From Dryomyza anilis (taxonomy: Eukaryota > Arthropoda > Insecta > Diptera > Dryomyzidae): 64,000 bases of DNA. Below are positions 1-64,000 of the stretch, in pieces. A program made the translations under genes and the position numbers. Position 1 is the stretch's first letter, and every line of letters begins with the position of its first letter. The DNA lies in assembly GCA_951804985.1 (NCBI GenBank), contig OX638130.1, forward strand, positions 106,714,040-106,778,039, read 5' to 3'. Below the pieces are notes generated by a model that did no database searches, was not told the origin of the DNA, and was given only the letters and a program-made list of their open reading frames with translations.

Positions 1-1596
1 CAGAATGTTTTGTTGATGATGCTCCAGACAACCTTTGGTGGCAACAATATTCATTTAATTTCTGTTTTATTTATAAATTATTGTGCATTTTTCTATGGTG
101 CACATTATACTTACATCGTCGTGCTGCATTCTGTTATATTTTTAATAAAAATTATTATTATTCCAAGAGAAACCAAAAATCGTCGTCCACGTGCGTGTTT
201 AGTATTTGATTCTTTTCATATGCAACGAAACGTCAAATGCAAATCAGGGTTGTTTAAGAAACAAATAGTACTTTTCAATACTTTTTTAATTAGTAATTTT
301 TAGGCAGAATTATAATACACATCAACGGCCGATTGCATAAAACTATTAATTATCAGTTAAAAATAATCTGACAGATACATTTTTTGTCTTTTTTTATATT
401 TCAGAATTGAAACTGTCACTTTGACTAGTCGATTTCCATCGATTAATTTTAACTCATTGTTAAAAGTTGTATGCAACCGTGCCTAAGGATATTTACGAAA
501 TGGATTACTTGCGGATTTTATATTTTTAACATACTATCTTACAAAATAATTATTTAATATTTTAAAATGTGGTTGATGTAGTTTTTGCCTTTCTAACGAT
601 GTGTTTAATTATACTAAATTTAGATTTTTTTAATTTTCCCAATCACTTAATATTCAAAAATAATGTAGAGATCATGGTAGATGGCTTAACCAGTATATAC
701 TTCAACCGTGGTAGCGATTATACGAAATTTTAATTAACAAAAGCTTTTGAATCATAATAAAAAGTAATTTTAGAAAATAAAATTTAAATTAATTTGAAGA
801 AAACTGCGAAATAATCAAACTAAAAGTACGAAATTTACAACACTGATGTTAAAGTGCGTGATGTGGTGAATAAGGATTAAAAAAATTAGATGTTGTTCAT
901 AGCAAATTTTAATTGCATAAAATCAAGGAAATAACTGAATTTATTGTCCGTATTTCGATATATATTGATTAAAATATGTTTTGATAAATACAAATTTGAC
1001 TCAGTGATGTAGAGTATCGTTTTAATCTCCTTACCATTTGGACGTAATTGGACAAAGGGTCGTGGCGCCACCGGGTTTGGAACAGGATTATAGTTGGTTA
1101 ATCACTATATCGTTTTTTGCACAATTAACTGTAAGTTCATATGATTAATTGCATCCTACACTGACAGGTAACGAGTCATCCACTTTAATCATCCATTGAC
1201 GTACTTATTTATGTATGTCAGCTTGTCCACTAAAATCGAAAAATTTCATCTGCTGACGTAAGCGGTCATTTGAAAGGGATTTTTCGAAATTCGACTCCTA
1301 AGCAAACTGAACTTTTAATTCAAAATATCTGTGTACTTAAGTCACAGTTCTAAAATTTGGCCCACTGATGCACATTATGTTTGTTTATCTTTTTTCCAAT
1401 TTGAGAGATATTCGACAAAGGGGCACAGGAAACTAAGGATAATATTAATAATTATAATCGGTAATGAGAATATGGGCGTGATTGGGAAAATAGGCGTGGC
1501 ATCTCCCATGTAATCGAAATTTTAAAAATGCTTAGACTTCCGACCTCCAAATAGTAAAGTTTTAAAAATGGATAGATGAAGATAGATATTTAGAAA
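1..1596. other. Gene-free AT-rich stretch
   Basis: I see no supportable gene here. At 1030-1520 there are pieces (such as GGGCGTG followed by TCTCCCAT) that resemble the internal part of the Helitron at 38.5 kb, so this is probably a decayed mobile element. The first 200 bases have an open frame on the plus strand with no homology I can name. It could be the last exon of a gene that starts outside the window, but nothing confirms this. Confidence 0.5.
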
Positions 1597-1597
1597 T

Positions 1598-1970
1598 AGC
1601 GTATTCACAGTTACATGGTATTGGTACGACATTGTACGAAACGTGAGCACCACTTTTCTGCTTGTTAAAATATTTCGTCAAATAAATGCAACTGATTCTT
1701 ATAAAATTAGGATTTTTTGATATTGTCCTAAATATTCTTCAATTTCAAAATAAAAACAAATAAATTAACATTTTATGTGCACTATTTATCTTTAAATTCA
1801 CAAAATACGAAATCAAAAAACAGACCTCAGGGCTACTCTCAAATACGACACTTAAAAATTTTACTTTTATAAGGGATGCAACAACAAATTGACGTTTCAG
1901 TGTGATTGTATCGTATATATACTACATAGTACGAATACCGTATAAAAATACGATGAACTGTGAATACGCT
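1598..1970. mobile_element. MITE with AGCGTATTCACAGTT terminal inverted repeats
   Basis: The left end reads AGCGTATTCACAGTT and the right end is its reverse complement (AACTGTGAATACGCT). The flanking bases read AAT on both sides, a possible short target duplication. The 370-bp interior has no coding capacity. It is a non-autonomous DNA transposon of unknown superfamily. Confidence 0.6.
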
Positions 1971-1989
1971 AATAGACAAAATTTATAAA

Positions 1990-2312
1990 TTTTTGCATCT
2001 GGGCACAGCGAGAACATGTCGGAACGTGTACGTATTTCAATCGAGCTACATGGACGTTTCTGACTGGTTCCGTTAAAATCTGAGACTTCTTCCATTGCAT
2101 CGTTTAACTAGAATTCAAAGTATTAATTAATTAAAATATCTAAAAAAATTATAATATCTTTACTTACTCCTGAAAAGTTTACATTTTCCACGAACTGTTA
2201 ATTCAAATATTCCGCCAAGGTTTACATACTGGGATGATTATCTGAAGATACGGCCGCGCAGCTGCTACTAAAGCAATTAAATTAATGCTGCTAGTATAAT
2301 TAAGCTATTCAT
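1990..2312 (-). pseudogene. Decayed copy of the cysteine-hairpin peptide gene (copy D)
   Basis: This is a two-exon relic on the minus strand. Exon 1 (about 2312-2168) still begins M-N-S-L but hits a stop after about 11 codons, has frame breaks in the signal and pro-region, and carries further stops where the intact genes read S-I-E-T-L and Y-L-D-E-Q. The splice donor GGA|GTAAG is kept. Exon 2 starts at 2107 after CTAG and stays open through the pro-region and an S-Q-K-R version of the cleavage motif. The mature part has then diverged: the second Cys and the basic/Ile pattern are lost, and a Glu appears in the first strand. Its loss of frame in exon 1 makes secretion of a working product unlikely. 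Confidence 0.75.
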
Positions 2313-2769
2313 TATGGGTTATTGGAATGAGATGTGTTAAAGCTCTGTAGTTATCGAAGAACAACTGATGAGCGCTTTTATAATCTTGTAACTTTATACC
2401 AACATTATTTAGCCTCAATGCAATTTATTAGAATTCTTAGAACACTTAAACATACTGGATTTTACACCAATTTTATTTAGCAAAGCTATTTTTTATTTAG
2501 CAAAGCTATTGTTATAGTATCTAACAAATGTGTTGTAACTTTTAGGGCCTTATTCACATAATTTGTCAAGTGCTTTAATCGTTAATTTATAATATATATA
2601 TATAAAATATAAAAATATGAAATTTAATAATAGATGGAAAATACAGCAAGTGGCAACTATAGCTATTTGCAGTTTGCAGTTTAAGCATTAAAGATTTAAA
2701 ATTTCATGCGAATTTCATTGGCTTAATTAATTCATATCGAAACAAAGAAAAGTCAATTGGAATTAATGT

Positions 2770-2930
2770 GAAACCAGTAGTATTCTAATGAAACAGTTCG
2801 AGGATTAAGTGAGCTTTTCAGGAATGAGTAAAAATTAATTTTAAAAACAATTTTAGTTAAATGATGCCGTGGAAAAGTCCCCGATTTTAATGACTCTAGA
2901 CAAAAGCTCCAATGTTTTATCTCTGTCCGT
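2770..2930 (+). pseudogene. Fragment of the same peptide gene (copy E)
   Basis: The plus strand retains the end of exon 1 (around 2795-2829, ending CTTTTCAGGA with the donor altered to ATGAGTAA). It also retains an exon 2 that starts at 2857 after TTTTAG. Exon 2 aligns with the acidic pro-region of the intact copies, but small deletions shift the frame before the cleavage site. The mature peptide is unrecognisable. No start codon or promoter equivalent was found upstream. It lies head-to-head with copy D, mirroring the inverted arrangement of the intact copies. Confidence 0.6.
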
Positions 2931-3013
2931 AGATGTAAATTGTAACAAGAATAATTTATATTGAGTGTAGTATGAACCCGAAATATATTCTGTCTTTTAT
3001 TTTCTAATTAATA

Positions 3014-3725
3014 ACACAGTGCGGCAAAATGACATATTTTTTAATTGAACTCCGATTTGTTTTTATAATATAAAAACAAATCTTGTCATTGGTTAGAATA
3101 TTAAAAAAGTTATAAGTCAAAACTATGACAAAAAAATGGGCTATATCTCAAAAACTAGAGCTAATAATAAAAAAACCAATGCCATTTTCGGAATTGATGC
3201 AATTTTCACTGCACTAAAATAATTGTAATAATATATTTCTACGACTTTATTCAAAATTGAAGTAAGAACTATTATTCGTTAGGCTTATATTTCCGAAATA
3301 TTACGCGTTGGAGTATTTAGTTGTTTAGAGACTCTAGCTCAATTTTAATGACGAATATTTTCCCCAAAGACATTATGATAGTTTTCTGACTTCTTCTATT
3401 GTTTATAACTCCTTAACGAAATTGTCAATAGAAAACCATTAAAAATAGTGGTAAACCTTTAAGATACAAACTTAAAGTGTTCAGTGGAAATCATCCTTAG
3501 GAAGTTCCCTATAATCGGTTCTTAGACATCAAAAACGAACTATGAACCATTTCGCTACAAAATGACGAACTATATTGTTTATCCTTTGAACCCTTCAGTA
3601 CCCCATAGCGCCTAAAGCAGACGTGTTGGGGTATAAGTTTATACTACATTTTTGTTCCACTGACCACATAGAGAACATTTAAATCAAAAAAAATTGGAGT
3701 TCAAATTTTAGTGCCGCACAGTGTA
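3014..3725. mobile_element. DNA transposon remnant with CAC(A/T)GTGCGGCA ends
   Basis: The left end reads CACAGTGCGGCA and the right end TGCCGCACAGTG, about 710 bp apart. The ends are inverted repeats with the flanking AT-rich sequence TAATTA close by on both sides. The right part is repeated in inverse orientation at 16297-16464 because it belongs to the segmental duplication. Interior text such as CTATATCTCAAAAACT recurs at 25.6 kb. No transposase frame is visible. Confidence 0.5.
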
Positions 3726-3944
3726 ATTAGAATATTTAAGGTTTAATATATTTTACTATTTTAACTCGTTCTTCTACAATATGATTACGTCTTATCGAAC
3801 TCTTCAAAAACAAACAGTATAAGAATTCGACTGAATTGCTGATTATTGTTAAATTTTTGAAAGTGCAGCGTCGTTGCAGCTCACTGGAAATTTAGAAATT
3901 GGAAACTGGTAGCAACAAATAGGTTTATTTTTATTGACACCCAA

Positions 3945-4200
3945 GGATAAAAATTCCAACGAATAACGGCTTCAATTTCACTTTTGGTTTTCTCCCTTGT
4001 TTCGATTTTAAGTTTAATAACGAAATGATTTTGGTAAATTGGTTCAAAGTTACGGTTTCCATATGAAACCGGCTTGAAACCGAAACTTTTATATTGGTTT
4101 TGGATACCAGCTTTTTAATGATTTTTGCAAACCTATTTCGGTTTTAAACATGAAACGGTTTTAAACAGATATCGATGTCGATTATGGTTACAGTTAAAAA
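3945..4200. mobile_element. CGGTTT-rich repeat element, copy next to peptide gene C
   Basis: The segment carries many CGGTTT/AAACCG motifs. It starts with CAAGGATA and ends with a block resembling GGTTTTAAACAGATATCG. The same family occurs at 9235-10465, 11930-12180 and 20110-20320. It lies about 80 bp beyond the stop codon of the peptide gene. I see no coding capacity. Confidence 0.5.
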
Positions 4201-4280
4201 AATATAATTCAAACGAATTTTATTTATATATCGGATGTTACATTAATTTATTTTAAATATTAGATAATAATGTACAATAA

Positions 4281-4621
4281 CTAACATCTGCGGATTATGA
4301 TAATGCGTCCCGAACGCGAACGAATTCGGATCGTGCGACATTGACGCTTTTGTCTCGTTCCATTGAAATCGGGGACTTCATCCACGTCATCGCTTATCTA
4401 GAATATATATATTTTTATTAAATTAATTTCTAAAGATCATTTTTTTCCCTTACTCCTGAAAAGCTTGTATTCTCCTCAAATTGTTCATCCAAATATTCGG
4501 CCAAGGTTTCTATACTGGGATGATTATCTGAAGTAACTGCAACCGCTGTAGACTGCTCGGCCGGTGCAGCTACTGTCAAAGCAACGAAGGCTAGAAGTAC
4601 TACAAACTTTAGACTGTTCAT
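4281..4621 (-). CDS. Cationic cysteine-hairpin secreted peptide precursor (copy C)
   Basis: This is a two-exon gene: exon 1 at 4621-4454, exon 2 at 4397-4281, intron GTAAGG...TTCTAG. The 94-aa precursor begins M-N-S-L-K-F-V-V-L-L, a hydrophobic signal peptide ending near A-A-P. An acidic pro-region follows, rich in Glu/Asp in both exons, then R-Q-K-R, a furin-type site. The last 20 residues have Cys at positions 2 and 20, seven Arg, no acidic residue, and alternating Arg/Ile around a S-R-S-G turn. The start at 4621 is chosen because the likely transcription start (4674) lies just upstream. The mature part is identical to copy A, with two differences in the precursor's first half (Val for Ile, Ser for Pro). 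It resembles beta-hairpin antimicrobial peptides in layout only. Antimicrobial function is inferred, and a peptide hormone is the main alternative. Confidence 0.82.
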
Positions 4622-4673
4622 GATGATGCGTTGTTGGAAAGTGCAAAGCTCTGTACGTATTGTGAAGCACAAC

Positions 4674-4779
4674 TGATGATCGTTGCAATATTCTTCGATC
4701 TTATATACTAACAAAATCATTAAATATACCTTAAAATACATTATTGATTCTGCAGAAATATTAGACATAAGGGATTTTA
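4674..4779 (-). promoter_or_regulatory. Core promoter and kappaB-like site of peptide gene C
   Basis: Read on the minus strand, TATATAA begins at 4707 and the insect initiator TCAGTT has its A at 4674, 33 bp downstream. About 100 bp upstream of the start is AGGGATTTTA (4770-4779), an 8/10 fit to the Rel/kappaB consensus GGGGATTYYT. A GATAA motif lies further upstream near 4822. Rel plus GATA sites close to a TATA promoter are typical of fly immune-peptide genes. Binding here is inferred. Confidence 0.5.
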
Positions 4780-4960
4780 CGCTTCATATGGCTTCATATT
4801 TTAAAATAGCACGTTCACTCAGTTATCGCTGTAACTGGCCTACTTTTAATAAACAATTTCTTTTCTTTAATATTTCTATTATTCTTTATTATTTTCAAAA
4901 ATTTTTTATTTCATTCCAATAAACTAAATTTATTGTAACATCTATGGAGTTAAATTAAAA

Positions 4961-5690
4961 AAAAAAACAATAATAAAATAGAAAAAAATGTACTAAGAAT
5001 TAAATTAGTTTTTGATTATTTCTAATCGTAATCAACATTTTTAATTACGACTACTAAAGAAATGTAATCAAAAACATATTATATAGTAATATTCCAAAAA
5101 ATTATCTAAAAATATATTTTTTAAAAATTTAAATTGAATTTTTATTATTCGGCTTAAAATAATCCCAAAAACAAACTTTTAGACTGTTTTAAAATAAAAA
5201 ATATTTACTGAAAGTGCTAAGTAAATATATTTTTAGAATGACGTCTATGTCTTGCAAAAATCTGATTTAACTTTATATTGATTTGTAGTACTTGCACACT
5301 AGAATAAAACATTTTGGAATACTCAATTCTTTTTTTCATTAGTTTATATGATTAAAATTAATATAAAATATATATTTTTTAATGTTTTAAAAGAAATAAT
5401 ATAAAATAAATAATTTATTTAAAATTATAAAAAAAAACGATCAATAATATTTAAATAAAAAATTTAATATTTCGACGAAGCTGTTTATTTAAGTTTTATA
5501 TATTTACAAATAAAACAATGGATTATAGTGGAATGTGGTAAAACCAAATAATTTGCAACTGAACATTTTTCCACGTATTTGCATGAAAACTACATTATAT
5601 TTAGCTGCATTAACTAATAAGTCACTAAACAAAGTCAACATTTATAATTAATATGCAAAACGTATTAAAATCTGGATAAACATTTTATTT
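4961..5690. other. Gene-free AT-rich spacer
   Basis: This stretch is extremely AT-rich with homopolymer runs. I see no coding frame, no recognisable repeat and no terminal inverted repeats in it. Confidence 0.5.
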
Positions 5691-6268
5691 AATTTATGGG
5701 CCATTCCACACCAATTCGACCAAAAAAAAGTCAAATTTGAGATTTTACCTTTTCGATTTCAATAAAATTTGGGCAACTAATAAAGGGTACCTAGATATGT
5801 ACTGACCATTTTTTTTTACTACTTCTACTACTTCCAGAGATACAGTAGCTCAAAGTTACAAAAAATTGGCCAAAAATCTCTTTTGTATTTAAATATCTCT
5901 TAAACTAGAAATGCTAGAAACTCCGCTGCTGGCTCGCGGTTGGCTAACAAGCTTTTAGCAAAATTAAATACCATCTTGAAATTTTGCAAGAACATTTATA
6001 ACAAATTGACGAAAATTTTGAATTTTTTTCAGAATTTTATAAAGCGTCAATTTTAAGGACATCAATTTTGAAGTACAAGGGCCACATGTTCACTTTTAGA
6101 AGTTATAACTTAATTGGTATAAAAGCTTGTTTTATTAGCTTTAAAACGAACCGTCAATCATTTCTACTTTAAGAGATATTGAAATATGAACAATCATAGA
6201 AAAGTAATTTTTGGTCCATTTTTTGTAACTTTAAACCACTGTATCTCTGAAAGTAGTGGACGAAAAAA
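5690..6268. mobile_element. Fold-back type repeat remnant
   Basis: Sequence near 5815-5890 (CTTCCAGAGATACAGTAGCT and following) reappears inverted near 6165-6260 (TGTATCTCTGAAAGTAG). This gives imperfect arms several tens of bases long around an AT-rich centre. No open frame exists. It abuts the DINE-like element that follows. Confidence 0.4.
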
Positions 6269-6978
6269 ATAAAAACTAGTTGGAAAGGTTAGATCACATG
6301 GGACATTTTTAAGTAGGTGTTATTATGATAGTTAGGATTATCAAAATTATAGTCGGTCTAAGCCGACTATAAATACCCTACACATATGTGTGGTTACCAT
6401 TAAAAGTGGTATATAGAACACCAGGGTATACGAATCCTGAAAATAACTACAAACTTTCAATCGCTGAAGAATTTCCATTCATTTGATACCCATATTTAAA
6501 AATTGGTAGGTGTACCGAATTTCGATTTTTTTTTTGTATTTTTCATGTATTTGAGCATGAGTCAATATATATTTGACCAACAAAAGTTTACCTAAGCACG
6601 TATACAGTAAAATTGATCTGTATATATATATTTTATATGAGGTATTTGAACATAAGTAGTCGGTTCTCAGTTCACAATAGACCTATCATACCAATTTTCT
6701 TGTTCAGACAGCTTAGATATATAAGTAATCTAAATCTAAAGTTTTATTGCTCTAGCTCTTCTATTTTTCTGTAATCGTGATTTCAACAGATAGACAGAGG
6801 GACAGACAGACGGACGGGCAGATGGACATCACTAAATCGACTCAGGAGGTCATGCTGATCAAGAATATATATACTTTTCCATACCGGAGATGCTTCCTTA
6901 TGGGTGTTACAAACGGCGTACCAAACTGTATATACCCTTTCACTCTTAGTGTAGGTTATAAAAATTTGAAGACATACA
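6269..6978 (+). mobile_element. DINE-1/mini-me-like Helitron-derived element, copy 1
   Basis: It begins near AGTTGGAAAGGTTAGATCAC. It contains the hairpin AGTCGGTCTAAGCCGACT, a GACR microsatellite (6787-6833) and a core including GGAGGTCATGCTGATCAAGA and ATATATATACTTTTCC, and it ends at TTAGTGTAGGTTATAAAAA. The core next to a GTCY/GACR microsatellite resembles Drosophila DINE-1/mini-me elements. This copy is more diverged than those at 45.6, 47.8 and 50.6 kb, with a short interrupted microsatellite, so it is probably the oldest. Confidence 0.65.
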
Positions 6979-7672
6979 TATTTATACATAGATTGTACAT
7001 TTTATCATAAAATCAAAATATTTGTATGGGACCTTTATAATCAATTAACAAGTAAAGCATAAATTGAAAACCGTTTTTAAATATCTCCAGTGGTTTAGTA
7101 TATATAAATTAGAAAGTCGAACATTTTTGTTGTTTTTTGAAAAATACCACTTATATATACGCAAATCTCTGTAATAATTTTTCTTCTTCAGTAACATTTA
7201 TTTTTGTTATATATTTTTTTGAAATTTTTTGCTGAAAATTTCTGATTCTGAAAATTTTTTAAACGATAAAAATTATCCAAAATATATTTAACTCATCTGG
7301 CAACACTGGTCAAAGTTAAAGTTTTTTTATTTTTTTACATTGACCCCCTGCAAAGCCCAAAGTCAAAATTTAAGTAAGCTATTTTAACATAATAAAATTT
7401 TTACCGAATTATACTAATTTTATATATTTCTAAATTAATAAAAATAATTTAAAATACCTAAAATAAATACCTACATTTTTACGTTGGCCTTTCAAAACAA
7501 AAAAAAAATGTTGACTTTATAATTTTATATTTACTAAACCACTGGATATATTTAAAAACGGTTTACTGTTTATGATTTATGTATTAAAAAATAAAAGTTC
7601 CATAAAAATATTTTGATTTCATGATAAAATGTATAATCTATGTATAAATATGTAAAGTAAAGTCTTCAAAAA
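6965..7672. mobile_element. Palindromic (fold-back) element
   Basis: The left arm (6965-7140) and right arm (about 7500-7672) are inverted copies. For example, TACATTTTATCATAAAATC on the left pairs with GATTTCATGATAAAATGTA on the right, and the outer TTTGAAGAC pairs with GTCTTCAAA. The right arm runs on into 7673-7985, which recurs at 22005-22380 in the TMEM201-like gene. There is no coding sequence. Confidence 0.6.
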
Positions 7673-7985
7673 TTAAAACTAAACAAGATATTAATATATA
7701 ACTGAACACATTTTCTATAGATCTTAATGTAAGCTTTTCTTATATAAATTTTTGCAATTTTTGACAGATTTTTCATGAATAAAATCTCAACATTTCTGAT
7801 TTTTATCTCCATAACCATTCAAGATACAAACCAATTTCAAAACTTATCTCAAAACGTTCTCTCAAGAATTCTCTATACAACACTTTTTAAATTTTTAAAA
7901 TCGGCTGAGTGGTTCCGAAAAGAATGAATTTCACCGGATTTAAGAGCGTTTGGCCACACTGTACAGTGGCCCTATTCTCAAGTTC
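7673..7985. mobile_element. Dispersed repeat, copy also present at 22 kb
   Basis: This segment shares order and wording with 22030-22375. Shared landmarks are the AGTCTTCAAAAA start, a GATTTTTA..TCTCCATAACCAT-like middle, AAAATCGGCTGAGTGGTTCC, and an end at GAGCGTTTGGCCACACTGTACAGTGGCC-type sequence (here split by the window's own variants). It is probably the terminal part of a non-autonomous transposon. Confidence 0.45.
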
Positions 7986-8580
7986 GTTCAAGATATTTTC
8001 TTGCGACAAATATGAAAACACTCCTTGATTCTTAAATGTAATGTATTTTTTTTGGAGTTATGTGAAGTTTGGAGTTATGTGAGTTTTTTAAAAATCGACA
8101 AATTGTCGCACGAAAATGTCAATTTTACAATGAATGTATTTTTTTTAGAGAGAATTTTGTCGAATGTAACAAAGTCGAACAAAAAAAATAATAAATAAAA
8201 AAGAGAATTCTCATAAGAACTTCAGATTTGGTTACCAGCAGGTTAATTCTGACTATTCAGTGTGTTAACCTGGTCTTTATTACTAATAACAATTTAACAA
8301 TCTTAAATAACAATTAATTAATAAGCAATTAATAAACTATAGAACAACAGCCCTGAAGAACCCAGACCGAATAAGTAAACTATATAAAACTGTCTGGGAA
8401 ATTGATAATACAACAAATATAACAAATGCTGGTTACACTTCAATTACTGTTCAATTAAATTTATAAGATTTTGCATAAATTTTCCCTGCACGATTAACAA
8501 TATAGCGCATGTTTGATGCGCTATTTGAAATTACCCAGAAAATCACAATTTTAAAGTATTCTTCAGAATAAATGAATTAA
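7986..8580. other. Spacer upstream of peptide gene B
   Basis: No gene is seen. The stretch includes a weak kappaB-like site (AAATTTTCCC at 8477-8486) about 150 bp upstream of the gene's start of transcription. A short ATAGCGCA...TGCGCTAT inverted repeat lies near 8503-8526. Confidence 0.4.
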
Positions 8581-8601
8581 ATGCGATGCGATGTAATTAC
8601 C

Positions 8602-8640
8602 TATAAAAGGGCGATGATTATTACAACTATCATCAGTTTG
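8602..8640 (+). promoter_or_regulatory. TATA plus initiator of peptide gene B
   Basis: TATAAAAG starts at 8602 and the initiator TCAGTTT has its A at 8635, 33 bp downstream. The translation start follows 16 bp later at 8651, so the 5'UTR is very short. Copies A and C show the same 33-bp spacing. Confidence 0.65.
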
Positions 8641-8650
8641 TATACGCATC

Positions 8651-8968
8651 ATGAACAGTCTAAAGTTTGTAGTACTTCTAGCCTTCGTTGCTTTGACAGT
8701 AGCTGCACCGACCGAGCAGCCTACAGCGGTTGCAGTAACTTCAGATAATCATCCCAGTATGGAAACCTTGGCGGAGAACATAAGTTTTTCAGGAGTAAGG
8801 GAAAAATATGATCATTAGAAATTAATTTAATAAGAATATCTATTCTAGATAAACGATGACGTGGATGAAATCCCCGATTTCAATGGAACGAGACAAAAGC
8901 GTCAATGTCGCACGATCCGATTTCGTTCGCCTCGAACGGGACGAATTATCATAATCCGCAGATGTTAG
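8651..8968 (+). CDS. Cationic cysteine-hairpin secreted peptide precursor (copy B, divergent)
   Basis: Exon 1 is 8651-8794 and exon 2 is 8849-8968, with a 54-bp intron GTAAGG...TTCTAG. The precursor has 87 aa and begins M-N-S-L-K-F-V-V-L-L, as in the other copies. Relative to copies A and C it lacks eight codons of the acidic pro-region (in-frame 24-bp deletion). The R-Q-K-R site is kept. The mature part is 21 residues instead of 20: Cys at 2 and 21, Phe replacing Ile at position 7, and a turn of S-P-R-T-G instead of S-R-S-G. The run of four Ile and the closing R-R-C are unchanged. It is the same kind of peptide with a remodelled turn. The open frame, retained splice sites and TATA promoter argue that it is functional. 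Confidence 0.8.
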
Positions 8969-9022
8969 TTATTGAACATGATTATCTAATATCTTAAATA
9001 TTGATGTAACATCGGAAATATA

Positions 9023-9028
9023 AATAAA
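9023..9028 (+). terminator. Polyadenylation signal of peptide gene B
   Basis: AATAAA lies 54 bp after the stop codon, followed by a TTTGTGTG-like stretch. Copy A has an equivalent AATAAA at 11890-11895. Confidence 0.6.
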
Positions 9029-9234
9029 ATTTGTGTGATTTATATTAAAGTTTAAGTTCAATTTTAATTGATGAACTAAAATCAATGCAAAAATGTATGT
9101 TTACCTTTATTTTTCATCCAAATAATGTATTTTAAATGATTGTTGGTCTACAAAATCAGATTTTACAGGGAATGAACTGGCATATCATTATAAATTAGAA
9201 AAAAGAAATAGGTAATCCGTAACAAAATTTTAAA

Positions 9235-10465
9235 GCAAGGATTGAAACATAAACAAATAACGATTTCGATTTCGGTTTTCCGCGTTTCGGTTACGGTTTC
9301 GGTTTTAAGTTTTTATAACGAAACGTTTAAGGTATACCGGTTCCAAATAACAGTTTTGGTTTTGATATCTTTTATTACATATTTTTTAAATAATTTAACA
9401 TTGTTTAGATGGTGCTAAGTCATGTTTAAATTGTGATATTGGGGTAAAGTGGGAAACGTAATTTCAACAATGTTTGTTGTTATTTTAGTGAAAATATTGT
9501 GTAATATGAAATATTTAATTGATTTCGCGCAGAACAAATTTCAATCGTGTCCACAAAGAATGAAAAGCAATATTTTGACATCACCTGAGATATCTGAATT
9601 GCAGAAGAGAGCCGTGAAGCTAAACAAATATCTGCCTGTATACTTGAAAGGTTGGAACTTTTCGAACTTGAACTTTATTTTTTGTATTTTTTAAGTAGTT
9701 AATAATTTAAATTTTTTTTTCTAATTTTTTCTTGCATTATTGCCATTGTTTTTTATTACCTTATTATAATTTTTTTATCCTTAATTATACTTACTATGTC
9801 CGAAATTGAGCTGTTTTGAAAAATCACTCTAAAATCAATTACAAAACGTATATGTTATATATATGTCTTTTAATTGATCCTTTAAAATAATCTAAAAATT
9901 ATTCAAATGAACCTTTCAAAACTTGTTCAAGGCCCCTCTATATATTTTACTAATACAATAAATAAAAAAATAATATTTAAATTTGAATCATTTTTAACAA
10001 AAAATTGCTTGGAGTTGCTGGTTTTTTGTTGTTAATTCGATTTACCGCTACACAAATTAATGAAAAACTCAAATGTAAAAAAACGCTTATACTGAACTTA
10101 ATATGTTCATTATTTCAAAATTGAACCAACTGCCATGTTGGTTCAATTTGAACCAGTTCAAGTATGAAAAAAAACACAAGCTATTGTTTCTTAAAAAACA
10201 ACATGTGAATTTTTGTACAAAAAACTTCAAATTTTATTAAATGACATTTATACATGCTTTGTGCTTAAGATCTTTTATATATAATAAAATATGTTTTTCT
10301 GTTTCTTTTTATACTTTTTTTAAAAACCGTTTTTAACCTTAAAACCAAACCATTTATTTCGGTTTTGGTATCGGTTTATTTCTGATTTTCGTATAACGGT
10401 TTCGGTTACGGTTTTAAAAATGAAACGGTTTTAAACGGATATCGGTTACGGTTTCTATCCTTGTT
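9235..10465. mobile_element. CGGTTT-rich element, longest copy
   Basis: Both ends carry CAAGGAT-type inverted termini (CAAGGATTGAAAC on the left, GTTTCTATCCTTG on the right). The subterminal 150-200 bp on each side are packed with CGGTTT/AACCGA repeats. The interior of about 900 bp is AT-rich. The open frame at 9449-9694 has no recognisable domain. It is likely a non-autonomous DNA transposon whose subterminal repeats may be transposase-binding sites. Confidence 0.5.
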
Positions 10466-11159
10466 TTAAAGAAATCAATGACAAAGTCAAAATTTGTAAT
10501 TAAATTTATGTAAATTTCGACTTTTGTACATTTTAAAATATACTTAAAAAAATGAAGTAAACATGCGATTTGGAAATGTTATACATTGTAATACATGGAA
10601 AGGTAATTTAATTGACTAAAATATGAGTAAAAAATGCACATATATTTATCATCAGATTATATTTTATAACTAATTTTCTTGACTATATTATATCAGTAAT
10701 ATGTATTTCTTAAACACCCTGTATCTTAAACTGGGTGCAATATTAGATATTTTTTTATTTCACGTTTTCTTATTTTTTGAGTCATGAATGACCCCCTGAA
10801 TTATTGACATCGATGAACCAAACACCCTGTATATATTAAAATATTATAAACCGTAACTGAAATGAACCGTTTGAGTTTCAATCATTGTTTCAATTATGAT
10901 AAATACCACTGAAATTGGTATTAGAAATTATAACATATACTTTTTTATTATCAAATATCTGCACATGTTGACTGGTAAATTAGTGTAAACAAGAGACTCC
11001 ATAGTATACGCATTTTATAGTGTTTTATTATTTCGAGGAAATCAATCAAAACTAAACAATTTATCTAACAAAAAATGGTCAATCAAAACCATTATATCTC
11101 TTAAATGGAACGTCCTACAGGGTCCAAAATAGTCACATTTATTAAAACTTCCATATAAA
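10466..11159. other. Gene-free spacer upstream of peptide gene A
   Basis: This is AT-rich. The phrase ACACCCTGTAT occurs twice (near 10715 and 10825), a small repeat. No gene is visible. Confidence 0.4.
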
Positions 11160-11334
11160 TAGAATTTATATGTTACAATAAAATTAGTTTATTGGAATGA
11201 AATAAAAAAAATGTTTGAAAATAATAAAGAATAATAGAAATATTAAAGAAAAGAAATTGTTCATTAAAAGTAGGCCAGTTACAGCGATAACTGAGTGAAC
11301 GTGCTATTTTAAAATATGAAGCCATATGAAGCGT

Positions 11335-11445
11335 AAAATCCCTAATGTCTAATATTTCTGCAGAATCAATAATGTATTTTAAGGTATATTTAAAGATTTT
11401 GTTAGTATACAAGATCGAAGAATATTGCTACGATCATCAGTTGTG
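11335..11445 (+). promoter_or_regulatory. Promoter and kappaB-like site of peptide gene A
   Basis: The TATA-like sequence TATACAAG begins at 11406 and the initiator TCAGTT has its A at 11439, 33 bp downstream. AAAATCCCTA at 11335-11344 is the reverse of a kappaB-like AGGGATTTTA, about 100 bp upstream of the start. This matches the arrangement at gene C, as expected from the duplication. Compared with gene C the TATA box has one substitution (TATATAAG to TATACAAG). Confidence 0.5.
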
Positions 11446-11491
11446 CTTCACAATACGTACAGAGCTTTGCACTTTCCAACAACGCATCATC

Positions 11492-11833
11492 ATGAACAGT
11501 CTAAAGTTTGTTGTACTTCTAGCCTTCATTGCTTTGACAGTAGCTGCACCGGCCGAGCAGCCTACAGCGGTTGCAGTAACTTCAGATAATCATCCCAGTA
11601 TAGAAACCTTGGCCGAATATTTAGATGAACAATTTGAGGAGAATACAAGCTTTTCAGGAGTAAGGGAAAATATGATCCTTATAAATTAATTTAATAAAAA
11701 TATATATATATTCTAGATAAGCGATGACGTGGATGAAGTCCCCGATTTCAATGGAACGAGACAAAAGCGTCAATGTCGCACGATCCGAATTCGTTCGCGT
11801 TCGGGACGCATTATCATAATCCGCAGATGTTAG
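11492..11833 (+). CDS. Cationic cysteine-hairpin secreted peptide precursor (copy A)
   Basis: Exon 1 is 11492-11659 (56 codons) and exon 2 is 11717-11833 (38 codons plus TAG), with a 57-bp intron GTAAGG...TTCTAG. Residues 1-19 form a signal peptide. Residues 20-70 are an acidic pro-region with E-Y-L-D-E-Q-F-E-E and, in exon 2, D-D-V-D-E. R-Q-K-R ends at residue 74. The final 20 residues are the predicted mature peptide, net charge about +7, with two Cys that could close a hairpin around S-R-S-G. The strands alternate Arg and Ile and end with four Ile before R-R-C. An in-frame Met 147 bp upstream is rejected because it lies before the predicted transcription start. The product probably acts outside the cell on microbial membranes, but this is inferred from architecture. 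I know no named family that matches. Confidence 0.83.
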
Positions 11834-11889
11834 TTATTGTACATTATTATCTAATATTTAAAATAAATTAATGTAACATCCGATATATA

Positions 11890-11895
11890 AATAAA
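11890..11895 (+). terminator. Polyadenylation signal of peptide gene A
   Basis: AATAAA lies 57 bp past the stop codon. The same signal is present in mirror orientation after gene C. Confidence 0.6.
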
Positions 11896-11929
11896 ATTCG
11901 TTTGAATTATATTTTTTTAACTGTAACCA

Positions 11930-12180
11930 TAATCGACATCGATATCTGTTTAAAACCGTTTCATGTTTAAAACCGAAATAGGTTTACAAAAATCATTAAA
12001 AAGCTGGTATCCAAAACCAATATAAAAGTTTCGATTTCAAGCCGGTTTCATATGGAAACCGTAACTTTGAACCAATTTACCAAAATCATTTCGTTATTAA
12101 ACTTAAAATAGAAACAAGTGAGAAAACCAAAAGTGAAATTGAAACCGTTATTCGTTTGAGTTTTTATCCTTGGGTGTCAA
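11930..12180. mobile_element. CGGTTT-rich repeat element, copy next to peptide gene A
   Basis: This is the duplicated counterpart of 3945-4200, inverted. It ends with TTTATCCTTGGGTGTC. It was present before the segmental duplication. Confidence 0.5.
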
Positions 12181-12361
12181 TAAAAAAAACTATTTGTTGC
12201 TTCCAGTTTCCAATTTCTAAATTTCCAGTGAGCTGCAACAACGACGCACTTCCAAAAATTTAACAATAGTCAGCAATTCAGTCGAATTCTTAGACTGTTT
12301 TTGAAGAGTTCGATAACACTTTATCATATTGTAGAAGAACGAGTTAAAATAGCAAAATATA

Positions 12362-15300
12362 TTATGTGTGTGAAGATATCCATAAAAAGATATCCATAAA
12401 TGTTAACTGCTTAACAGATGTGGAACATATGTTAAACACTGTGGTAGATATGTTAAAAGTTTTTTGACAACTCTAAAAATGAATAAAAACTCTAAAAAAT
12501 AGTATTTTTAATATATTTAGTTGACTAAAAGGCTTAAACCACTAATATATTATAGTTTTCAATAAGATTATTGCGTACGATTTAGTAAAAAACGAATTAA
12601 ACACAAAACAAAAAATGAATGTTATACGAAATTAAAATTGCTGCAGATTTTAAAAAAATGCCTCCCGACTAAAGTGTGATACCACGTTGGAATCCTCAAC
12701 ACCATAGCTATCACGCTAACTAGGTGTGTACTCGGAGAATCTTCTCTGGACCTCACAATTTGCGTCCAAAGTAACCTCCAAATATGAACATTTTTCATGA
12801 AAATAGCCCAACTGTAGAACCACTCCCATTTTTAAAAAAATGCCTCCCCAAACAAGTGGAACACCTTTTTGGAATCATTATACCCTAATCTAGTTATGGA
12901 TAGTAGGTCACCACGCGGAGAATCGTCTCTGGACTTCGCAATTTGCGTCCAAAGTAACCTCAAAATATGAACATTTTTCATGAAAATAGCCCAACTGTAG
13001 AACCACTCCCATTTTTAAAAAAATGCCTCCCCAAATAAGTGGAATACCTTTTTGGAATCATTATACCCAAATCTAGTTATGGATAGTAGGTCACTACGCG
13101 GAGAATCGTTTCTGGACTTCGCAATTTGCGTCCAAAGTAACCTCAAAATATGAACATTTTTCATGAAAATAGCCCAACTGTAGAACCACTCCCATTTTTA
13201 AAAAAATGCCTCCCCAAATAAGTGGAACACCTTTTTGGAATCATTATACCCTAATATAGTTATGGATAGTAGGTCACCATGCGGAGAATCGTCTCTGGAC
13301 TTGGCAATCTGCGTTCAAAGTAATCTCCAAAGTTCATTGTCCTTAATATTTATCTGTTAACAGCATATGTTTACATTTAGGGTTATTTTTTGTGGATCTT
13401 GTTTGTTATGACATCCCTGACTTGTGTTCTTCTATGAAATGTCAGACCAGTAGAGTGTTGCCCACAGACAACGATTTTTACAACAACCACAAGAAAAATT
13501 AAAATAAAGTTGTTGTAAAATTCGTTGCTAGCTCGATGATCAGCTGTTATTGTTTATATATTTTTCAAAAGTTTGGAGTCGTTTTAGAGGACGGAGGATT
13601 CAAATGATTGAATGACAATGGTACCAAAAAATTTCTAAAAATGAGACCTTTCGAATGGTTTGACTTTCATTTCACCAATATATTTCTACATCTTTCAAAT
13701 CGGCCATAACCTCAAATTTTTGATTCAATATTCATTTCTGGGATTAACAAAATTTTCTGCATATATGGAATTATTCTATAAACAGAAATATTCATTTGAA
13801 TTTCAAGAAGAAATATACTGTGTAGAACAGAAAAGTAAAGAACTCAAATGATTTACTAAATCGTTACCTGAGAACGTGTTTGCCCCATATGCCAATTAGT
13901 CGGGTTCGAGTCAAACAATAACGAACATTTACATTAATTTTTTTCGAAATCTACGCGTTAACTATTTTTTTTATATTCGTAATTAATTACAGGATAAATT
14001 GGCTCCATATACCAAAAAGTGGTGTATGGAGCAATACAATGTTAAGTAAACGATAAAATAATGAATTTGGGAAAAGTCGATTCTGAATATCTCAGATGTA
14101 ATAAGGATATCGAAAAATAGAAATCGGTATTACAACTACAGTATATAAGTGATAAAGATCCAATACGTAATTTAAAGCAAACAAAAATGGCGTATGGGAC
14201 AATCAAATTCGCAGCTGACTAGATTTGGGAAAAAATCCTAAGAAATCCCACATGTGATATTTTGAACACGAATGGTAACACGCATGACATGGCACAAAAT
14301 GAAGTAACAAAAAAAAGATGAAATCGAAGATTCACTTGAATGCTTCGTCTACATCTTTTTATGAAAGCCCTTACCAGTTATACCAAAGTATATATGGAAT
14401 TTATTATTATTTAAATTTTAAAAATGGTTTTCTTGGATTCGTTTCTATCTAAAGGATGGATAAAATCAAAAATGCAGGCATATTTATATATCAATACTAT
14501 TTCCGGTATATTAAATATGCGAATTAATTTTAAGAGCGAATTTTAGTGAATACAATTTTGAATAGTAGGAAATTCGTTAGGATATTGATACTGGTATCGA
14601 AATTTTTGTAAAAATAATATCTATCGCAGGGCATAGGTGTCATATATGCAGAAAATTTTGTTAATCCCAGAAATGAATTTTGAATCAAAAATTTGAGGTT
14701 ATGGCCGATTTGAAAGATGTAGAAATATATTGGTGAAATGACAGTCAAACCATTCGAAAGGTCTCATTTTTAGAAATTTTTTGGTACCATTGTCATTCAA
14801 TCATTTGAATCCTCCGTCCTCTAAAACGACTCCAAACTTTTGAAAAATATATAAACAATAACAGCTGATCATCGAGCTAGCAACGAATTTTACAACAACT
14901 TTATTTTAATTTTTCTTGTGGTTGTTGTAAAAATCGTTGCTGTGGGCAACACTCTACTGGTCTGACATTTCATAGAAGAACACAAGTCAGGGATGTCATA
15001 ACAAACAAGATCCACAAAAAATAACCCTAAATGTAAACATATGCTGTTAACAGATAAATATTAAGGACAATGAACTTTGGAGATTACTTTGAACGCAGAT
15101 TGCCAAGTCCAGAGACGACTCTCCGCATGGTGACCTACTATCCATAACTATATTAGGGTATAATGATTCCAAAAAGGTGTTCCACTTATTTGGGGAGGCA
15201 TTTTTTTAAAAATGGGAGTGGTTCTACAGTTGGGCTATTTTCATGAAAAATGTTCATATTTTGAGGTTACTTTGAACGCAGATTGCCAAGTCCAGAGACG

Positions 15301-16278
15301 ATTCTCCGCATGGTGACCTACTATCCATAACTATATTAGGGTATAATGATTCCAAAAAGGTGTTCCACTTATTTGGGGAGGCATTTTTTTAAAAATGGGA
15401 GTGGTTCTACAGTTGGGCTATTTTCATGAAAAATGTTCATATTTTGAGGTTACTTTGGACGCAAATTGCGAAGTCCAGAAACGATTCTCCGCGTAGTGAC
15501 CTACTATCCATAACTAGATTTGGGTATAATGATTCCAAAAAGGTATCCCACTTGTTTGGGGAGGCATTTTTTTAAAAATGGGAGTGGTTCTACAGTTGGG
15601 CTATTTTCATGAAAAATGTTCATATTTTGAGGTTACTTTGGACGCAAATTGCGAAGTCCAGAAACGATTCTCCGCGTAGTGACCTACTATCCATAACTAG
15701 ATTTGGGTATAATGATTCCAAAAAGGTATTCCACTTATTTGGGGAGGCATTTTTTTAAAAATGGGAGTGGTTCTACAGTTGGGCTATTTTCATGAAAAAT
15801 GTTCATATTTGGAGGTTACTTTGGACGCAAATTGTGAGGTCCAGAGAAGATTCTCCGAGTACACACCTAGTTAGCGTGATAGCTATGGTGTTGAGGATTC
15901 CAACGTGGTATCACACTTTAGTCGGGAGGCATTTTTTTAAAATCTGCAGCAATTTTAATTTCGTATAAAATTCATTTTTTGTTTTGTGTTTAATTCGTTT
16001 TTTACTAAATCGTACGCAATAATCTTATTGAAAACTATAATATATTAGTGGTTTAAGCCTTTTAGTCAACTAAATATATTTAGTCAACTAAATATATTAT
16101 AAATATTTAGTCAACTAAATAAATATTTAGTCAACTAAATATATTTAGAGTTTTTATTCATTTTTAGAGTTGTCAAAAAACTTTTAACATATCTCCCACA
16201 GTGTTTAACATATGTTCCACATCTGTTAAGCAGTTAACATTTATGGATATCTTTTTATGGATATCTTCACACACATAA
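12362..16278. mobile_element. Foldback (FB)-type transposable element with subrepeat-built arms
   Basis: The long inverted arms are 12362-13767 and 14641-16278, and both start TTATGTGTGTGAAGATATCC from the outside. Inside the left arm a 183-bp unit is repeated four times (CCTCCC at 12661, 12843, 13026, 13209). The right arm has five units. Each unit carries phrases such as AACATTTTTCATGAAAATAG and GGATAGTAGGTCAC. The 870-bp centre (13768-14640) has no convincing gene. Long inverted arms made of tandem subrepeats define Foldback elements. The paralogous site at about 3740-3755 is empty, so this copy inserted after (or on only one side of) the segmental duplication. Confidence 0.8.
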
Positions 16279-16464
16279 CATAAATATTCTAATTACACTG
16301 TGCGGCACTAAAATTTGAACTTCCATTTTTTTTTTTTTATTTAAAGGTTCTCTATGTGGTCAGTGGAACGTAAATGTAGTATAAACTTATACCCCAACAC
16401 GTCTACTTTAAACGCTATGGGGTACTGAAGGGTTCAAAGGATAACCAATATAGTTCGTCATTTT
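16279..16464 (+). repeat. Arm 2 of the inverted segmental duplication (second part)
   Basis: It matches the reverse complement of 3565-3740, including the CACTGTGCGGCA transposon end and GTTCTCTATGTGGTCAGTGG. It resumes exactly where the Foldback element ends. Confidence 0.75.
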
Positions 16465-16551
16465 GGACTTAATAATCCTTAGCACACATAACATATTGAA
16501 CGCATACTACACGAGAGGCGACGACGCGTAATATTACGAAGAGATGTTGCT

Positions 16552-17275
16552 CAAAAACTGCAAGTTCCCAGCCGGCCAAACTATCATAAACGACATCGTA
16601 AATGATAGCAAATATTTGTAAATAATGAATAAAACAATCGTATACGAGAATCATAAATGATTCGAAAACGCATACAGTTTCGTTCTTAATTTGTCCATCG
16701 TAACGAGGTATCATAAACGAACTAAAAACACTCATATATGATAAATTTTCGATTGATTATGATCGTAAAATGCGATTATATACTCGTTATAAACGATGTT
16801 TTTTGTTCGTAAACGAACTCGTTTTTAATATTTTTTACGATTAAATTTTAATCGTAAATGATAATCATTTTGAACTCTTTTACGAGCTTTTTCCTACTTT
16901 TAAATTTTATATTAAGCTCCCAAATGCATTTACTTACTTCTTAATTACAGCAAATGATTTAAAGTTTTCAACAAAACAATTTATTTATTCTTGTTAAAAA
17001 TTTTTTTAAATAAAATTTCATTTTGTTAAATGAACTATTTTTGATTAGAAAATCATTAATAAATTTTGTCAATCTTTTTTTACGATTTAAGCACTCGGAA
17101 AATACGAGCCATCGTTATTTACGAGCAAAATATGATTGTTTTTTTTTTTTTTTTTCATTGACAATTATCATCGTTTTTTACGTGCAAAATGATCGAAATT
17201 TATGATTATTTTGAATCGTTAAATGTTCGTAATTTACGATAATCATAAAAAATGTGCATCGGTGCCGACTGGGTT
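16552..17275. mobile_element. Possible non-autonomous element with CCCAGYCGGC ends and many TCGTAAA/TTTACGA motifs
   Basis: The left boundary reads TTCCCAGCCGGC and the right boundary GCCGACTGGGTT, an inverted pair. Between them, motifs such as CGTAAATGAT, ATCATAAACG and TTTACGA are repeated in both orientations at irregular spacing. The open frames inside (16469-16735 minus, 17023-17205 plus) are low-complexity by-products. Confidence 0.45.
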
Positions 17276-18840
17276 CTCTTTCAATAGCTTGCACTTCTTC
17301 GGAATGATTCGACGGTGGCTTGATGGTGCTCAACTTTCCAATTGCTATGGCTAGTCGTTGTCGCCTTGCGCTAAAAACGCGTATCTGATTTCAAATTATT
17401 AACAACAAATGTAAGTAAATGTCATAAATAAGTAAATGACAGTAGTCTTTGGTTGCCATTCTGTAGGACATTTACGAATTGTGGCGTAGTTGCCAACTTT
17501 AAGATAATTTTCTCATTTGTGGTATTTTTAATCGTTGCGGGAAAGGGGTAATTTTGTAATATAATTTGTTGTATAAATTAATTTGTTTTACAATTATTTC
17601 CACACAATGGAAAAAAAATTACTTAGTTGAATTAAATTTTGAATTGGTGTGAGGCATTCATATAAATATTTGTTTTTTACTAAGCATTTTTAATTACTAT
17701 ATTATTCTTTATATGGGTTTTAAACTCTATTGATGTTAAAATCCATTCTAGAGATTTAATTAATTTTGTTAAAATTAATAATATTTTTTTTTTATTTACA
17801 GATATTGATATCAAGCAATAGATAAATGTTAGTATGATGATTCAACGAATAAATGTTTAATTACAGTTATTAATATATCTGAAATATTGTAATATTTTAA
17901 TGCTTAATTTAATCATCATTGTTTTAATTGATTTTATAATTTTTATTTTGATGTAAAATAATAATAATATGAAAAAGGTAATTTTGTATGGTATGAAAAA
18001 GGTGTTTTTAATCTATACATTCTGTTTTTCATACAGGCCTACGGTATGTTAACGGACCGTCGAAACGCAATCTCAACGGACTCACTTCGTATACGGACCA
18101 TCGAAACATAATATCAACGGATTCACTCCGTATTTCGTCCAGTATGACGGTCCGTAAACGTACCGTCGAAACGTACTTTCAACTGATTCGTAATCCGTTT
18201 CGATGTTCCTCTTTATCCGTTGACTGTACCGTTTTCGTATCCAGAAAACGGAACGTTTACGGAATCGTATTCCGTATTGCTGTTCCGTATACGGCACCGT
18301 TAACGGACCATTTTGTTTCTTGGGAAGTGTCATGAACATAATTTTTCTCATGTCAATCAAAGTTTCTAATAAATTCGTTATATTTTTTGATTTCGATTGA
18401 TTAAAAATGAAATATTTAGTTTTATTTACCATATGCGCATTTTTTGTAATCCCGAAAATCCCGTAATTCCTAAAATAACTTTGGGATTGAAACCTCTAGT
18501 ATCTGTATATTTGATGTATTTTTAAATGAGCATCTGTTAAAAAATGTTTACCTCAACTCATCTTAATTTTATTACACTACCGATTATAGTTTTACCATAT
18601 GAAGTCAATAACTAAATCGCCAGCAATAAAACGATTTAAAAATTATCATGTAAACAATGTACTTAAATTGCGTTACTTCTTCGAAGTAAAAATGCACAGG
18701 TATGAATGCAATTAAAATGGCTGTGGCAACTACCTAAGCATGCAGCCAGAGCTGGCAACACCGTTTCCTATACTCACCACACAAACGCGTGCTTGTTTAG
18801 TACATAAAGCGGCGTGCGTGGTGAATAACTTGACATTCGA
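17276..18840. other. Intergenic region upstream of the TMEM201-like gene
   Basis: No gene is seen. 17276-17400 is less AT-rich than its surroundings but lacks a convincing frame. The CCGTA cluster at 18030-18315 is listed separately. Confidence 0.45.
18030..18315. repeat. Cluster of CCGTA/ACGG motifs in both orientations
   Basis: Within 285 bp there are about 20 occurrences of ACGG/CCGT-type words, such as GTTAACGGACC at both ends (near 18046 and 18300) and repeated CCGTCGAAACG. The block is sharply GC-richer than its flanks. It produces open frames on both strands, which are judged to be repeat artefacts. It could be a degenerate palindromic element or a protein-binding-site array. Confidence 0.5.
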
Positions 18841-18844
18841 CTGA

Positions 18845-19001
18845 CAGCTACACTCACGAACATTTGAGCGTGTGTCGGCGGGTAAAAAAAATTTCTATAC
18901 AATACAAATAATTAATTAGAATTTAGTGAATATAAATTAAACATTTAAAGTGAATAAAAAAACAGAAAACTATTAGTGAATATTAAAGTGCCAACAACAA
19001 A
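18845..19001 (+). promoter_or_regulatory. Probable 5'UTR and promoter-proximal region of the TMEM201-like gene
   Basis: The sequence directly upstream of the ATG is free of upstream splice acceptors and ends CAACAACAAA-ATG, a typical fly start context. No clear TATA box is present. The less AT-rich stretch at 18770-18890 is the likely start region. Confidence 0.4.
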
Positions 19002-22000
19002 ATGAACAATAATTACTTGCTGTCGCTGGTGAGCAGCGCAGTGCCACTGCTGGCGATTGGATTCGTTGCAGTGCTACTGATTTATAAAATTTACATAAAA
19101 ATACGGTAAGTTTTATAATAGTTTCAATGGACACAGCAACACGATGACTAGACGTATAGTTTGGAGAATATAGCTTAAAGTTGCAACAGTCGCTTAAGCA
19201 GTATTTTTCATTTGGCGCCTTTTTCCAACTGATTTTGGCTTTTTCTTTATACATTTTTAACGACTCACGCCCTAATTACACACTATTTTTAGTTCCAAGT
19301 TCAACACCGCTGTCAACTGTTGGTTCTGCAATCAAAACGCACGCGTTCCCTACCTCGAGGCCAACAGTTGGACATGTCCGCACTGTGAACAATACAACGG
19401 CTTTACCAAGGATGGCGACTACAATCGGGAAATGTATCAGCAATTGGACTGCAGCAATTTGTCATCGTCCGGCACAAAGTCTATCTGTCAATCGGATCAT
19501 TCGTCACCACGTCGAACGTTGCTGCCACCACGTAATGGATTCTGTGAGGGTTGTAATGAGGCGCAACGCCTTAAAGTGGAGAAATTGGCGCAATTTGAAC
19601 CCAAGAATGAGTCACATTTCGATGAAGAACTTAAGGTTTACAAGTACGTATACGATGTTGCTGTTTTTGTTGTTGTTGTTGCAAAGATTCTTTTACTTAT
19701 AATATTTTTTTCTACACAAACAAAACAAACAAAAAAACTCTTGTTTTCGACGGCATAAAATCCTTAGTTTAACAGCTGTGGAAAATAATGCATTTCTACC
19801 TGCAGCACAGCGCGGCTTGGCAGCCTTTACGGCACAGGTAGCACATATTCTAAAGGTTCAGGCTGTGTAGCTCTTATTGTGGATGTTGTCACATAAATAA
19901 GTCTTGGAATTTTTTTTTGGGAAAATTTGTGCACAGATTGATGTTCGGTTGATGCCCTGTAGATGTTTGCTAACATATGTCAACTCAGCACGTACTGCAA
20001 CAAATGCTATTAGGATTCAAGAAATCTTTGGTATTAGGGCGAACAAAGCGACTTGGTTGCAGAGATATTTATGCGCGCTAATCTGTACGAAAAGCTGTGG
20101 TAAAGTCAGAAGCAGAGACGGTTATCGATATTGTTTTAAAACGGTAATCGAAACCGTCAAAGTTTTTAGAGGTTTAAGTTTTATATTGGTTTTAAAAATA
20201 TGAAATATTAAATAATTATTTTTTTTTATCTGAACATTAAAAATATGAACTGAAAAAAACAAAAGTAGTAGAAAACCAGAATCAAACCGTTATTCGTTTT
20301 AATTGAGTTCAAATTTTTATTATTATTTAATAAAAAATACTCAATACGATATTTTTGTATGCACATCTAACACATTATTTTCTTATATTTCGCGTGTAAA
20401 TATTTATATGGTTTTTCCTACTATGTAACGTTTTAAAAAAAATTGCAATTGAAATTTTAGGCACTACTCAGCCAAACTCAGCCTTTTCAAAAAAAAATAT
20501 ATGTTATTTTTCTCTAAATTGCCAAGACTAATTTTAATATACTAAAAAATGTTAATATTCCAATACGACTTTAAGATATTTGGTTCCGAACTCAAAAAAT
20601 TAATTTTTTTTTGGACAGTTTTTGAAATATTTTTTTAGTATTTAGAATCTAATGTTAAACAAGAAAATGATGTATGGTTATACAGAAAATTGCAAAAACT
20701 AATTTTAATATACCAATGAAAGTTAATATTCCTATACGATATTAAGATAATTGGTTCCAAACTCAAAAAATTTAATTTTTTTTTGTCAGTTTTTAAAATA
20801 TTTTTTTAGTATTTAGAATCTAATGATAAACAAGAAAATCATTTATGGTTATACAGAACATAGTCTAAACTAACGAACAAAATTACTAGCTTTTATCAAA
20901 TTGTTCTACATTTTAAAATATGCGCTTACCAAAAGTTTAAAATCAACATCAGTTTAAAATCACATAGTCTATCGTCGCAAAGTGATAAAACTGAGTCTAA
21001 ATCGTTATAATATATATCGACGTTGTAGTTGTAATTCAATATTGTTAGCAATTCTAGGAAAAAAAAAACATAATAATCTGTCACATTGTATAAATTCAAT
21101 AAACAATCGAAAAAATATATTATTTATTAAATAAATTACAATAATTTCAATTACTTCCAGCACTGTGCATAAATAACATAAAATTAAATCATTTTTTTCC
21201 TCCTCCTCCCCCCCTGCAGAGCAAAACTTGAAGAGCAGTATCGTCTCTGTTCGACGTGCGATCGTCACCTGGGCAAAGTGTTGCGCGAGAAGAAAAAAAT
21301 GGTGCTGGGCTCCAAATTTCTCGACTTCATTATCAAAGGTGCCGAAACGCTCAAACAGCCACATTTCAATCAGTTGCGTTTTGCGCGTCAACAACACTGG
21401 AAGCAACGTTTTGCACGTTGCACAACACTACTTGCCATCGGTAACATTGTCTGCCTGTTGTGTGTGTTGCCCACATTGAAACGTGAAACACTTACGAACA
21501 TTTTGGGTGAAGTACTGGGCACACAACTCTTTATTGGCTGTTCGCATTTGTTGGCATTGAGCAAAGTGTTGGGCGCTTATGTGGAGACAGCAGCCGCACA
21601 GCCTTTGCTTATCAAATCGGCGCTCTTTATGCGCACACTCTTCATGATGTTGCTCTATTCGTTGGGTCTGAAGTGGCCACAAATTGTGAGTTTTCACTTT
21701 GGCAGTCTCTATTTGTTGGTCGGTCCCTTTGGGCTGCTCGCCTGCGCATTTGGCTACAATGTTTTTGATGGTTTTCGATTGAATCGTTTTACGTTTTTGC
21801 TGGCGCTGTGGAGCGCTTTTGCTGCGGGACTGTTTGATGAGGAGCGCGTCAGCGTCAGCGTCTGGATCTCGAAGGAGGCTTTAATGGTGAGTTGAAAAAA
21901 GTATTGAAATCGATTCATTATTTTGTAATGAAATCGAATTATATTAAATTTTGAAGATCAAATAATAATTTTTCCAATTGCATTGCAACATTTAATATTT

Positions 22001-23754
22001 ATTTATAAATATGTTAAGTAAAGTCTTCAAAAACTTAAAAAGAGTCTCGTGTTCATGTTTATTTCCATATTTTAACAAGTGTTAAGCACATTTTAATTAT
22101 ATTTTGATGCAAGCTTTTCAAAAAGAAAAGAATTTTTAAAATCGTTTCATTTTGGATTTGTGATATTATTTGAAAAAAGTGTCACCTTTGTTGATTTTTA
22201 ACTCTATAATCATACAAGATGCAATTTTCAATTTCAGCACTTAAATTCTCTTAAGAAATCTCTATAAAATACTTTTTAAATGTAAAAAATCGGTTCAGTG
22301 ATTCCGAAATTAATGAATTTCGACACTTTTTAGAGCGTTTGTGCCCATCGTGCGTCTTATTAAAGTGGCCGGTTAGTTTTATTTAAAAAATGACAGAACT
22401 AGGGCAGTTGAAATAATTACCCCGTAGGCCTGTATTTGGCAATGAAAATCGCTGCATTACAAAATATGGAAACCCTAAATTCGTGACCGATTATTAATAT
22501 TGTCTTTCTCTATATTCTTTTTTTTTTATATATACCCAGCTCATTTATTCAGTCTGCACTTTGCTGCTCTCGTTGAGCTCCAAGCATGAAACCACTGCCA
22601 AACTGCACGACGACACCGCGCACAGCTTCCACAAGCTCTACTCCGAGGACTATTTCAGCGACGACGAAACCATGAGCATGTTGAGTCAGCAGCTGAACAG
22701 CAGCGCTGTCTCCATGCGCAGCGCCGGCTCCTCCTGTTCGCCGCGTTCCACCAACACCGCTGCTGCCACCACCACAGCACATTACGCTGAGCTACACAAG
22801 TCGCCATCGCTACGTTCATTGAATTTGCCGCGTAATACACAGCTCTCGCCAAATTCAAGTTTTCGCTCTTTTTGTCTCGACGACAATCAGTCGCTGCTGC
22901 GTTCACCACACTATGCCGCCTCACTATGCAACTTTCCGACGAGCGTGCCGCCGCCGCCCATGGTACGTTCACCGCTATTTGCCTCCAGTCAAGAGTTGAG
23001 TTGCGGTGGCGGCATCAGCATTAATGACACCCTAACCAATGGTAGCTTTTTGCCGCCTTTGTCGCAGCCGCAACGCAAGAGCGATGAGTCACTTTGGCGT
23101 GGCAGCAGCAGCTACAACAATCAACCGCCGCAGCACGCGTTCTCAACTGCCTACTCTGCCTCCAACAATGCTGTGCATCAACAGCGCGCACACAGTTTAA
23201 TAACGCCTTCACGTTTTAGCAACGACTGTCTGGCGAGCAATGCTTCGGCCGCGTCTTGGCTGTCGGGCGGTTACTTTAATCAGCGCCATCCGTTGACAAA
23301 TCAACAGCACCAGCAGCAGTTGTTGCTGCAACAGCAACCGCGCAACGGCATGAGCGTCATTGCGGAGAGTTTGTCGCGCGCCTCCTCGCACTCGTCCGGT
23401 TTTGAGTCACAGCACGAACGTCCGTGTGCCTCGCGCGAAAATTCCTATGGCCCGGAGCCGCTCGATGTGTTGCAGCGCACGATTTGTGTAGACGATGCAC
23501 GCGGCTTTCTGCCTATCGATGGCAGCTGCTACTCACCGCGTGCTTCGTTGCTCTCACAGCCGCTGACTGTGAACTGCGCCACCACTGCAGCGCCGCAGCA
23601 ACATGATTTGTGGCCACGCGCGCCTGTTATGCGTGAAAACGGCTTCGGCGCCGCGCGCGACTCCTTCAACTTGCGTCAAATCAACGCGGAGCTGCCGTCC
23701 ATCAGACGTGGCGATTTGCTCAAGAAATGGAAGCAGAGCCAGGCTTCGACTTAG
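19002..23754 (+). CDS. TMEM201: TMEM201/NET5/Samp1-like inner nuclear membrane protein
   Basis: There are four exons: 19002-19105, 19293-19643, 21220-21886 and 22540-23754, with GT-AG introns and phases that join cleanly to 778 aa. An N-terminal membrane segment (about 10-33) is followed by the Ima1 N-terminal domain. Its Cys pairs are C44/C47 (N-C-W-F-C-N), C63/C66 (W-T-C-P-H-C-E-Q-Y-N-G-F), C119/C122 and C162/C165, the expected zinc-type ligands. Further membrane segments lie at about 219-238, 255-273, 285-303, 307-330, 342-357 and 372-387. The tail (388-778) is Ser/Gln-rich and disordered. In other animals this family sits in the inner nuclear membrane and links to the LINC complex and centrosome/spindle. 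Introns 2 and 3 contain repeats. Identification is strong from the Cys motifs and overall layout, and exact exon boundaries are good. Confidence 0.9.
19768..19870 (+). other. Possible alternative terminal exon of the TMEM201-like gene
   Basis: After CCTTAG a frame continues in phase with exon 2 for 33 codons (including N-N-A-F-L-P-A-A-Q-R-G-L) and ends at TAG. Its base composition looks coding against the AT-rich intron. Use would give a short protein of about 185 aa, cut before the membrane segments that follow the Ima1 domain. The acceptor is weak and no good AATAAA follows. Confidence 0.25.
20110..20320. mobile_element. CGGTTT/AAACCG-type repeat fragment in intron 2
   Basis: It contains GACGGTTATCGATATTG, AATCGAAACCGTC and AATCAAACCGTTATTCG, as in the elements near the peptide genes. 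It is shortened and has no coding capacity. Confidence 0.4.
20517..20875. repeat. Two-unit tandem duplication of about 180 bp in intron 2
   Basis: The phrase ACTAATTTTAATATAC recurs at about 20528 and 20698. Each is followed by matching text through GTATTTAGAATCTAATG and a TTATGGTTATACAGAA-type end. Confidence 0.6.
22005..22380. mobile_element. Dispersed repeat in intron 3 (second copy of the 7.7-kb repeat)
   Basis: It starts with TAAGTAAAGTCTTCAAAAAC and ends near GAGCGTTTGTGCCC...AGTGGCC, in parallel with 7650-7985. It is diverged and non-coding. Confidence 0.45.
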
Positions 23755-23941
23755 GCCTACGCCTCTAGACAGTTGACGTCTTGAAACTACTACTACCTCC
23801 TCATACTTGTAAATAAGTTATATAGTTTAGTTAGTTTTTTTTTTATAATGACAGAATTTGCTAACTATTCTTTCAAACCACTCTAGTGTTAAGCTGTTAA
23901 AATCTAACTAAACAAAACTAAAAAAAAAACGTTTTTATTAA

Positions 23942-24003
23942 AATAAACTATAATAAGTAAGTGATCTATTTAAACGCAAAGTTATTCTTTGTATTTCAAT
24001 AAA
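23942..24003 (+). terminator. Polyadenylation signals of the TMEM201-like gene
   Basis: AATAAA occurs at 23942 and again at 23998. The second is followed within 10 bp by a GTTGTGTTTT stretch, so it is the better candidate. The 3'UTR would be about 250 bp. Confidence 0.6.
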
Positions 24004-24009
24004 AAAAAA

Positions 24010-24567
24010 GTTGTGTTTTTACTTTTACCTAATGTTTTGTTCGTGTTTGTTGTCATCGTTTGTACTGAAGTAGTTAGAAAAAGAGAAGTTTATGAAATTA
24101 ATCACTGCCGCTATTTAAAAAAAAGAACTACATAAATTTAGCACATTTTTTAAAAATAGTTGTAAGTTTATTATTATCTCAAATAAAAATATTTAAATTT
24201 TTTAATGAATCACAAATGGTTTTTCATTTATTTGTGATTTTAAATGGTGGGTGATAGAACTGAAATTCGTAACTGTTCAAAGAAATAACACTGCAAAAGT
24301 GTTTTTTGATATATTGGCTCTAGTTTTTGAGATATAGCACATTTTTCAATTTCCCATTATTTTGGTCTTTTATTAATTTTAAAATTCCAAAAAAAAAAAA
24401 ATAATGTAATCTACGTTTTATTGCAGAAAACCTTGTATGAGTATTTATTACTTTTTAACTAAGAGTCTTAATTTATTTTCTTAAATGAAGTTTTAAAGAA
24501 GACAAAGTAATTAAGTATTTTATTAGTATTATTTTTTTTTGAAAAATTTTAAAATTTTTCGGCTTAT
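24010..24567. other. Gene-free spacer
   Basis: The sequence is AT-rich. 24240-24370 contains phrases (AGTTTTTGAGATATAGC, CCATTATTTTGGTC) that recur inverted near 25570-25640, so it may be the flank of an older element. No gene is seen. Confidence 0.4.
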
Positions 24568-25447
24568 GGTTTTTCAACAGTAGAGCGACAGGAACAGCAA
24601 ACAACGCCATATTTCTTGCCGCTCTTTTGACATTTCTCTTCAGTAAGGTCTGCCATTTCATGATGGAAAGATATACGAACCGAAATTATTAAAATTTACT
24701 ACCGAAATTCGATAGTAAAAATTCGATAAATCATCTTTAGCGATGAGGCTCATTTCTGGCTGAATGGCTTCGTCAATAAACAAAATATGCATTATTGGTC
24801 AGACAGCAATCCACACGTACTCCATGAGTCATCATTGCATCCCGAAATAATTACGGTTTGGTGCGGTTTAATGGCCGGCGGCGTCATTGGGCCGTTCTTC
24901 TTCCGTGATGATCAAGACCGGCACGTTACTGTGAATGGGAATCGCTACCTTTCAATGATAACCGAATATTTTTGGCAGCAATTGAATGATATGGACTCGG
25001 AGGACATGTGGTTCTAACAGGACGGCGCCACAAGCCACACAGCGAATGCCACAATCAATTTATTGGAAACCAAGTTTGGAGAACGTGTTATCTCATGAAA
25101 TGGTCCAGTCGATTGGCCGCCTCGGTCGTCGATTTGACGCCGTTTAGACTATTTCCTGTGGGGCTACGTCAAGTCTATGGTCTATGCCAATAAGCCAGCG
25201 ACGATTGATGAACTTCGTACGAATATCGAACGTGAAATTGCAGCAGTATCGGCCGATTTATGCTTGAAAACCGTCGAAAATTGGGTTCAGCGTCTGGACT
25301 TCTGCAAGCGTGCCCGTGGTGGCCATGCAAAAGAAATCGAGTTCCATACATAATGGAATCGAACGTACTTTTACAGGAATAAAGAATTTCATTGATATCC
25401 AAAACCGTTTTTGTTTTATTTGTAGCGGCTCTTATTGAAAAACCCTT
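24568..25447 (+). pseudogene. Broken mariner-type transposon with degenerate transposase
   Basis: The right end TTGAAAAACCCTT|TA is typical of this family, and the left end is a degenerate GGTTTTTCAA. The transposase start survives at 24663 (M-E-R-Y-T), then a large internal deletion joins it to the catalytic part. F-S-D-E-A-H-F-W-L-N is at about 24736, and H-P-E-I-I-T-V-W-C-G-L follows. The D-M-W-F stretch is followed by a stop (25015) and then Q-D-G-A-T-S-H-T. A second stop lies after V-I-S, with a frame change near D-L-T-P. The remaining frame runs to K-E-I-E-F-H-T at about 25350. It cannot encode an active enzyme. Confidence 0.85.
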
Positions 25448-25990
25448 TATATTTGTTTCTCTCAGAAAAACTTTTCACCCAAAGAAGCAAAATTTTGTAT
25501 TGTAGCGGAAGGGTTTCTGCGTCTAATATCGAAAAGATGATTTCATTATTTTCTTTTGTTGGAATTTTAAAAATAAAAGTAGACCAAAATAATGGGAAAT
25601 TAAAAAAAAAATGGCTATATCTCAAAAACTGGAGGCAATTTGACAAAACTAATCCCATTTTCGGAATAAGTGTCACAAATGTATCCAATATTTGCTGCAG
25701 CTTTTCCTACGCCAAAATGAGTGCACAGTACAGTGTAATAAGTCAAAATGTTTTGTTTCGAAACATAAAAAAGCTGATCAAAGAAAACAGAAAACATGCC
25801 CCGAATACCGACCCGAAAACACGATGACAACCCAATAAAACGTTTAAAGAACCATGATTTACGAATATGCAATTGGAACGACTGAGCCCTTTATAGGGAA
25901 GGTGCGACTATTCAACTGGTTGATGTCCGCGAACTGGTGATGTCCTGGTTGATGTCCTCAATATGTTGGTGTCAGACAATATTTAAATTT
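25448..25990. other. Spacer with an unassigned 130-codon open frame
   Basis: An open frame at 25435-25827 runs across the transposon edge and has no recognisable domain. Its composition follows the local AT-rich repeat (AAAATGGCTATATCTCAAAA) that also occurs at 3.1 kb. I judge it non-coding. Confidence 0.4.
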
Positions 25991-25999
25991 ACTTGCTTA

Positions 26000-28900
26000 T
26001 TTCAGTAAAATAAAATGAAATCTACTATAACCAACGTTTTATTTGGTAAATTACAAATTAATACGCTCAGATCAAAATTTGGTTTATGTGAGATTTTTCA
26101 TTAGAACGTAAGAACGAAAACTTGTCTTTTCTCGACGTTCATAGAGTCATAAGTGTTTTTCAAAGAGGTCCACTTGTGGTTAATTTCTTTTGTGAAATTG
26201 TCGAACAGTATATATGAAGGAATGCTTGCCATTTTTCGACCTACATAGAGGTGAGCATCGCATTTTTTGTTAGGGTCAAAGAGGTCTCGTTGTAGTTTTT
26301 TGCATTTATCTCGACTATTTTAAATTTTAGAATAAAAATTGTAAATGATTATTTGAAGCTTTTTTAATTCCCAACAATAAATGTTAAACACTTTTTTCTT
26401 GTATCGCCAACAGTATTTGAAATACAACGCATCAAATGTTTATTGGCGTGTTTTTTGCTACAAAAACAACAAAAAAATTAGATTTTTTTGTAATTTTGTA
26501 TTGTTTTTGTAAGTATCTTTAAAATGATATATAATACTTAACGATTCGACAATTTTTTAATTTTTTCGGTTTTTTCAGTAAAATAAAATCAAGTGTATAA
26601 CCCACGTTTTATTTAATAAATTGCGAAAAAATGAATTCGCTCAGATTACAATTTTGTTTATATGGAATTGTTCAACGGGATATAAAAATTAACGTTGACA
26701 TTTTTCGATCTCCATAGCGGTCAGCAACATCGTTTTTGATGGGGTCAAAGAGGTCAACTTGTGGTTTTTTGCATTTATCTCAGTTATTTTAAATTTTAGA
26801 ATAAAAACTGTAAAATAATTATTTGAAGATTTTTTAATTCCCTACAATAAATGTTAAGTACTTTTTTTGTGTAGCATCAACAGTTTTTGAGATACAGCGC
26901 ATCAAATGTTTACTGCCGTGTTTTTTGTTATAAAAACAACAAAATATATATATATATATTTTTTGTAATTTTGTATTATTTTTTTGAATACCTTTAAAAT
27001 GATATATAATACATTTGGATCCAACAATTTTTTAATTTTTTCGCTTTTTTCAGCCCACGTTTTATTTAAAAAATTGCGAAAAAATAAATACTCTCAGATC
27101 AAAATTTGGTGTATGAGAAATTGTTCATCAAGATATAAGAAGTAAAACTTGCCATTTTTCGACCTCCATAGAGGTCAATATCACTATTTTTGATGAGGTC
27201 AAAGAGGTCAACATGTAGTTTTTTGCATTTATCTCGGTTGTTTTAAATTTTAGAAAAAAAATAGTAAAATGATTATTTGAAGCTTTTTTAATTCCCTACA
27301 ATAAATGTTAAATGCTTTTTTCTTGTATCGCCAACAGTTTTTGAGATACAGCGCCTCAAATGTTTAAGGAATGTTTTTTGCTACAAAAACAACAAAAAAA
27401 TTAGATTTTTTTGTAATTTGGTATTATTTTTTTAAATACCTTTAAAATGACATACAATTTATTGGGATCAGACAAACTTTAATTTTTTTGCTTTTTTCAG
27501 TAAAATAAAATCAAGTGTATAACCCACGTTTTATTTAATTTTTTCGAGAAAAATTAATTCGCTCAGATCAAAATTTGGTGTATGAGAAATTGTGCATCAA
27601 CATATAAGAAGTAAATCTTGACATTTTTCGATCTCCATTGAGGTCAATATCTCTATGTTTGATGAGGTCAAAGAGGTCAACATGTAGTTTTTTGCATTTA
27701 TCTCGGTTGTTTTAAATTTTAGGAAAAAAATAGTAAAATGATTATTTGAAGCTTTTTTAATTCCCTACAATAGATGTTAAATACTTTTTTCTTGTATCGG
27801 CAGCAGTTTTTGAGATACAGCGCATCAAATGTTTAAGGAGTGTTTTTTGCTACAAAAACAACAAAAAATTTATATTTTTTTACAATTTTGTATTATTTTT
27901 TTAATTACCTTTAAAATGATATATAATACATTGGGATCCAACCATTTTTTAATTTTTTCGCTTTTTTCAACCCACGTTTTTTTTCAAAAATTGCGAAAAA
28001 ATAAATTCGCTCAAATCAAAATTTTGGGTATGAGAAATTGTTGATCAACATATAAGAAGTAAATCTTACCATTTTTCGACCTCCATAGAGGTCAATATCA
28101 CTCTTTTTGATGGGGTCAAAGAGGTCAACTTGTAGTTTTATGCATTTATCTCGCTTATTTTAAATTTTAGAAAAAAAATAGTTAAATGATTATTTGAAGC
28201 TTTTTTAATTCCCTACATTAAATGTTAAATACTTTTTTCTTGTATCGTCAACAGTTTTTGAGATACTGCGCCTCAAATGTTTAAGGCGTGTTTTTTGCTA
28301 CGAAAACAACAAAAAAATTAGATTTTTTTAAATTTTTGTATTATTTTTTTAAATACCTTTAAAATGATATACAATTTATTAGGATCGGACAATTTTAAAA
28401 TTTTTTCGCTTTTTTCAGCCCACGTTTTATTTAAAAAATTGCGAAAAAATAAATACTCTCAGATCAAAATTTGGTGTATGAGAAATTGTTCATCAAGATA
28501 TAAGAAGTAAAACTTGCCATTTTTCGACCTCCATAGAGGTCAATATCACTATTTTTGATGAGGTCAAAGAGGTCAACATGTAGTTTTTTGCATTTATCTC
28601 GGTTGTTTTAAATTTTAGAATAAAAATAGTAAAATTACTATTTAAAGCTTTTTTAATTTCCTACAATAAATGTTAAATACTTTTTTCTTATATCGCCAAC
28701 AGTTTTTGAGATACAGCGCATCAAATGTTTACGGCATGTTTTTTTACTACAAAAACAACAAAAATTTTATTTTTTTTGTAATTTTATATTATTTTTTGAA
28801 ATACCTTCAAACTGATATATAACTCTTTGTGATCGGACAATTTTTAAAATTTTTCGCTTTTTTCAGTAAAATAAAATCAGTAAAATCTTATAACCCACGT

Positions 28901-29110
28901 TTTATTTAATAAATTGTGAAAAATTGAAATCAATCAGATCAAAATTTGGTGTATGAGAAATTGTTCAACAGGATATAAGAGTAAAGCTTGCCATTTTTCG
29001 ATCTTCATTGAGGTCAACATCAATGTTTTTGATGGGGTCAAAGAGGTCAACTTTTAGTTTTTTGCATTTATCTTCAGTATTTTAAATTTTAAAATAAAAA
29101 TAGTAAAATT
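26000..29110. repeat. Tandem array of a 450-570 bp repeat, seven units
   Basis: The landmark CCCACGTTTTATTT (first unit CCAACG) occurs at about 26031, 26601, 27054, 27523, 27971, 28419 and 28893. Each unit contains CCATTTTTCGACCTCCATAG, GGTCAAAGAGGTC, TTTTTTGCATTTATCTCG and TTTTTGAGATACAGCGC in the same order. Units 3 and 6 (27054 and 28419) are nearly identical and are three units apart, which suggests a higher-order period of about 1365 bp. It is a local satellite-like array with no coding. Confidence 0.85.
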
Positions 29111-29119
29111 AAATAATAA

Positions 29120-29670
29120 ATTAATAAATAAATAAATAAATAAATAAAAATATATATCATGTCATTCTGTTAAAAAAGTACTCATTTAACATATTCAAAA
29201 AATGGACTTACCTCTTCACCGATTTCTCCCTCTTAATTTTTCTCATCACCGGTTAGTTCTTAGCATGAACGTGTCCAAATTTCATGCAAATCGATCAATC
29301 CGTTTAGTTTTTATAAATAAATATATCCAGTCATTCAGTTAGAAAAGTACTCATATAAACTATTAAATAATGGGCGTGTCTCTACACCAATTTCGCCCCC
29401 TTTATTTTTCCCATTATCGTTCAGTTCTTAGCAACAAGTGTTCCAAATCTCATGTAAATCGCTCCAGCCGTTTAGTTTTTATAAATAAATAAATAAATAT
29501 ATCCTGTGATTCAATTAAAAAGTACTCATATAAAATATTGAAATAGTGGGCGTGTCTCTACACTGATTTCGCCCCCTTTATTTTTCCTGTGACCGTTCAG
29601 TTCTTAGCATTAGGTGTTCCAAATCTCATGTAAATCGGTCGATCCGTTTAGTTTTTATAAATAAATATAT
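29120..29670. repeat. Three tandem 165-185 bp units ending in ATAAATAAATA
   Basis: Each unit has AAAAAGTACTCATNTAA, a GTGGGCGTGTCTCTACAC-type middle (in two of three), CCGTTCAGTTCTTAGCA and CCGTTTAGTTTTTATAAATA. The closing ATAA microsatellite joins one unit to the next, as in serially inserted or slipped 3' ends of a short retroelement. There is no open frame. Confidence 0.65.
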
Positions 29671-30500
29671 TAAACGATCGAAAAAAAATCTCTCTTGCCA
29701 TTATTTTTTTTTTTTTTGAAAAAATCACCAAAGTTGCTGAAATCGTCATTTTCTGAAATACCAGGCGCCCAGAATGTTCAGCAGGTAGCTGCGCAAAAAA
29801 AAATGGCTGCTGCTCGGATAAAAACATTGCATACTTCCAGGGCGTGATTTTTAATTGCCATCGATTTGCAAAAACCATTGCATACTTTTTGAGGCAAATA
29901 TTTTGAATTGTTTCATTTTACATTTTCGTTAATAACTTCTAAACGCATTAACCGTTTTTCATGAAATTTTCGGATTATTTAAAAAAAAACTATGATATAT
30001 TTAAAAATAATATCAGCTCGTTATTTTTGTCCGGCGTGAGGGGGGGTACTCCTGCTTAATTGTCTATAGAGTCTAAAGTAGAAACTGTTGGCAAGAGTTA
30101 TACTCTGTGTAATCTACAGGCCGAAGTTGTTGCTCGTGTAAATGTTGAATCCAACATAGACGAAATCCTTTACAATGTCCTGAACCTGAAGGTGTTAAAA
30201 TTCACTCTTTGTTGCTCGTTGACACAATGTACTTCGTCTTGTGCTCGTCTACCTCTGGATCCAATCGAGGCGACTCCTGCTTCAATTTAAGTAGGGTAAA
30301 TTTTATTTCTCGAAAGGTTTGTGCATTTATTTTTGAAAAATTTTATAATTTGTAATTGTAAAACTCAAAACTAAAATCCTTTAAAAATGTTTTTAATGAA
30401 AATATTAAAAATGCTTTGTTTAAAAACCGCTCAAAATCCACATTTAACATATAGAAATAAAACCAAATTATTTTGTGTTTGTTTAAAAAGTCGAAATATG
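29671..30500. other. Unassigned stretch, possible old element fragments
   Basis: 30060-30290 is less AT-rich and stays open on the plus strand for 76 codons, but I recognise nothing in it and it has no ATG at its start. 29680-29880 has an open minus frame with no domain. Both could be retroelement debris. Confidence 0.3.
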
Positions 30501-32243
30501 TTCGCTTAGTTTTTTTTTTATTCAAGTTCAATTAAAACTCTACGCCAACATACAATAAAAATATATATTTATGCAACACGTTTAAAAACGGACAACATTT
30601 AAAATGCTGCGGCTGTGTCTTATAAAACGTTTGCGCTTACGCTTATTAAATACAAAAAAAACCCATTTTAACGAAAAAAAAAACTACATTTTTTAAAACT
30701 TATGAATGACAAAAAATAACAAATACTATGCGTTTTTTTTCACTGTATTTAAATTGAAATTAAACGAATTCAATACAAATAATTTGTATGAATTTCAAAT
30801 GGTTTTTTTTTCTCATAACATTTCTTATGTTCTTTTGTAACTAGTTTTTGTTTTTTTTTTGTTTTTTTATTTTCTTTTAATTTTTATTAATATTTATTAC
30901 TGTTTATTATTTGCTTATATAAAAAAATATATAATTCATATTTTTATCTATATATATCTTTATGTATATATTATAGTTAATATGTATGTGTAATTGTAGT
31001 AGAAAAAAACAATAGAAATAAAAAAGACTTGCTCACTTTTAATGTTTAATAATACATTTTATATATGTGTTTTTCGTATGTTTGCTTTTTTTTGTTTTTG
31101 TTTTGTTTAATTTATAAAGAATTATTAATATTTAATAATAATAACATAATAAGTTTTTAAATATGTGAATGTAGTATTTGTTTTTGATTGGTGTTTAGGT
31201 TTAGTTTTTCGCGTTTTTTATTACTTTCTTTCATTAAATTAAATTAATTTTTGCAATAATTTTCATTATTTTTTTATAAGTTTTAATTCATTTTTGTTTA
31301 TCAATTTGTATTTTATTTAATGTTAAGTGTGGCAACGAAACGTCAAAATGTTGCAGTAAAACTAACAAGTTTAAGTATTTAATTTGCCAAATGTCTTAGT
31401 TGTTTTGTAAATTCTAAAATGCCATTCAAAAGTTCATAAAATTCACTTTCAGAAGCCACCAAAATTAACAAAATCGACTTGGAATATTTAAATTGAATAC
31501 GTTTTATACAAAACAATTTTAGTTTTGCTTTTAGTTTTAACTTTAAATTGTTGTTTAATGTTGAACGTTTCGCTGCTGCACTAAAACAAAAAATGAAAAA
31601 AAAACTAAGCATAAAAAACTTCACGTATATCTTAAAAATTATATTTATTTTTTATTATTGATTTTTATTTTATAGAAAATATATAATATAATTTAATAAT
31701 GGTTTTAAATTAATACAAAAAAAATATACGCATAAGTAAGAAGACGGAACGCGTTACCCCCAGAAAAGTGTGCAGTACGCAGTGCACAGCTACTGCAATT
31801 TTTTTCTTCATTCATTTTACCGCCAGCTCTGCCACTTCTACTCCTCCTACTTGTTCTTCTACTCCTCTTTGTTGGTGGCTGCGCTGCATCATGTGTTTTA
31901 TTTTTATATCGTTTTATTTGTTTTTTTTTGTTTGTTTTGTTTCGTTTGTTAAGTTCAAGGTTTTTTTTATTTTATTTTGTGTTTTTTTTTTTGTTAACAA
32001 AATTAAAGTTACATTAATTTACAATTTAATAATTACTAAATTATGAAATTTAGTGAAATGCAAAAATTATGATTTTTGTTGTTGGTGTTACTGTTTTTGT
32101 TGTGTTTGTTTTCTTTTATTTTTTAACAATTTAAATTGTTTTGCGACATTGACGAAGACAAAGTATTTATTTCCTGCTGTTGTTGGTTCTTTTTGTTTGT
32201 TGTTGTTGTTGCTGGTTAGTTTTTGTTGTAGTTGTTGTTGTAT
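30501..32243 (-). other. Moe: Probable 3'UTR and downstream region of Moe
   Basis: Downstream of the Moe stop the minus strand is A-rich with CAACAACAA-type runs (seen as TTGTTG on the plus strand), usual for long fly 3'UTRs. Several TTTATT (AATAAA on the minus strand) sites occur, so the end of the transcript cannot be fixed from sequence. Confidence 0.35.
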
Positions 32244-35200
32244 TTACATGTTCTCAAACTGATCCACGCGACGCTTTGTGTTACCCTTGCGAATCTCGCG
32301 CAGCGTCTTGTACTTGTCACGTCCCTGACGCACATTCTCACGATGGATCTTATCGTTTATCGTCTCCTTGGTGTCGTCACGTGACAGTGCCAAGTCCTGC
32401 TTCAAGGCCTGAGTGAGAAGAACAAAAAAAAATGAATATGAATCATAAGCATTTCAGAGAGCATTTGAAAAATTAGCAGAACTTTTATAAATTTTAATAT
32501 TTTTTTTAAAATTTTTAAAGATTTAAATAAAACACTTTATCTAATTATATAAAAATCTTTTCTCTCTATTATATAATATATCCCATTTGTGAAAATTCTG
32601 AATTTTGACTTTGAAAAAGGCTCCGTTTATGAGATATAGAATTTCCGAAGATACAGAAATTTCACCCAAGAATCCCTGATATTCAGTTAATCGAATGGCA
32701 TCATTAGATTTTTGGAAAAAAATCCCAGTATTTTTTTATATTGAATAAACCAAACCAAGTATGGCCCATTTGTGATAATTTTGAACTTTGACCTTGAAAA
32801 AGGCTCCGTTAGGAGATACAGAATTTCCAAAGATACAGAAATTTCCCCTATGAATCTTTGATATTCAGTTAATCGAATGGCATCATTAGATTTTCTGTAA
32901 AAAAAAGTCCCAGTATTTTTTATATTGAATAAACCAAATCAAGTGTAGCCCATTTGTGAAAATTCTGAACTTTGACCTTGAAAAAGGCTCCGTTAGGAGA
33001 TACAGAATTTCCAAAGATAAAGAAATTTCCCCTATGAATCTTTGATATTCAGTTAATCGAATGGCATCATTAGATTTTCTGTAAAAAAAAGTCCCAGTAT
33101 TTTTTATATTGAATAAACCAAATCAAGCGTAGCCCATTTGTGAAAATTCTGAACTTTGGCCTTGAAAAAAAGGCTCCGTTTACGAGATACAGAATTTCCC
33201 AAGATACAGAAATTTCACCTATGAATCCTTGATATTCAGTTAATTCAGTTTTTTTGAAAAATAAATTCTAAAGTTTAAAAAATTTTATTTCTTTTGCGTT
33301 TGAAATGCAATTAAACAGTCAAAAATATTTTTTTTTATATCATTTATCACAATTTTAAATAAAATAAATATCCCTCCTCTTCAAAAAATAATTAAATAGT
33401 TTTACTTGATTTTCAAATATTAAATTAAACAAAAATCATTAAAACTCACCTTGAGCTGATCGTGCAGACGCTCGTTGCGCTCCGCCAGTGTGCGACGATC
33501 ATCGATGGGATCGATAATGTTCTCGTCGGTGTCCAGATCGCGTGACACATCGCCGCCAGAGTCGCCGTTCGTCAGCTCCTCCTCGTTTTCGTTCTCATCC
33601 TCGGCCACATGATGATGTTGTGGCGTAGTTGAGGCAGCCAACAAAGCGGCAGCAGCTTCAGCCTTTAAAGGAAAATTTCAAACGTAAAAAATCGGATTTC
33701 ATTTAGTTAAATCTCTTGCGACGGTGTTTACCTGCTTGCGTCTGGCCTCCTCGACTTCGTCTTGCAGACGCTTCGTCTCCTCGTCCTTCTGGTTGACTTC
33801 GTCCTGTATGCGTTGCACCTCCATCTGCTTGGCCTGAATCTCCTCCTCGAGTTTGATCTTCTCGGCGGCCTCCATGTGCTTGGCCTCCTCCAGACGCTGC
33901 AACATCGCTTGCAGTTCCTTCTGGTGCAGCTCCAGCTCATCCTTGGCGGCCTGCAGCTGCTTCAGCTGTTCCTCGAGACGACGAATCATCTCCTGCGCCT
34001 CCATGAGGTCCTTCTGCGAACGTTCCATCTCCATTTGCATCTGCTTGATGCGATCCTCGTACTCTTGCTGTTTCTTTTCGGCACGTTCGCGTGCGGCCAG
34101 CGCAAGTTGCAGCTTCTCACTGAAAAAATACAGGAATTGAATAAATACACAAATCTTCTGTATTTCAAGTGGTAGACCTACCGCTCTTGCTGCTTGGCGT
34201 TCTTCTCCTCGCGCGCCTGCGCCTTCATCTGCTGCACATCAATGGTGTCCGGCTTGCGACGTCGCATATACAGCTCATGGTTGCCCATGCACAAAGCCAA
34301 AATGCGTTTGTTGATGCGGACGCGTGGCGCAAAGAACACAAAGTCGGGCGCCTTCTTGTCGATCGGCTTGATGATGAACTTCTTCTCGGAGAACGAAATA
34401 TTACGTATCTCCGACCAGGGGAAACCGATCTTCGGCGTCAACTTATCGTCCTGCTCGTAGATATTAAGACCGAGCGCATCGACGCCCAACCACAGATCGG
34501 TGCCCTTCTTGTTGCAGATCTCAAAGTAATTGACACCGTACATTTCCAGATCTTGTGCAATCTTCAAGTATTCCATCATTGCGTCCTCGCGCAACATGCC
34601 GCGATGTTCCTGCCACCAGGACATAATCGATGCCTCCCACTCGTCCTTCGACATTTTATGCTGATCGATGACGCGCTGCGGTAGCAGACGATCATTGGCC
34701 AGAAAGCCGGCTGTGTGGCTGGTCTTGTTGTGATCGCCATGACGCGCCTGCACCGCATACGAGGCCAACAGCACAGAGGTCTCGGGCGGACAATAAATTT
34801 CGTCCGACAGTATGGCATTCTTCACCTGCAGATAGAACAGGCGCAGCGTTATGTCCTGTATGAGCTCCTCGGCCACATCCTCCGGATAGAATTTGGCGCG
34901 GAAGCGGAACTGCATGGGGTTCTCTTTTTTCACATCTTGATAGACGACCTAAGGCATAAAAACAAAAAACGTTTTTTATTTGAGAAATACTAATTTTAAA
35001 TGTTTTTTTAAATATTAAAAATGATTAAAAGTTACCCATGATGAGAATGGCATTGATCCTGTCTGTTGCGTTTGCAATGTAAGGTAAGCAGCAGTTTAAA
35101 AATAAGACTTGTATTAAATTTATGAGAAAAACAAATATATTTTTCAATTATTTCTCAACCAAGGAAAACAACAAATCAACTAAGCACAAACTAAACAATT

Positions 35201-38200
35201 AAATTAAATCAAATAATACAATTTATTTAAACTATAAATGGTCATAAAACACGTTAGCTTTGCTACTAGCGATGGCACCTAGTGGGTCCGGTTCAAATCT
35301 CACCATGTCATCGGCGTCATCATCTTCATCGCTCTCATTATTGGCGCCACCACCAGCGGCATGATGCTGATGATGGGCGCCGCCGCTACCACCACCACTA
35401 CCGCCGCTGTCTGCTGTTTTTTTGTCAACGTATTTTTTGACGCGTTTCAAGTATTTTATGGTTTTAATTGCCGGATTTTCGGGCTGTTTTTTTTAATTAT
35501 TTCGTTTGTTTCAGACATTGCAAGACATGTGTGAGAATGAAGTTGATGAGAAATTGTTTTGAAAATATAGTTCAAAGGCGTGGAAACTTGTGTGTTGTTG
35601 AAATTTTGCAACAACAACAAAAAAACTGCCTATTTTGTGTGCCCATACCCATAATATGTCGGGAATCTGCCTTTGAATTTGCACAAAATTTAACAACCTG
35701 TTATAGACTTCTCAAAATCTTCCATTTATCTGTGTTTTCCGTAAATAAGATCGAAATATTTCCAACATTTCTCGAAACTATATCCTAGATAACATTTTTG
35801 GCAGGCTCAAGGCAGTTAAAAACGTTTTTCGAAAGATATTACGTCGAAAAAAGTGTACTTTGTATCAAAACCAAGCAACACCAATTTCTATAAGCCAGCT
35901 TTACTGGCAGGGATCTACTCTACAAATCCATATAAGAAACCGATCACTTTTTGACTAGTTTTATTGGTGACAGATCAGTTTTTCGCTAGTTTTACTGGCA
36001 TGGATCTACGCTTCAAATGCCTATCAGTAACCGACCAGTTTTTGGCTAGTTTTACTGGAATATGTTTAGTGGTGAATAGGTTTAGTGGTGACAGACCAGT
36101 TTTTGGCTAGTTTTACTGACAGGATCTACGCTTCAAATGCCTACCAGTAACCGACCAGTTTTTAAATAGTTATACTGGAATACTCCTACCAATAAACGAC
36201 AAGATTTTGACTAGTTTTCACCTGGCCTGTATATACTCTTCAAATTCCTACGAGAAACTCACACATTATTCACTATTCAACAAGTAAATTCAATTTTTGG
36301 TGTCTAATATAAGAAGATTATGTTCTTTTATTAATATTTTATTAATTCTGCTTTTTAAGGATAAACTATGAAATAACACTATAAATTAAAACTTTTTTTA
36401 TTCTTTTTCTGTTAGAAAATCCTAAACAAATTTTTCAACATAAGGTTTTTTGTATTAACAGCCAGATATTGTACCTCGATAATTGACGTAAGTAGTCACG
36501 CACGCCCGTGTGACTTGCTTTTTGAATTTTGTAAAGCGCTAAACGTCTGACGTCACACGGTTTGCGCCGACGTAAGGAAATAATTTGTATTTCATAAAAC
36601 TAAACCGCACGAATGTTGTGTCAAATTAGACGGCAGGCAGCCTGTTTGGCTCCGTTCACTAAAATGTTCAAACAAAGTACTAAATGCACCTAAAAAGAAT
36701 GCAGAACAATCTTAAATAATTTTTTAGTACAACACATTTCTTTTCATCCATAAATCTATTTACAAAGCATATTAGAAAAAATTTGCAAAATTGATGAAAT
36801 GATGAGAACAGCTGTTTTTTGTTTACCGATTCGATATTCGATTCTCGAATCAAGTCTCGTTTTGTTGCTGTAATAAGTATTGCCTGATTAAAAATTTCGT
36901 AACTTTTAAATAAATTTTGAATCTTTAAATTTTTAATCTGAAATACCAGCAATAACGCAGTATGTTTTCGAGAGTCGTAGAACGTAAGATCCATCAAAAT
37001 CAACGTAAGGGCTTGACGGGCGGAATGTTTTATAAAAATACAACTTTTCTGTCGATATGAGAGCACTTACTCACATGGAGATACAATATATGGCTGTAAG
37101 TTTCTGTAATACCACTGAAATTTAAGAACATTCATACAAATAAAAATTGAGATTTCAGAGGTTTTGTAGTAAGCTTTTCGAACCTTTTATTTAAGTTTTA
37201 ATCACTTTATGATGCTGTTAATTTTTTTTTTTAATAATAAACGGTCATCGTAATTAGTATTTTGAATTGTTAAAGTTCACTTAAATCGTGCATAAATGTA
37301 TTTGTCTAATTTATTATAAATTTGCACTACGTAAATAGTTCTCTCTCACCTAATCAAAAGTATCCAATGAAAGAATACACAATGAAATAACACCCAATGA
37401 TATAAGGAAAAATTAAAAATATTTGTCAAAAAATATTTGTCACGTTACTCTAATTAGTTTTGAAGATGGGATTGATCAGATATTTGATTATTAATATTTT
37501 TTGTATTTTTGAATAAATTTGGGTATTTATTTATACAGAAAATATATCAAAACTTTTCAGATGATAAGCTAAACTAACATTAAAACATTCTGATATTAGT
37601 TTTAATACTTGAGAAATGTCCTTTGAACACAATACATACCCATTTTTGTAATGAATATTTTATATATCGTCGTTGTAGAACGTAAAGTCACCAAATACAT
37701 TTATATGAAAAACTCAAATTTCGAGTTTTTTGATTAATATTATAAAAAGTAATTGATGCATTTTTAAAGTTGAAACATCAATTGATAGATTTACATATTT
37801 TTTTATTATGTAGTAAAAATTTGAGATCATCGATTAAAAATTGACAGGTATACAACGATTTTTGTAAATGAATATTTGGCATTTTGAAAATGTATTTGGT
37901 GACTTTTCGTTCTACAACGACGATATATATTTTTTTAGTATTTTGTATAATAGTTGCAATAGTTTCAAAATGGTACCATTTATTTCATTTGATTTGGGTG
38001 TTAATTTAATGTGACTCTATTTCTAGTACATCATATTTTCAAATACGTCTATAATTTATTATTAGATTCTTTAAAACTTTGTCTTCAAAAATTACTTATT
38101 TTATAACTTTTTCAATTTTTTGTAATATTTTTAATAGAGAAAATTAAGATTATTAAAGAAAATTATAATTAAATGATTTTTAATTTGATTTTAATCACCT

Positions 38201-41200
38201 TTTTGTACAATTTAATCCATGTGGAGTCGCCCTTTGAGTCTGTGTACTGCAGCCCAAAGAACCAAACCTCTCGCAGACCAATTGTTTTGACCACCTGATC
38301 GAAGAGCTGTTTACCGGTTGTCGATGTCTGGATGGCAAACTCCAGCTCGGCATCCATTGTGGTAACGCGTACATTTTGCTAGAAAAAAAGTGAAAAAAAA
38401 AATGTTAAAATTAATAATGAAAGTATTTAATTAAATTTATAAATAATTCGTATTATTAAATCGTACAATTTTTTTCGTAATAATCTATATATATAAAACT
38501 CTTGGTCCGTCTGTCTGTCAGTCGGTCTGTCTGTTTGTTCCAGCATCACGTCTAAACCGCTGAACCGATTTAACTGAAATTTTGTAACAGGATACTAAGG
38601 AGTCCGGAGGGTGTCATAGGCTATATATGGGCGGGATTGGACACAGGGGCGTGGTACCTCCCATACAACATTAACTTTCAAAACGACATAACTCAGCACA
38701 TACACATTCTAAAAAGATGAAACAAAAAACTAAAATTCACCACACTAAAACTCACCACACTAAAACTCACCACAATTAAACTCACCACGCTAAAACTCAC
38801 CACACTAAAAATTCACCATACTAAAACTCACCACACTAAAACTCACCACACTAAAACTCACCACACCAAAATTCACCACATTAAAACTCACCACACTAAA
38901 ACTTAACACAATAAAGCTCGCCACACTAAAACTCACCACACTAAAAATTCACCACACTAAAACTCACCATACTAAAAACTCACCACACCGAAACTCACCA
39001 CACTAAAACTCACCGCACTAAAATTCACCACAATAAAACTCACCACACTAAAACTCACTACACTAAAAATTCACCACACTAAATCTCACCACACTAAAAC
39101 TCACCACACCAAAACTTACCACACTAAAACACACCTCACTAAAACTCACCACACTAAAAATTCACTAAACTAAAAATTCAACACACTAAAACTCACCACA
39201 TTAAAACTAACTACACTAAAACTTCTACTGGGAAAAACTCTACGGGGAAGAATTCTACCGGGAAGAGTTCTACCGGGAAAAATTCTACGGTAAAGCGTTC
39301 TATGGGGAAGAATTTTACGGCGAAGATTTCTACTGGGAAGAATTCTATGGCGAAATATTCTACTGTCTGAATTGTCTTTGAGAAAAGTTGTTTTGGCGGA
39401 GAATTATTATTTGGTTACTACATTTATAAAAACAATAAAAACTTCCACAGCGAAGCACGGGCCCCTGATATTTAAAAATTATAATAATGTTTTTATAATA
39501 ATAAAATCGCTTTATATCTATGAATTCACAAAATCTTGGCACGAGTCGTGCACGGGTCCAGCTAGTAAACAATAAACTTTGTTGCAAATGTAAAGATTCA
39601 CCAACTAAATTCTGTAATTAAATAAGTAGTTTGTAAATAAATTTATAACCTAATTTAAAATCATAAAATATAGAACACAATTGTAGAGAACATCCTACTA
39701 TAACATATAGATCTTTCATCTTTTGGAATTTATGCAATATTTTTTTATATAGGAAGATTCAAAAAACTGTGATTTTTAATATCATTTTCTGATTTTTTAA
39801 ACTTTCATTTGTATTTTTTTTTTTTTTACTTAGTTTTCTGATTTTAAACATTGTTTTGTAATTCTTAACTTTACAACTTTAAATTACATTAAATAAAATA
39901 AATTTATTTCGAAACTATGCTAAAAATTGTTATTTTTTTGTGCTGTGCAGACAGTTTAGCCGTCGCACTTGCATTCGAAAGTCGGACACATGGTCACGCT
40001 TCGATGCACGTGATATCAAGTCAGTCAGTCAGTTGATTGTCACCGTCACCACGCAACGCAATACAACACATAACGACGAACGAATTGTGTGTACTTTTAG
40101 TAGGGGGTTTTTCAATTTTGTATTTTGCATAATATGCAGACAAATACAGCAATAAATGAGTTACGCCATCTTTGGTATTTTGTATGTATTTAAGGAGAAT
40201 TTACGATATTTTATTTTTGAGGTTTGTACAAATTTTTTTACAAATTATAAATATTTAAAGAAAAATAAATAGATATATTGTAGAAAATTCTGCTTTTTTT
40301 GTTCAAGCATTTTGTGAGTATTTTTTCAGATTAGTGAAGTTTGTACTTTTTTTATTTTATTTTTTTATATTTTATGAGAATTATAGATATTTTGAAAAAA
40401 TTTATAAGAGATATGGTTGTATTACTTTGTACAATTGTTGAATTTTGTGTGAATTTAAAATAAATAAATTTAAAATAAAATAAATAATTTTAAAATAAAA
40501 ATAAGTAAAAAAAAAAAAAATGAATTAAATTGATTTTATCAACTTTGTCAGTATTAAGTGTAATTTTCGATACTAAAGTAATTTATATGATGTGCAGATA
40601 TTTTAGCATACAAACTTTGAGCAATTTTATTAGTTTAGCATAGTTCCTGTGACTTTCAGAACTTTTGTGAGATTTTGTAGAAATTCTAAAATATCAGCAC
40701 TAACAGAAATACAAAACGGTTTTCTCACGCACGACAGTTTATATCATTTATTTGTGAATTTTAAATATTTTAGGCTTATCGTGTGACCGAAATGTTCTAT
40801 TAGGAATGTTAGGGTTAACAATGGCTGCATTCAGCGACCTCAGCAGTTGGGAAACTGCTCAGTAATTAATCGTTCACTGTTTTTGAATGCACCGCTATCT
40901 CAGCTGTCAATTTACAAATTAATTTATTATTAATATTTTACTAAAGTTACATACAACTCTTTAATTGATTGAAAACATATTTTTCAATCTAAATTCCATT
41001 TTTGTTCATAAATATTTGAGTTAAAATGTCATCGATAACAAACGCAGGGCAAATGTAGCGCAAAAATTTTATGCTGGATAAAATGGCGAATGCTCACTAA
41101 ACATGTTGATGGTAGCATGCCATTCAAGCTCAAATTGCTCAACAGCTCCACAACTGCTGCGGTCGCTGAATGCAGCCAATGTCGTCGTATTTTTTCAACG

Positions 41201-44200
41201 CCTTAAAAACAAAACGTGCAGCCAGCATACACTCAACATGAATTGTTATGCTGTGTGACAACAAGTTGCCTAGAACAACGACAAAAACTAAAAAAAAAAA
41301 AAAAAAAAAAAAAAACAAAAAAAAAAGTAAATAGAAAAAAACACCAAACAATAGAGAAGAATTAAGCAACAAATCCAATTAACGTTTTTGGGTTAAAGTT
41401 TGTTCTCACTGCAGCGCCGGACGAGCGGCACACCTGGTAGCACATTTTGTGATTGCAACAAGCTGTAACAGACAGCAACACTTTGCAACATGCAACCACC
41501 TAAAGTGCGATGCCGGTGGTGTTTTGCGTGTGACATCAAAATACGTCAAAAACATGAATGAAGCCATAGAAATAAACGATTGCAAAATCAATTGGCAAAA
41601 GACAGGATGCTTTATTTTAGATTTTTTATTGAAAAATTAAACACTTGACGTATGCGCTACAATGTTTAGCATTGAGGTTACGCATACGACGCACTGTGCA
41701 ACAAAGTATTCTAATGGCAAAAACCAGAACATTATTTGTGATTTTCAGTCAAAATTAAAACAATTTTTAAAACTACTTTCCAGCAGCTTAATCGGTTATG
41801 GATGGATATATGCTGCCCTTTAGCTATTATGTTCCTGCTATAAAACACAAATTTCTAGATAAAGTTTTTGCCTGCTACAGGCCAGGCTACCTCTTCCTTC
41901 CATTTTCTGCTATAAAGCAGCTACTTATATAAATTTCAAAACAGAAATTTCTAAAAAATGTTTTTGCCAGCTACCTTTCCTACCATATGGGCATTTCCTG
42001 GGGTTCCGGACGGAACATTCGTACACTCAGAAACAAATTACCTAAAATTCCATTAAAATTGGTCAATAGGACAATTTTTGATTTCATAGTATACAAAAAA
42101 TAAATCTTTTCATATAAAATCAAGGCAATGTCATGGTATTTTCTAGTATATTATGGTATTTTCCGATTAAAATAATAATTTATCCTATTGACTATTTTTT
42201 ATAGTAAAAAACTAACGTTTAAAACTTGAATATTTCGAAGGAAAATTAATGAATTTACTTGATTTTTATTGGCGCTAGTAGTACCTAAATAGCACTACCC
42301 ATATTTAAAAAAGACAATTCTATATGGTAGATCAAAAGATATAAATTAAATAGTGGTCGATCCGAACGGGACAAAAACGAAAGTGCATGTCGAGGTTCAA
42401 ATGGAAAGTCCAAAAAAGTCAACGAATTTTGCATTCAATTATTTTTAAAAAATAGCTGAGATAATTTGCTTTGTTTGTAAATTTACACTTTGTTTCTAAA
42501 ATGTATATTTTTTTCATAATAAGTCTAAGAAAAATTCTGGACCACATATATTTTCTTTTTCTAAAAATACTTTTTGCATACACATTTTTTTTTAATAACT
42601 CAGAAAGATAGCTGAGATAATTTACTTTATTTTTGTATATGAACACTTTGTTCCTAAAGTTTATAGTTATTCCGTAATAAATCTCAAAATAATTCCGGAC
42701 GTTCAGTATGAAAATTGGCACTACAATTTTTCGCCCCTGATTTTGAACATACCAATTTCCTGTGTAAAATCTGCTCTAGGTAGCCTGTATTTTTTAAATT
42801 AAAAATGTCTGCCATGCAATGTGTATACAAACAAATATATTTGCTATCATATTCCTGTACGTCTTAATACCAATTTCCCTCCAAAAATTATGTTTCGAGT
42901 TAATATTTTTTTATTTTTATAGAAATTTTAATTTATATTAAAATTTTGTAATTAAAATAATATTTTTTACATTTTAAATTATTTATTTTGTATTATTATA
43001 TTTTATATAAAATACAAACCGTTCTTTGCCTTAGGCTGCCTACATAGCGCGGCAGACGCACTCGACTGTCAGAGACAACCATTGTATAAAATGATAATGA
43101 TGTGTTTTTGGTTAATTTGTTAATGGCAAAAGAATTTTTGAAACGCAAATAAAATTTGTGTTAAATATTTTTATTTATTCTTAATTTATTGTATCGTTTT
43201 TTTTTTTAGTTTTTAAAATTTTTATTAAATATTATTTGAAATTTAATTTTTATTTTGTAGTTTTTCACATGTAATTGTATTTTTCTTTTAATTTTTCATT
43301 TATAATATATGATAAATGTTTATTTTTAAGTTTAACACATCTTTTATTTTTATGTTTATTAGATTTTTTAGTTTTTCCTTTTTAAATTTAAATCAAATTA
43401 TTATTTTTTCACCTTTTTATTATTTTTTTATAAACTTATTTTAATTCTTTCACTTTTTTATTATTTTTTTTATTATTTTTTTTATTATTTTTTTATTATT
43501 TTTTTATTATTTTTTTTATTATTTTTTTTATTATTTTTTTTATTATTTTTTTATTATTTTTTTATTATTTTTTTTATTATTTTTTTTTATTATTTTTTTT
43601 ATTATTTTTATTTTTTTTTATTTTAATTTTTACTTTATTTTTTACATTTTATTTATTTAAATTTGTTTTCGTCTTTTTTATTATATCTCACGTTTGTATT
43701 ATTCTTTTTTTTATTTTAATTACTTTTTCTTCCTTAATTTTTTTATTTAATTTTTTTTTTATAATTATTTTATTATTATTTTTCTTTTTTATTTTTATTA
43801 TTATTTTTCTTTTTTATTTTTATTATTATTTTTCTTTTTTATTATTTTTCTTTTTTATTTTTATTATTTTTTTACTTTTATTTATTTTACTTTTTTAAAT
43901 CTTTTTTATTAGTTTTTTATATTAATTAATTTTATTTTTCTTTATTAATTTATTGTCTTTATTAATATTTTCTGTACTTTTTTATTTTATTAGATTTTTT
44001 TTTTATTTTTAAAATATAAAAAATACTTTTTTTTAATATTTAATTTATTTTATTTTTTTTATTTTATTTTTATATATTTTTTTATTTTTTTTTTGTTCTT
44101 CACTATTTAAATTTTTGATTCAATTTTCTGTTAATTTTGAAGGTTTATCTTTAATTTTTTTGTTTTATATTTTTTTTTGTGTTTTTTTATTACAATTTTT

Positions 44201-47200
44201 TTTTGATAATTTCATTATTTAAATTTTCATATTTAATTTAGTTTCTATTCAAGTTTTTTAATGATTTCCATCTTTTAATTTATTTTATTTTATTTTTTTT
44301 TTGTTATTCACTATTTAATTTTTTTTTTTAATTTTAACAATTTATTTTTATTCTTTTTTTTTGTTTGATATATTTATTTTTATGTTATTTTATTTTGATA
44401 ATTTCATTATTTAAATTTGCATATTTAATTAAGTTTCTATTCAAGTTTTTTTAATGTTTTCCACCTTTTCCGCCAGTTCACGAGCAACTGAAATGGCTCA
44501 GATCTGCGCTCATGTGTCCTAACTGCTTTGGAAAAAGAATCCAATGTGGCGCATGTGCAGTTACAGTCTGATATTTCTAAATCCACCCCCATTCGCCAAC
44601 GATGTTTCTAGAATAATTTCTAAAGAAAACACAATTCTAGCAAGTAAATAACCAGCACGTATTATAGAAATAGTTAACAACATGTTAATTCCTAAGTTAT
44701 TTGTCTTTTATTTTTAGAGCAGTGGGGCACAGAATGTTGTAGACCACATACCACACAAAAGTTGTCACACCCTGAGAATCATTAAAAAAAAAATACAGAC
44801 CTCGTGTGCGTGTCACACCATTACCCCATATAAGTCAGTATCCTATTCATATGGGCGGTGGCACTACTTTCTTCCATTTGATTCTTGTCTTTTGTAAAGA
44901 AAACTAAATAATAATTGCAATATATTGGGTGGTATTTAACTTACCATTTAAATACCCACAATTCACTATATCTCATTTATATCTTAACACTTTTTTATAT
45001 AACACATATGTAGAATGTAGCGGTTGTAGGTCAGTAGTTTTGTGTGTTGAACTGTGAGACGAAATGTCACCGCTGTGGTTCGAAACACCAAGACGGCAAC
45101 ATTAACATTAGAAATTGTTTTTCTATAAGGCGGTACCGCACTCAGAAAAAAAGCATACCATAAAATTAATAGTTTTTTACTATAAAAATTAGTCAATAGG
45201 ATATTTGTCCGATAAACTATTAACTCAATCGGTGAATACTATTAAATACTACATAATACTATAAAATTTATTTGAGTTTGTATGAAAATATTTATTATTT
45301 TTATACTATTAAATCAATAATTGTCTTATTGACAAATTTTAATGGGATTTTATGAGTTTTTTTTCTGAGTACGCTCGGCAGACAATGGCAAAACCGGCGA
45401 GAGTAAAACAGTACAATTTTCTGTACATAATTCATAAATAAAAAAGTATTAAGAGTTGGAGAGAAAAAATCCTTTTATATGTACCATAAACTATTAAAAT
45501 TTTTAATTATACATTCTATAAAAATGATGAAAACTAAGACTTTAATCAAAATATTATTTAAGAATCAAGTATACAATTGGTTTCTTAATCTACAATCAAT
45601 TAAAACCAGTTGAGAAGGTTAGATCACATGGGAAATTTTAAAGTAGGTGTAATTATGATAGTTAGGATTATCAAAATTATAGTCGGTCTAAGCCGACTAT
45701 AAATACCCTACACATATGTGTGGTTACCATTCAAAGTGATATATAGGTCACCAGGGTATACGAATCCTGAAAATAACTACAAACATTCAATCGCTGAAGA
45801 ATTTCCATTCATTTGATACCCATATTTACAAATGGGTAGGTGTACCGAATTTCGATTTTTTTTTGTGAACCACAAGTCTTTTCGCCGGAAAACATTATTA
45901 TCATGTATTTGAGCATGATGTCAATATATATTTGACCAACAAAGTTTACCTAAGCACGTATACATAAAAATTGATCTTTATATGTACATTTTATATGTGG
46001 TATTTGAACATAAGTGGTCGGATCATAGGTCACCATGGACCGATCTCGCCAATTTTTTCGCACATACTGCGTAGGTATATTAGTAATCTAAGTTATAAGT
46101 TTCATTTATCTAGCTCTTCAATTTTAAAAGTCTTAGGGATTTCAACAGACAGACAGACAGACAGACGGACAGACAGACGGACAGACAGACAGACGGACAT
46201 CGCTAAATCGACTCAGGAGGTCATGCTGATCAAGAATATATATACTTTTCCATACCGGAGATGCTTTCTTCTGGGTGTTACAAACGGCGTACCAAACTGA
46301 ATATACCCTTTCACTCTTAGTGTAGGGTATAAAAATAAAAGAATCATTTAACAAATGCACTCAAATGTTAATCAGAAATATTTAAATAATTCAAACCTCA
46401 CACAATATATCTCAATCGATCATGTGTTGATCTAGGTTCTTGCGTAAAATGTGCAGCTGCTAGATTAGACTAAACAAACAAATAAAAAAAATCCTCGATT
46501 TCCTGCAATTAAAATACTTCGTTAAATTGAAGTAACTAGATTTTCTTGGAATGATAGCTCTACTTATTAATGCGATATGATTAAAATGATGTCTCCGTCA
46601 ATGGGTGGCAGCATGTGCCGCAATTATTTATGCAGTCCAGTCCAGTTTGAAGGTAAACTCAAGCGTCTTTTTATGACGTAAACGTAGTAATGACGTGCGA
46701 CGTCGAAATCATATTTCGAGTGTTTTTGACAGGTGATAAATTCCATAACACACAAAGAAAACTATTATAAATTAAAAATGCGATAAAGCAGCTCTATAGA
46801 TTGAAGATGTGTCAAGAAATATTTATTCAAGTGGAGTAACATTTTCGTTTTTTAAAGCGCCACACCACAATTAAATGAAGAGTATTCATTTGAAAATTCA
46901 ATCATAAACTATCAATGTAGGGTTTGTTTGATAATGGCCTTTATATAGCTATTTAGTAGGTATCTAATTTTAGGTATTTTATCTAATTTTTAAATATTTA
47001 TTATTGTTCAATTGCGTTGCGTCACTTGTACACATTTATTTATTATTTTAATTCTTTTGCGTATGAAGAGACGTCATTAGGGGGAATTTTTTTGTCTATA
47101 TATTTAGTTCTATTAATCGGTGCTTTTTTTATTATTTCTATATCTCGGTTTAAAAAGTACCGTGCATATATAATTATATATAAGTTAATTGTTATGAGAA

Positions 47201-48002
47201 CCTATGTAAAATTTAAATGATGTTTTGAATTCTTTTTAGCAGCCCCATTTAAAAATTATTGCTCGGAAAAACGATGTGTTAATTTTTTTTATACATGTAA
47301 AGTTCAACAGGCTGTGTTTTAAAAACTATAGCTAATCGATATAAATTTAAATTATATTTGAAACTTATAACCCCAGATTACACAAAATATGTTCCATTAA
47401 TAAAATTAATATTACATATCATTAAATTATTATGGGTTTTCTCAATTTGCAAATTATTGAACCAATGGTATGCATCCTATTGGTCAATTTTAATAGCATA
47501 ATAGCATGTTTATCTGAGTGTAGACGAAAGTAACTTAATTTTAAACAAAATTTTAATGTTTTCAAAGTTAAGTAAAATGAAATCTAATCGGGTCGATATA
47601 CAAAAACTAGACAATATTTAATTAAAATGTTTCTGTTTTGGTTCTAATTTCGATCGGTTTTATATGAAAATTTTTAATCTTACGTTTTGAAATTAGATTT
47701 CTTAATGCCATCAAATATATTCTAAAGATTTGAATTTCCTTATAGTTAAAAGCAATCAGATTGAATTGATTCAAAACGACAAAAGGGCGAATTCGAAAAA
47801 TTGAAAATGTTGTCATGCCAAAAGGGCGAAGCTTTTTATTTTTATACCCTACACTAAGAGTGAAAGGGTATATTCAGTTTGGTACGCCGTTTGTAACACC
47901 CAGAAGAAAGCATCTCCGGTATGGAAAAGTATATATATTCTTGATCAGCATGACCTCCTGAGTCGATTTAGCGATGTCCGTCTGTCCGTCTGTCTGTCTG
48001 TC

Positions 48003-48037
<35 letters not shown>

Positions 48038-50508
48038 CTGTCCGTCTGTCTGTTGAAACCCCTAAGACTTTTAAAATTGAAGAGCTAGATAAATGAAACT
48101 TATAACTTAGATTACTAATATACCTACGCTGTATGTGCGAAAAAATTGGCGAGATCGGTCCATGGTGACCTATAATCCGACCACTTATGTTCAAATACCA
48201 CATATAAAATGTACATATAAAGATCAATTTTTATGTATACGTGCTTAGGTAAACTTTGTTGGTCAAATATATATTGACATCATGCTCAAATACATGATAA
48301 TAGTGTTTTCCGGCGAAAAGACTTGTGGTTCACAAAAAAAAAAATCGAAATTCGGTACACCTACCCATTTGTAAATATGGGTATCAAATGAATGGAAATT
48401 CTTCAGCGATTGAATGTTTGTAGTTATTTTCAGGATTCGTATACCCTGGTGACCTATATATCACTTTGAATGGTAACCACACATATGTGTAGGATATTTA
48501 TAGTCGGCTTAGACCGACTATAATTTTGATAATCCTAACTATCATAATTACACCTACTTTAAAATTTCCCATGTGATCTAACCTTCCCAACTGGTTTTGA
48601 TATAACTTTTTATTGGTATAAGATAAAATAGTTGTGTCAAGGCATTAAATGATTGTTTTTAAAGCACCTATTAATCTTCTTCATTATTTTAAAATATTTT
48701 TTTTGAATATTATCTTTTGCAAGAAAAATGTTTGGCAAAATATTTTTAAATAATGATGCCAATTAATATGTGCTTTAAAAATAAACAATAAATGCCTTTA
48801 TCATTATTTTATCTTGTACCATTAAATAGTTATTGCAAAAAAACGAAATGATTCGTCCTTTTGGCATGACAAAATTTTCAAATTTCTTCGTTTTTTTATT
48901 TATTGTTTGTTTTTTAAAGCACCTAACGATTGGCATCATTATTTAAAAATATTTTGCCAAACATTTTTCTTGCAAATAACAAATGGCAAATTAATATTTG
49001 ACAAAATATTTTTAATTAATGATGCCAATAGATAGGTGCTTTAAAAGCCAACAATTAATGTCTATACATTTATATTTTATCTTGCGCTAATAAAAAGTTA
49101 TAGCATAAAAAACAAAAATATTTGCGTTTTGATCTGGATATAGACTCACAAAATCCATACTTATAATTCAGTAAGTTGTCCAAATGTTATAATAATTGAT
49201 GAATAAACAAAAAAAAAAAAAAACAAAATAAATTGAAGAAAAAATAAATTTTACTAATTTTTAAAGCACAACTTTAAAATTTGATTTCCCAACATTTTCA
49301 AAAATGCACATTCGCCCCTTTGGCATGACAGTGACGATATGTCTCTATTATTTTTTTAATTTTTAAAGTGGAAGTAAGGTTGAACTAAAAAGAGATATTT
49401 AATACAATGTGTATTAAAAACATAAGTATTTAATACAGTTTGTATTAAAGTTTAAAACAACATAAAATGACAAAAAAGAGAATGCTTTGTATTACATTTT
49501 GAATTTAAAGTTAGCAAGTACGTAATATTCATTCCAAAATGTATTAAATTTTAATACAGATTTAATTGCATTTCTATAATTGTAATAATTTGTAATGTAT
49601 ACATTTTAATACAAAATGTATTAAAAAAGAAATTCTACAATTCATGGATTAAAAATTAGTTCAAGATTTGTAATCGTGCCACATGAAAAAAAAATGGCTG
49701 AGAACAAAATTTGTTTCTTGTACGCATGGACTCAACCACTAAAAATCATTAATTAAGATTCTCAACATACGACCCTATTGTGACAGCATTAATTAATTAA
49801 AGCATTGATTAATTAAATTTAGATACAATTTTTGTATTCTTCTCAGTCATTTATCTTCAAAATCAAAATTTATAATAAATAAAATATTCCGGAAAATTGA
49901 TTACGAAAAAATTATAAAATGTAGGCAGGAAATTGTGTGCCAAAAATATTAGATTCGATTATGGCGATTTAAAAAAGTCTGGACTGAAGAACATTAATTA
50001 GATTTCGATATAATTTTTGTATTATTCTGCTTAATCTATCATACTACAAATCAAACTTTATAATTAAAAAACAAATATTCCGAAAAATTTATTATGAAAA
50101 TATTACAAAATGTAGGGAGGAAATTGTGTGCCAACAATATTAGATTCGATTATGGCGATTTAAAAAATTCTGTACTGAAGAACACCATTTATATCTTTAA
50201 TAAAATATGAATACATATTTTGTTTTATACTAAATATCTCGAAATATGATTGGACAAATTAATAAAAATATTAAATCTTTTGAAATAGGTATAGTTATTG
50301 GAAATATTTATACAATGTAGTTGTTAAAACTTGGACAGTATTTAAAAGATTTAAAATTTATATAATGCACAAAATAAAAATTCTCGAAAAACTAATTTAA
50401 TGATGTTTTCATTATAAATAGCATTATTTATAATACAAAAAGAGACAAGATATTAATTTATGTTAATTGATATATTTTTTTTTGTTAACTTACCGATTTG
50501 GGCCCCAT
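32244..50508 (-). CDS. Moe: Moesin (ERM family membrane-actin linker)
   Basis: There are six coding exons on the minus strand: 50508-50494 (M-G-P-K-S), 38378-38199, 34948-34182, 34119-33732, 33662-33450 and 32408-32244. All have GT-AG introns and consistent phase, giving 575 aa, close to Drosophila Moe. Residues about 1-295 form the FERM domain (F1-F3), binding PIP2 and membrane-protein tails. Residues about 297-450 form the charged coiled coil ([14 protein letters not shown]). The C-terminal actin-binding tail includes the regulatory Thr556 in K-Y-K-T-L-R and ends F-E-N-M. Moesin works at the cell cortex and is activated by phosphorylation of that Thr. Upstream of the ATG, 50509-50562 is 5'UTR following an acceptor (TTTTAG at 50563), so at least one non-coding exon lies further upstream. 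Cys210 replaces the usual Arg/Lys in N-Y-F-E-I-x-N-K-K-G. Intron 1 is 12 kb and full of repeats. Confidence 0.96.
32582..33250. repeat. Four tandem 184-bp units in the last Moe intron
   Basis: CCCATTTGTGA starts units at 32582, 32765, 32950 and 33133. Each contains CTTTGACCTTGAAAAAGGCT and TTGATATTCAGTTAATCGAA. The middle two units are nearly identical, consistent with recent unequal exchange. Confidence 0.8.
35232..35483 (-). CDS. Moe: Alternative (terminal) exon of Moe
   Basis: After a TTAAAAAAAACAG acceptor (35484-35486), 83 codons stay open in exactly the phase of exon 2, so the protein would read ...L-Y-K-K then P-E-N-P-A-I-K-T. A basic stretch ([10 protein letters not shown]), a Gly/Ser linker, a His-rich patch and an acidic run ([10 protein letters not shown]) follow, ending at TAG. 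AATAAA lies 5 bp beyond the stop (35222-35227). The product would be 148 aa with only part of FERM lobe F1. The base composition is strikingly coding-like inside an AT-rich intron. The acceptor lacks a good pyrimidine tract. An internal donor-like ATG|GTGAGA at 35303 would instead make a 180-nt in-frame cassette. I have a vague memory of a similar exon in Drosophila Moe but cannot confirm it. Confidence 0.6.
   Translation of the reverse strand, partial: PENPAIKTIKYLKRVKKYVDKKTADSGGSGGGSGGAHHQHHAAGGGANNESDEDDDADDMVRFEPDPLGAIASSKANVFYDHL
35820..36250. repeat. Degenerate tandem repeat in Moe intron 2
   Basis: The phrases CGACCAGTTTTTGGCTAGTT, TTTTACTGGCA and CTACGCTTCAAATGCCTA recur four to five times at 70-110 bp spacing. 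There is no coding. Confidence 0.6.
36251..37660. other. Moe intron 2, no gene
   Basis: 36470-36620 is richer in CG and contains GACGTAAG and GACGTCACACGG words, a possible enhancer or element relic. The rest is AT-rich without features. Confidence 0.35.
37661..37930. mobile_element. MITE with CGTCGTTGTAGAACG ends in Moe intron 2
   Basis: The left end TATCGTCGTTGTAGAACG is followed by AAAGTCACCAAATACATTT. The right end is the inverted equivalent (AAATGTATTTGGTGACTTTT, then CGTTCTACAACGACGATA). The arms are about 45 bp with a single-base difference in most of their length, so the insertion is fairly young. The centre is AT-rich and non-coding. Confidence 0.8.
38484..39565 (+). mobile_element. 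Non-autonomous Helitron with internal minisatellite, in Moe intron 1
   Basis: It starts with TCTATATATATAAAAC, preceded by A, and ends with CTAG, followed by T, matching Helitron insertion between A and T. A perfect hairpin CACGA-G-TCGTG sits about 11 nt before the CTAG end, as expected. A GTCY-rich stretch (CCGTCTGTCTGTCAGTCGG) follows the start. Between 38720 and 39220 there is a 15-bp minisatellite of about 30 units (ACTCACCACACTAAA). From 39225 to 39365 there is a second repeat (GGGAAGAATTCTACC-like). No Rep/helicase frame is present, so it depends on enzyme supplied elsewhere. Confidence 0.75.
39935..40120. other. GC-richer island in Moe intron 1
   Basis: The stretch around AGTCAGTCAGTCAGTTG (three TCAGT initiators on the plus strand) stands out from the AT-rich flanks and has CG-containing words. 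It could be an alternative promoter, an enhancer, an untranslated exon or an element relic. I found no strong splice donor on the minus strand in it. Confidence 0.3.
40821..41182. mobile_element. MITE with TGGCTGCATTCAGCGACC ends
   Basis: The left end TGGCTGCATTCAGCGACC and right end GGTCGCTGAATGCAGCCA are perfect inverted repeats. They extend imperfectly through CAGCAGTTG...CTGCT. The interior is about 330 bp and non-coding. It lies in Moe intron 1. Confidence 0.7.
41183..43170. other. Moe intron 1, no gene
   Basis: 41281-41325 is nearly pure A. 41400-41590 is GC-richer without a usable frame. 42020-42230 has an ACTCAGAAACAAA start and GGTCAATAGGACAA-type text shared with the MITE at 45.1 kb, so it is probably a decayed copy. 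42400-42720 holds two diverged copies of a GCTGAGATAATTT-type unit. Confidence 0.4.
43171..44460. repeat. T-rich, A-poor simple-sequence tract
   Basis: The plus strand is dominated by T with scattered A and almost no G or C. It includes a (TTATTTTTT)n array from about 43455 to 43620 and TTTCTTTTTTATTTTTATTA units at 43780-43870. On the Moe transcript strand this would be A-rich. The end at 44460 is abrupt. Confidence 0.8.
44461..45130. other. Moe intron 1, no gene
   Basis: Composition returns to normal. 45010-45130 contains CCGCTGTGG and GGCGGTACCGC words that look like old element sequence. The sequence continues past the MITE as GCTCGGCAGACAATGGC, so the MITE interrupted it. Confidence 0.35.
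45131..45373. mobile_element. MITE with ACTCAGAAAAAAA ends
   Basis: The left end ACTCAGAAAAAAA and right end TTTTTTTTCTGAGT are inverted repeats. The interior contains GTCAATAGGATA and its inverted partner TTATTGAC. Related pieces lie at 42025-42230 and 47390-47520 (ending ATCTGAGTG). It has no coding. Confidence 0.65.
45604..46335 (+). mobile_element. DINE-1/mini-me-like element, copy 2
   Basis: It starts ACCAGTTGAGAAGGTTAGAT and ends TTAGTGTAGGGTATAAAAA. It has a GACR microsatellite at 46147-46198 and the core GGAGGTCATGCTGATCAAGA. It is nearly identical to copies 3 and 4, so these three are recent. Confidence 0.7.
46336..47780. other. Moe intron 1, no gene
   Basis: This is AT-rich. 46600-46740 is slightly GC-richer with GACGTAAACG and GACGTGCGACGTC words. 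47390-47520 is a probable MITE relic. No coding is seen. Confidence 0.35.
47781..49335. mobile_element. Element with repeated TTTTGGCATGACA boundaries, host of DINE copy 3
   Basis: TGTCATGCCAAAAGGGCGAA occurs near 47811, CGTCCTTTTGGCATGACA near 48856 and TTCGCCCCTTTGGCATGACA near 49312. The outer two are inverted. Between them lie repeated blocks such as TTTTTAAAGCACCTA and AAAATATTTTGCCAAACATT in both orientations. It is an older fold-back-like element into which the DINE-like copy (47841-48598) inserted. Confidence 0.45.
47841..48598 (-). mobile_element. DINE-1/mini-me-like element, copy 3 (minus)
   Basis: On the minus strand it runs from AGTTGGGAAGGTTAGATCAC to TTAGTGTAGGGTATAAAAA. It has the longest GACR microsatellite of the four copies (47976-48052). 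Its 117-codon open frame exists only because the microsatellite has no stops. Confidence 0.7.
49390..49640. repeat. Cluster of TTTAATACA/TGTATTAAA palindromes
   Basis: TTTAATACA-nnn-TGTATTAAA-type inverted pairs occur at about 49397, 49428 and 49606, with further half-sites near 49488 and 49541. No coding is present. Confidence 0.5.
49815..50190. repeat. Two-unit tandem duplication of about 185 bp
   Basis: GGAAATTGTGTGCCAA followed by TTAGATTCGATTATGGCGAT occurs at about 49928 and 50109. Both copies are followed by CTG(G/T)ACTGAAGAACA. They lie just inside Moe intron 1 beside exon 1. Confidence 0.65.
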
Positions 50509-50605
50509 TTTGATTGATACTCAATTATACAGTTGCGTTCAATCGCGCGTGTTGGTAAAAATCTAAAATAGAAAAAAATGAAAATTAAAAAATGTTTTAA
50601 CACAA

Positions 50606-51345
50606 AACCAGTTGGGAAGGTTAGATCACATGGGAAATTTTAAAGTAGGTGTAATTATGATAGTTAGGATTATCTAAATTATAGTCGGTCTAAGCCGACT
50701 ATAAATACCCTACACATATGTGTGGTTACCATTCAAAGTGATATATAGGTCACCAGGGTATACGAATCCTGAAAATAACTACAAACATTCAATCGCTGAA
50801 GAATTTCCATTCATTTGATACCCATATTTACAAATGGGTAGGTGTACCGAATTTCGATTTTTTTTTTTGTGAACCACAAGTCTTTTCGCCGGAAAACATT
50901 ATTATCATGTATTTGAGCATGATATCAATATATATTTGACCAAAAAAGTTTACCTAAGCACGTATACATAAAAATTGATCTTTATATGTACATTTTATAT
51001 GAGGTATTTGAACATAAGTGGTCGGATCATAGGTCACAATGGACCGATCTCGCCAATTTTTTCGCACATACAGCGTAGGTATATTAGTAATCTAAGTTAT
51101 AAGTTTCATTTATCTAGCTCTTCAATTTTAAAAGTCTTAGGGATTTCAACAGACAGACAGACAGACGGACAGACAGACGGACAGACAGACAGACGGACAG
51201 ACGGACATCGCTAAATCGACTCAGGAGGTCATGCTGATCAAGAATATATATACTTTTCCATACCGGCGATGCTTCCTTCTGGGTGTTACAAACGGCGTAC
51301 CAAACTGAATATACCCTTTCACTCTTAGTGTAGGGTATAAAAATA
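50606..51345 (+). mobile_element. DINE-1/mini-me-like element, copy 4
   Basis: It starts ACCAGTTGGGAAGGTTAGAT and ends TTAGTGTAGGGTATAAAAA, with a GACR microsatellite at 51150-51207. It lies 45 bp upstream of the Moe 5'UTR exon, in the preceding intron or promoter region. Confidence 0.7.
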
Positions 51346-52080
51346 TATAATAGGTATTCAGCATATATATGTCGAAAAGTAATAAAACGTGATTCTATAA
51401 ATGGCAGTACGCACACTTGAGTCACATGATTAAATTACTGAGAAATCAGAACTTAAAAGGTGTAACACTCAGCAAATACACAAAAAAAAAAAAAAAAAAC
51501 AAACGATGATTATTATTAAAAGTAACTTTTTGTTTCTTGTTTTTTTTTTTCATTCTTTTACCAAATAAAACATAATTGCACAGGTCGGTATGTCATGTGA
51601 GATAAATGTTGGAACATGTTGCAGTTGTTTGTCACATTTTTGAAAGAATTGGGTTAAACTCTGAAGCAAAATGCTTTAAGGCAGACAGGCAAACAAGCAA
51701 CAGGTGATGGTTGGTGATTCAGTAGAAAAATATTTATTACGTCAACCAAAAAATCTAGTTTTAAGCATCAGCGCAAGATAAAATAAAATACTAATTGCTG
51801 CCATTATAAAAGTGAATTACTTTAAAGTAGAGGCTCTGCATTTATACGGTTAAAAGGAATGTAGTCAAAATATTTAATACATTGTAAGTAATTTTTTATA
51901 TATACAAAATACAAGAGTAGTAAAATTTTGTATAATAATGCAGTAAATAGTAGTCGTTCTTCTTCCAAAAACAAATACATAAATGTACATAGTAAAAACA
52001 AATACATTGTATATATTTTAAAAATATTCTTTTTCATTTTAATAATGGTTTTTTCGGTGTATTAATCAATTTATCAATTA
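51346..52080. other. Gene-free stretch upstream of Moe
   Basis: The stretch is AT-rich with a poly-A run near 51483 and a matching poly-T run near 51540. I see no gene, and no clear non-coding exon can be fixed. Confidence 0.35.
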
Positions 52081-52084
52081 TTTG

Positions 52085-55000
52085 TTTATTCAAATTTTTT
52101 GATTAATCAAGATCAAGATTAATCAGTAACATAGAATTTCAATTATTCAAAATTCAAATTTTTAATAGATTTTTTTCTGTTTAATAGGGGTTTTTTTCGG
52201 TGCATTAATCGCAATCACGATTTATCGATTATTTGTTTATTCGAATTTTTTGATTAATCAAAATCAAAATTAATAGAATTAGAATTTTTTAATTAATCAA
52301 AATCAAGATTAATAGAATTCGAATTTTTTGATTAATCAAAATCTAGATTAATAGAATTCGAATTTTTTGATTAATCAAAATCAAGATTAATAGAATTCGA
52401 ATTTTTTGTTTAATCAAAATCAAGATTAATAGAATTCGAATTTTTTGTTTAATCAAAATCAAAATTAATAGAATTCGAGTTTTTTGATTAATCAAAAGCA
52501 AGATTAATAGAATTCGAATTTTTTGTTTAATCAAAATCATAATTAATAGATTTCGATTTTTTTGATTAACTAAATCAAGATTAATAGAATTAGAATTTTT
52601 TGATTAATTAAAATCAAGATTAATAGAATTCGAATTTTTTTGTTTAATCAAAATCAAGATCAAGATTAATAGAATTCAAATTTTTTGTTTAATCAAAATC
52701 AAGATTGATAGAATTCGCATTTTTTGATTAAGCAAAATTAATATTAATAGAATTCGATTTTTTGATTAATCAAAATCAAAATTAATAGAATTCAATTTTT
52801 TTTTGTTTAATCAAAATCAAGATTAATAGAATTCGAATTTTTTGATTCATCAAAATCACGATTAATAGAATTCGAATTTTTTGATTAATCAAAATCTAGA
52901 TTTATAGAATTCGAATTTTTTGATTAATCAAAATCAAGATTAATAGAATTCGAATCTTTTGTTTATTAAAATCAAGATAAATAGAATTCGAATTTTTTGT
53001 TTAATCAAAATCATGATTAATAGATTTCGAATTTTTTGATTAACAAAATCATGATTAATAGATTTCGAATTTTTTGATTAACAAAATCAAGATTAATAGA
53101 ATTCGAATTTTTTGATTAATTAAAATCAAGATTAATAGAATTCGAATTTTTTGTTTAATCAAAATCAAGATTAATAGAATTCGAATTTTTTGATTAATCA
53201 AAATTACGATTAATATTCGAATTTTTTGTTTAAACAAAATCAAGATAAATAGAATTCGAATTTTTTGTTTATTCAAAATCATGATTAATAGATTTCGAAT
53301 TTTTTGATTAACAAAATCAAGATTAATAGAATTCGAATTTTTTGATTAATTAAAATCAAGATTAATAGAATTCGAATTTTTTGTTTAATCAAAATCAAGA
53401 TTAATAAAATTCGAATTTTTTGATTAATCAAAATCAAGATTAATAGAATTCGAATTTTTTGATTAAGCGAAATTAATATTAATAGAATTCGATTTTTTGA
53501 TTAATCAAAATCAAAATCAAGATTAATAGAATTCGATTTTTTTGTTTAATCAAAATCAAGATTAATAGAATTCGAATCTTTTGTTTATTAAAATCAAGAT
53601 AAATAGAATTCGAATTTTTTGTTTAATCAAAATCATGATTAATAGATTTCGAATTTTTTGATTAACAAAATCATGATTAATAGATTTCGAATTTTTTGAT
53701 TAACAAAATCAAGATTAATAGAATTCGAATTTTTTGATTAATTAAAATCAAGATTAATAGAATTCGAATTTTTTGTTTAATCAAAATCAAGATTAATAGA
53801 ATTCGAATTTTTTGATTAATCAAAATTACGATTAATATTCGAATTTTTTGTTTAAACAAAATCAAGATAAATAGAATTCGAATTTTTTGTTTATTCAAAA
53901 TCATGATTAATAGATTTCGAATTTTTTGATTAACAAAATCAAGATTAATAGAATTCGAATTTTTTGATTAATTAAAATCAAGATTAATAGAATTCGAATT
54001 TTTTGTTTAATCAAAATCAAGATTAATAAAATTCGAATTTTTTGATTAATCAAAATCAAGATTAATAGAATTCGAATTTTTTGATTAAGCGAAATTAATA
54101 TTAATAGAATTCGATTTTTTGATTAATCAAAATCAAAATCAAGATTAATAGAATTCGATTTTTTTGTTTAATCAAAATCAAGATTAATAGAATTCGAATC
54201 TTTTGTTTATTAAAATCAAGATAAATAGAATTCGAATTTTTTGTTTAATCAAAATCATGATTAATAGATTTCGAATTTTTTGATTAACAAAATCATGATT
54301 AATAGATTTCGAATTTTTTGATTAACAAAATCAAGATTAATAGAATTCGAATTTTTTGATTAATTAAAATCAAGATTAATAGAATTCGAATTTTTTTTTT
54401 AATCAAAATCAAGATTAATAGAATTCGAATTTTTTGATTAATCAAAATTACGATTAATAGAATTCGAATTTTTTTGTTTAATCAAAATCAAGATAAATAG
54501 AATTCGAATTTTTTGTTTATTCAAAATCATGATTAATAGATTTCGAATTTTTTGATTAACAAAATCAAGATTAATAGAATTCGAATTTTTTGATTAATTA
54601 AAATCAAGATTAATAGAATTCGAATTTTTTGTTTAATCAAAATCAAGATTAATAAAATTCGAATTTTTTGATTAATCAAAATCAAGATTAATAGAATTCG
54701 AATTTTTTGATTAAGCGAAATTAATATTAATAGAATTCGATTTTTTGATTAATCAAAATCAAAATCAAGATTAATAGAATTCGATTTTTTTGTTTAATCA
54801 AAATCAAGATTAATAGAATTCGAATTTTTTGTTTAATCAAAATCAAGATTAATAAAATACGAATTTTTTGATTAATCAAAATCAATATCAAGATTAATAG
54901 AATTCGAATATTTTTATTAAGCAAAATTAATATTAATAGAATTCGATTTTTTGATTAATCAAAATCAAGATTAATAGAATTCGAATTTTTTGATTAATCA

Positions 55001-55100
55001 AAATCAAGATTAATAGAATTCGAATTTTTTGATTAATAAAAATCAAAATTAATAGAATTCGAATTTTTTGTTTAATCAAAATCAAGATTAATAGAATAGA
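52085..55100. repeat. 3-kb minisatellite of about 39 bp with higher-order structure
   Basis: The unit reads approximately GAATTCGAATTTTTTGATTA followed by ATCAAAATCAAGATTAATA. About 75 units run without interruption, and most contain GAATTC. From about 53030 the units are organised in blocks of 622 bp repeated almost exactly (53030, 53652, 54274). The open frames here (such as 53055-53282 and 53677-53904 minus) are products of the repeat. The edges decay gradually, and the last units near 55250-55340 lose the GAATTC. Confidence 0.9.
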
Positions 55101-56900
55101 ATATAATTTCAATTATTCAATAGAATCAATTGAAGAAAAACCAAAATGAATTCTAAGGAAATTTTTTTTTTCTGGAAATCCTCAAATTTAAAATACAATA
55201 TTTAAAAGCATGTTAATAAATATATGACAATTAGTTTAATATATTTTGATTAATCAAATATATGATTAACCAAATATTTGATTAATCAAATTTCTGTTTA
55301 ATCGTATTTTTGATTAGTAAAAAATGCATCGATCAAATAATTAAGCTGTCGTAATCATCATTAATCGCACAGACCTACTATAATGTAAAACGAAATACAA
55401 AATTGTGATATACAAATTTTTAAAATTTATTTTCATTTATTTGTTAAATTAATCATTCATTTACATAAATATTTATTATTCGCTTATTTGTTAGCAATAA
55501 CGAGAATACTCATAATGCGTCATATTCATATCAATTATTTTTATGTTTACAATACATATCTAGAAATAACAATTGCCAACTCATCGCTGCCCACGCATTG
55601 TGGCTTATAAATGAATGCCGTATTTTAATATCAACTCTTAACAACAACAATTAACAAAACAAAAAAATATTCCATGAAACCATAGTTTAACAACTACCTC
55701 ATTACAAACAAATAAATTATAAATGCACCAAGTTTAAAAATAGATCTTAAGTACCGCACACAAAATAAAGAGGTATACCTAAAAGTATTTTAATCATACA
55801 GTTTAAAATAAACTTTTATTTATAGCATATTTTGTAATATTTAAGGGGAGTTTTAAAGGCTCTGGAATATTAAGCGGTAGCAATTTAATTATAAACTTTA
55901 TTTTCAGATATGTTTTTTTATTTATAGTGGACACACTAAATAATACTAGTATTTAATTTATACAATTTATTAGTATTTGTTTCATATATATTCAAGTTCA
56001 ACGATTATAACCTGATGAACGTCACATATAGACGATGTAAATAATTATCATTCAATTATATAGATAATGGGAATTTCAGAATTAGCGAGAAATATTATTC
56101 TAAATAAAATACAAAATTTTGAAACAGCCACTGATGTGACTGTCAGATTTTAAGTCTGACAAATCTGATAAGACAATGATATGATTCTGAGATAAATTTC
56201 GAATCAATAGATATTAATTTTAAAATTGAAATATAAAATATAAATTCAGACAAATGAATTATATAACCGAGAATTATAAACGAGAAACATTACTCTAAAG
56301 AAAATTCTAAATTTTGTATCAGACACAGATGTTGCAACCCATTCCATATTTGAAGTGATTAATTTCCATCATGAACTTAATTTCTAATAATTTTAAAGTT
56401 GAAATATAAAACATATATTGCAAAATTGGTTTAAAAAAATATTAGAAAAAGTGAAAACTCTAATTTTCCGAAAAATATCGAAGTCTTTTTGACATAGGAA
56501 ATATAAAATTTATATTCAGCTGTAAATTCAATACAACGCTTTTTTCTCCCAACAATTTCTACCAAATATTAATGGAAGTATTCATTTAGAATTGGACTGA
56601 TTATGTGTTGAATTTCGTTCAGTTTTTCAGAATATGCCAAGTTCTACGAAAAATTAAAAATTTCAACATCAGACAATTAATTTTATTAAAACTGGAGCAA
56701 TTTTATTCAAATCCATGTAAATAACATCATCATGATTAAGAGCACTCTCAGTTGCAACTCTTCCCCTTCCCTATTTTTTCTACTGGGCCGCCACAAACTG
56801 CAGCCAGTCAATGACACAACGTCAGCCGCCGCCACCGCCGCCTGACGATTGCTTTCTTTTGTGTGTTTAAATATTTTTTGGATGAAATTCAAGTGAAGGA
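55101..56900. other. Gene-free stretch
   Basis: AT-rich sequence without convincing frames or repeats. 56740-56850 is GC-richer with a GCCGCCGCCACCGCCGCC run, probably the outer edge of the promoter or UTR region described next. Confidence 0.4.
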
Positions 56901-56944
56901 AAAATAAAAACGAGGCGCACACGAAAAAGGCTGAAAAACAAAAT

Positions 56945-57271
56945 CATCAGCGTTTGGCCGAGACGACAGACAGACAGACATACAGGCAGATATTCAGACA
57001 GACAATGTTGTTTAAATAAATTTTGCCTTGAACTTGATTTTATTATTTTTTTTTTGTGTTTGTGCCTTTTCGCGGTTGTTCGTTTTTATTTGGCATTAAA
57101 TTTTAAATAAAATGCATACATCAGACAGGCGTACGGACGGACGAACGAACGGCCCCGCAGCAACAACAACATAAATTACAGCAAAAACATTAGGCAATCT
57201 TGAGAGGCTTAACAACAAAAACAACAACGAAAACTGGCTTCAATCAAACACAAAAGCTTTTGCTTAAAATG
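56945..57271 (+). other. Possible 5'UTR and first coding exon of a plus-strand gene
   Basis: The sequence has the look of a fly 5'UTR: GACAGACAGACA, GCAGCAACAACAACATAAA and AACAACAAAAACAACAACGA, ending CTTAAAATG at 57269-57271. A consensus splice donor GTGAGA begins directly after the ATG. A gene with only its Met codon in exon 1 would continue beyond the window, because I find no second coding exon before 64000. Confidence 0.3.
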
Positions 57272-57599
57272 GTGAGAAAAACGCATTTAATTTTTGTTTT
57301 TTTTGTATTTTGTTGTATTTCTGTTTTTGTGTTTAGTTGTTTTTTTTTTTATTATTATTGCTGTTGATTTCAATAACATATTTTTTCAATAAAATTTTTA
57401 ATGACTAAAAATTATAATGGGAAAATATGCAGCTGCATGTTTGTGGAATTTTTTTTTTAGTTAAGGTTTTATTAGTTTTAAAATTAATATGCACACAAAA
57501 CTATTAAAATAATAGAAAGATATGATAAATAGAACTCAGTTGCACAAACATTTATAAACTGATGAAATAAAAAATAAAAAATAAATAAAATTTTTATAA

Positions 57600-58720
57600 A
57601 AAATATTAAAATTTGAAAAAAATGTGTTTTTTAATGCTGAAAAGATTTTTGATTTTTTTTTTACATCTTATATAAAAATCTTTTAAACTTAACTTTAATA
57701 AAGATTTTAAGTTTTTTTTTGGAATATAAAAGTTTAAAGCTTTTTTTTATAGAAAAACTTTTAAGCTTTTTTTTAAAGAAAATCTTTTAAGTTTTTTGAT
57801 AGAAAAGCTTTAAAGGTTTTTTTTAATAGCTTTTAAACTTTTTTTTAATAGAAACGCTTTTTAATAGAAAAGCATTTAAGTTTATTTTAATAGATAAAGA
57901 TTTCTAAAGTTTTTTTTTTTTTTTTAAATATATATTTTGTAAATATAAAAGCTTTTAAGTTTTAATATAAAAGAGTTTAAACTTTTGTTGTTAATATACA
58001 AGCTTTAAAAAAGGCTTTTAAGATTAGTTTTATAGAGAAGCTCTTTAAAAAATGTTAGAAAAGCTTTTAAGCTTTTTTTTATACAAAATCTTTCAAGCTT
58101 TTTTTTATAGAAAAGCTTTTGAGGTTTTTTAAATAGCTTTTAAAGTTGTTTTTAATAGAAAAGATTTTTTTAATAAAAAATCATTTAAGGTTATTTTAAT
58201 AGAAAAAGATTTTTACATTTTTTTTATAAAAAAGCTTTTTATATATTTATTAAAATATAAAAGCTTTTAAGTTTTAATATAAATGAGTTTAAGATTTTTT
58301 GTTAATATATAAGCTTAAAAAAAGCTTTTAAGCTTAGTTTTATAGAAAAGCTCTTTAAGAATTGTGTATAGAAAATTTTTAACATTTTTAAAGAAACCTT
58401 TTTTTTATAGAGTTTTGATTTTCTTTTTATAGAAAATCTTTACAACTTTTTTTTTTTAAAAATCTTATTTTTCAAAAGCAAAGGTTTTTATGATTTTAAT
58501 TTAATAAAAGCTTTTAAGGGTTTTAAACTTTTTTTTTTTATAGAAAAGCTTTATTTATAGTAAAGCTTTAGCCTTTAAAAAAAACTTTTAACTTGTTTGT
58601 ACAGAAAAACTTTTAACTTCTTCCTCTATATATATAATAACTTTTTTTTAAGCTTTTTAAAAAGCAAAATCTTTTAAGCTTTTTTTATAGAAAGCTTTTT
58701 TACAAAAAAAAAAGAAACAT
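57600..58720. repeat. Degenerate AAGCTTTTAAG / TTTTTTTATAGAAAA repeat tract
   Basis: Words such as AAAAGCTTTTAAG, TTTTTTTTATAGAAAA and AATATAAAAGCTTTTAAG recur at roughly 30-60 bp intervals for 1.1 kb. A longer repeat (57900-58040 against 58200-58350) sits inside it. No coding. Confidence 0.7.
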
Positions 58721-60465
58721 AATTATCACGGAAAGTTTTCAATGTTTTTTTTTTTTATATTAAAACTTGCATAGTTCAAAAGCACTTTAAAACATCAACA
58801 AAATGAACAGCAAGCAATTACATCACCCCAGTTTCCGGTATTGTATTTGCTATCTAAAGATTTCTTTTTGGCGAGCGAAATGAACAAAAAATCCGATTAA
58901 ATTCGAAATTAATGACATTTCTTTTATTTTTCGTTATTCGCGCGCGCCAACCAAAAGGAAGTGACGCATACCACAACACAGCAAGTGACGACAACGAGAA
59001 CTGGCAGGCAGCTAGGCAGTCAGGCAGACATACAATCCAAGTGACACATTTGAGAAGAATTACTTAAAACAAATAAATATATATATGAAAACCAAACTGA
59101 ATGAATAGAGCTTTTTGCGAAAAAGTAGATAATTTTGATTTGCTAATAACGACCGGATGTAGGGTACACAGATTAAAGTCAACATTAAATCAATCCACAC
59201 TAGTGCGCTGTATGGGGCAGAGTAGACAAAAGTAGGGAGGGGTTGAAAAATAAATGCAGTCAGTTGACTGCTGTGACGGGTTGTCAACGGCAGACGACGC
59301 CACAGGATGCATTACGAATTACGAACTAAAGCACTGACTGACTCGAGTGAGTGACTGTGAGATGCAGGGTTAGATTTGCGCCACCCCTAGCTACCAGACA
59401 ATAGGCCCCAGATTAAGAGACTTTACGACGCATGCTAATCGAGGTACGATCGATTGGAAATACGAATTGCAATTTCAATTTCGATTCATTTAAAGCAAAT
59501 GAATGACATAAAAAATAAAGAAATTCAAAGTACATTTCAATTATACTCGTGGCACAACACACAACCGACGGAACGACGACTGATTTATGAGGGATTTAAT
59601 TGAAAATTTATAACATTTCTTAAAAAGAGTGAAATCACAGAGCGTATGAACGCGCTCATTTAAAAGCCACTCACGTATATGTGTCAAGTTCGCAAATAAA
59701 ACAAATTATGAAAAATAAAAACAAAAAACACTTAGGTCTTTTAGTACTGAAGTAAAAAACAAAAGTGAGCAGAACAATAAAAAAAAACAAATAATGAATA
59801 AAAATAACGCAACTTATATTAATCATCACGATTATAAAATAAATATTAAATAATTTATAATAAAATAAAAATAATTAAGAGAGCTCAGCGTTAAGAAATA
59901 ACAAATGATCTCACCACACAGAGCAAGTGAGAAATGTAGGTGATTTCAAGTAACTTTCGTGGAAATGGAGCTTTTTAATAAAATAGTAGTAGTAGGTAGT
60001 AATACTTAGTATAAAAAATACAACTGAACAAATGAAAAGGTGATAATGAGTGAGCCGCTGATGATATCATAAAAAATGTGTACGAAAAAAAAAGTGAGAA
60101 ATAATAAAAAAAATATTCATAATGCTCTACAAAAGCACGCTCGTACGTGTGATCGCAAAAAAATATTGTGGTTTTTTTATTTGTTTGGTTTTTTTTAAAC
60201 AGAAATGCGAGTATTATTTTAATTAGTCTGGCGGCATTTTTCGGTTTTTGTGTTAATTACAGTTTTTTTTTTTATTGGGACAGCTTGTTTTTTTATATTT
60301 GCATAACTAAGCTAAGCGTTGTTGGTAATATTTTTATAAAGTTGGGTTATAAACTTAATCATATACTTAATTGCAGCAGACAGTTTTATCGAGATTCTCA
60401 GTTATATCAAATATTTTATCAAAATACTAAATATATATAAAACAAAAATTTAATAACCCTAATAA
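58721..60465. other. Gene-free region with GC-richer island
   Basis: 58910-59040 and 59140-59470 are less AT-rich, with TTCGCGCGCGCCAACC and GACTGACTCGAGTGAGTGAC. These could be promoter or enhancer sequence for Moe's upstream exons or for the plus-strand gene. On the minus strand ACATATAC|GTGAGT near 59672 is a good donor, but no coding evidence accompanies it. Confidence 0.35.
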
Positions 60466-60469
60466 AGGG

Positions 60470-60738
60470 TTTTTCAATAAGAACGCTACAAAAGTTCTTG
60501 CCGCTCTTTTGACATTTCTCTTCAGTAAGGTTTGCCATTTCATGATGGAAAGATATACGAGCCAACAACGAGTCGAAATTATTAAAATTTACTACCGAAA
60601 TTCGAATTCGTATATCTTTCCATCATGAAATGGCAAACCTTACTGAAGAGGAATGTCAAAAGAACGGCAAGAAATATGGTGTCGTTTGCTGTCCCTGTCG
60701 CTCTACTTTTGTAGCGTCCCTGTTGAAAAACCCTTTAG
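60470..60738. mobile_element. Palindromic derivative of the mariner-type transposon
   Basis: The ends AAGGGTTTTTCAA and TTGAAAAACCCTT are bounded by TA on both sides. Both halves are copies of the same 5' end of the transposon: each reads inward through TTTGCCATTTCATGATGG-type sequence to the start of the transposase (M-E-R-Y-T). The left half continues further into the frame (Q-Q-R-V-E-I-I-K-I-Y-Y) and the right half keeps a segment missing on the left. It carries no 3' end and no complete gene. Confidence 0.75.
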
Positions 60739-61715
60739 ATCGGGAAATTTTTCTTTTTCATAAACCGTCCAGTTAAATGACCATCGTAATCTGACCAACT
60801 TAATCATGACTAAGGCTACCAACCGTGCAGTTTTTAAAAGCACAGTACTCCCTAAAAATATGCTGTCCTCCTAAAAATAACCCGAAATCTAATTTGTATT
60901 TCTTTTTAGAATTATCTTCGTTTTACTATTAAAAAAATATATATTTTTTTGTCTTTATTAAATTCAGATTCTCTGTTATTTTTTCGAAAGAAATTTCTAG
61001 TTTAGTTCAGGATGCTGTTGGAAATTATGGGCTCCTAACTATTTAGTGAAAAAAAAAATTTTCTTTTCGTAAAATTCAATTTTATGTTGCCGCTTTTTTT
61101 AATAACGACATTTTTTTTTTAAAATTTTGAGAAACACCGCGTCGTAAGTCAGTTTTAAATATGACAGAAGACTCGCAAATTTCAATAAAAGCTACAAATG
61201 ATCATCAATATTTGCATTATTTAATGAACAAATTAATAAAAGATGTTTTGACCCATGTATTTCCCGGTGCCAACGATATCGGCTACAATTCGTTTCAAAA
61301 ACGGTTGAATATCGTGTGACTACAATTTTTGGTTCATGTATCAAACGAAACGTTAAGTACGCTCGTTTTGAGAGTTTTTTTTGTTGTCAGCATATAAATC
61401 ATAAGAAAATCCTCGACAATATTTTAGGCAGGTTACTGGCAGAATATCGACATATTTCTGGCAAAAGCGCAGTTTACTTGCAGATTGGACGCAGGGCATA
61501 GCATGTAGTTTGTATTTCATTAAAAATGCCAGCTTTCCTACAGGAGGTTTCACGCAGAGAATCGGTATGTTCAAAAATGTGAACAAGCCACGGCAGATTT
61601 ATGAAATGTTTTTGGAATTTAGATTCCAAATAGGCAACCTTGTAGCAGGTTTTCGATAGAATATCGGCGGGAAGTTGTCGGTACACATATATATATATTT
61701 TTTTTATAATTTCAG
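60739..61715. other. Gene-free stretch
   Basis: Mixed composition. 61140-61510 has short open frames on both strands without recognisable content. Confidence 0.4.
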
Positions 61716-62385
61716 AATAGCTGCAACACGGCAGCCTTCAGGAATAGCACGGCAGCCTGCTTCACAAAGGCGTCGGCAGACACAAATTTTATATGAAAAA
61801 TATTTAACTTGCCTGCCTCACGGCAGCTTGTAGGAATATCAAGACAACCTGCTTCACACAGTCGACTATGACTGCCGGAAACCAGCCTATAGGCTGTCGT
61901 TTTGTTCTGGGGGGAGACAACAAGCAGGTTTCGGGCATTATGAAGCAGGCTACATTGCATACGAAGCTGCCTTCACGTTTCTATAACCTGGGGGGTTACT
62001 CTGTAATGCGATTCGAATGTGATATTACTAGCATTCTAATAAATGGTACTTTGGTAGTGTGACTTTCGCATTTTAATTTGGAACTTTCGTATTCAAATTA
62101 ACAAAGTGACAACACGGCTACCTTTTCAATTTCGTTAGATTGTATGAATTTGCCTTCGTAACGCTTTGTTCTTCGATTTAAATTGACTTTCGAATCGCGA
62201 TACATAGTAACCCCCCTGCCTATAGGCTGCCGTTTGACGTTTTGTTCTATGGCAGACACAGGCTGGTTTTGCTAAAAATTCCGCCTATGACTGACAGAAA
62301 CATGCCGATAGGCTGTTGATTACTAGCTTGAACGCTGCTGTGTTTCCTGCCTGTTGTGTGTCTGTTACCTGCCGTATATTTTGTC
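61716..62385. repeat. GC-richer repeat region with CGGCAGCCTGCTTCAC-type words
   Basis: Words such as CACGGCAGCCT, CCTGCTTCACA, ACCAGCCTATAGGCTG and CTGCCTATAGGCTGCCG recur across the region. A MITE has inserted into it at 61988-62217. The open frames on both strands are short and not convincing as genes. Confidence 0.4.
61988..62217. mobile_element. MITE with GGGGGGTTACT ends
   Basis: The left end GGGGGGTTACTCTGTAATGC and the right end (reverse complement) GGGGGGTTACTATGTATCGC then GATTCGAA form inverted repeats of about 32 bp. The centre contains GTGACTTTCGCATT-type text and no gene. Confidence 0.65.
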
Positions 62386-62715
62386 TGGGGAAAGTTTAAA
62401 AAAAATGTTGTATATAACAAAATATAGTGATTAATAATAAAAATAGTAAACAAAACAAAAATATTGAACAAACTTTCGATTCAAAGAGCGAAACGAACCA
62501 AACGATTGAAATACGTTACATCAATTTTAGACATAGAGGATCGGAAACGAATCGTTGTCACACGATAATAAAAAGATACATGATTTGGGGGTGAAAGTCC
62601 TTCTTTTTTCCACTATTAACAAAACAATGTGTCCTTCTTTTAGTAAATTTAGAGTTGGTAGAGTTAATCATGACCAAAGCAATCTAGGAAAGTGGATTTT
62701 CAGCAAATCAAACTA
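62386..62715. other. Gene-free spacer
   Basis: The stretch is AT-rich, without features. Confidence 0.4.
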
Positions 62716-63078
62716 CACAGAAAAAAATAATCGACATTAATTGCATTCATTAATCAATTTAACAATGAAATTCACTAATTTAATGAAAATATTTGCTATT
62801 CTTCTTTAATTCAGCAATTCCGTTTGCTAATATGAATATTCGTACGTCAATGCAGCAAATTATTTAATCGGCGCAGTTTCACCAACTATGTTTGCTAAAA
62901 CTGCGCCGACTAAATTATTTGCTGCCTTGACGTACGAATATTCATAGTAGCAAACGGAATTGCTGAATTAACGAATAATAGCAAATGTTTTCATTAAATT
63001 CGAAAATTACATTGCTGGATTTATTACTAAATGCAATTAATGTCGGTTGCTATATTTACGTTGATTATTTTTTTTGTG
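62716..63078. mobile_element. Near-palindromic MITE with TA target duplication
   Basis: TA precedes CACAGAAAAAAATAATC on the left, and GATTATTTTTTTTGTG is followed by TA on the right. Long inverted arms include GACATTAATTGCATT, CAGCAATTCCGTTTGCTA, ATGAATATTCGTACGTCAA and GGCGCAGTTT. The arms nearly meet at 62880-62900, so the whole 363 bp can fold into one hairpin. TA duplication suggests a Tc1/mariner-class helper. Confidence 0.8.
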
Positions 63079-64000
63079 TATATCATTTAAAGGCACACAA
63101 AATTATTTCGATAATTTTGAATTTATCTAGAACGATATCGCAATTTTAGTTGGTCAAATTAATATCGAACATATTTTTATTTTAGATAAACAAAATTAAA
63201 TTGTTTAAAAAATTAATTTTTTGAAAAAAATTAAAAAATACAAATACACAACATATTTTGAATTTTAGATAGAAAAGTTATAATTTTCAATGATCGAATA
63301 TAAAAATGATCGTGAAATGGTCGAGTTGTTTTTTTTAAGTATAAAATATAAAAATCGCAAAAATCTTAAAAATTTAAGTTCTCAAATAAAAATTGAAAAA
63401 ATATATATATTTCGATCACAAAATAATCATAGTTTTATTTAATTAAATTTTAATGATATTATTACTTAACCGGCGCTTCTCCTACTCAATTCCCAAATGA
63501 AAATCAATATTACGTATTAACTTGTGCAATATTAAATGTTGCCATCAAAAGCACGTAATTTTTTAAGTAATTTCGTATTATATAATCCGCCACAAACCCG
63601 TCTTTCAGTCACTCATGCGCTTACGAATTGAAACGTGTGACATTTTCAGATTATTGAGTTGACGAACGTTGAGTGAAGTGGTAACGAAAACATATGTGAC
63701 CCCCTTTAATACTCTCCCTAGCATATACTATAATCCCCTCATGACTATATATAGTATAGAGATTAATTTAAATTTGACAAATCAACACAGTAACGACGTC
63801 AACGAACGTTAGTAAAGAGTGAAGCACGTGACCAGCATAACGATATATAATGCGGCGAGGTAAATACATAAAAAATTACTAGCAATTACTATATCAAATC
63901 AATTGATAATAATAACTAATAACTGAAAATGTCAGTCAATGAAAAATGATTTGCACGAAATATGTAATAAAAATTTCCATTCGTTGATTTTTTTTTTTGT
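63079..64000. other. Gene-free end of window
   Basis: 63100-63470 is AT-rich. 63590-63860 is somewhat GC-richer, with GTCACTCATGCGCTTACG and AACGACGTCAACGAACG, and could be promoter or untranslated sequence. No coding frame is supported. Confidence 0.4.

Follow-up and report, generated by a model that had tools for sequence, protein, structure and literature searches.

Organization of the gene cluster

The window, meaning the whole stretch of DNA analyzed, covers 64 kb of contig C1 in the Dryomyza anilis assembly (656.6 Mb, 69 contigs). It contains three intact two-exon genes (B, C, and D) and two decayed copies (A and E), as the preliminary description had read it (Table 1). The introns measure 56 nt in B, 54 nt in C, and 57 nt in D, with GT..AG ends in all of them. 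Precursor D gives seven matches in the whole genome, all within the cluster. The complete precursor layout had been assigned to each of the five copies. It holds for B, C, and D and fails for A and E. In copy A, the mature part is out of frame and has acidic residues. In copy E, it is mostly gone, and the signal part was not found. Judging from its sequence, the cluster was shaped by duplication and decay (birth-and-decay).

Table 1. Location of genes, remnants, promoters, and duplicated arms in the window
Feature	Position	Strand	Details
Decayed copy A	~2312-1990	-	SQKR, in-frame stops, frame breaks
TATA-initiator relic, 5' of copy A	2363..2398	-	
Decayed copy E	2785..2936	+	Short remnant, RQKL
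Inverted-duplication arm carrying B	3744..4944	-	96.2% identical to 11167-12364
Intact gene B	4281..4621	-	Exons 4621-4454 and 4397-4281; 94-aa precursor
Mature peptide B	4284..4343	-	20 aa, C-terminal to RQKR
Core promoter of B	4671..4707	-	TATATAA, ATCAGTT 30 nt on
Core promoter of C	8602..8638	+	TATAAAA, ATCAGTT 30 nt on
Intact gene C	8651..8968	+	Exons 8651-8794 and 8849-8968; 87-aa precursor
Mature peptide C	8903..8965	+	21 aa, C-terminal to RQKR
Inverted-duplication arm carrying D	11167..12364	+	Partner of 3744..4944
Core promoter of D	11406..11442	+	TATACAA, ATCAGTT 30 nt on
Intact gene D	11492..11833	+	Exons 11492-11659 and 11717-11833; 94-aa precursor
Mature peptide D	11771..11830	+	20 aa, C-terminal to RQKR

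Genes B and D lie in an inverted duplication of 1.2 kb with 96.2% identity. Their mature peptides are identical because of this recent descent and, therefore, do not count as independent evidence. Compared with B and D, gene C lost eight residues of the pro-region and gained one in the turn of the mature peptide, with in-frame indels only. Its mature part also shows Ile replaced by Phe and Ser by Thr. The dN/dS estimates are 0.042/0.104 for the pair C-D, with few changes, and 0.009/0.047 for B-D, from five differences; both are only mildly less than 1.

A TATA-like box is present 30 nt upstream of ATCAGTT in the three intact genes. Between C and D, the 37-nt core promoter is 78% identical, against 22-32% in the three 37-nt blocks upstream.

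Features of the encoded precursors

The intact precursors begin with a putative signal peptide (recognized by eye), followed by an acidic pro-region and a furin-type RQKR site, and end in a peptide of 20-21 aa. The mature sequence is QCRTIRIRSRSGRIIIIRRC in B and D and QCRTIRFRSPRTGRIIIIRRC in C. Each mature peptide has seven Arg, two Cys, and no Asp or Glu, giving a charge of +6.7 at pH 7. The pro-region of D has about -10 at the same pH. The Cys spacing is C-X17-C in B and D, and C-X18-C in C. The last residue is Cys, and an amidation signal is absent. Strands of alternating Arg and Ile had been reported. Strand 1 does alternate, and strand 2 reads IIIIRR instead.

We counted stop-ended frames with a strongly basic, two-Cys, acid-free tail after RX[KR]R, a pattern defined only after genes B, C, and D had been seen. 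It occurs in 3 of the 8,548 frames of the window, which are B, C, and D themselves. The tails are not due to chance, since none of the 513,306 frames from 60 simulated windows carries one. The sequence itself shows genes of two exons, each with a core promoter and coding for an acidic pro-region, a furin-type site, and a two-Cys C-terminal peptide rich in Arg and Ile.

Predicted structure of the mature peptides

AlphaFold2 was given 38-39 residues, with three sequences or one. For B/D, it predicts strands at 15-26 and 32-37 (block pLDDT 88-90), with a mean pLDDT from 68 to 84 across five models. For C, as a single sequence, the strands are at 21-26 and 33-38 (block pLDDT 93-94). A hairpin is predicted for both natural variants, although modeling from such small inputs is not strong evidence. 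Counting outward from the turn of the predicted hairpins, Cys stands opposite Cys in B/D and in C. One face would have four Ile (three Ile and Phe in C) between two Arg. The Cys pair would lie on the other face, along with three Arg, two Ile, and Thr. The hydropathy of the two faces differs only moderately (1.5 vs -0.03). Of the two predictions, one shows the prodomain as a strand lying against the cationic hairpin. Foldseek gives no fold match of weight for these models; for copy C, the list includes an arenicin-3 analogue (5v11) in 37th place (E 6.7, not significant).

Searches in databases and literature

We searched 5.8 billion proteins twice and obtained nothing at E<=10, with just 4 and 19 word-sharing candidates scored. 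A positive control with Moesin shows that many flies are represented in this database. Likewise, the PDB sequence search with the B/D 20-mer has no match at E<=10. Five peptide strings are absent from the open-licence PMC papers searched. In titles and abstract openings of such papers, none among the matches listed describes a fly family of this kind. Within these collections, and in Pfam, the family is unrecognized, as had been proposed. The precursors had not been matched to cecropin, attacin, or five other named peptide families. For cecropin, attacin, and other families modeled in Pfam, the Pfam-A scan of precursors D and C agrees, with zero families over the cut-off. The lowest E-value belongs to Calc_CGRP_IAPP (E 0.063; 14.2 bits vs a cut-off of 22.3).

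The protein searches found no relatives in other species. "Fly-specific", the term used in the preliminary description, is wider than the evidence, as the family is known from a single genome. The tephritid setting also lacks support: in the Moesin tree, Dryomyza anilis falls outside the sampled tephritids.

Comparison with known peptide families

In a recent review, beta-hairpin antimicrobial peptides (AMPs) have 11-25 aa, a charge from +1 to +8, and at least one disulfide-bonded Cys pair with three or more residues between (PMC13001179). Our peptides (20-21 aa, +6.7) lie within the limits of length and charge, and their two Cys, 17 or 18 residues apart, would form the putative disulfide; for class membership, the review asks for experimental evidence of the hairpin beyond modeling, and for activity in host defence (PMC13001179). 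They also fit its description of the class: Arg without Lys, Ile in the strands, Gly, Pro, and Arg in the loop, and zero acidic residues. The resemblance to this class, noted before, is supported by composition and by the hairpin that AlphaFold2 predicts.

The lugworm arenicins are cationic hairpins of 21 residues, with Cys near both ends closing a ring; here, the hairpin is predicted. Arenicin-1 and -2 have one disulfide and come from 202-aa precursors with a BRICHOS domain, against 87-94 aa in our genes (PMC13001179). In the Pfam scan of precursors D and C at E<=10, BRICHOS does not appear, which argues against membership of the arenicin/BRICHOS group.

Thanatins are insect hairpins with a single disulfide (PMC13001179). 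The thanatin-like Rip-2/3/4 precursors of true bugs share with ours the signal, the acidic prodomain, a KR-type site, and a short cationic AMP (PMC11597323). Nevertheless, the hallmark of that family is a C-X6-C loop (PMC11597323). With C-X17-C (B, D) or C-X18-C (C) instead, our peptides fall outside it.

Tachyplesins, gomesin, and protegrins are cationic disulfide-closed hairpins. All three have two disulfides and need four Cys, whereas mature B, C, and D have only two each, so these groups are discarded.

L011 and L012, two defensins encoded by this fly, present a signal, acidic pro-regions (-8.2 and -6.2), and an RQKR site identical to that of the cluster precursors. However, their mature domain has six Cys instead of two, and the Pfam scan lacks Defensin_2. 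Our precursors are not insect defensins. BLASTP against L011 gives no alignment at E<=100. The likeness between pro-regions is at shuffle level (161 and 497 of 500 shuffles reach the score). Ceratotoxins and cecropins are also small, secreted, cationic fly peptides in gene families, but they are linear, helical, and without Cys. The two cecropins of this fly are located elsewhere, on C3.

Proposed function and alternatives

In this higher fly, the genes probably represent a single-locus, lineage-restricted family of secreted beta-hairpin AMPs. The best reading is that they work like arenicin or thanatin, being members of neither. The N-terminus would act as a signal peptide and lead to secretion. 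The acidic part (about -10) may neutralize the cationic part (about +7) and hold the peptide inactive. Cleavage after RQKR would be the work of a furin-like convertase, pyroglutamate may form from the N-terminal Gln, and the two Cys would close the hairpin. This moderately amphipathic hairpin could then bind and disrupt microbial membranes or outer-membrane targets. The peptides may act as immune effectors, as had been proposed, with genes that would be expressed and induced in immunity, and disulfide-closed products that would kill microbes.

A further proposal, for and against which we give even weight, is that the family arose independently and is the first beta-hairpin antimicrobial family from Diptera. 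It would combine a wide arenicin-like single-disulfide ring (17-18 residues between Cys) with a short acidic prodomain from which furin-type cleavage frees the peptide. This prodomain would be both a strand against the hairpin and a built-in inhibitor. The family would belong to one higher-fly lineage missing from the protein database.

The peptides could instead be secreted in the reproductive tract or by a gland (accessory gland, saliva), perhaps antimicrobial there and not systemic immune effectors. We consider this unlikely, although the cluster is lineage-restricted and the medfly has a restricted female-gland AMP family, the ceratotoxins, as precedent (PMC5034548). No sequence feature points to a gland. 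The kappaB-type sites bear on both sides. A canonical site lies about 63 nt upstream of the TATA box in each of the two cecropins identified in the assembly. Unlike them, the copies of the cluster do not all have one at the expected place: GGGATTTTAC is absent from the upstream region of C, where only GGGAAATT occurs, at -255. On the other hand, GGGATTTTAC lies 71 nt 5' of the TATA box in B and D, with its strand matching that of the cecropin sites, and by descent this counts as one event. It points weakly to immune induction.

A precursor of a peptide hormone or neuropeptide with a disulfide ring is improbable. The prepropeptide layout and the basic cleavage site are common in hormone precursors, and the lowest Pfam E-value, far below the cut-off in score, is for one such family. 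However, hormone precursors are conserved across flies as a norm, and no relative was found in a database that covers many flies. Multiple copies with decay, a charge of +7 together with a run of four Ile, and the missing amidation signal also argue against it. Equally improbable is a cationic peptide whose targets are nucleic acid or eukaryotic cells (saliva- or signaling-like) instead of microbes. Arg-rich peptides can enter cells, but nothing here is specific to such a target, and the layout is typical of AMPs. Finally, it is also improbable that these are non-functional or never-expressed frames kept by recent duplication. Two of the five copies are decayed, and B and D are recent. Nevertheless, C is more diverged yet intact, its splice sites are kept, its indels are all in-frame, and its core promoter remains while the upstream sequence diverged.

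If the proposed AMP function is true, the arenicin-like ring of this fly family would clearly exemplify convergence on the beta-hairpin scaffold. The 2026 review counts only 27 families of macrocyclic beta-hairpin AMPs, 25 of them natural (PMC13001179). From insects, it names at least the thanatins and a fragment of a beetle defensin, and its main text, tables aside, uses neither "Diptera" nor "fly". Diptera is an order with strong genetics, and the mature 20-21-mers are ready for synthesis. B/D and C offer a natural structure-activity pair, differing in turn length and in the two substitutions, Ile to Phe and Ser to Thr.

Gene cluster and its history

The first 12 kb of the window holds five copies (A to E) of one small gene. 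The preliminary description had counted three intact two-exon genes and two decayed ones. We read the same genes, with their layout and tail, directly in the sequence. The window covers positions 106714040-106778039 of contig C1, in a genome of 656.6 Mb and 69 contigs.

Coordinates of the peptide gene copies and of the control gene (window positions)
Feature	State	Positions	Strand	Product or domains
Gene B	intact	exons 4621-4454, 4397-4281	-	94 residues
Gene C	intact	exons 8651-8794, 8849-8968	+	87 residues
Gene D	intact	exons 11492-11659, 11717-11833	+	94 residues
Copy A	decayed	about 2312-1990	-	
Copy E	decayed	2785-2936	+	
Moesin		32244-38378 (five exon pieces read)	-	FERM and ERM domains (Pfam) in two pieces

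The two exons of each intact gene are separated by a GT..AG intron of 54-57 nt, placed between codons. In D, two AATAAA signals can be read no more than 65 nt past the stop. A 1.2 kb inverted duplication (arms 96.2% identical) holds B in one arm and D in the other. B and D differ at 5/285 coding columns and 30/920 non-coding columns, and 11 further non-coding differences are gaps. Apart from substitutions, nothing but in-frame indels separates C from D: C lacks eight residues of the pro-region and has one more in the turn. The values for C-D (dN 0.042, dS 0.104) and B-D (dN 0.009, dS 0.047) come from very few changes and only lean towards constraint.

The genome contains three exact copies of a 33-mer across the cleavage site, one each in B, C and D. 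With the D precursor as protein query, the genome gave 7 matches at E<=10, all in this cluster (A to D); copy E was too weak to appear at this threshold. A large palindrome adjoins D (12358-16282), and its arms hold oppositely oriented 183-bp tandem arrays (12733-13331, 15076-15857). A dispersed repeat at 6268-6965 recurs, with 82-85% identity, at 45598-46336, at 50604-51344 and, inverted, at 47838-48601.

Precursors and predicted structure

The B, C and D precursors share one order: a hydrophobic N-terminus, an acidic pro-region (net charge about -10), RQKR and the mature peptide. Judged by eye, the N-terminus reads as a signal peptide, and the product may be secreted. The mature peptide is QCRTIRIRSRSGRIIIIRRC in B and D and QCRTIRFRSPRTGRIIIIRRC in C. 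Its charge is about +6.7, with seven Arg, two Cys, no Lys and no acidic residue. RX[KR]R before a two-Cys, acid-free, strongly basic tail was found in 3/8,548 stop-ended frames of the window (B, C and D) and in 0/513,306 frames of 60 simulated windows. The pattern was written with the genes already seen and the counts are not a P value, but they show that base composition does not produce the feature by accident.

The preliminary description had proposed a structure prediction of the mature part, and AlphaFold2 gave a two-stranded hairpin for both D and C. Exon 2 of D, aligned with B and C, shows strands at 15-26 and 32-37 (block pLDDT 88-90) and a third strand (2-9) within the acidic part; the best mean pLDDT was 84.4, with 68-74 in the four other models. 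Exon 2 of C, predicted from one sequence, shows strands at 21-26 and 33-38 (block pLDDT 93-94), with the pro-part strand absent. That the pro-region covers the hairpin is an idea whose sole structural basis is this pro-strand, predicted in one of the two models. Counted outward from the turn, Cys would face Cys in both variants. The predicted hairpin has one face with two Arg and four Ile (in C, Phe takes the place of one Ile) and a second face made up of the Cys pair, three Arg, two Ile and one Thr. Fold searches gave no match of weight.

Proposed class and mechanism

By length and charge, the peptides fit the beta-hairpin antimicrobial class as outlined in a review, which demands experimental evidence for membership (PMC13001179); the hairpin here is predicted. 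Known families were weighed against this reading. Thanatin was rejected because its ring size differs. Arenicin was rejected because its precursors carry a BRICHOS domain and Pfam finds none in ours; no Pfam family passed the cut-off in the precursors. The peptides are not defensins either, and they show no detectable sequence kinship with the two defensins of this genome (L011 and L012, about 6 kb apart on contig C4). The acidic pro-regions of these two defensins (-8.2 and -6.2) are both followed by the same RQKR as in B, C and D, so the processing proposed here has a precedent in this fly.

The peptides most likely work like hairpin peptides. They would be made in an inactive form and cut free by a furin-like convertase. 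One disulfide would then close the peptide, which would act on microbial membranes, could kill in this way and may have an immune role.

Promoters

A TATA-like box lies 30 nt before ATCAGTT: TATATAA in B, TATAAAA in C and TATACAA in D. C and D share 78% identity over this 37-nt core, against 22-32% (ungapped) over the three 37-nt blocks upstream of it. Local alignment of their 300 nt upstream scored no better than shuffles. Decayed A retains the initiator and TATA-like boxes. The core promoters point, indirectly, to transcription.

B and D have the candidate kappaB site GGGATTTTAC 71 nt upstream of TATA. It is on the same strand as GGGGATTCC and GGGGGTTCC, the sites that two cecropins of this genome (contig C3) have about 63 nt before TATA. 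C lacks a site at this position and has only GGGAAATT at -255. A similar site is present in just one of the two defensins. The loose pattern has a background of 0.31 per 400 bp, so immune control is only suggested.

Relatives and other features of the window

Searches for relatives among 5.8 billion proteins gave no match at E<=10. Together with the Pfam result, this agrees with the family having been called unrecognised. As control query, Moesin matched 5,096 proteins at E<=1e-50. The best 120 include Drosophila, Bactrocera, Zeugodacus, Anastrepha, Rhagoletis and Eurosta, and also Lucilia, Calliphora, Musca, Stomoxys, Glossina and hover flies; thus the database is rich in flies. In a tree of Moesin from the window and 34 of these 120 matches (midpoint root, for drawing only), the window row stands apart from the tephritids, the drosophilids and the muscid-calliphorid group. 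Its best identity is 96%, it is in no starred fork and the separating split has support 92/88. This fly is therefore probably a higher fly of a family other than these groups.

The exon at 19276-19758 encodes the N-terminal domain of Ima1 (PF09779, 89.8 bits). Pfam gave no hit at E<=0.01 for the open frames downstream of it (21188-21892, 22498-23751). Open frames at 24730-25353 are possible pieces of a mariner-type transposase; the two tested there were also without Pfam match at E<=0.01. A 448-bp tandem repeat (6.3 copies) occupies 26210-29109, and a 39-bp minisatellite of about 73 copies occupies 52239-55097.
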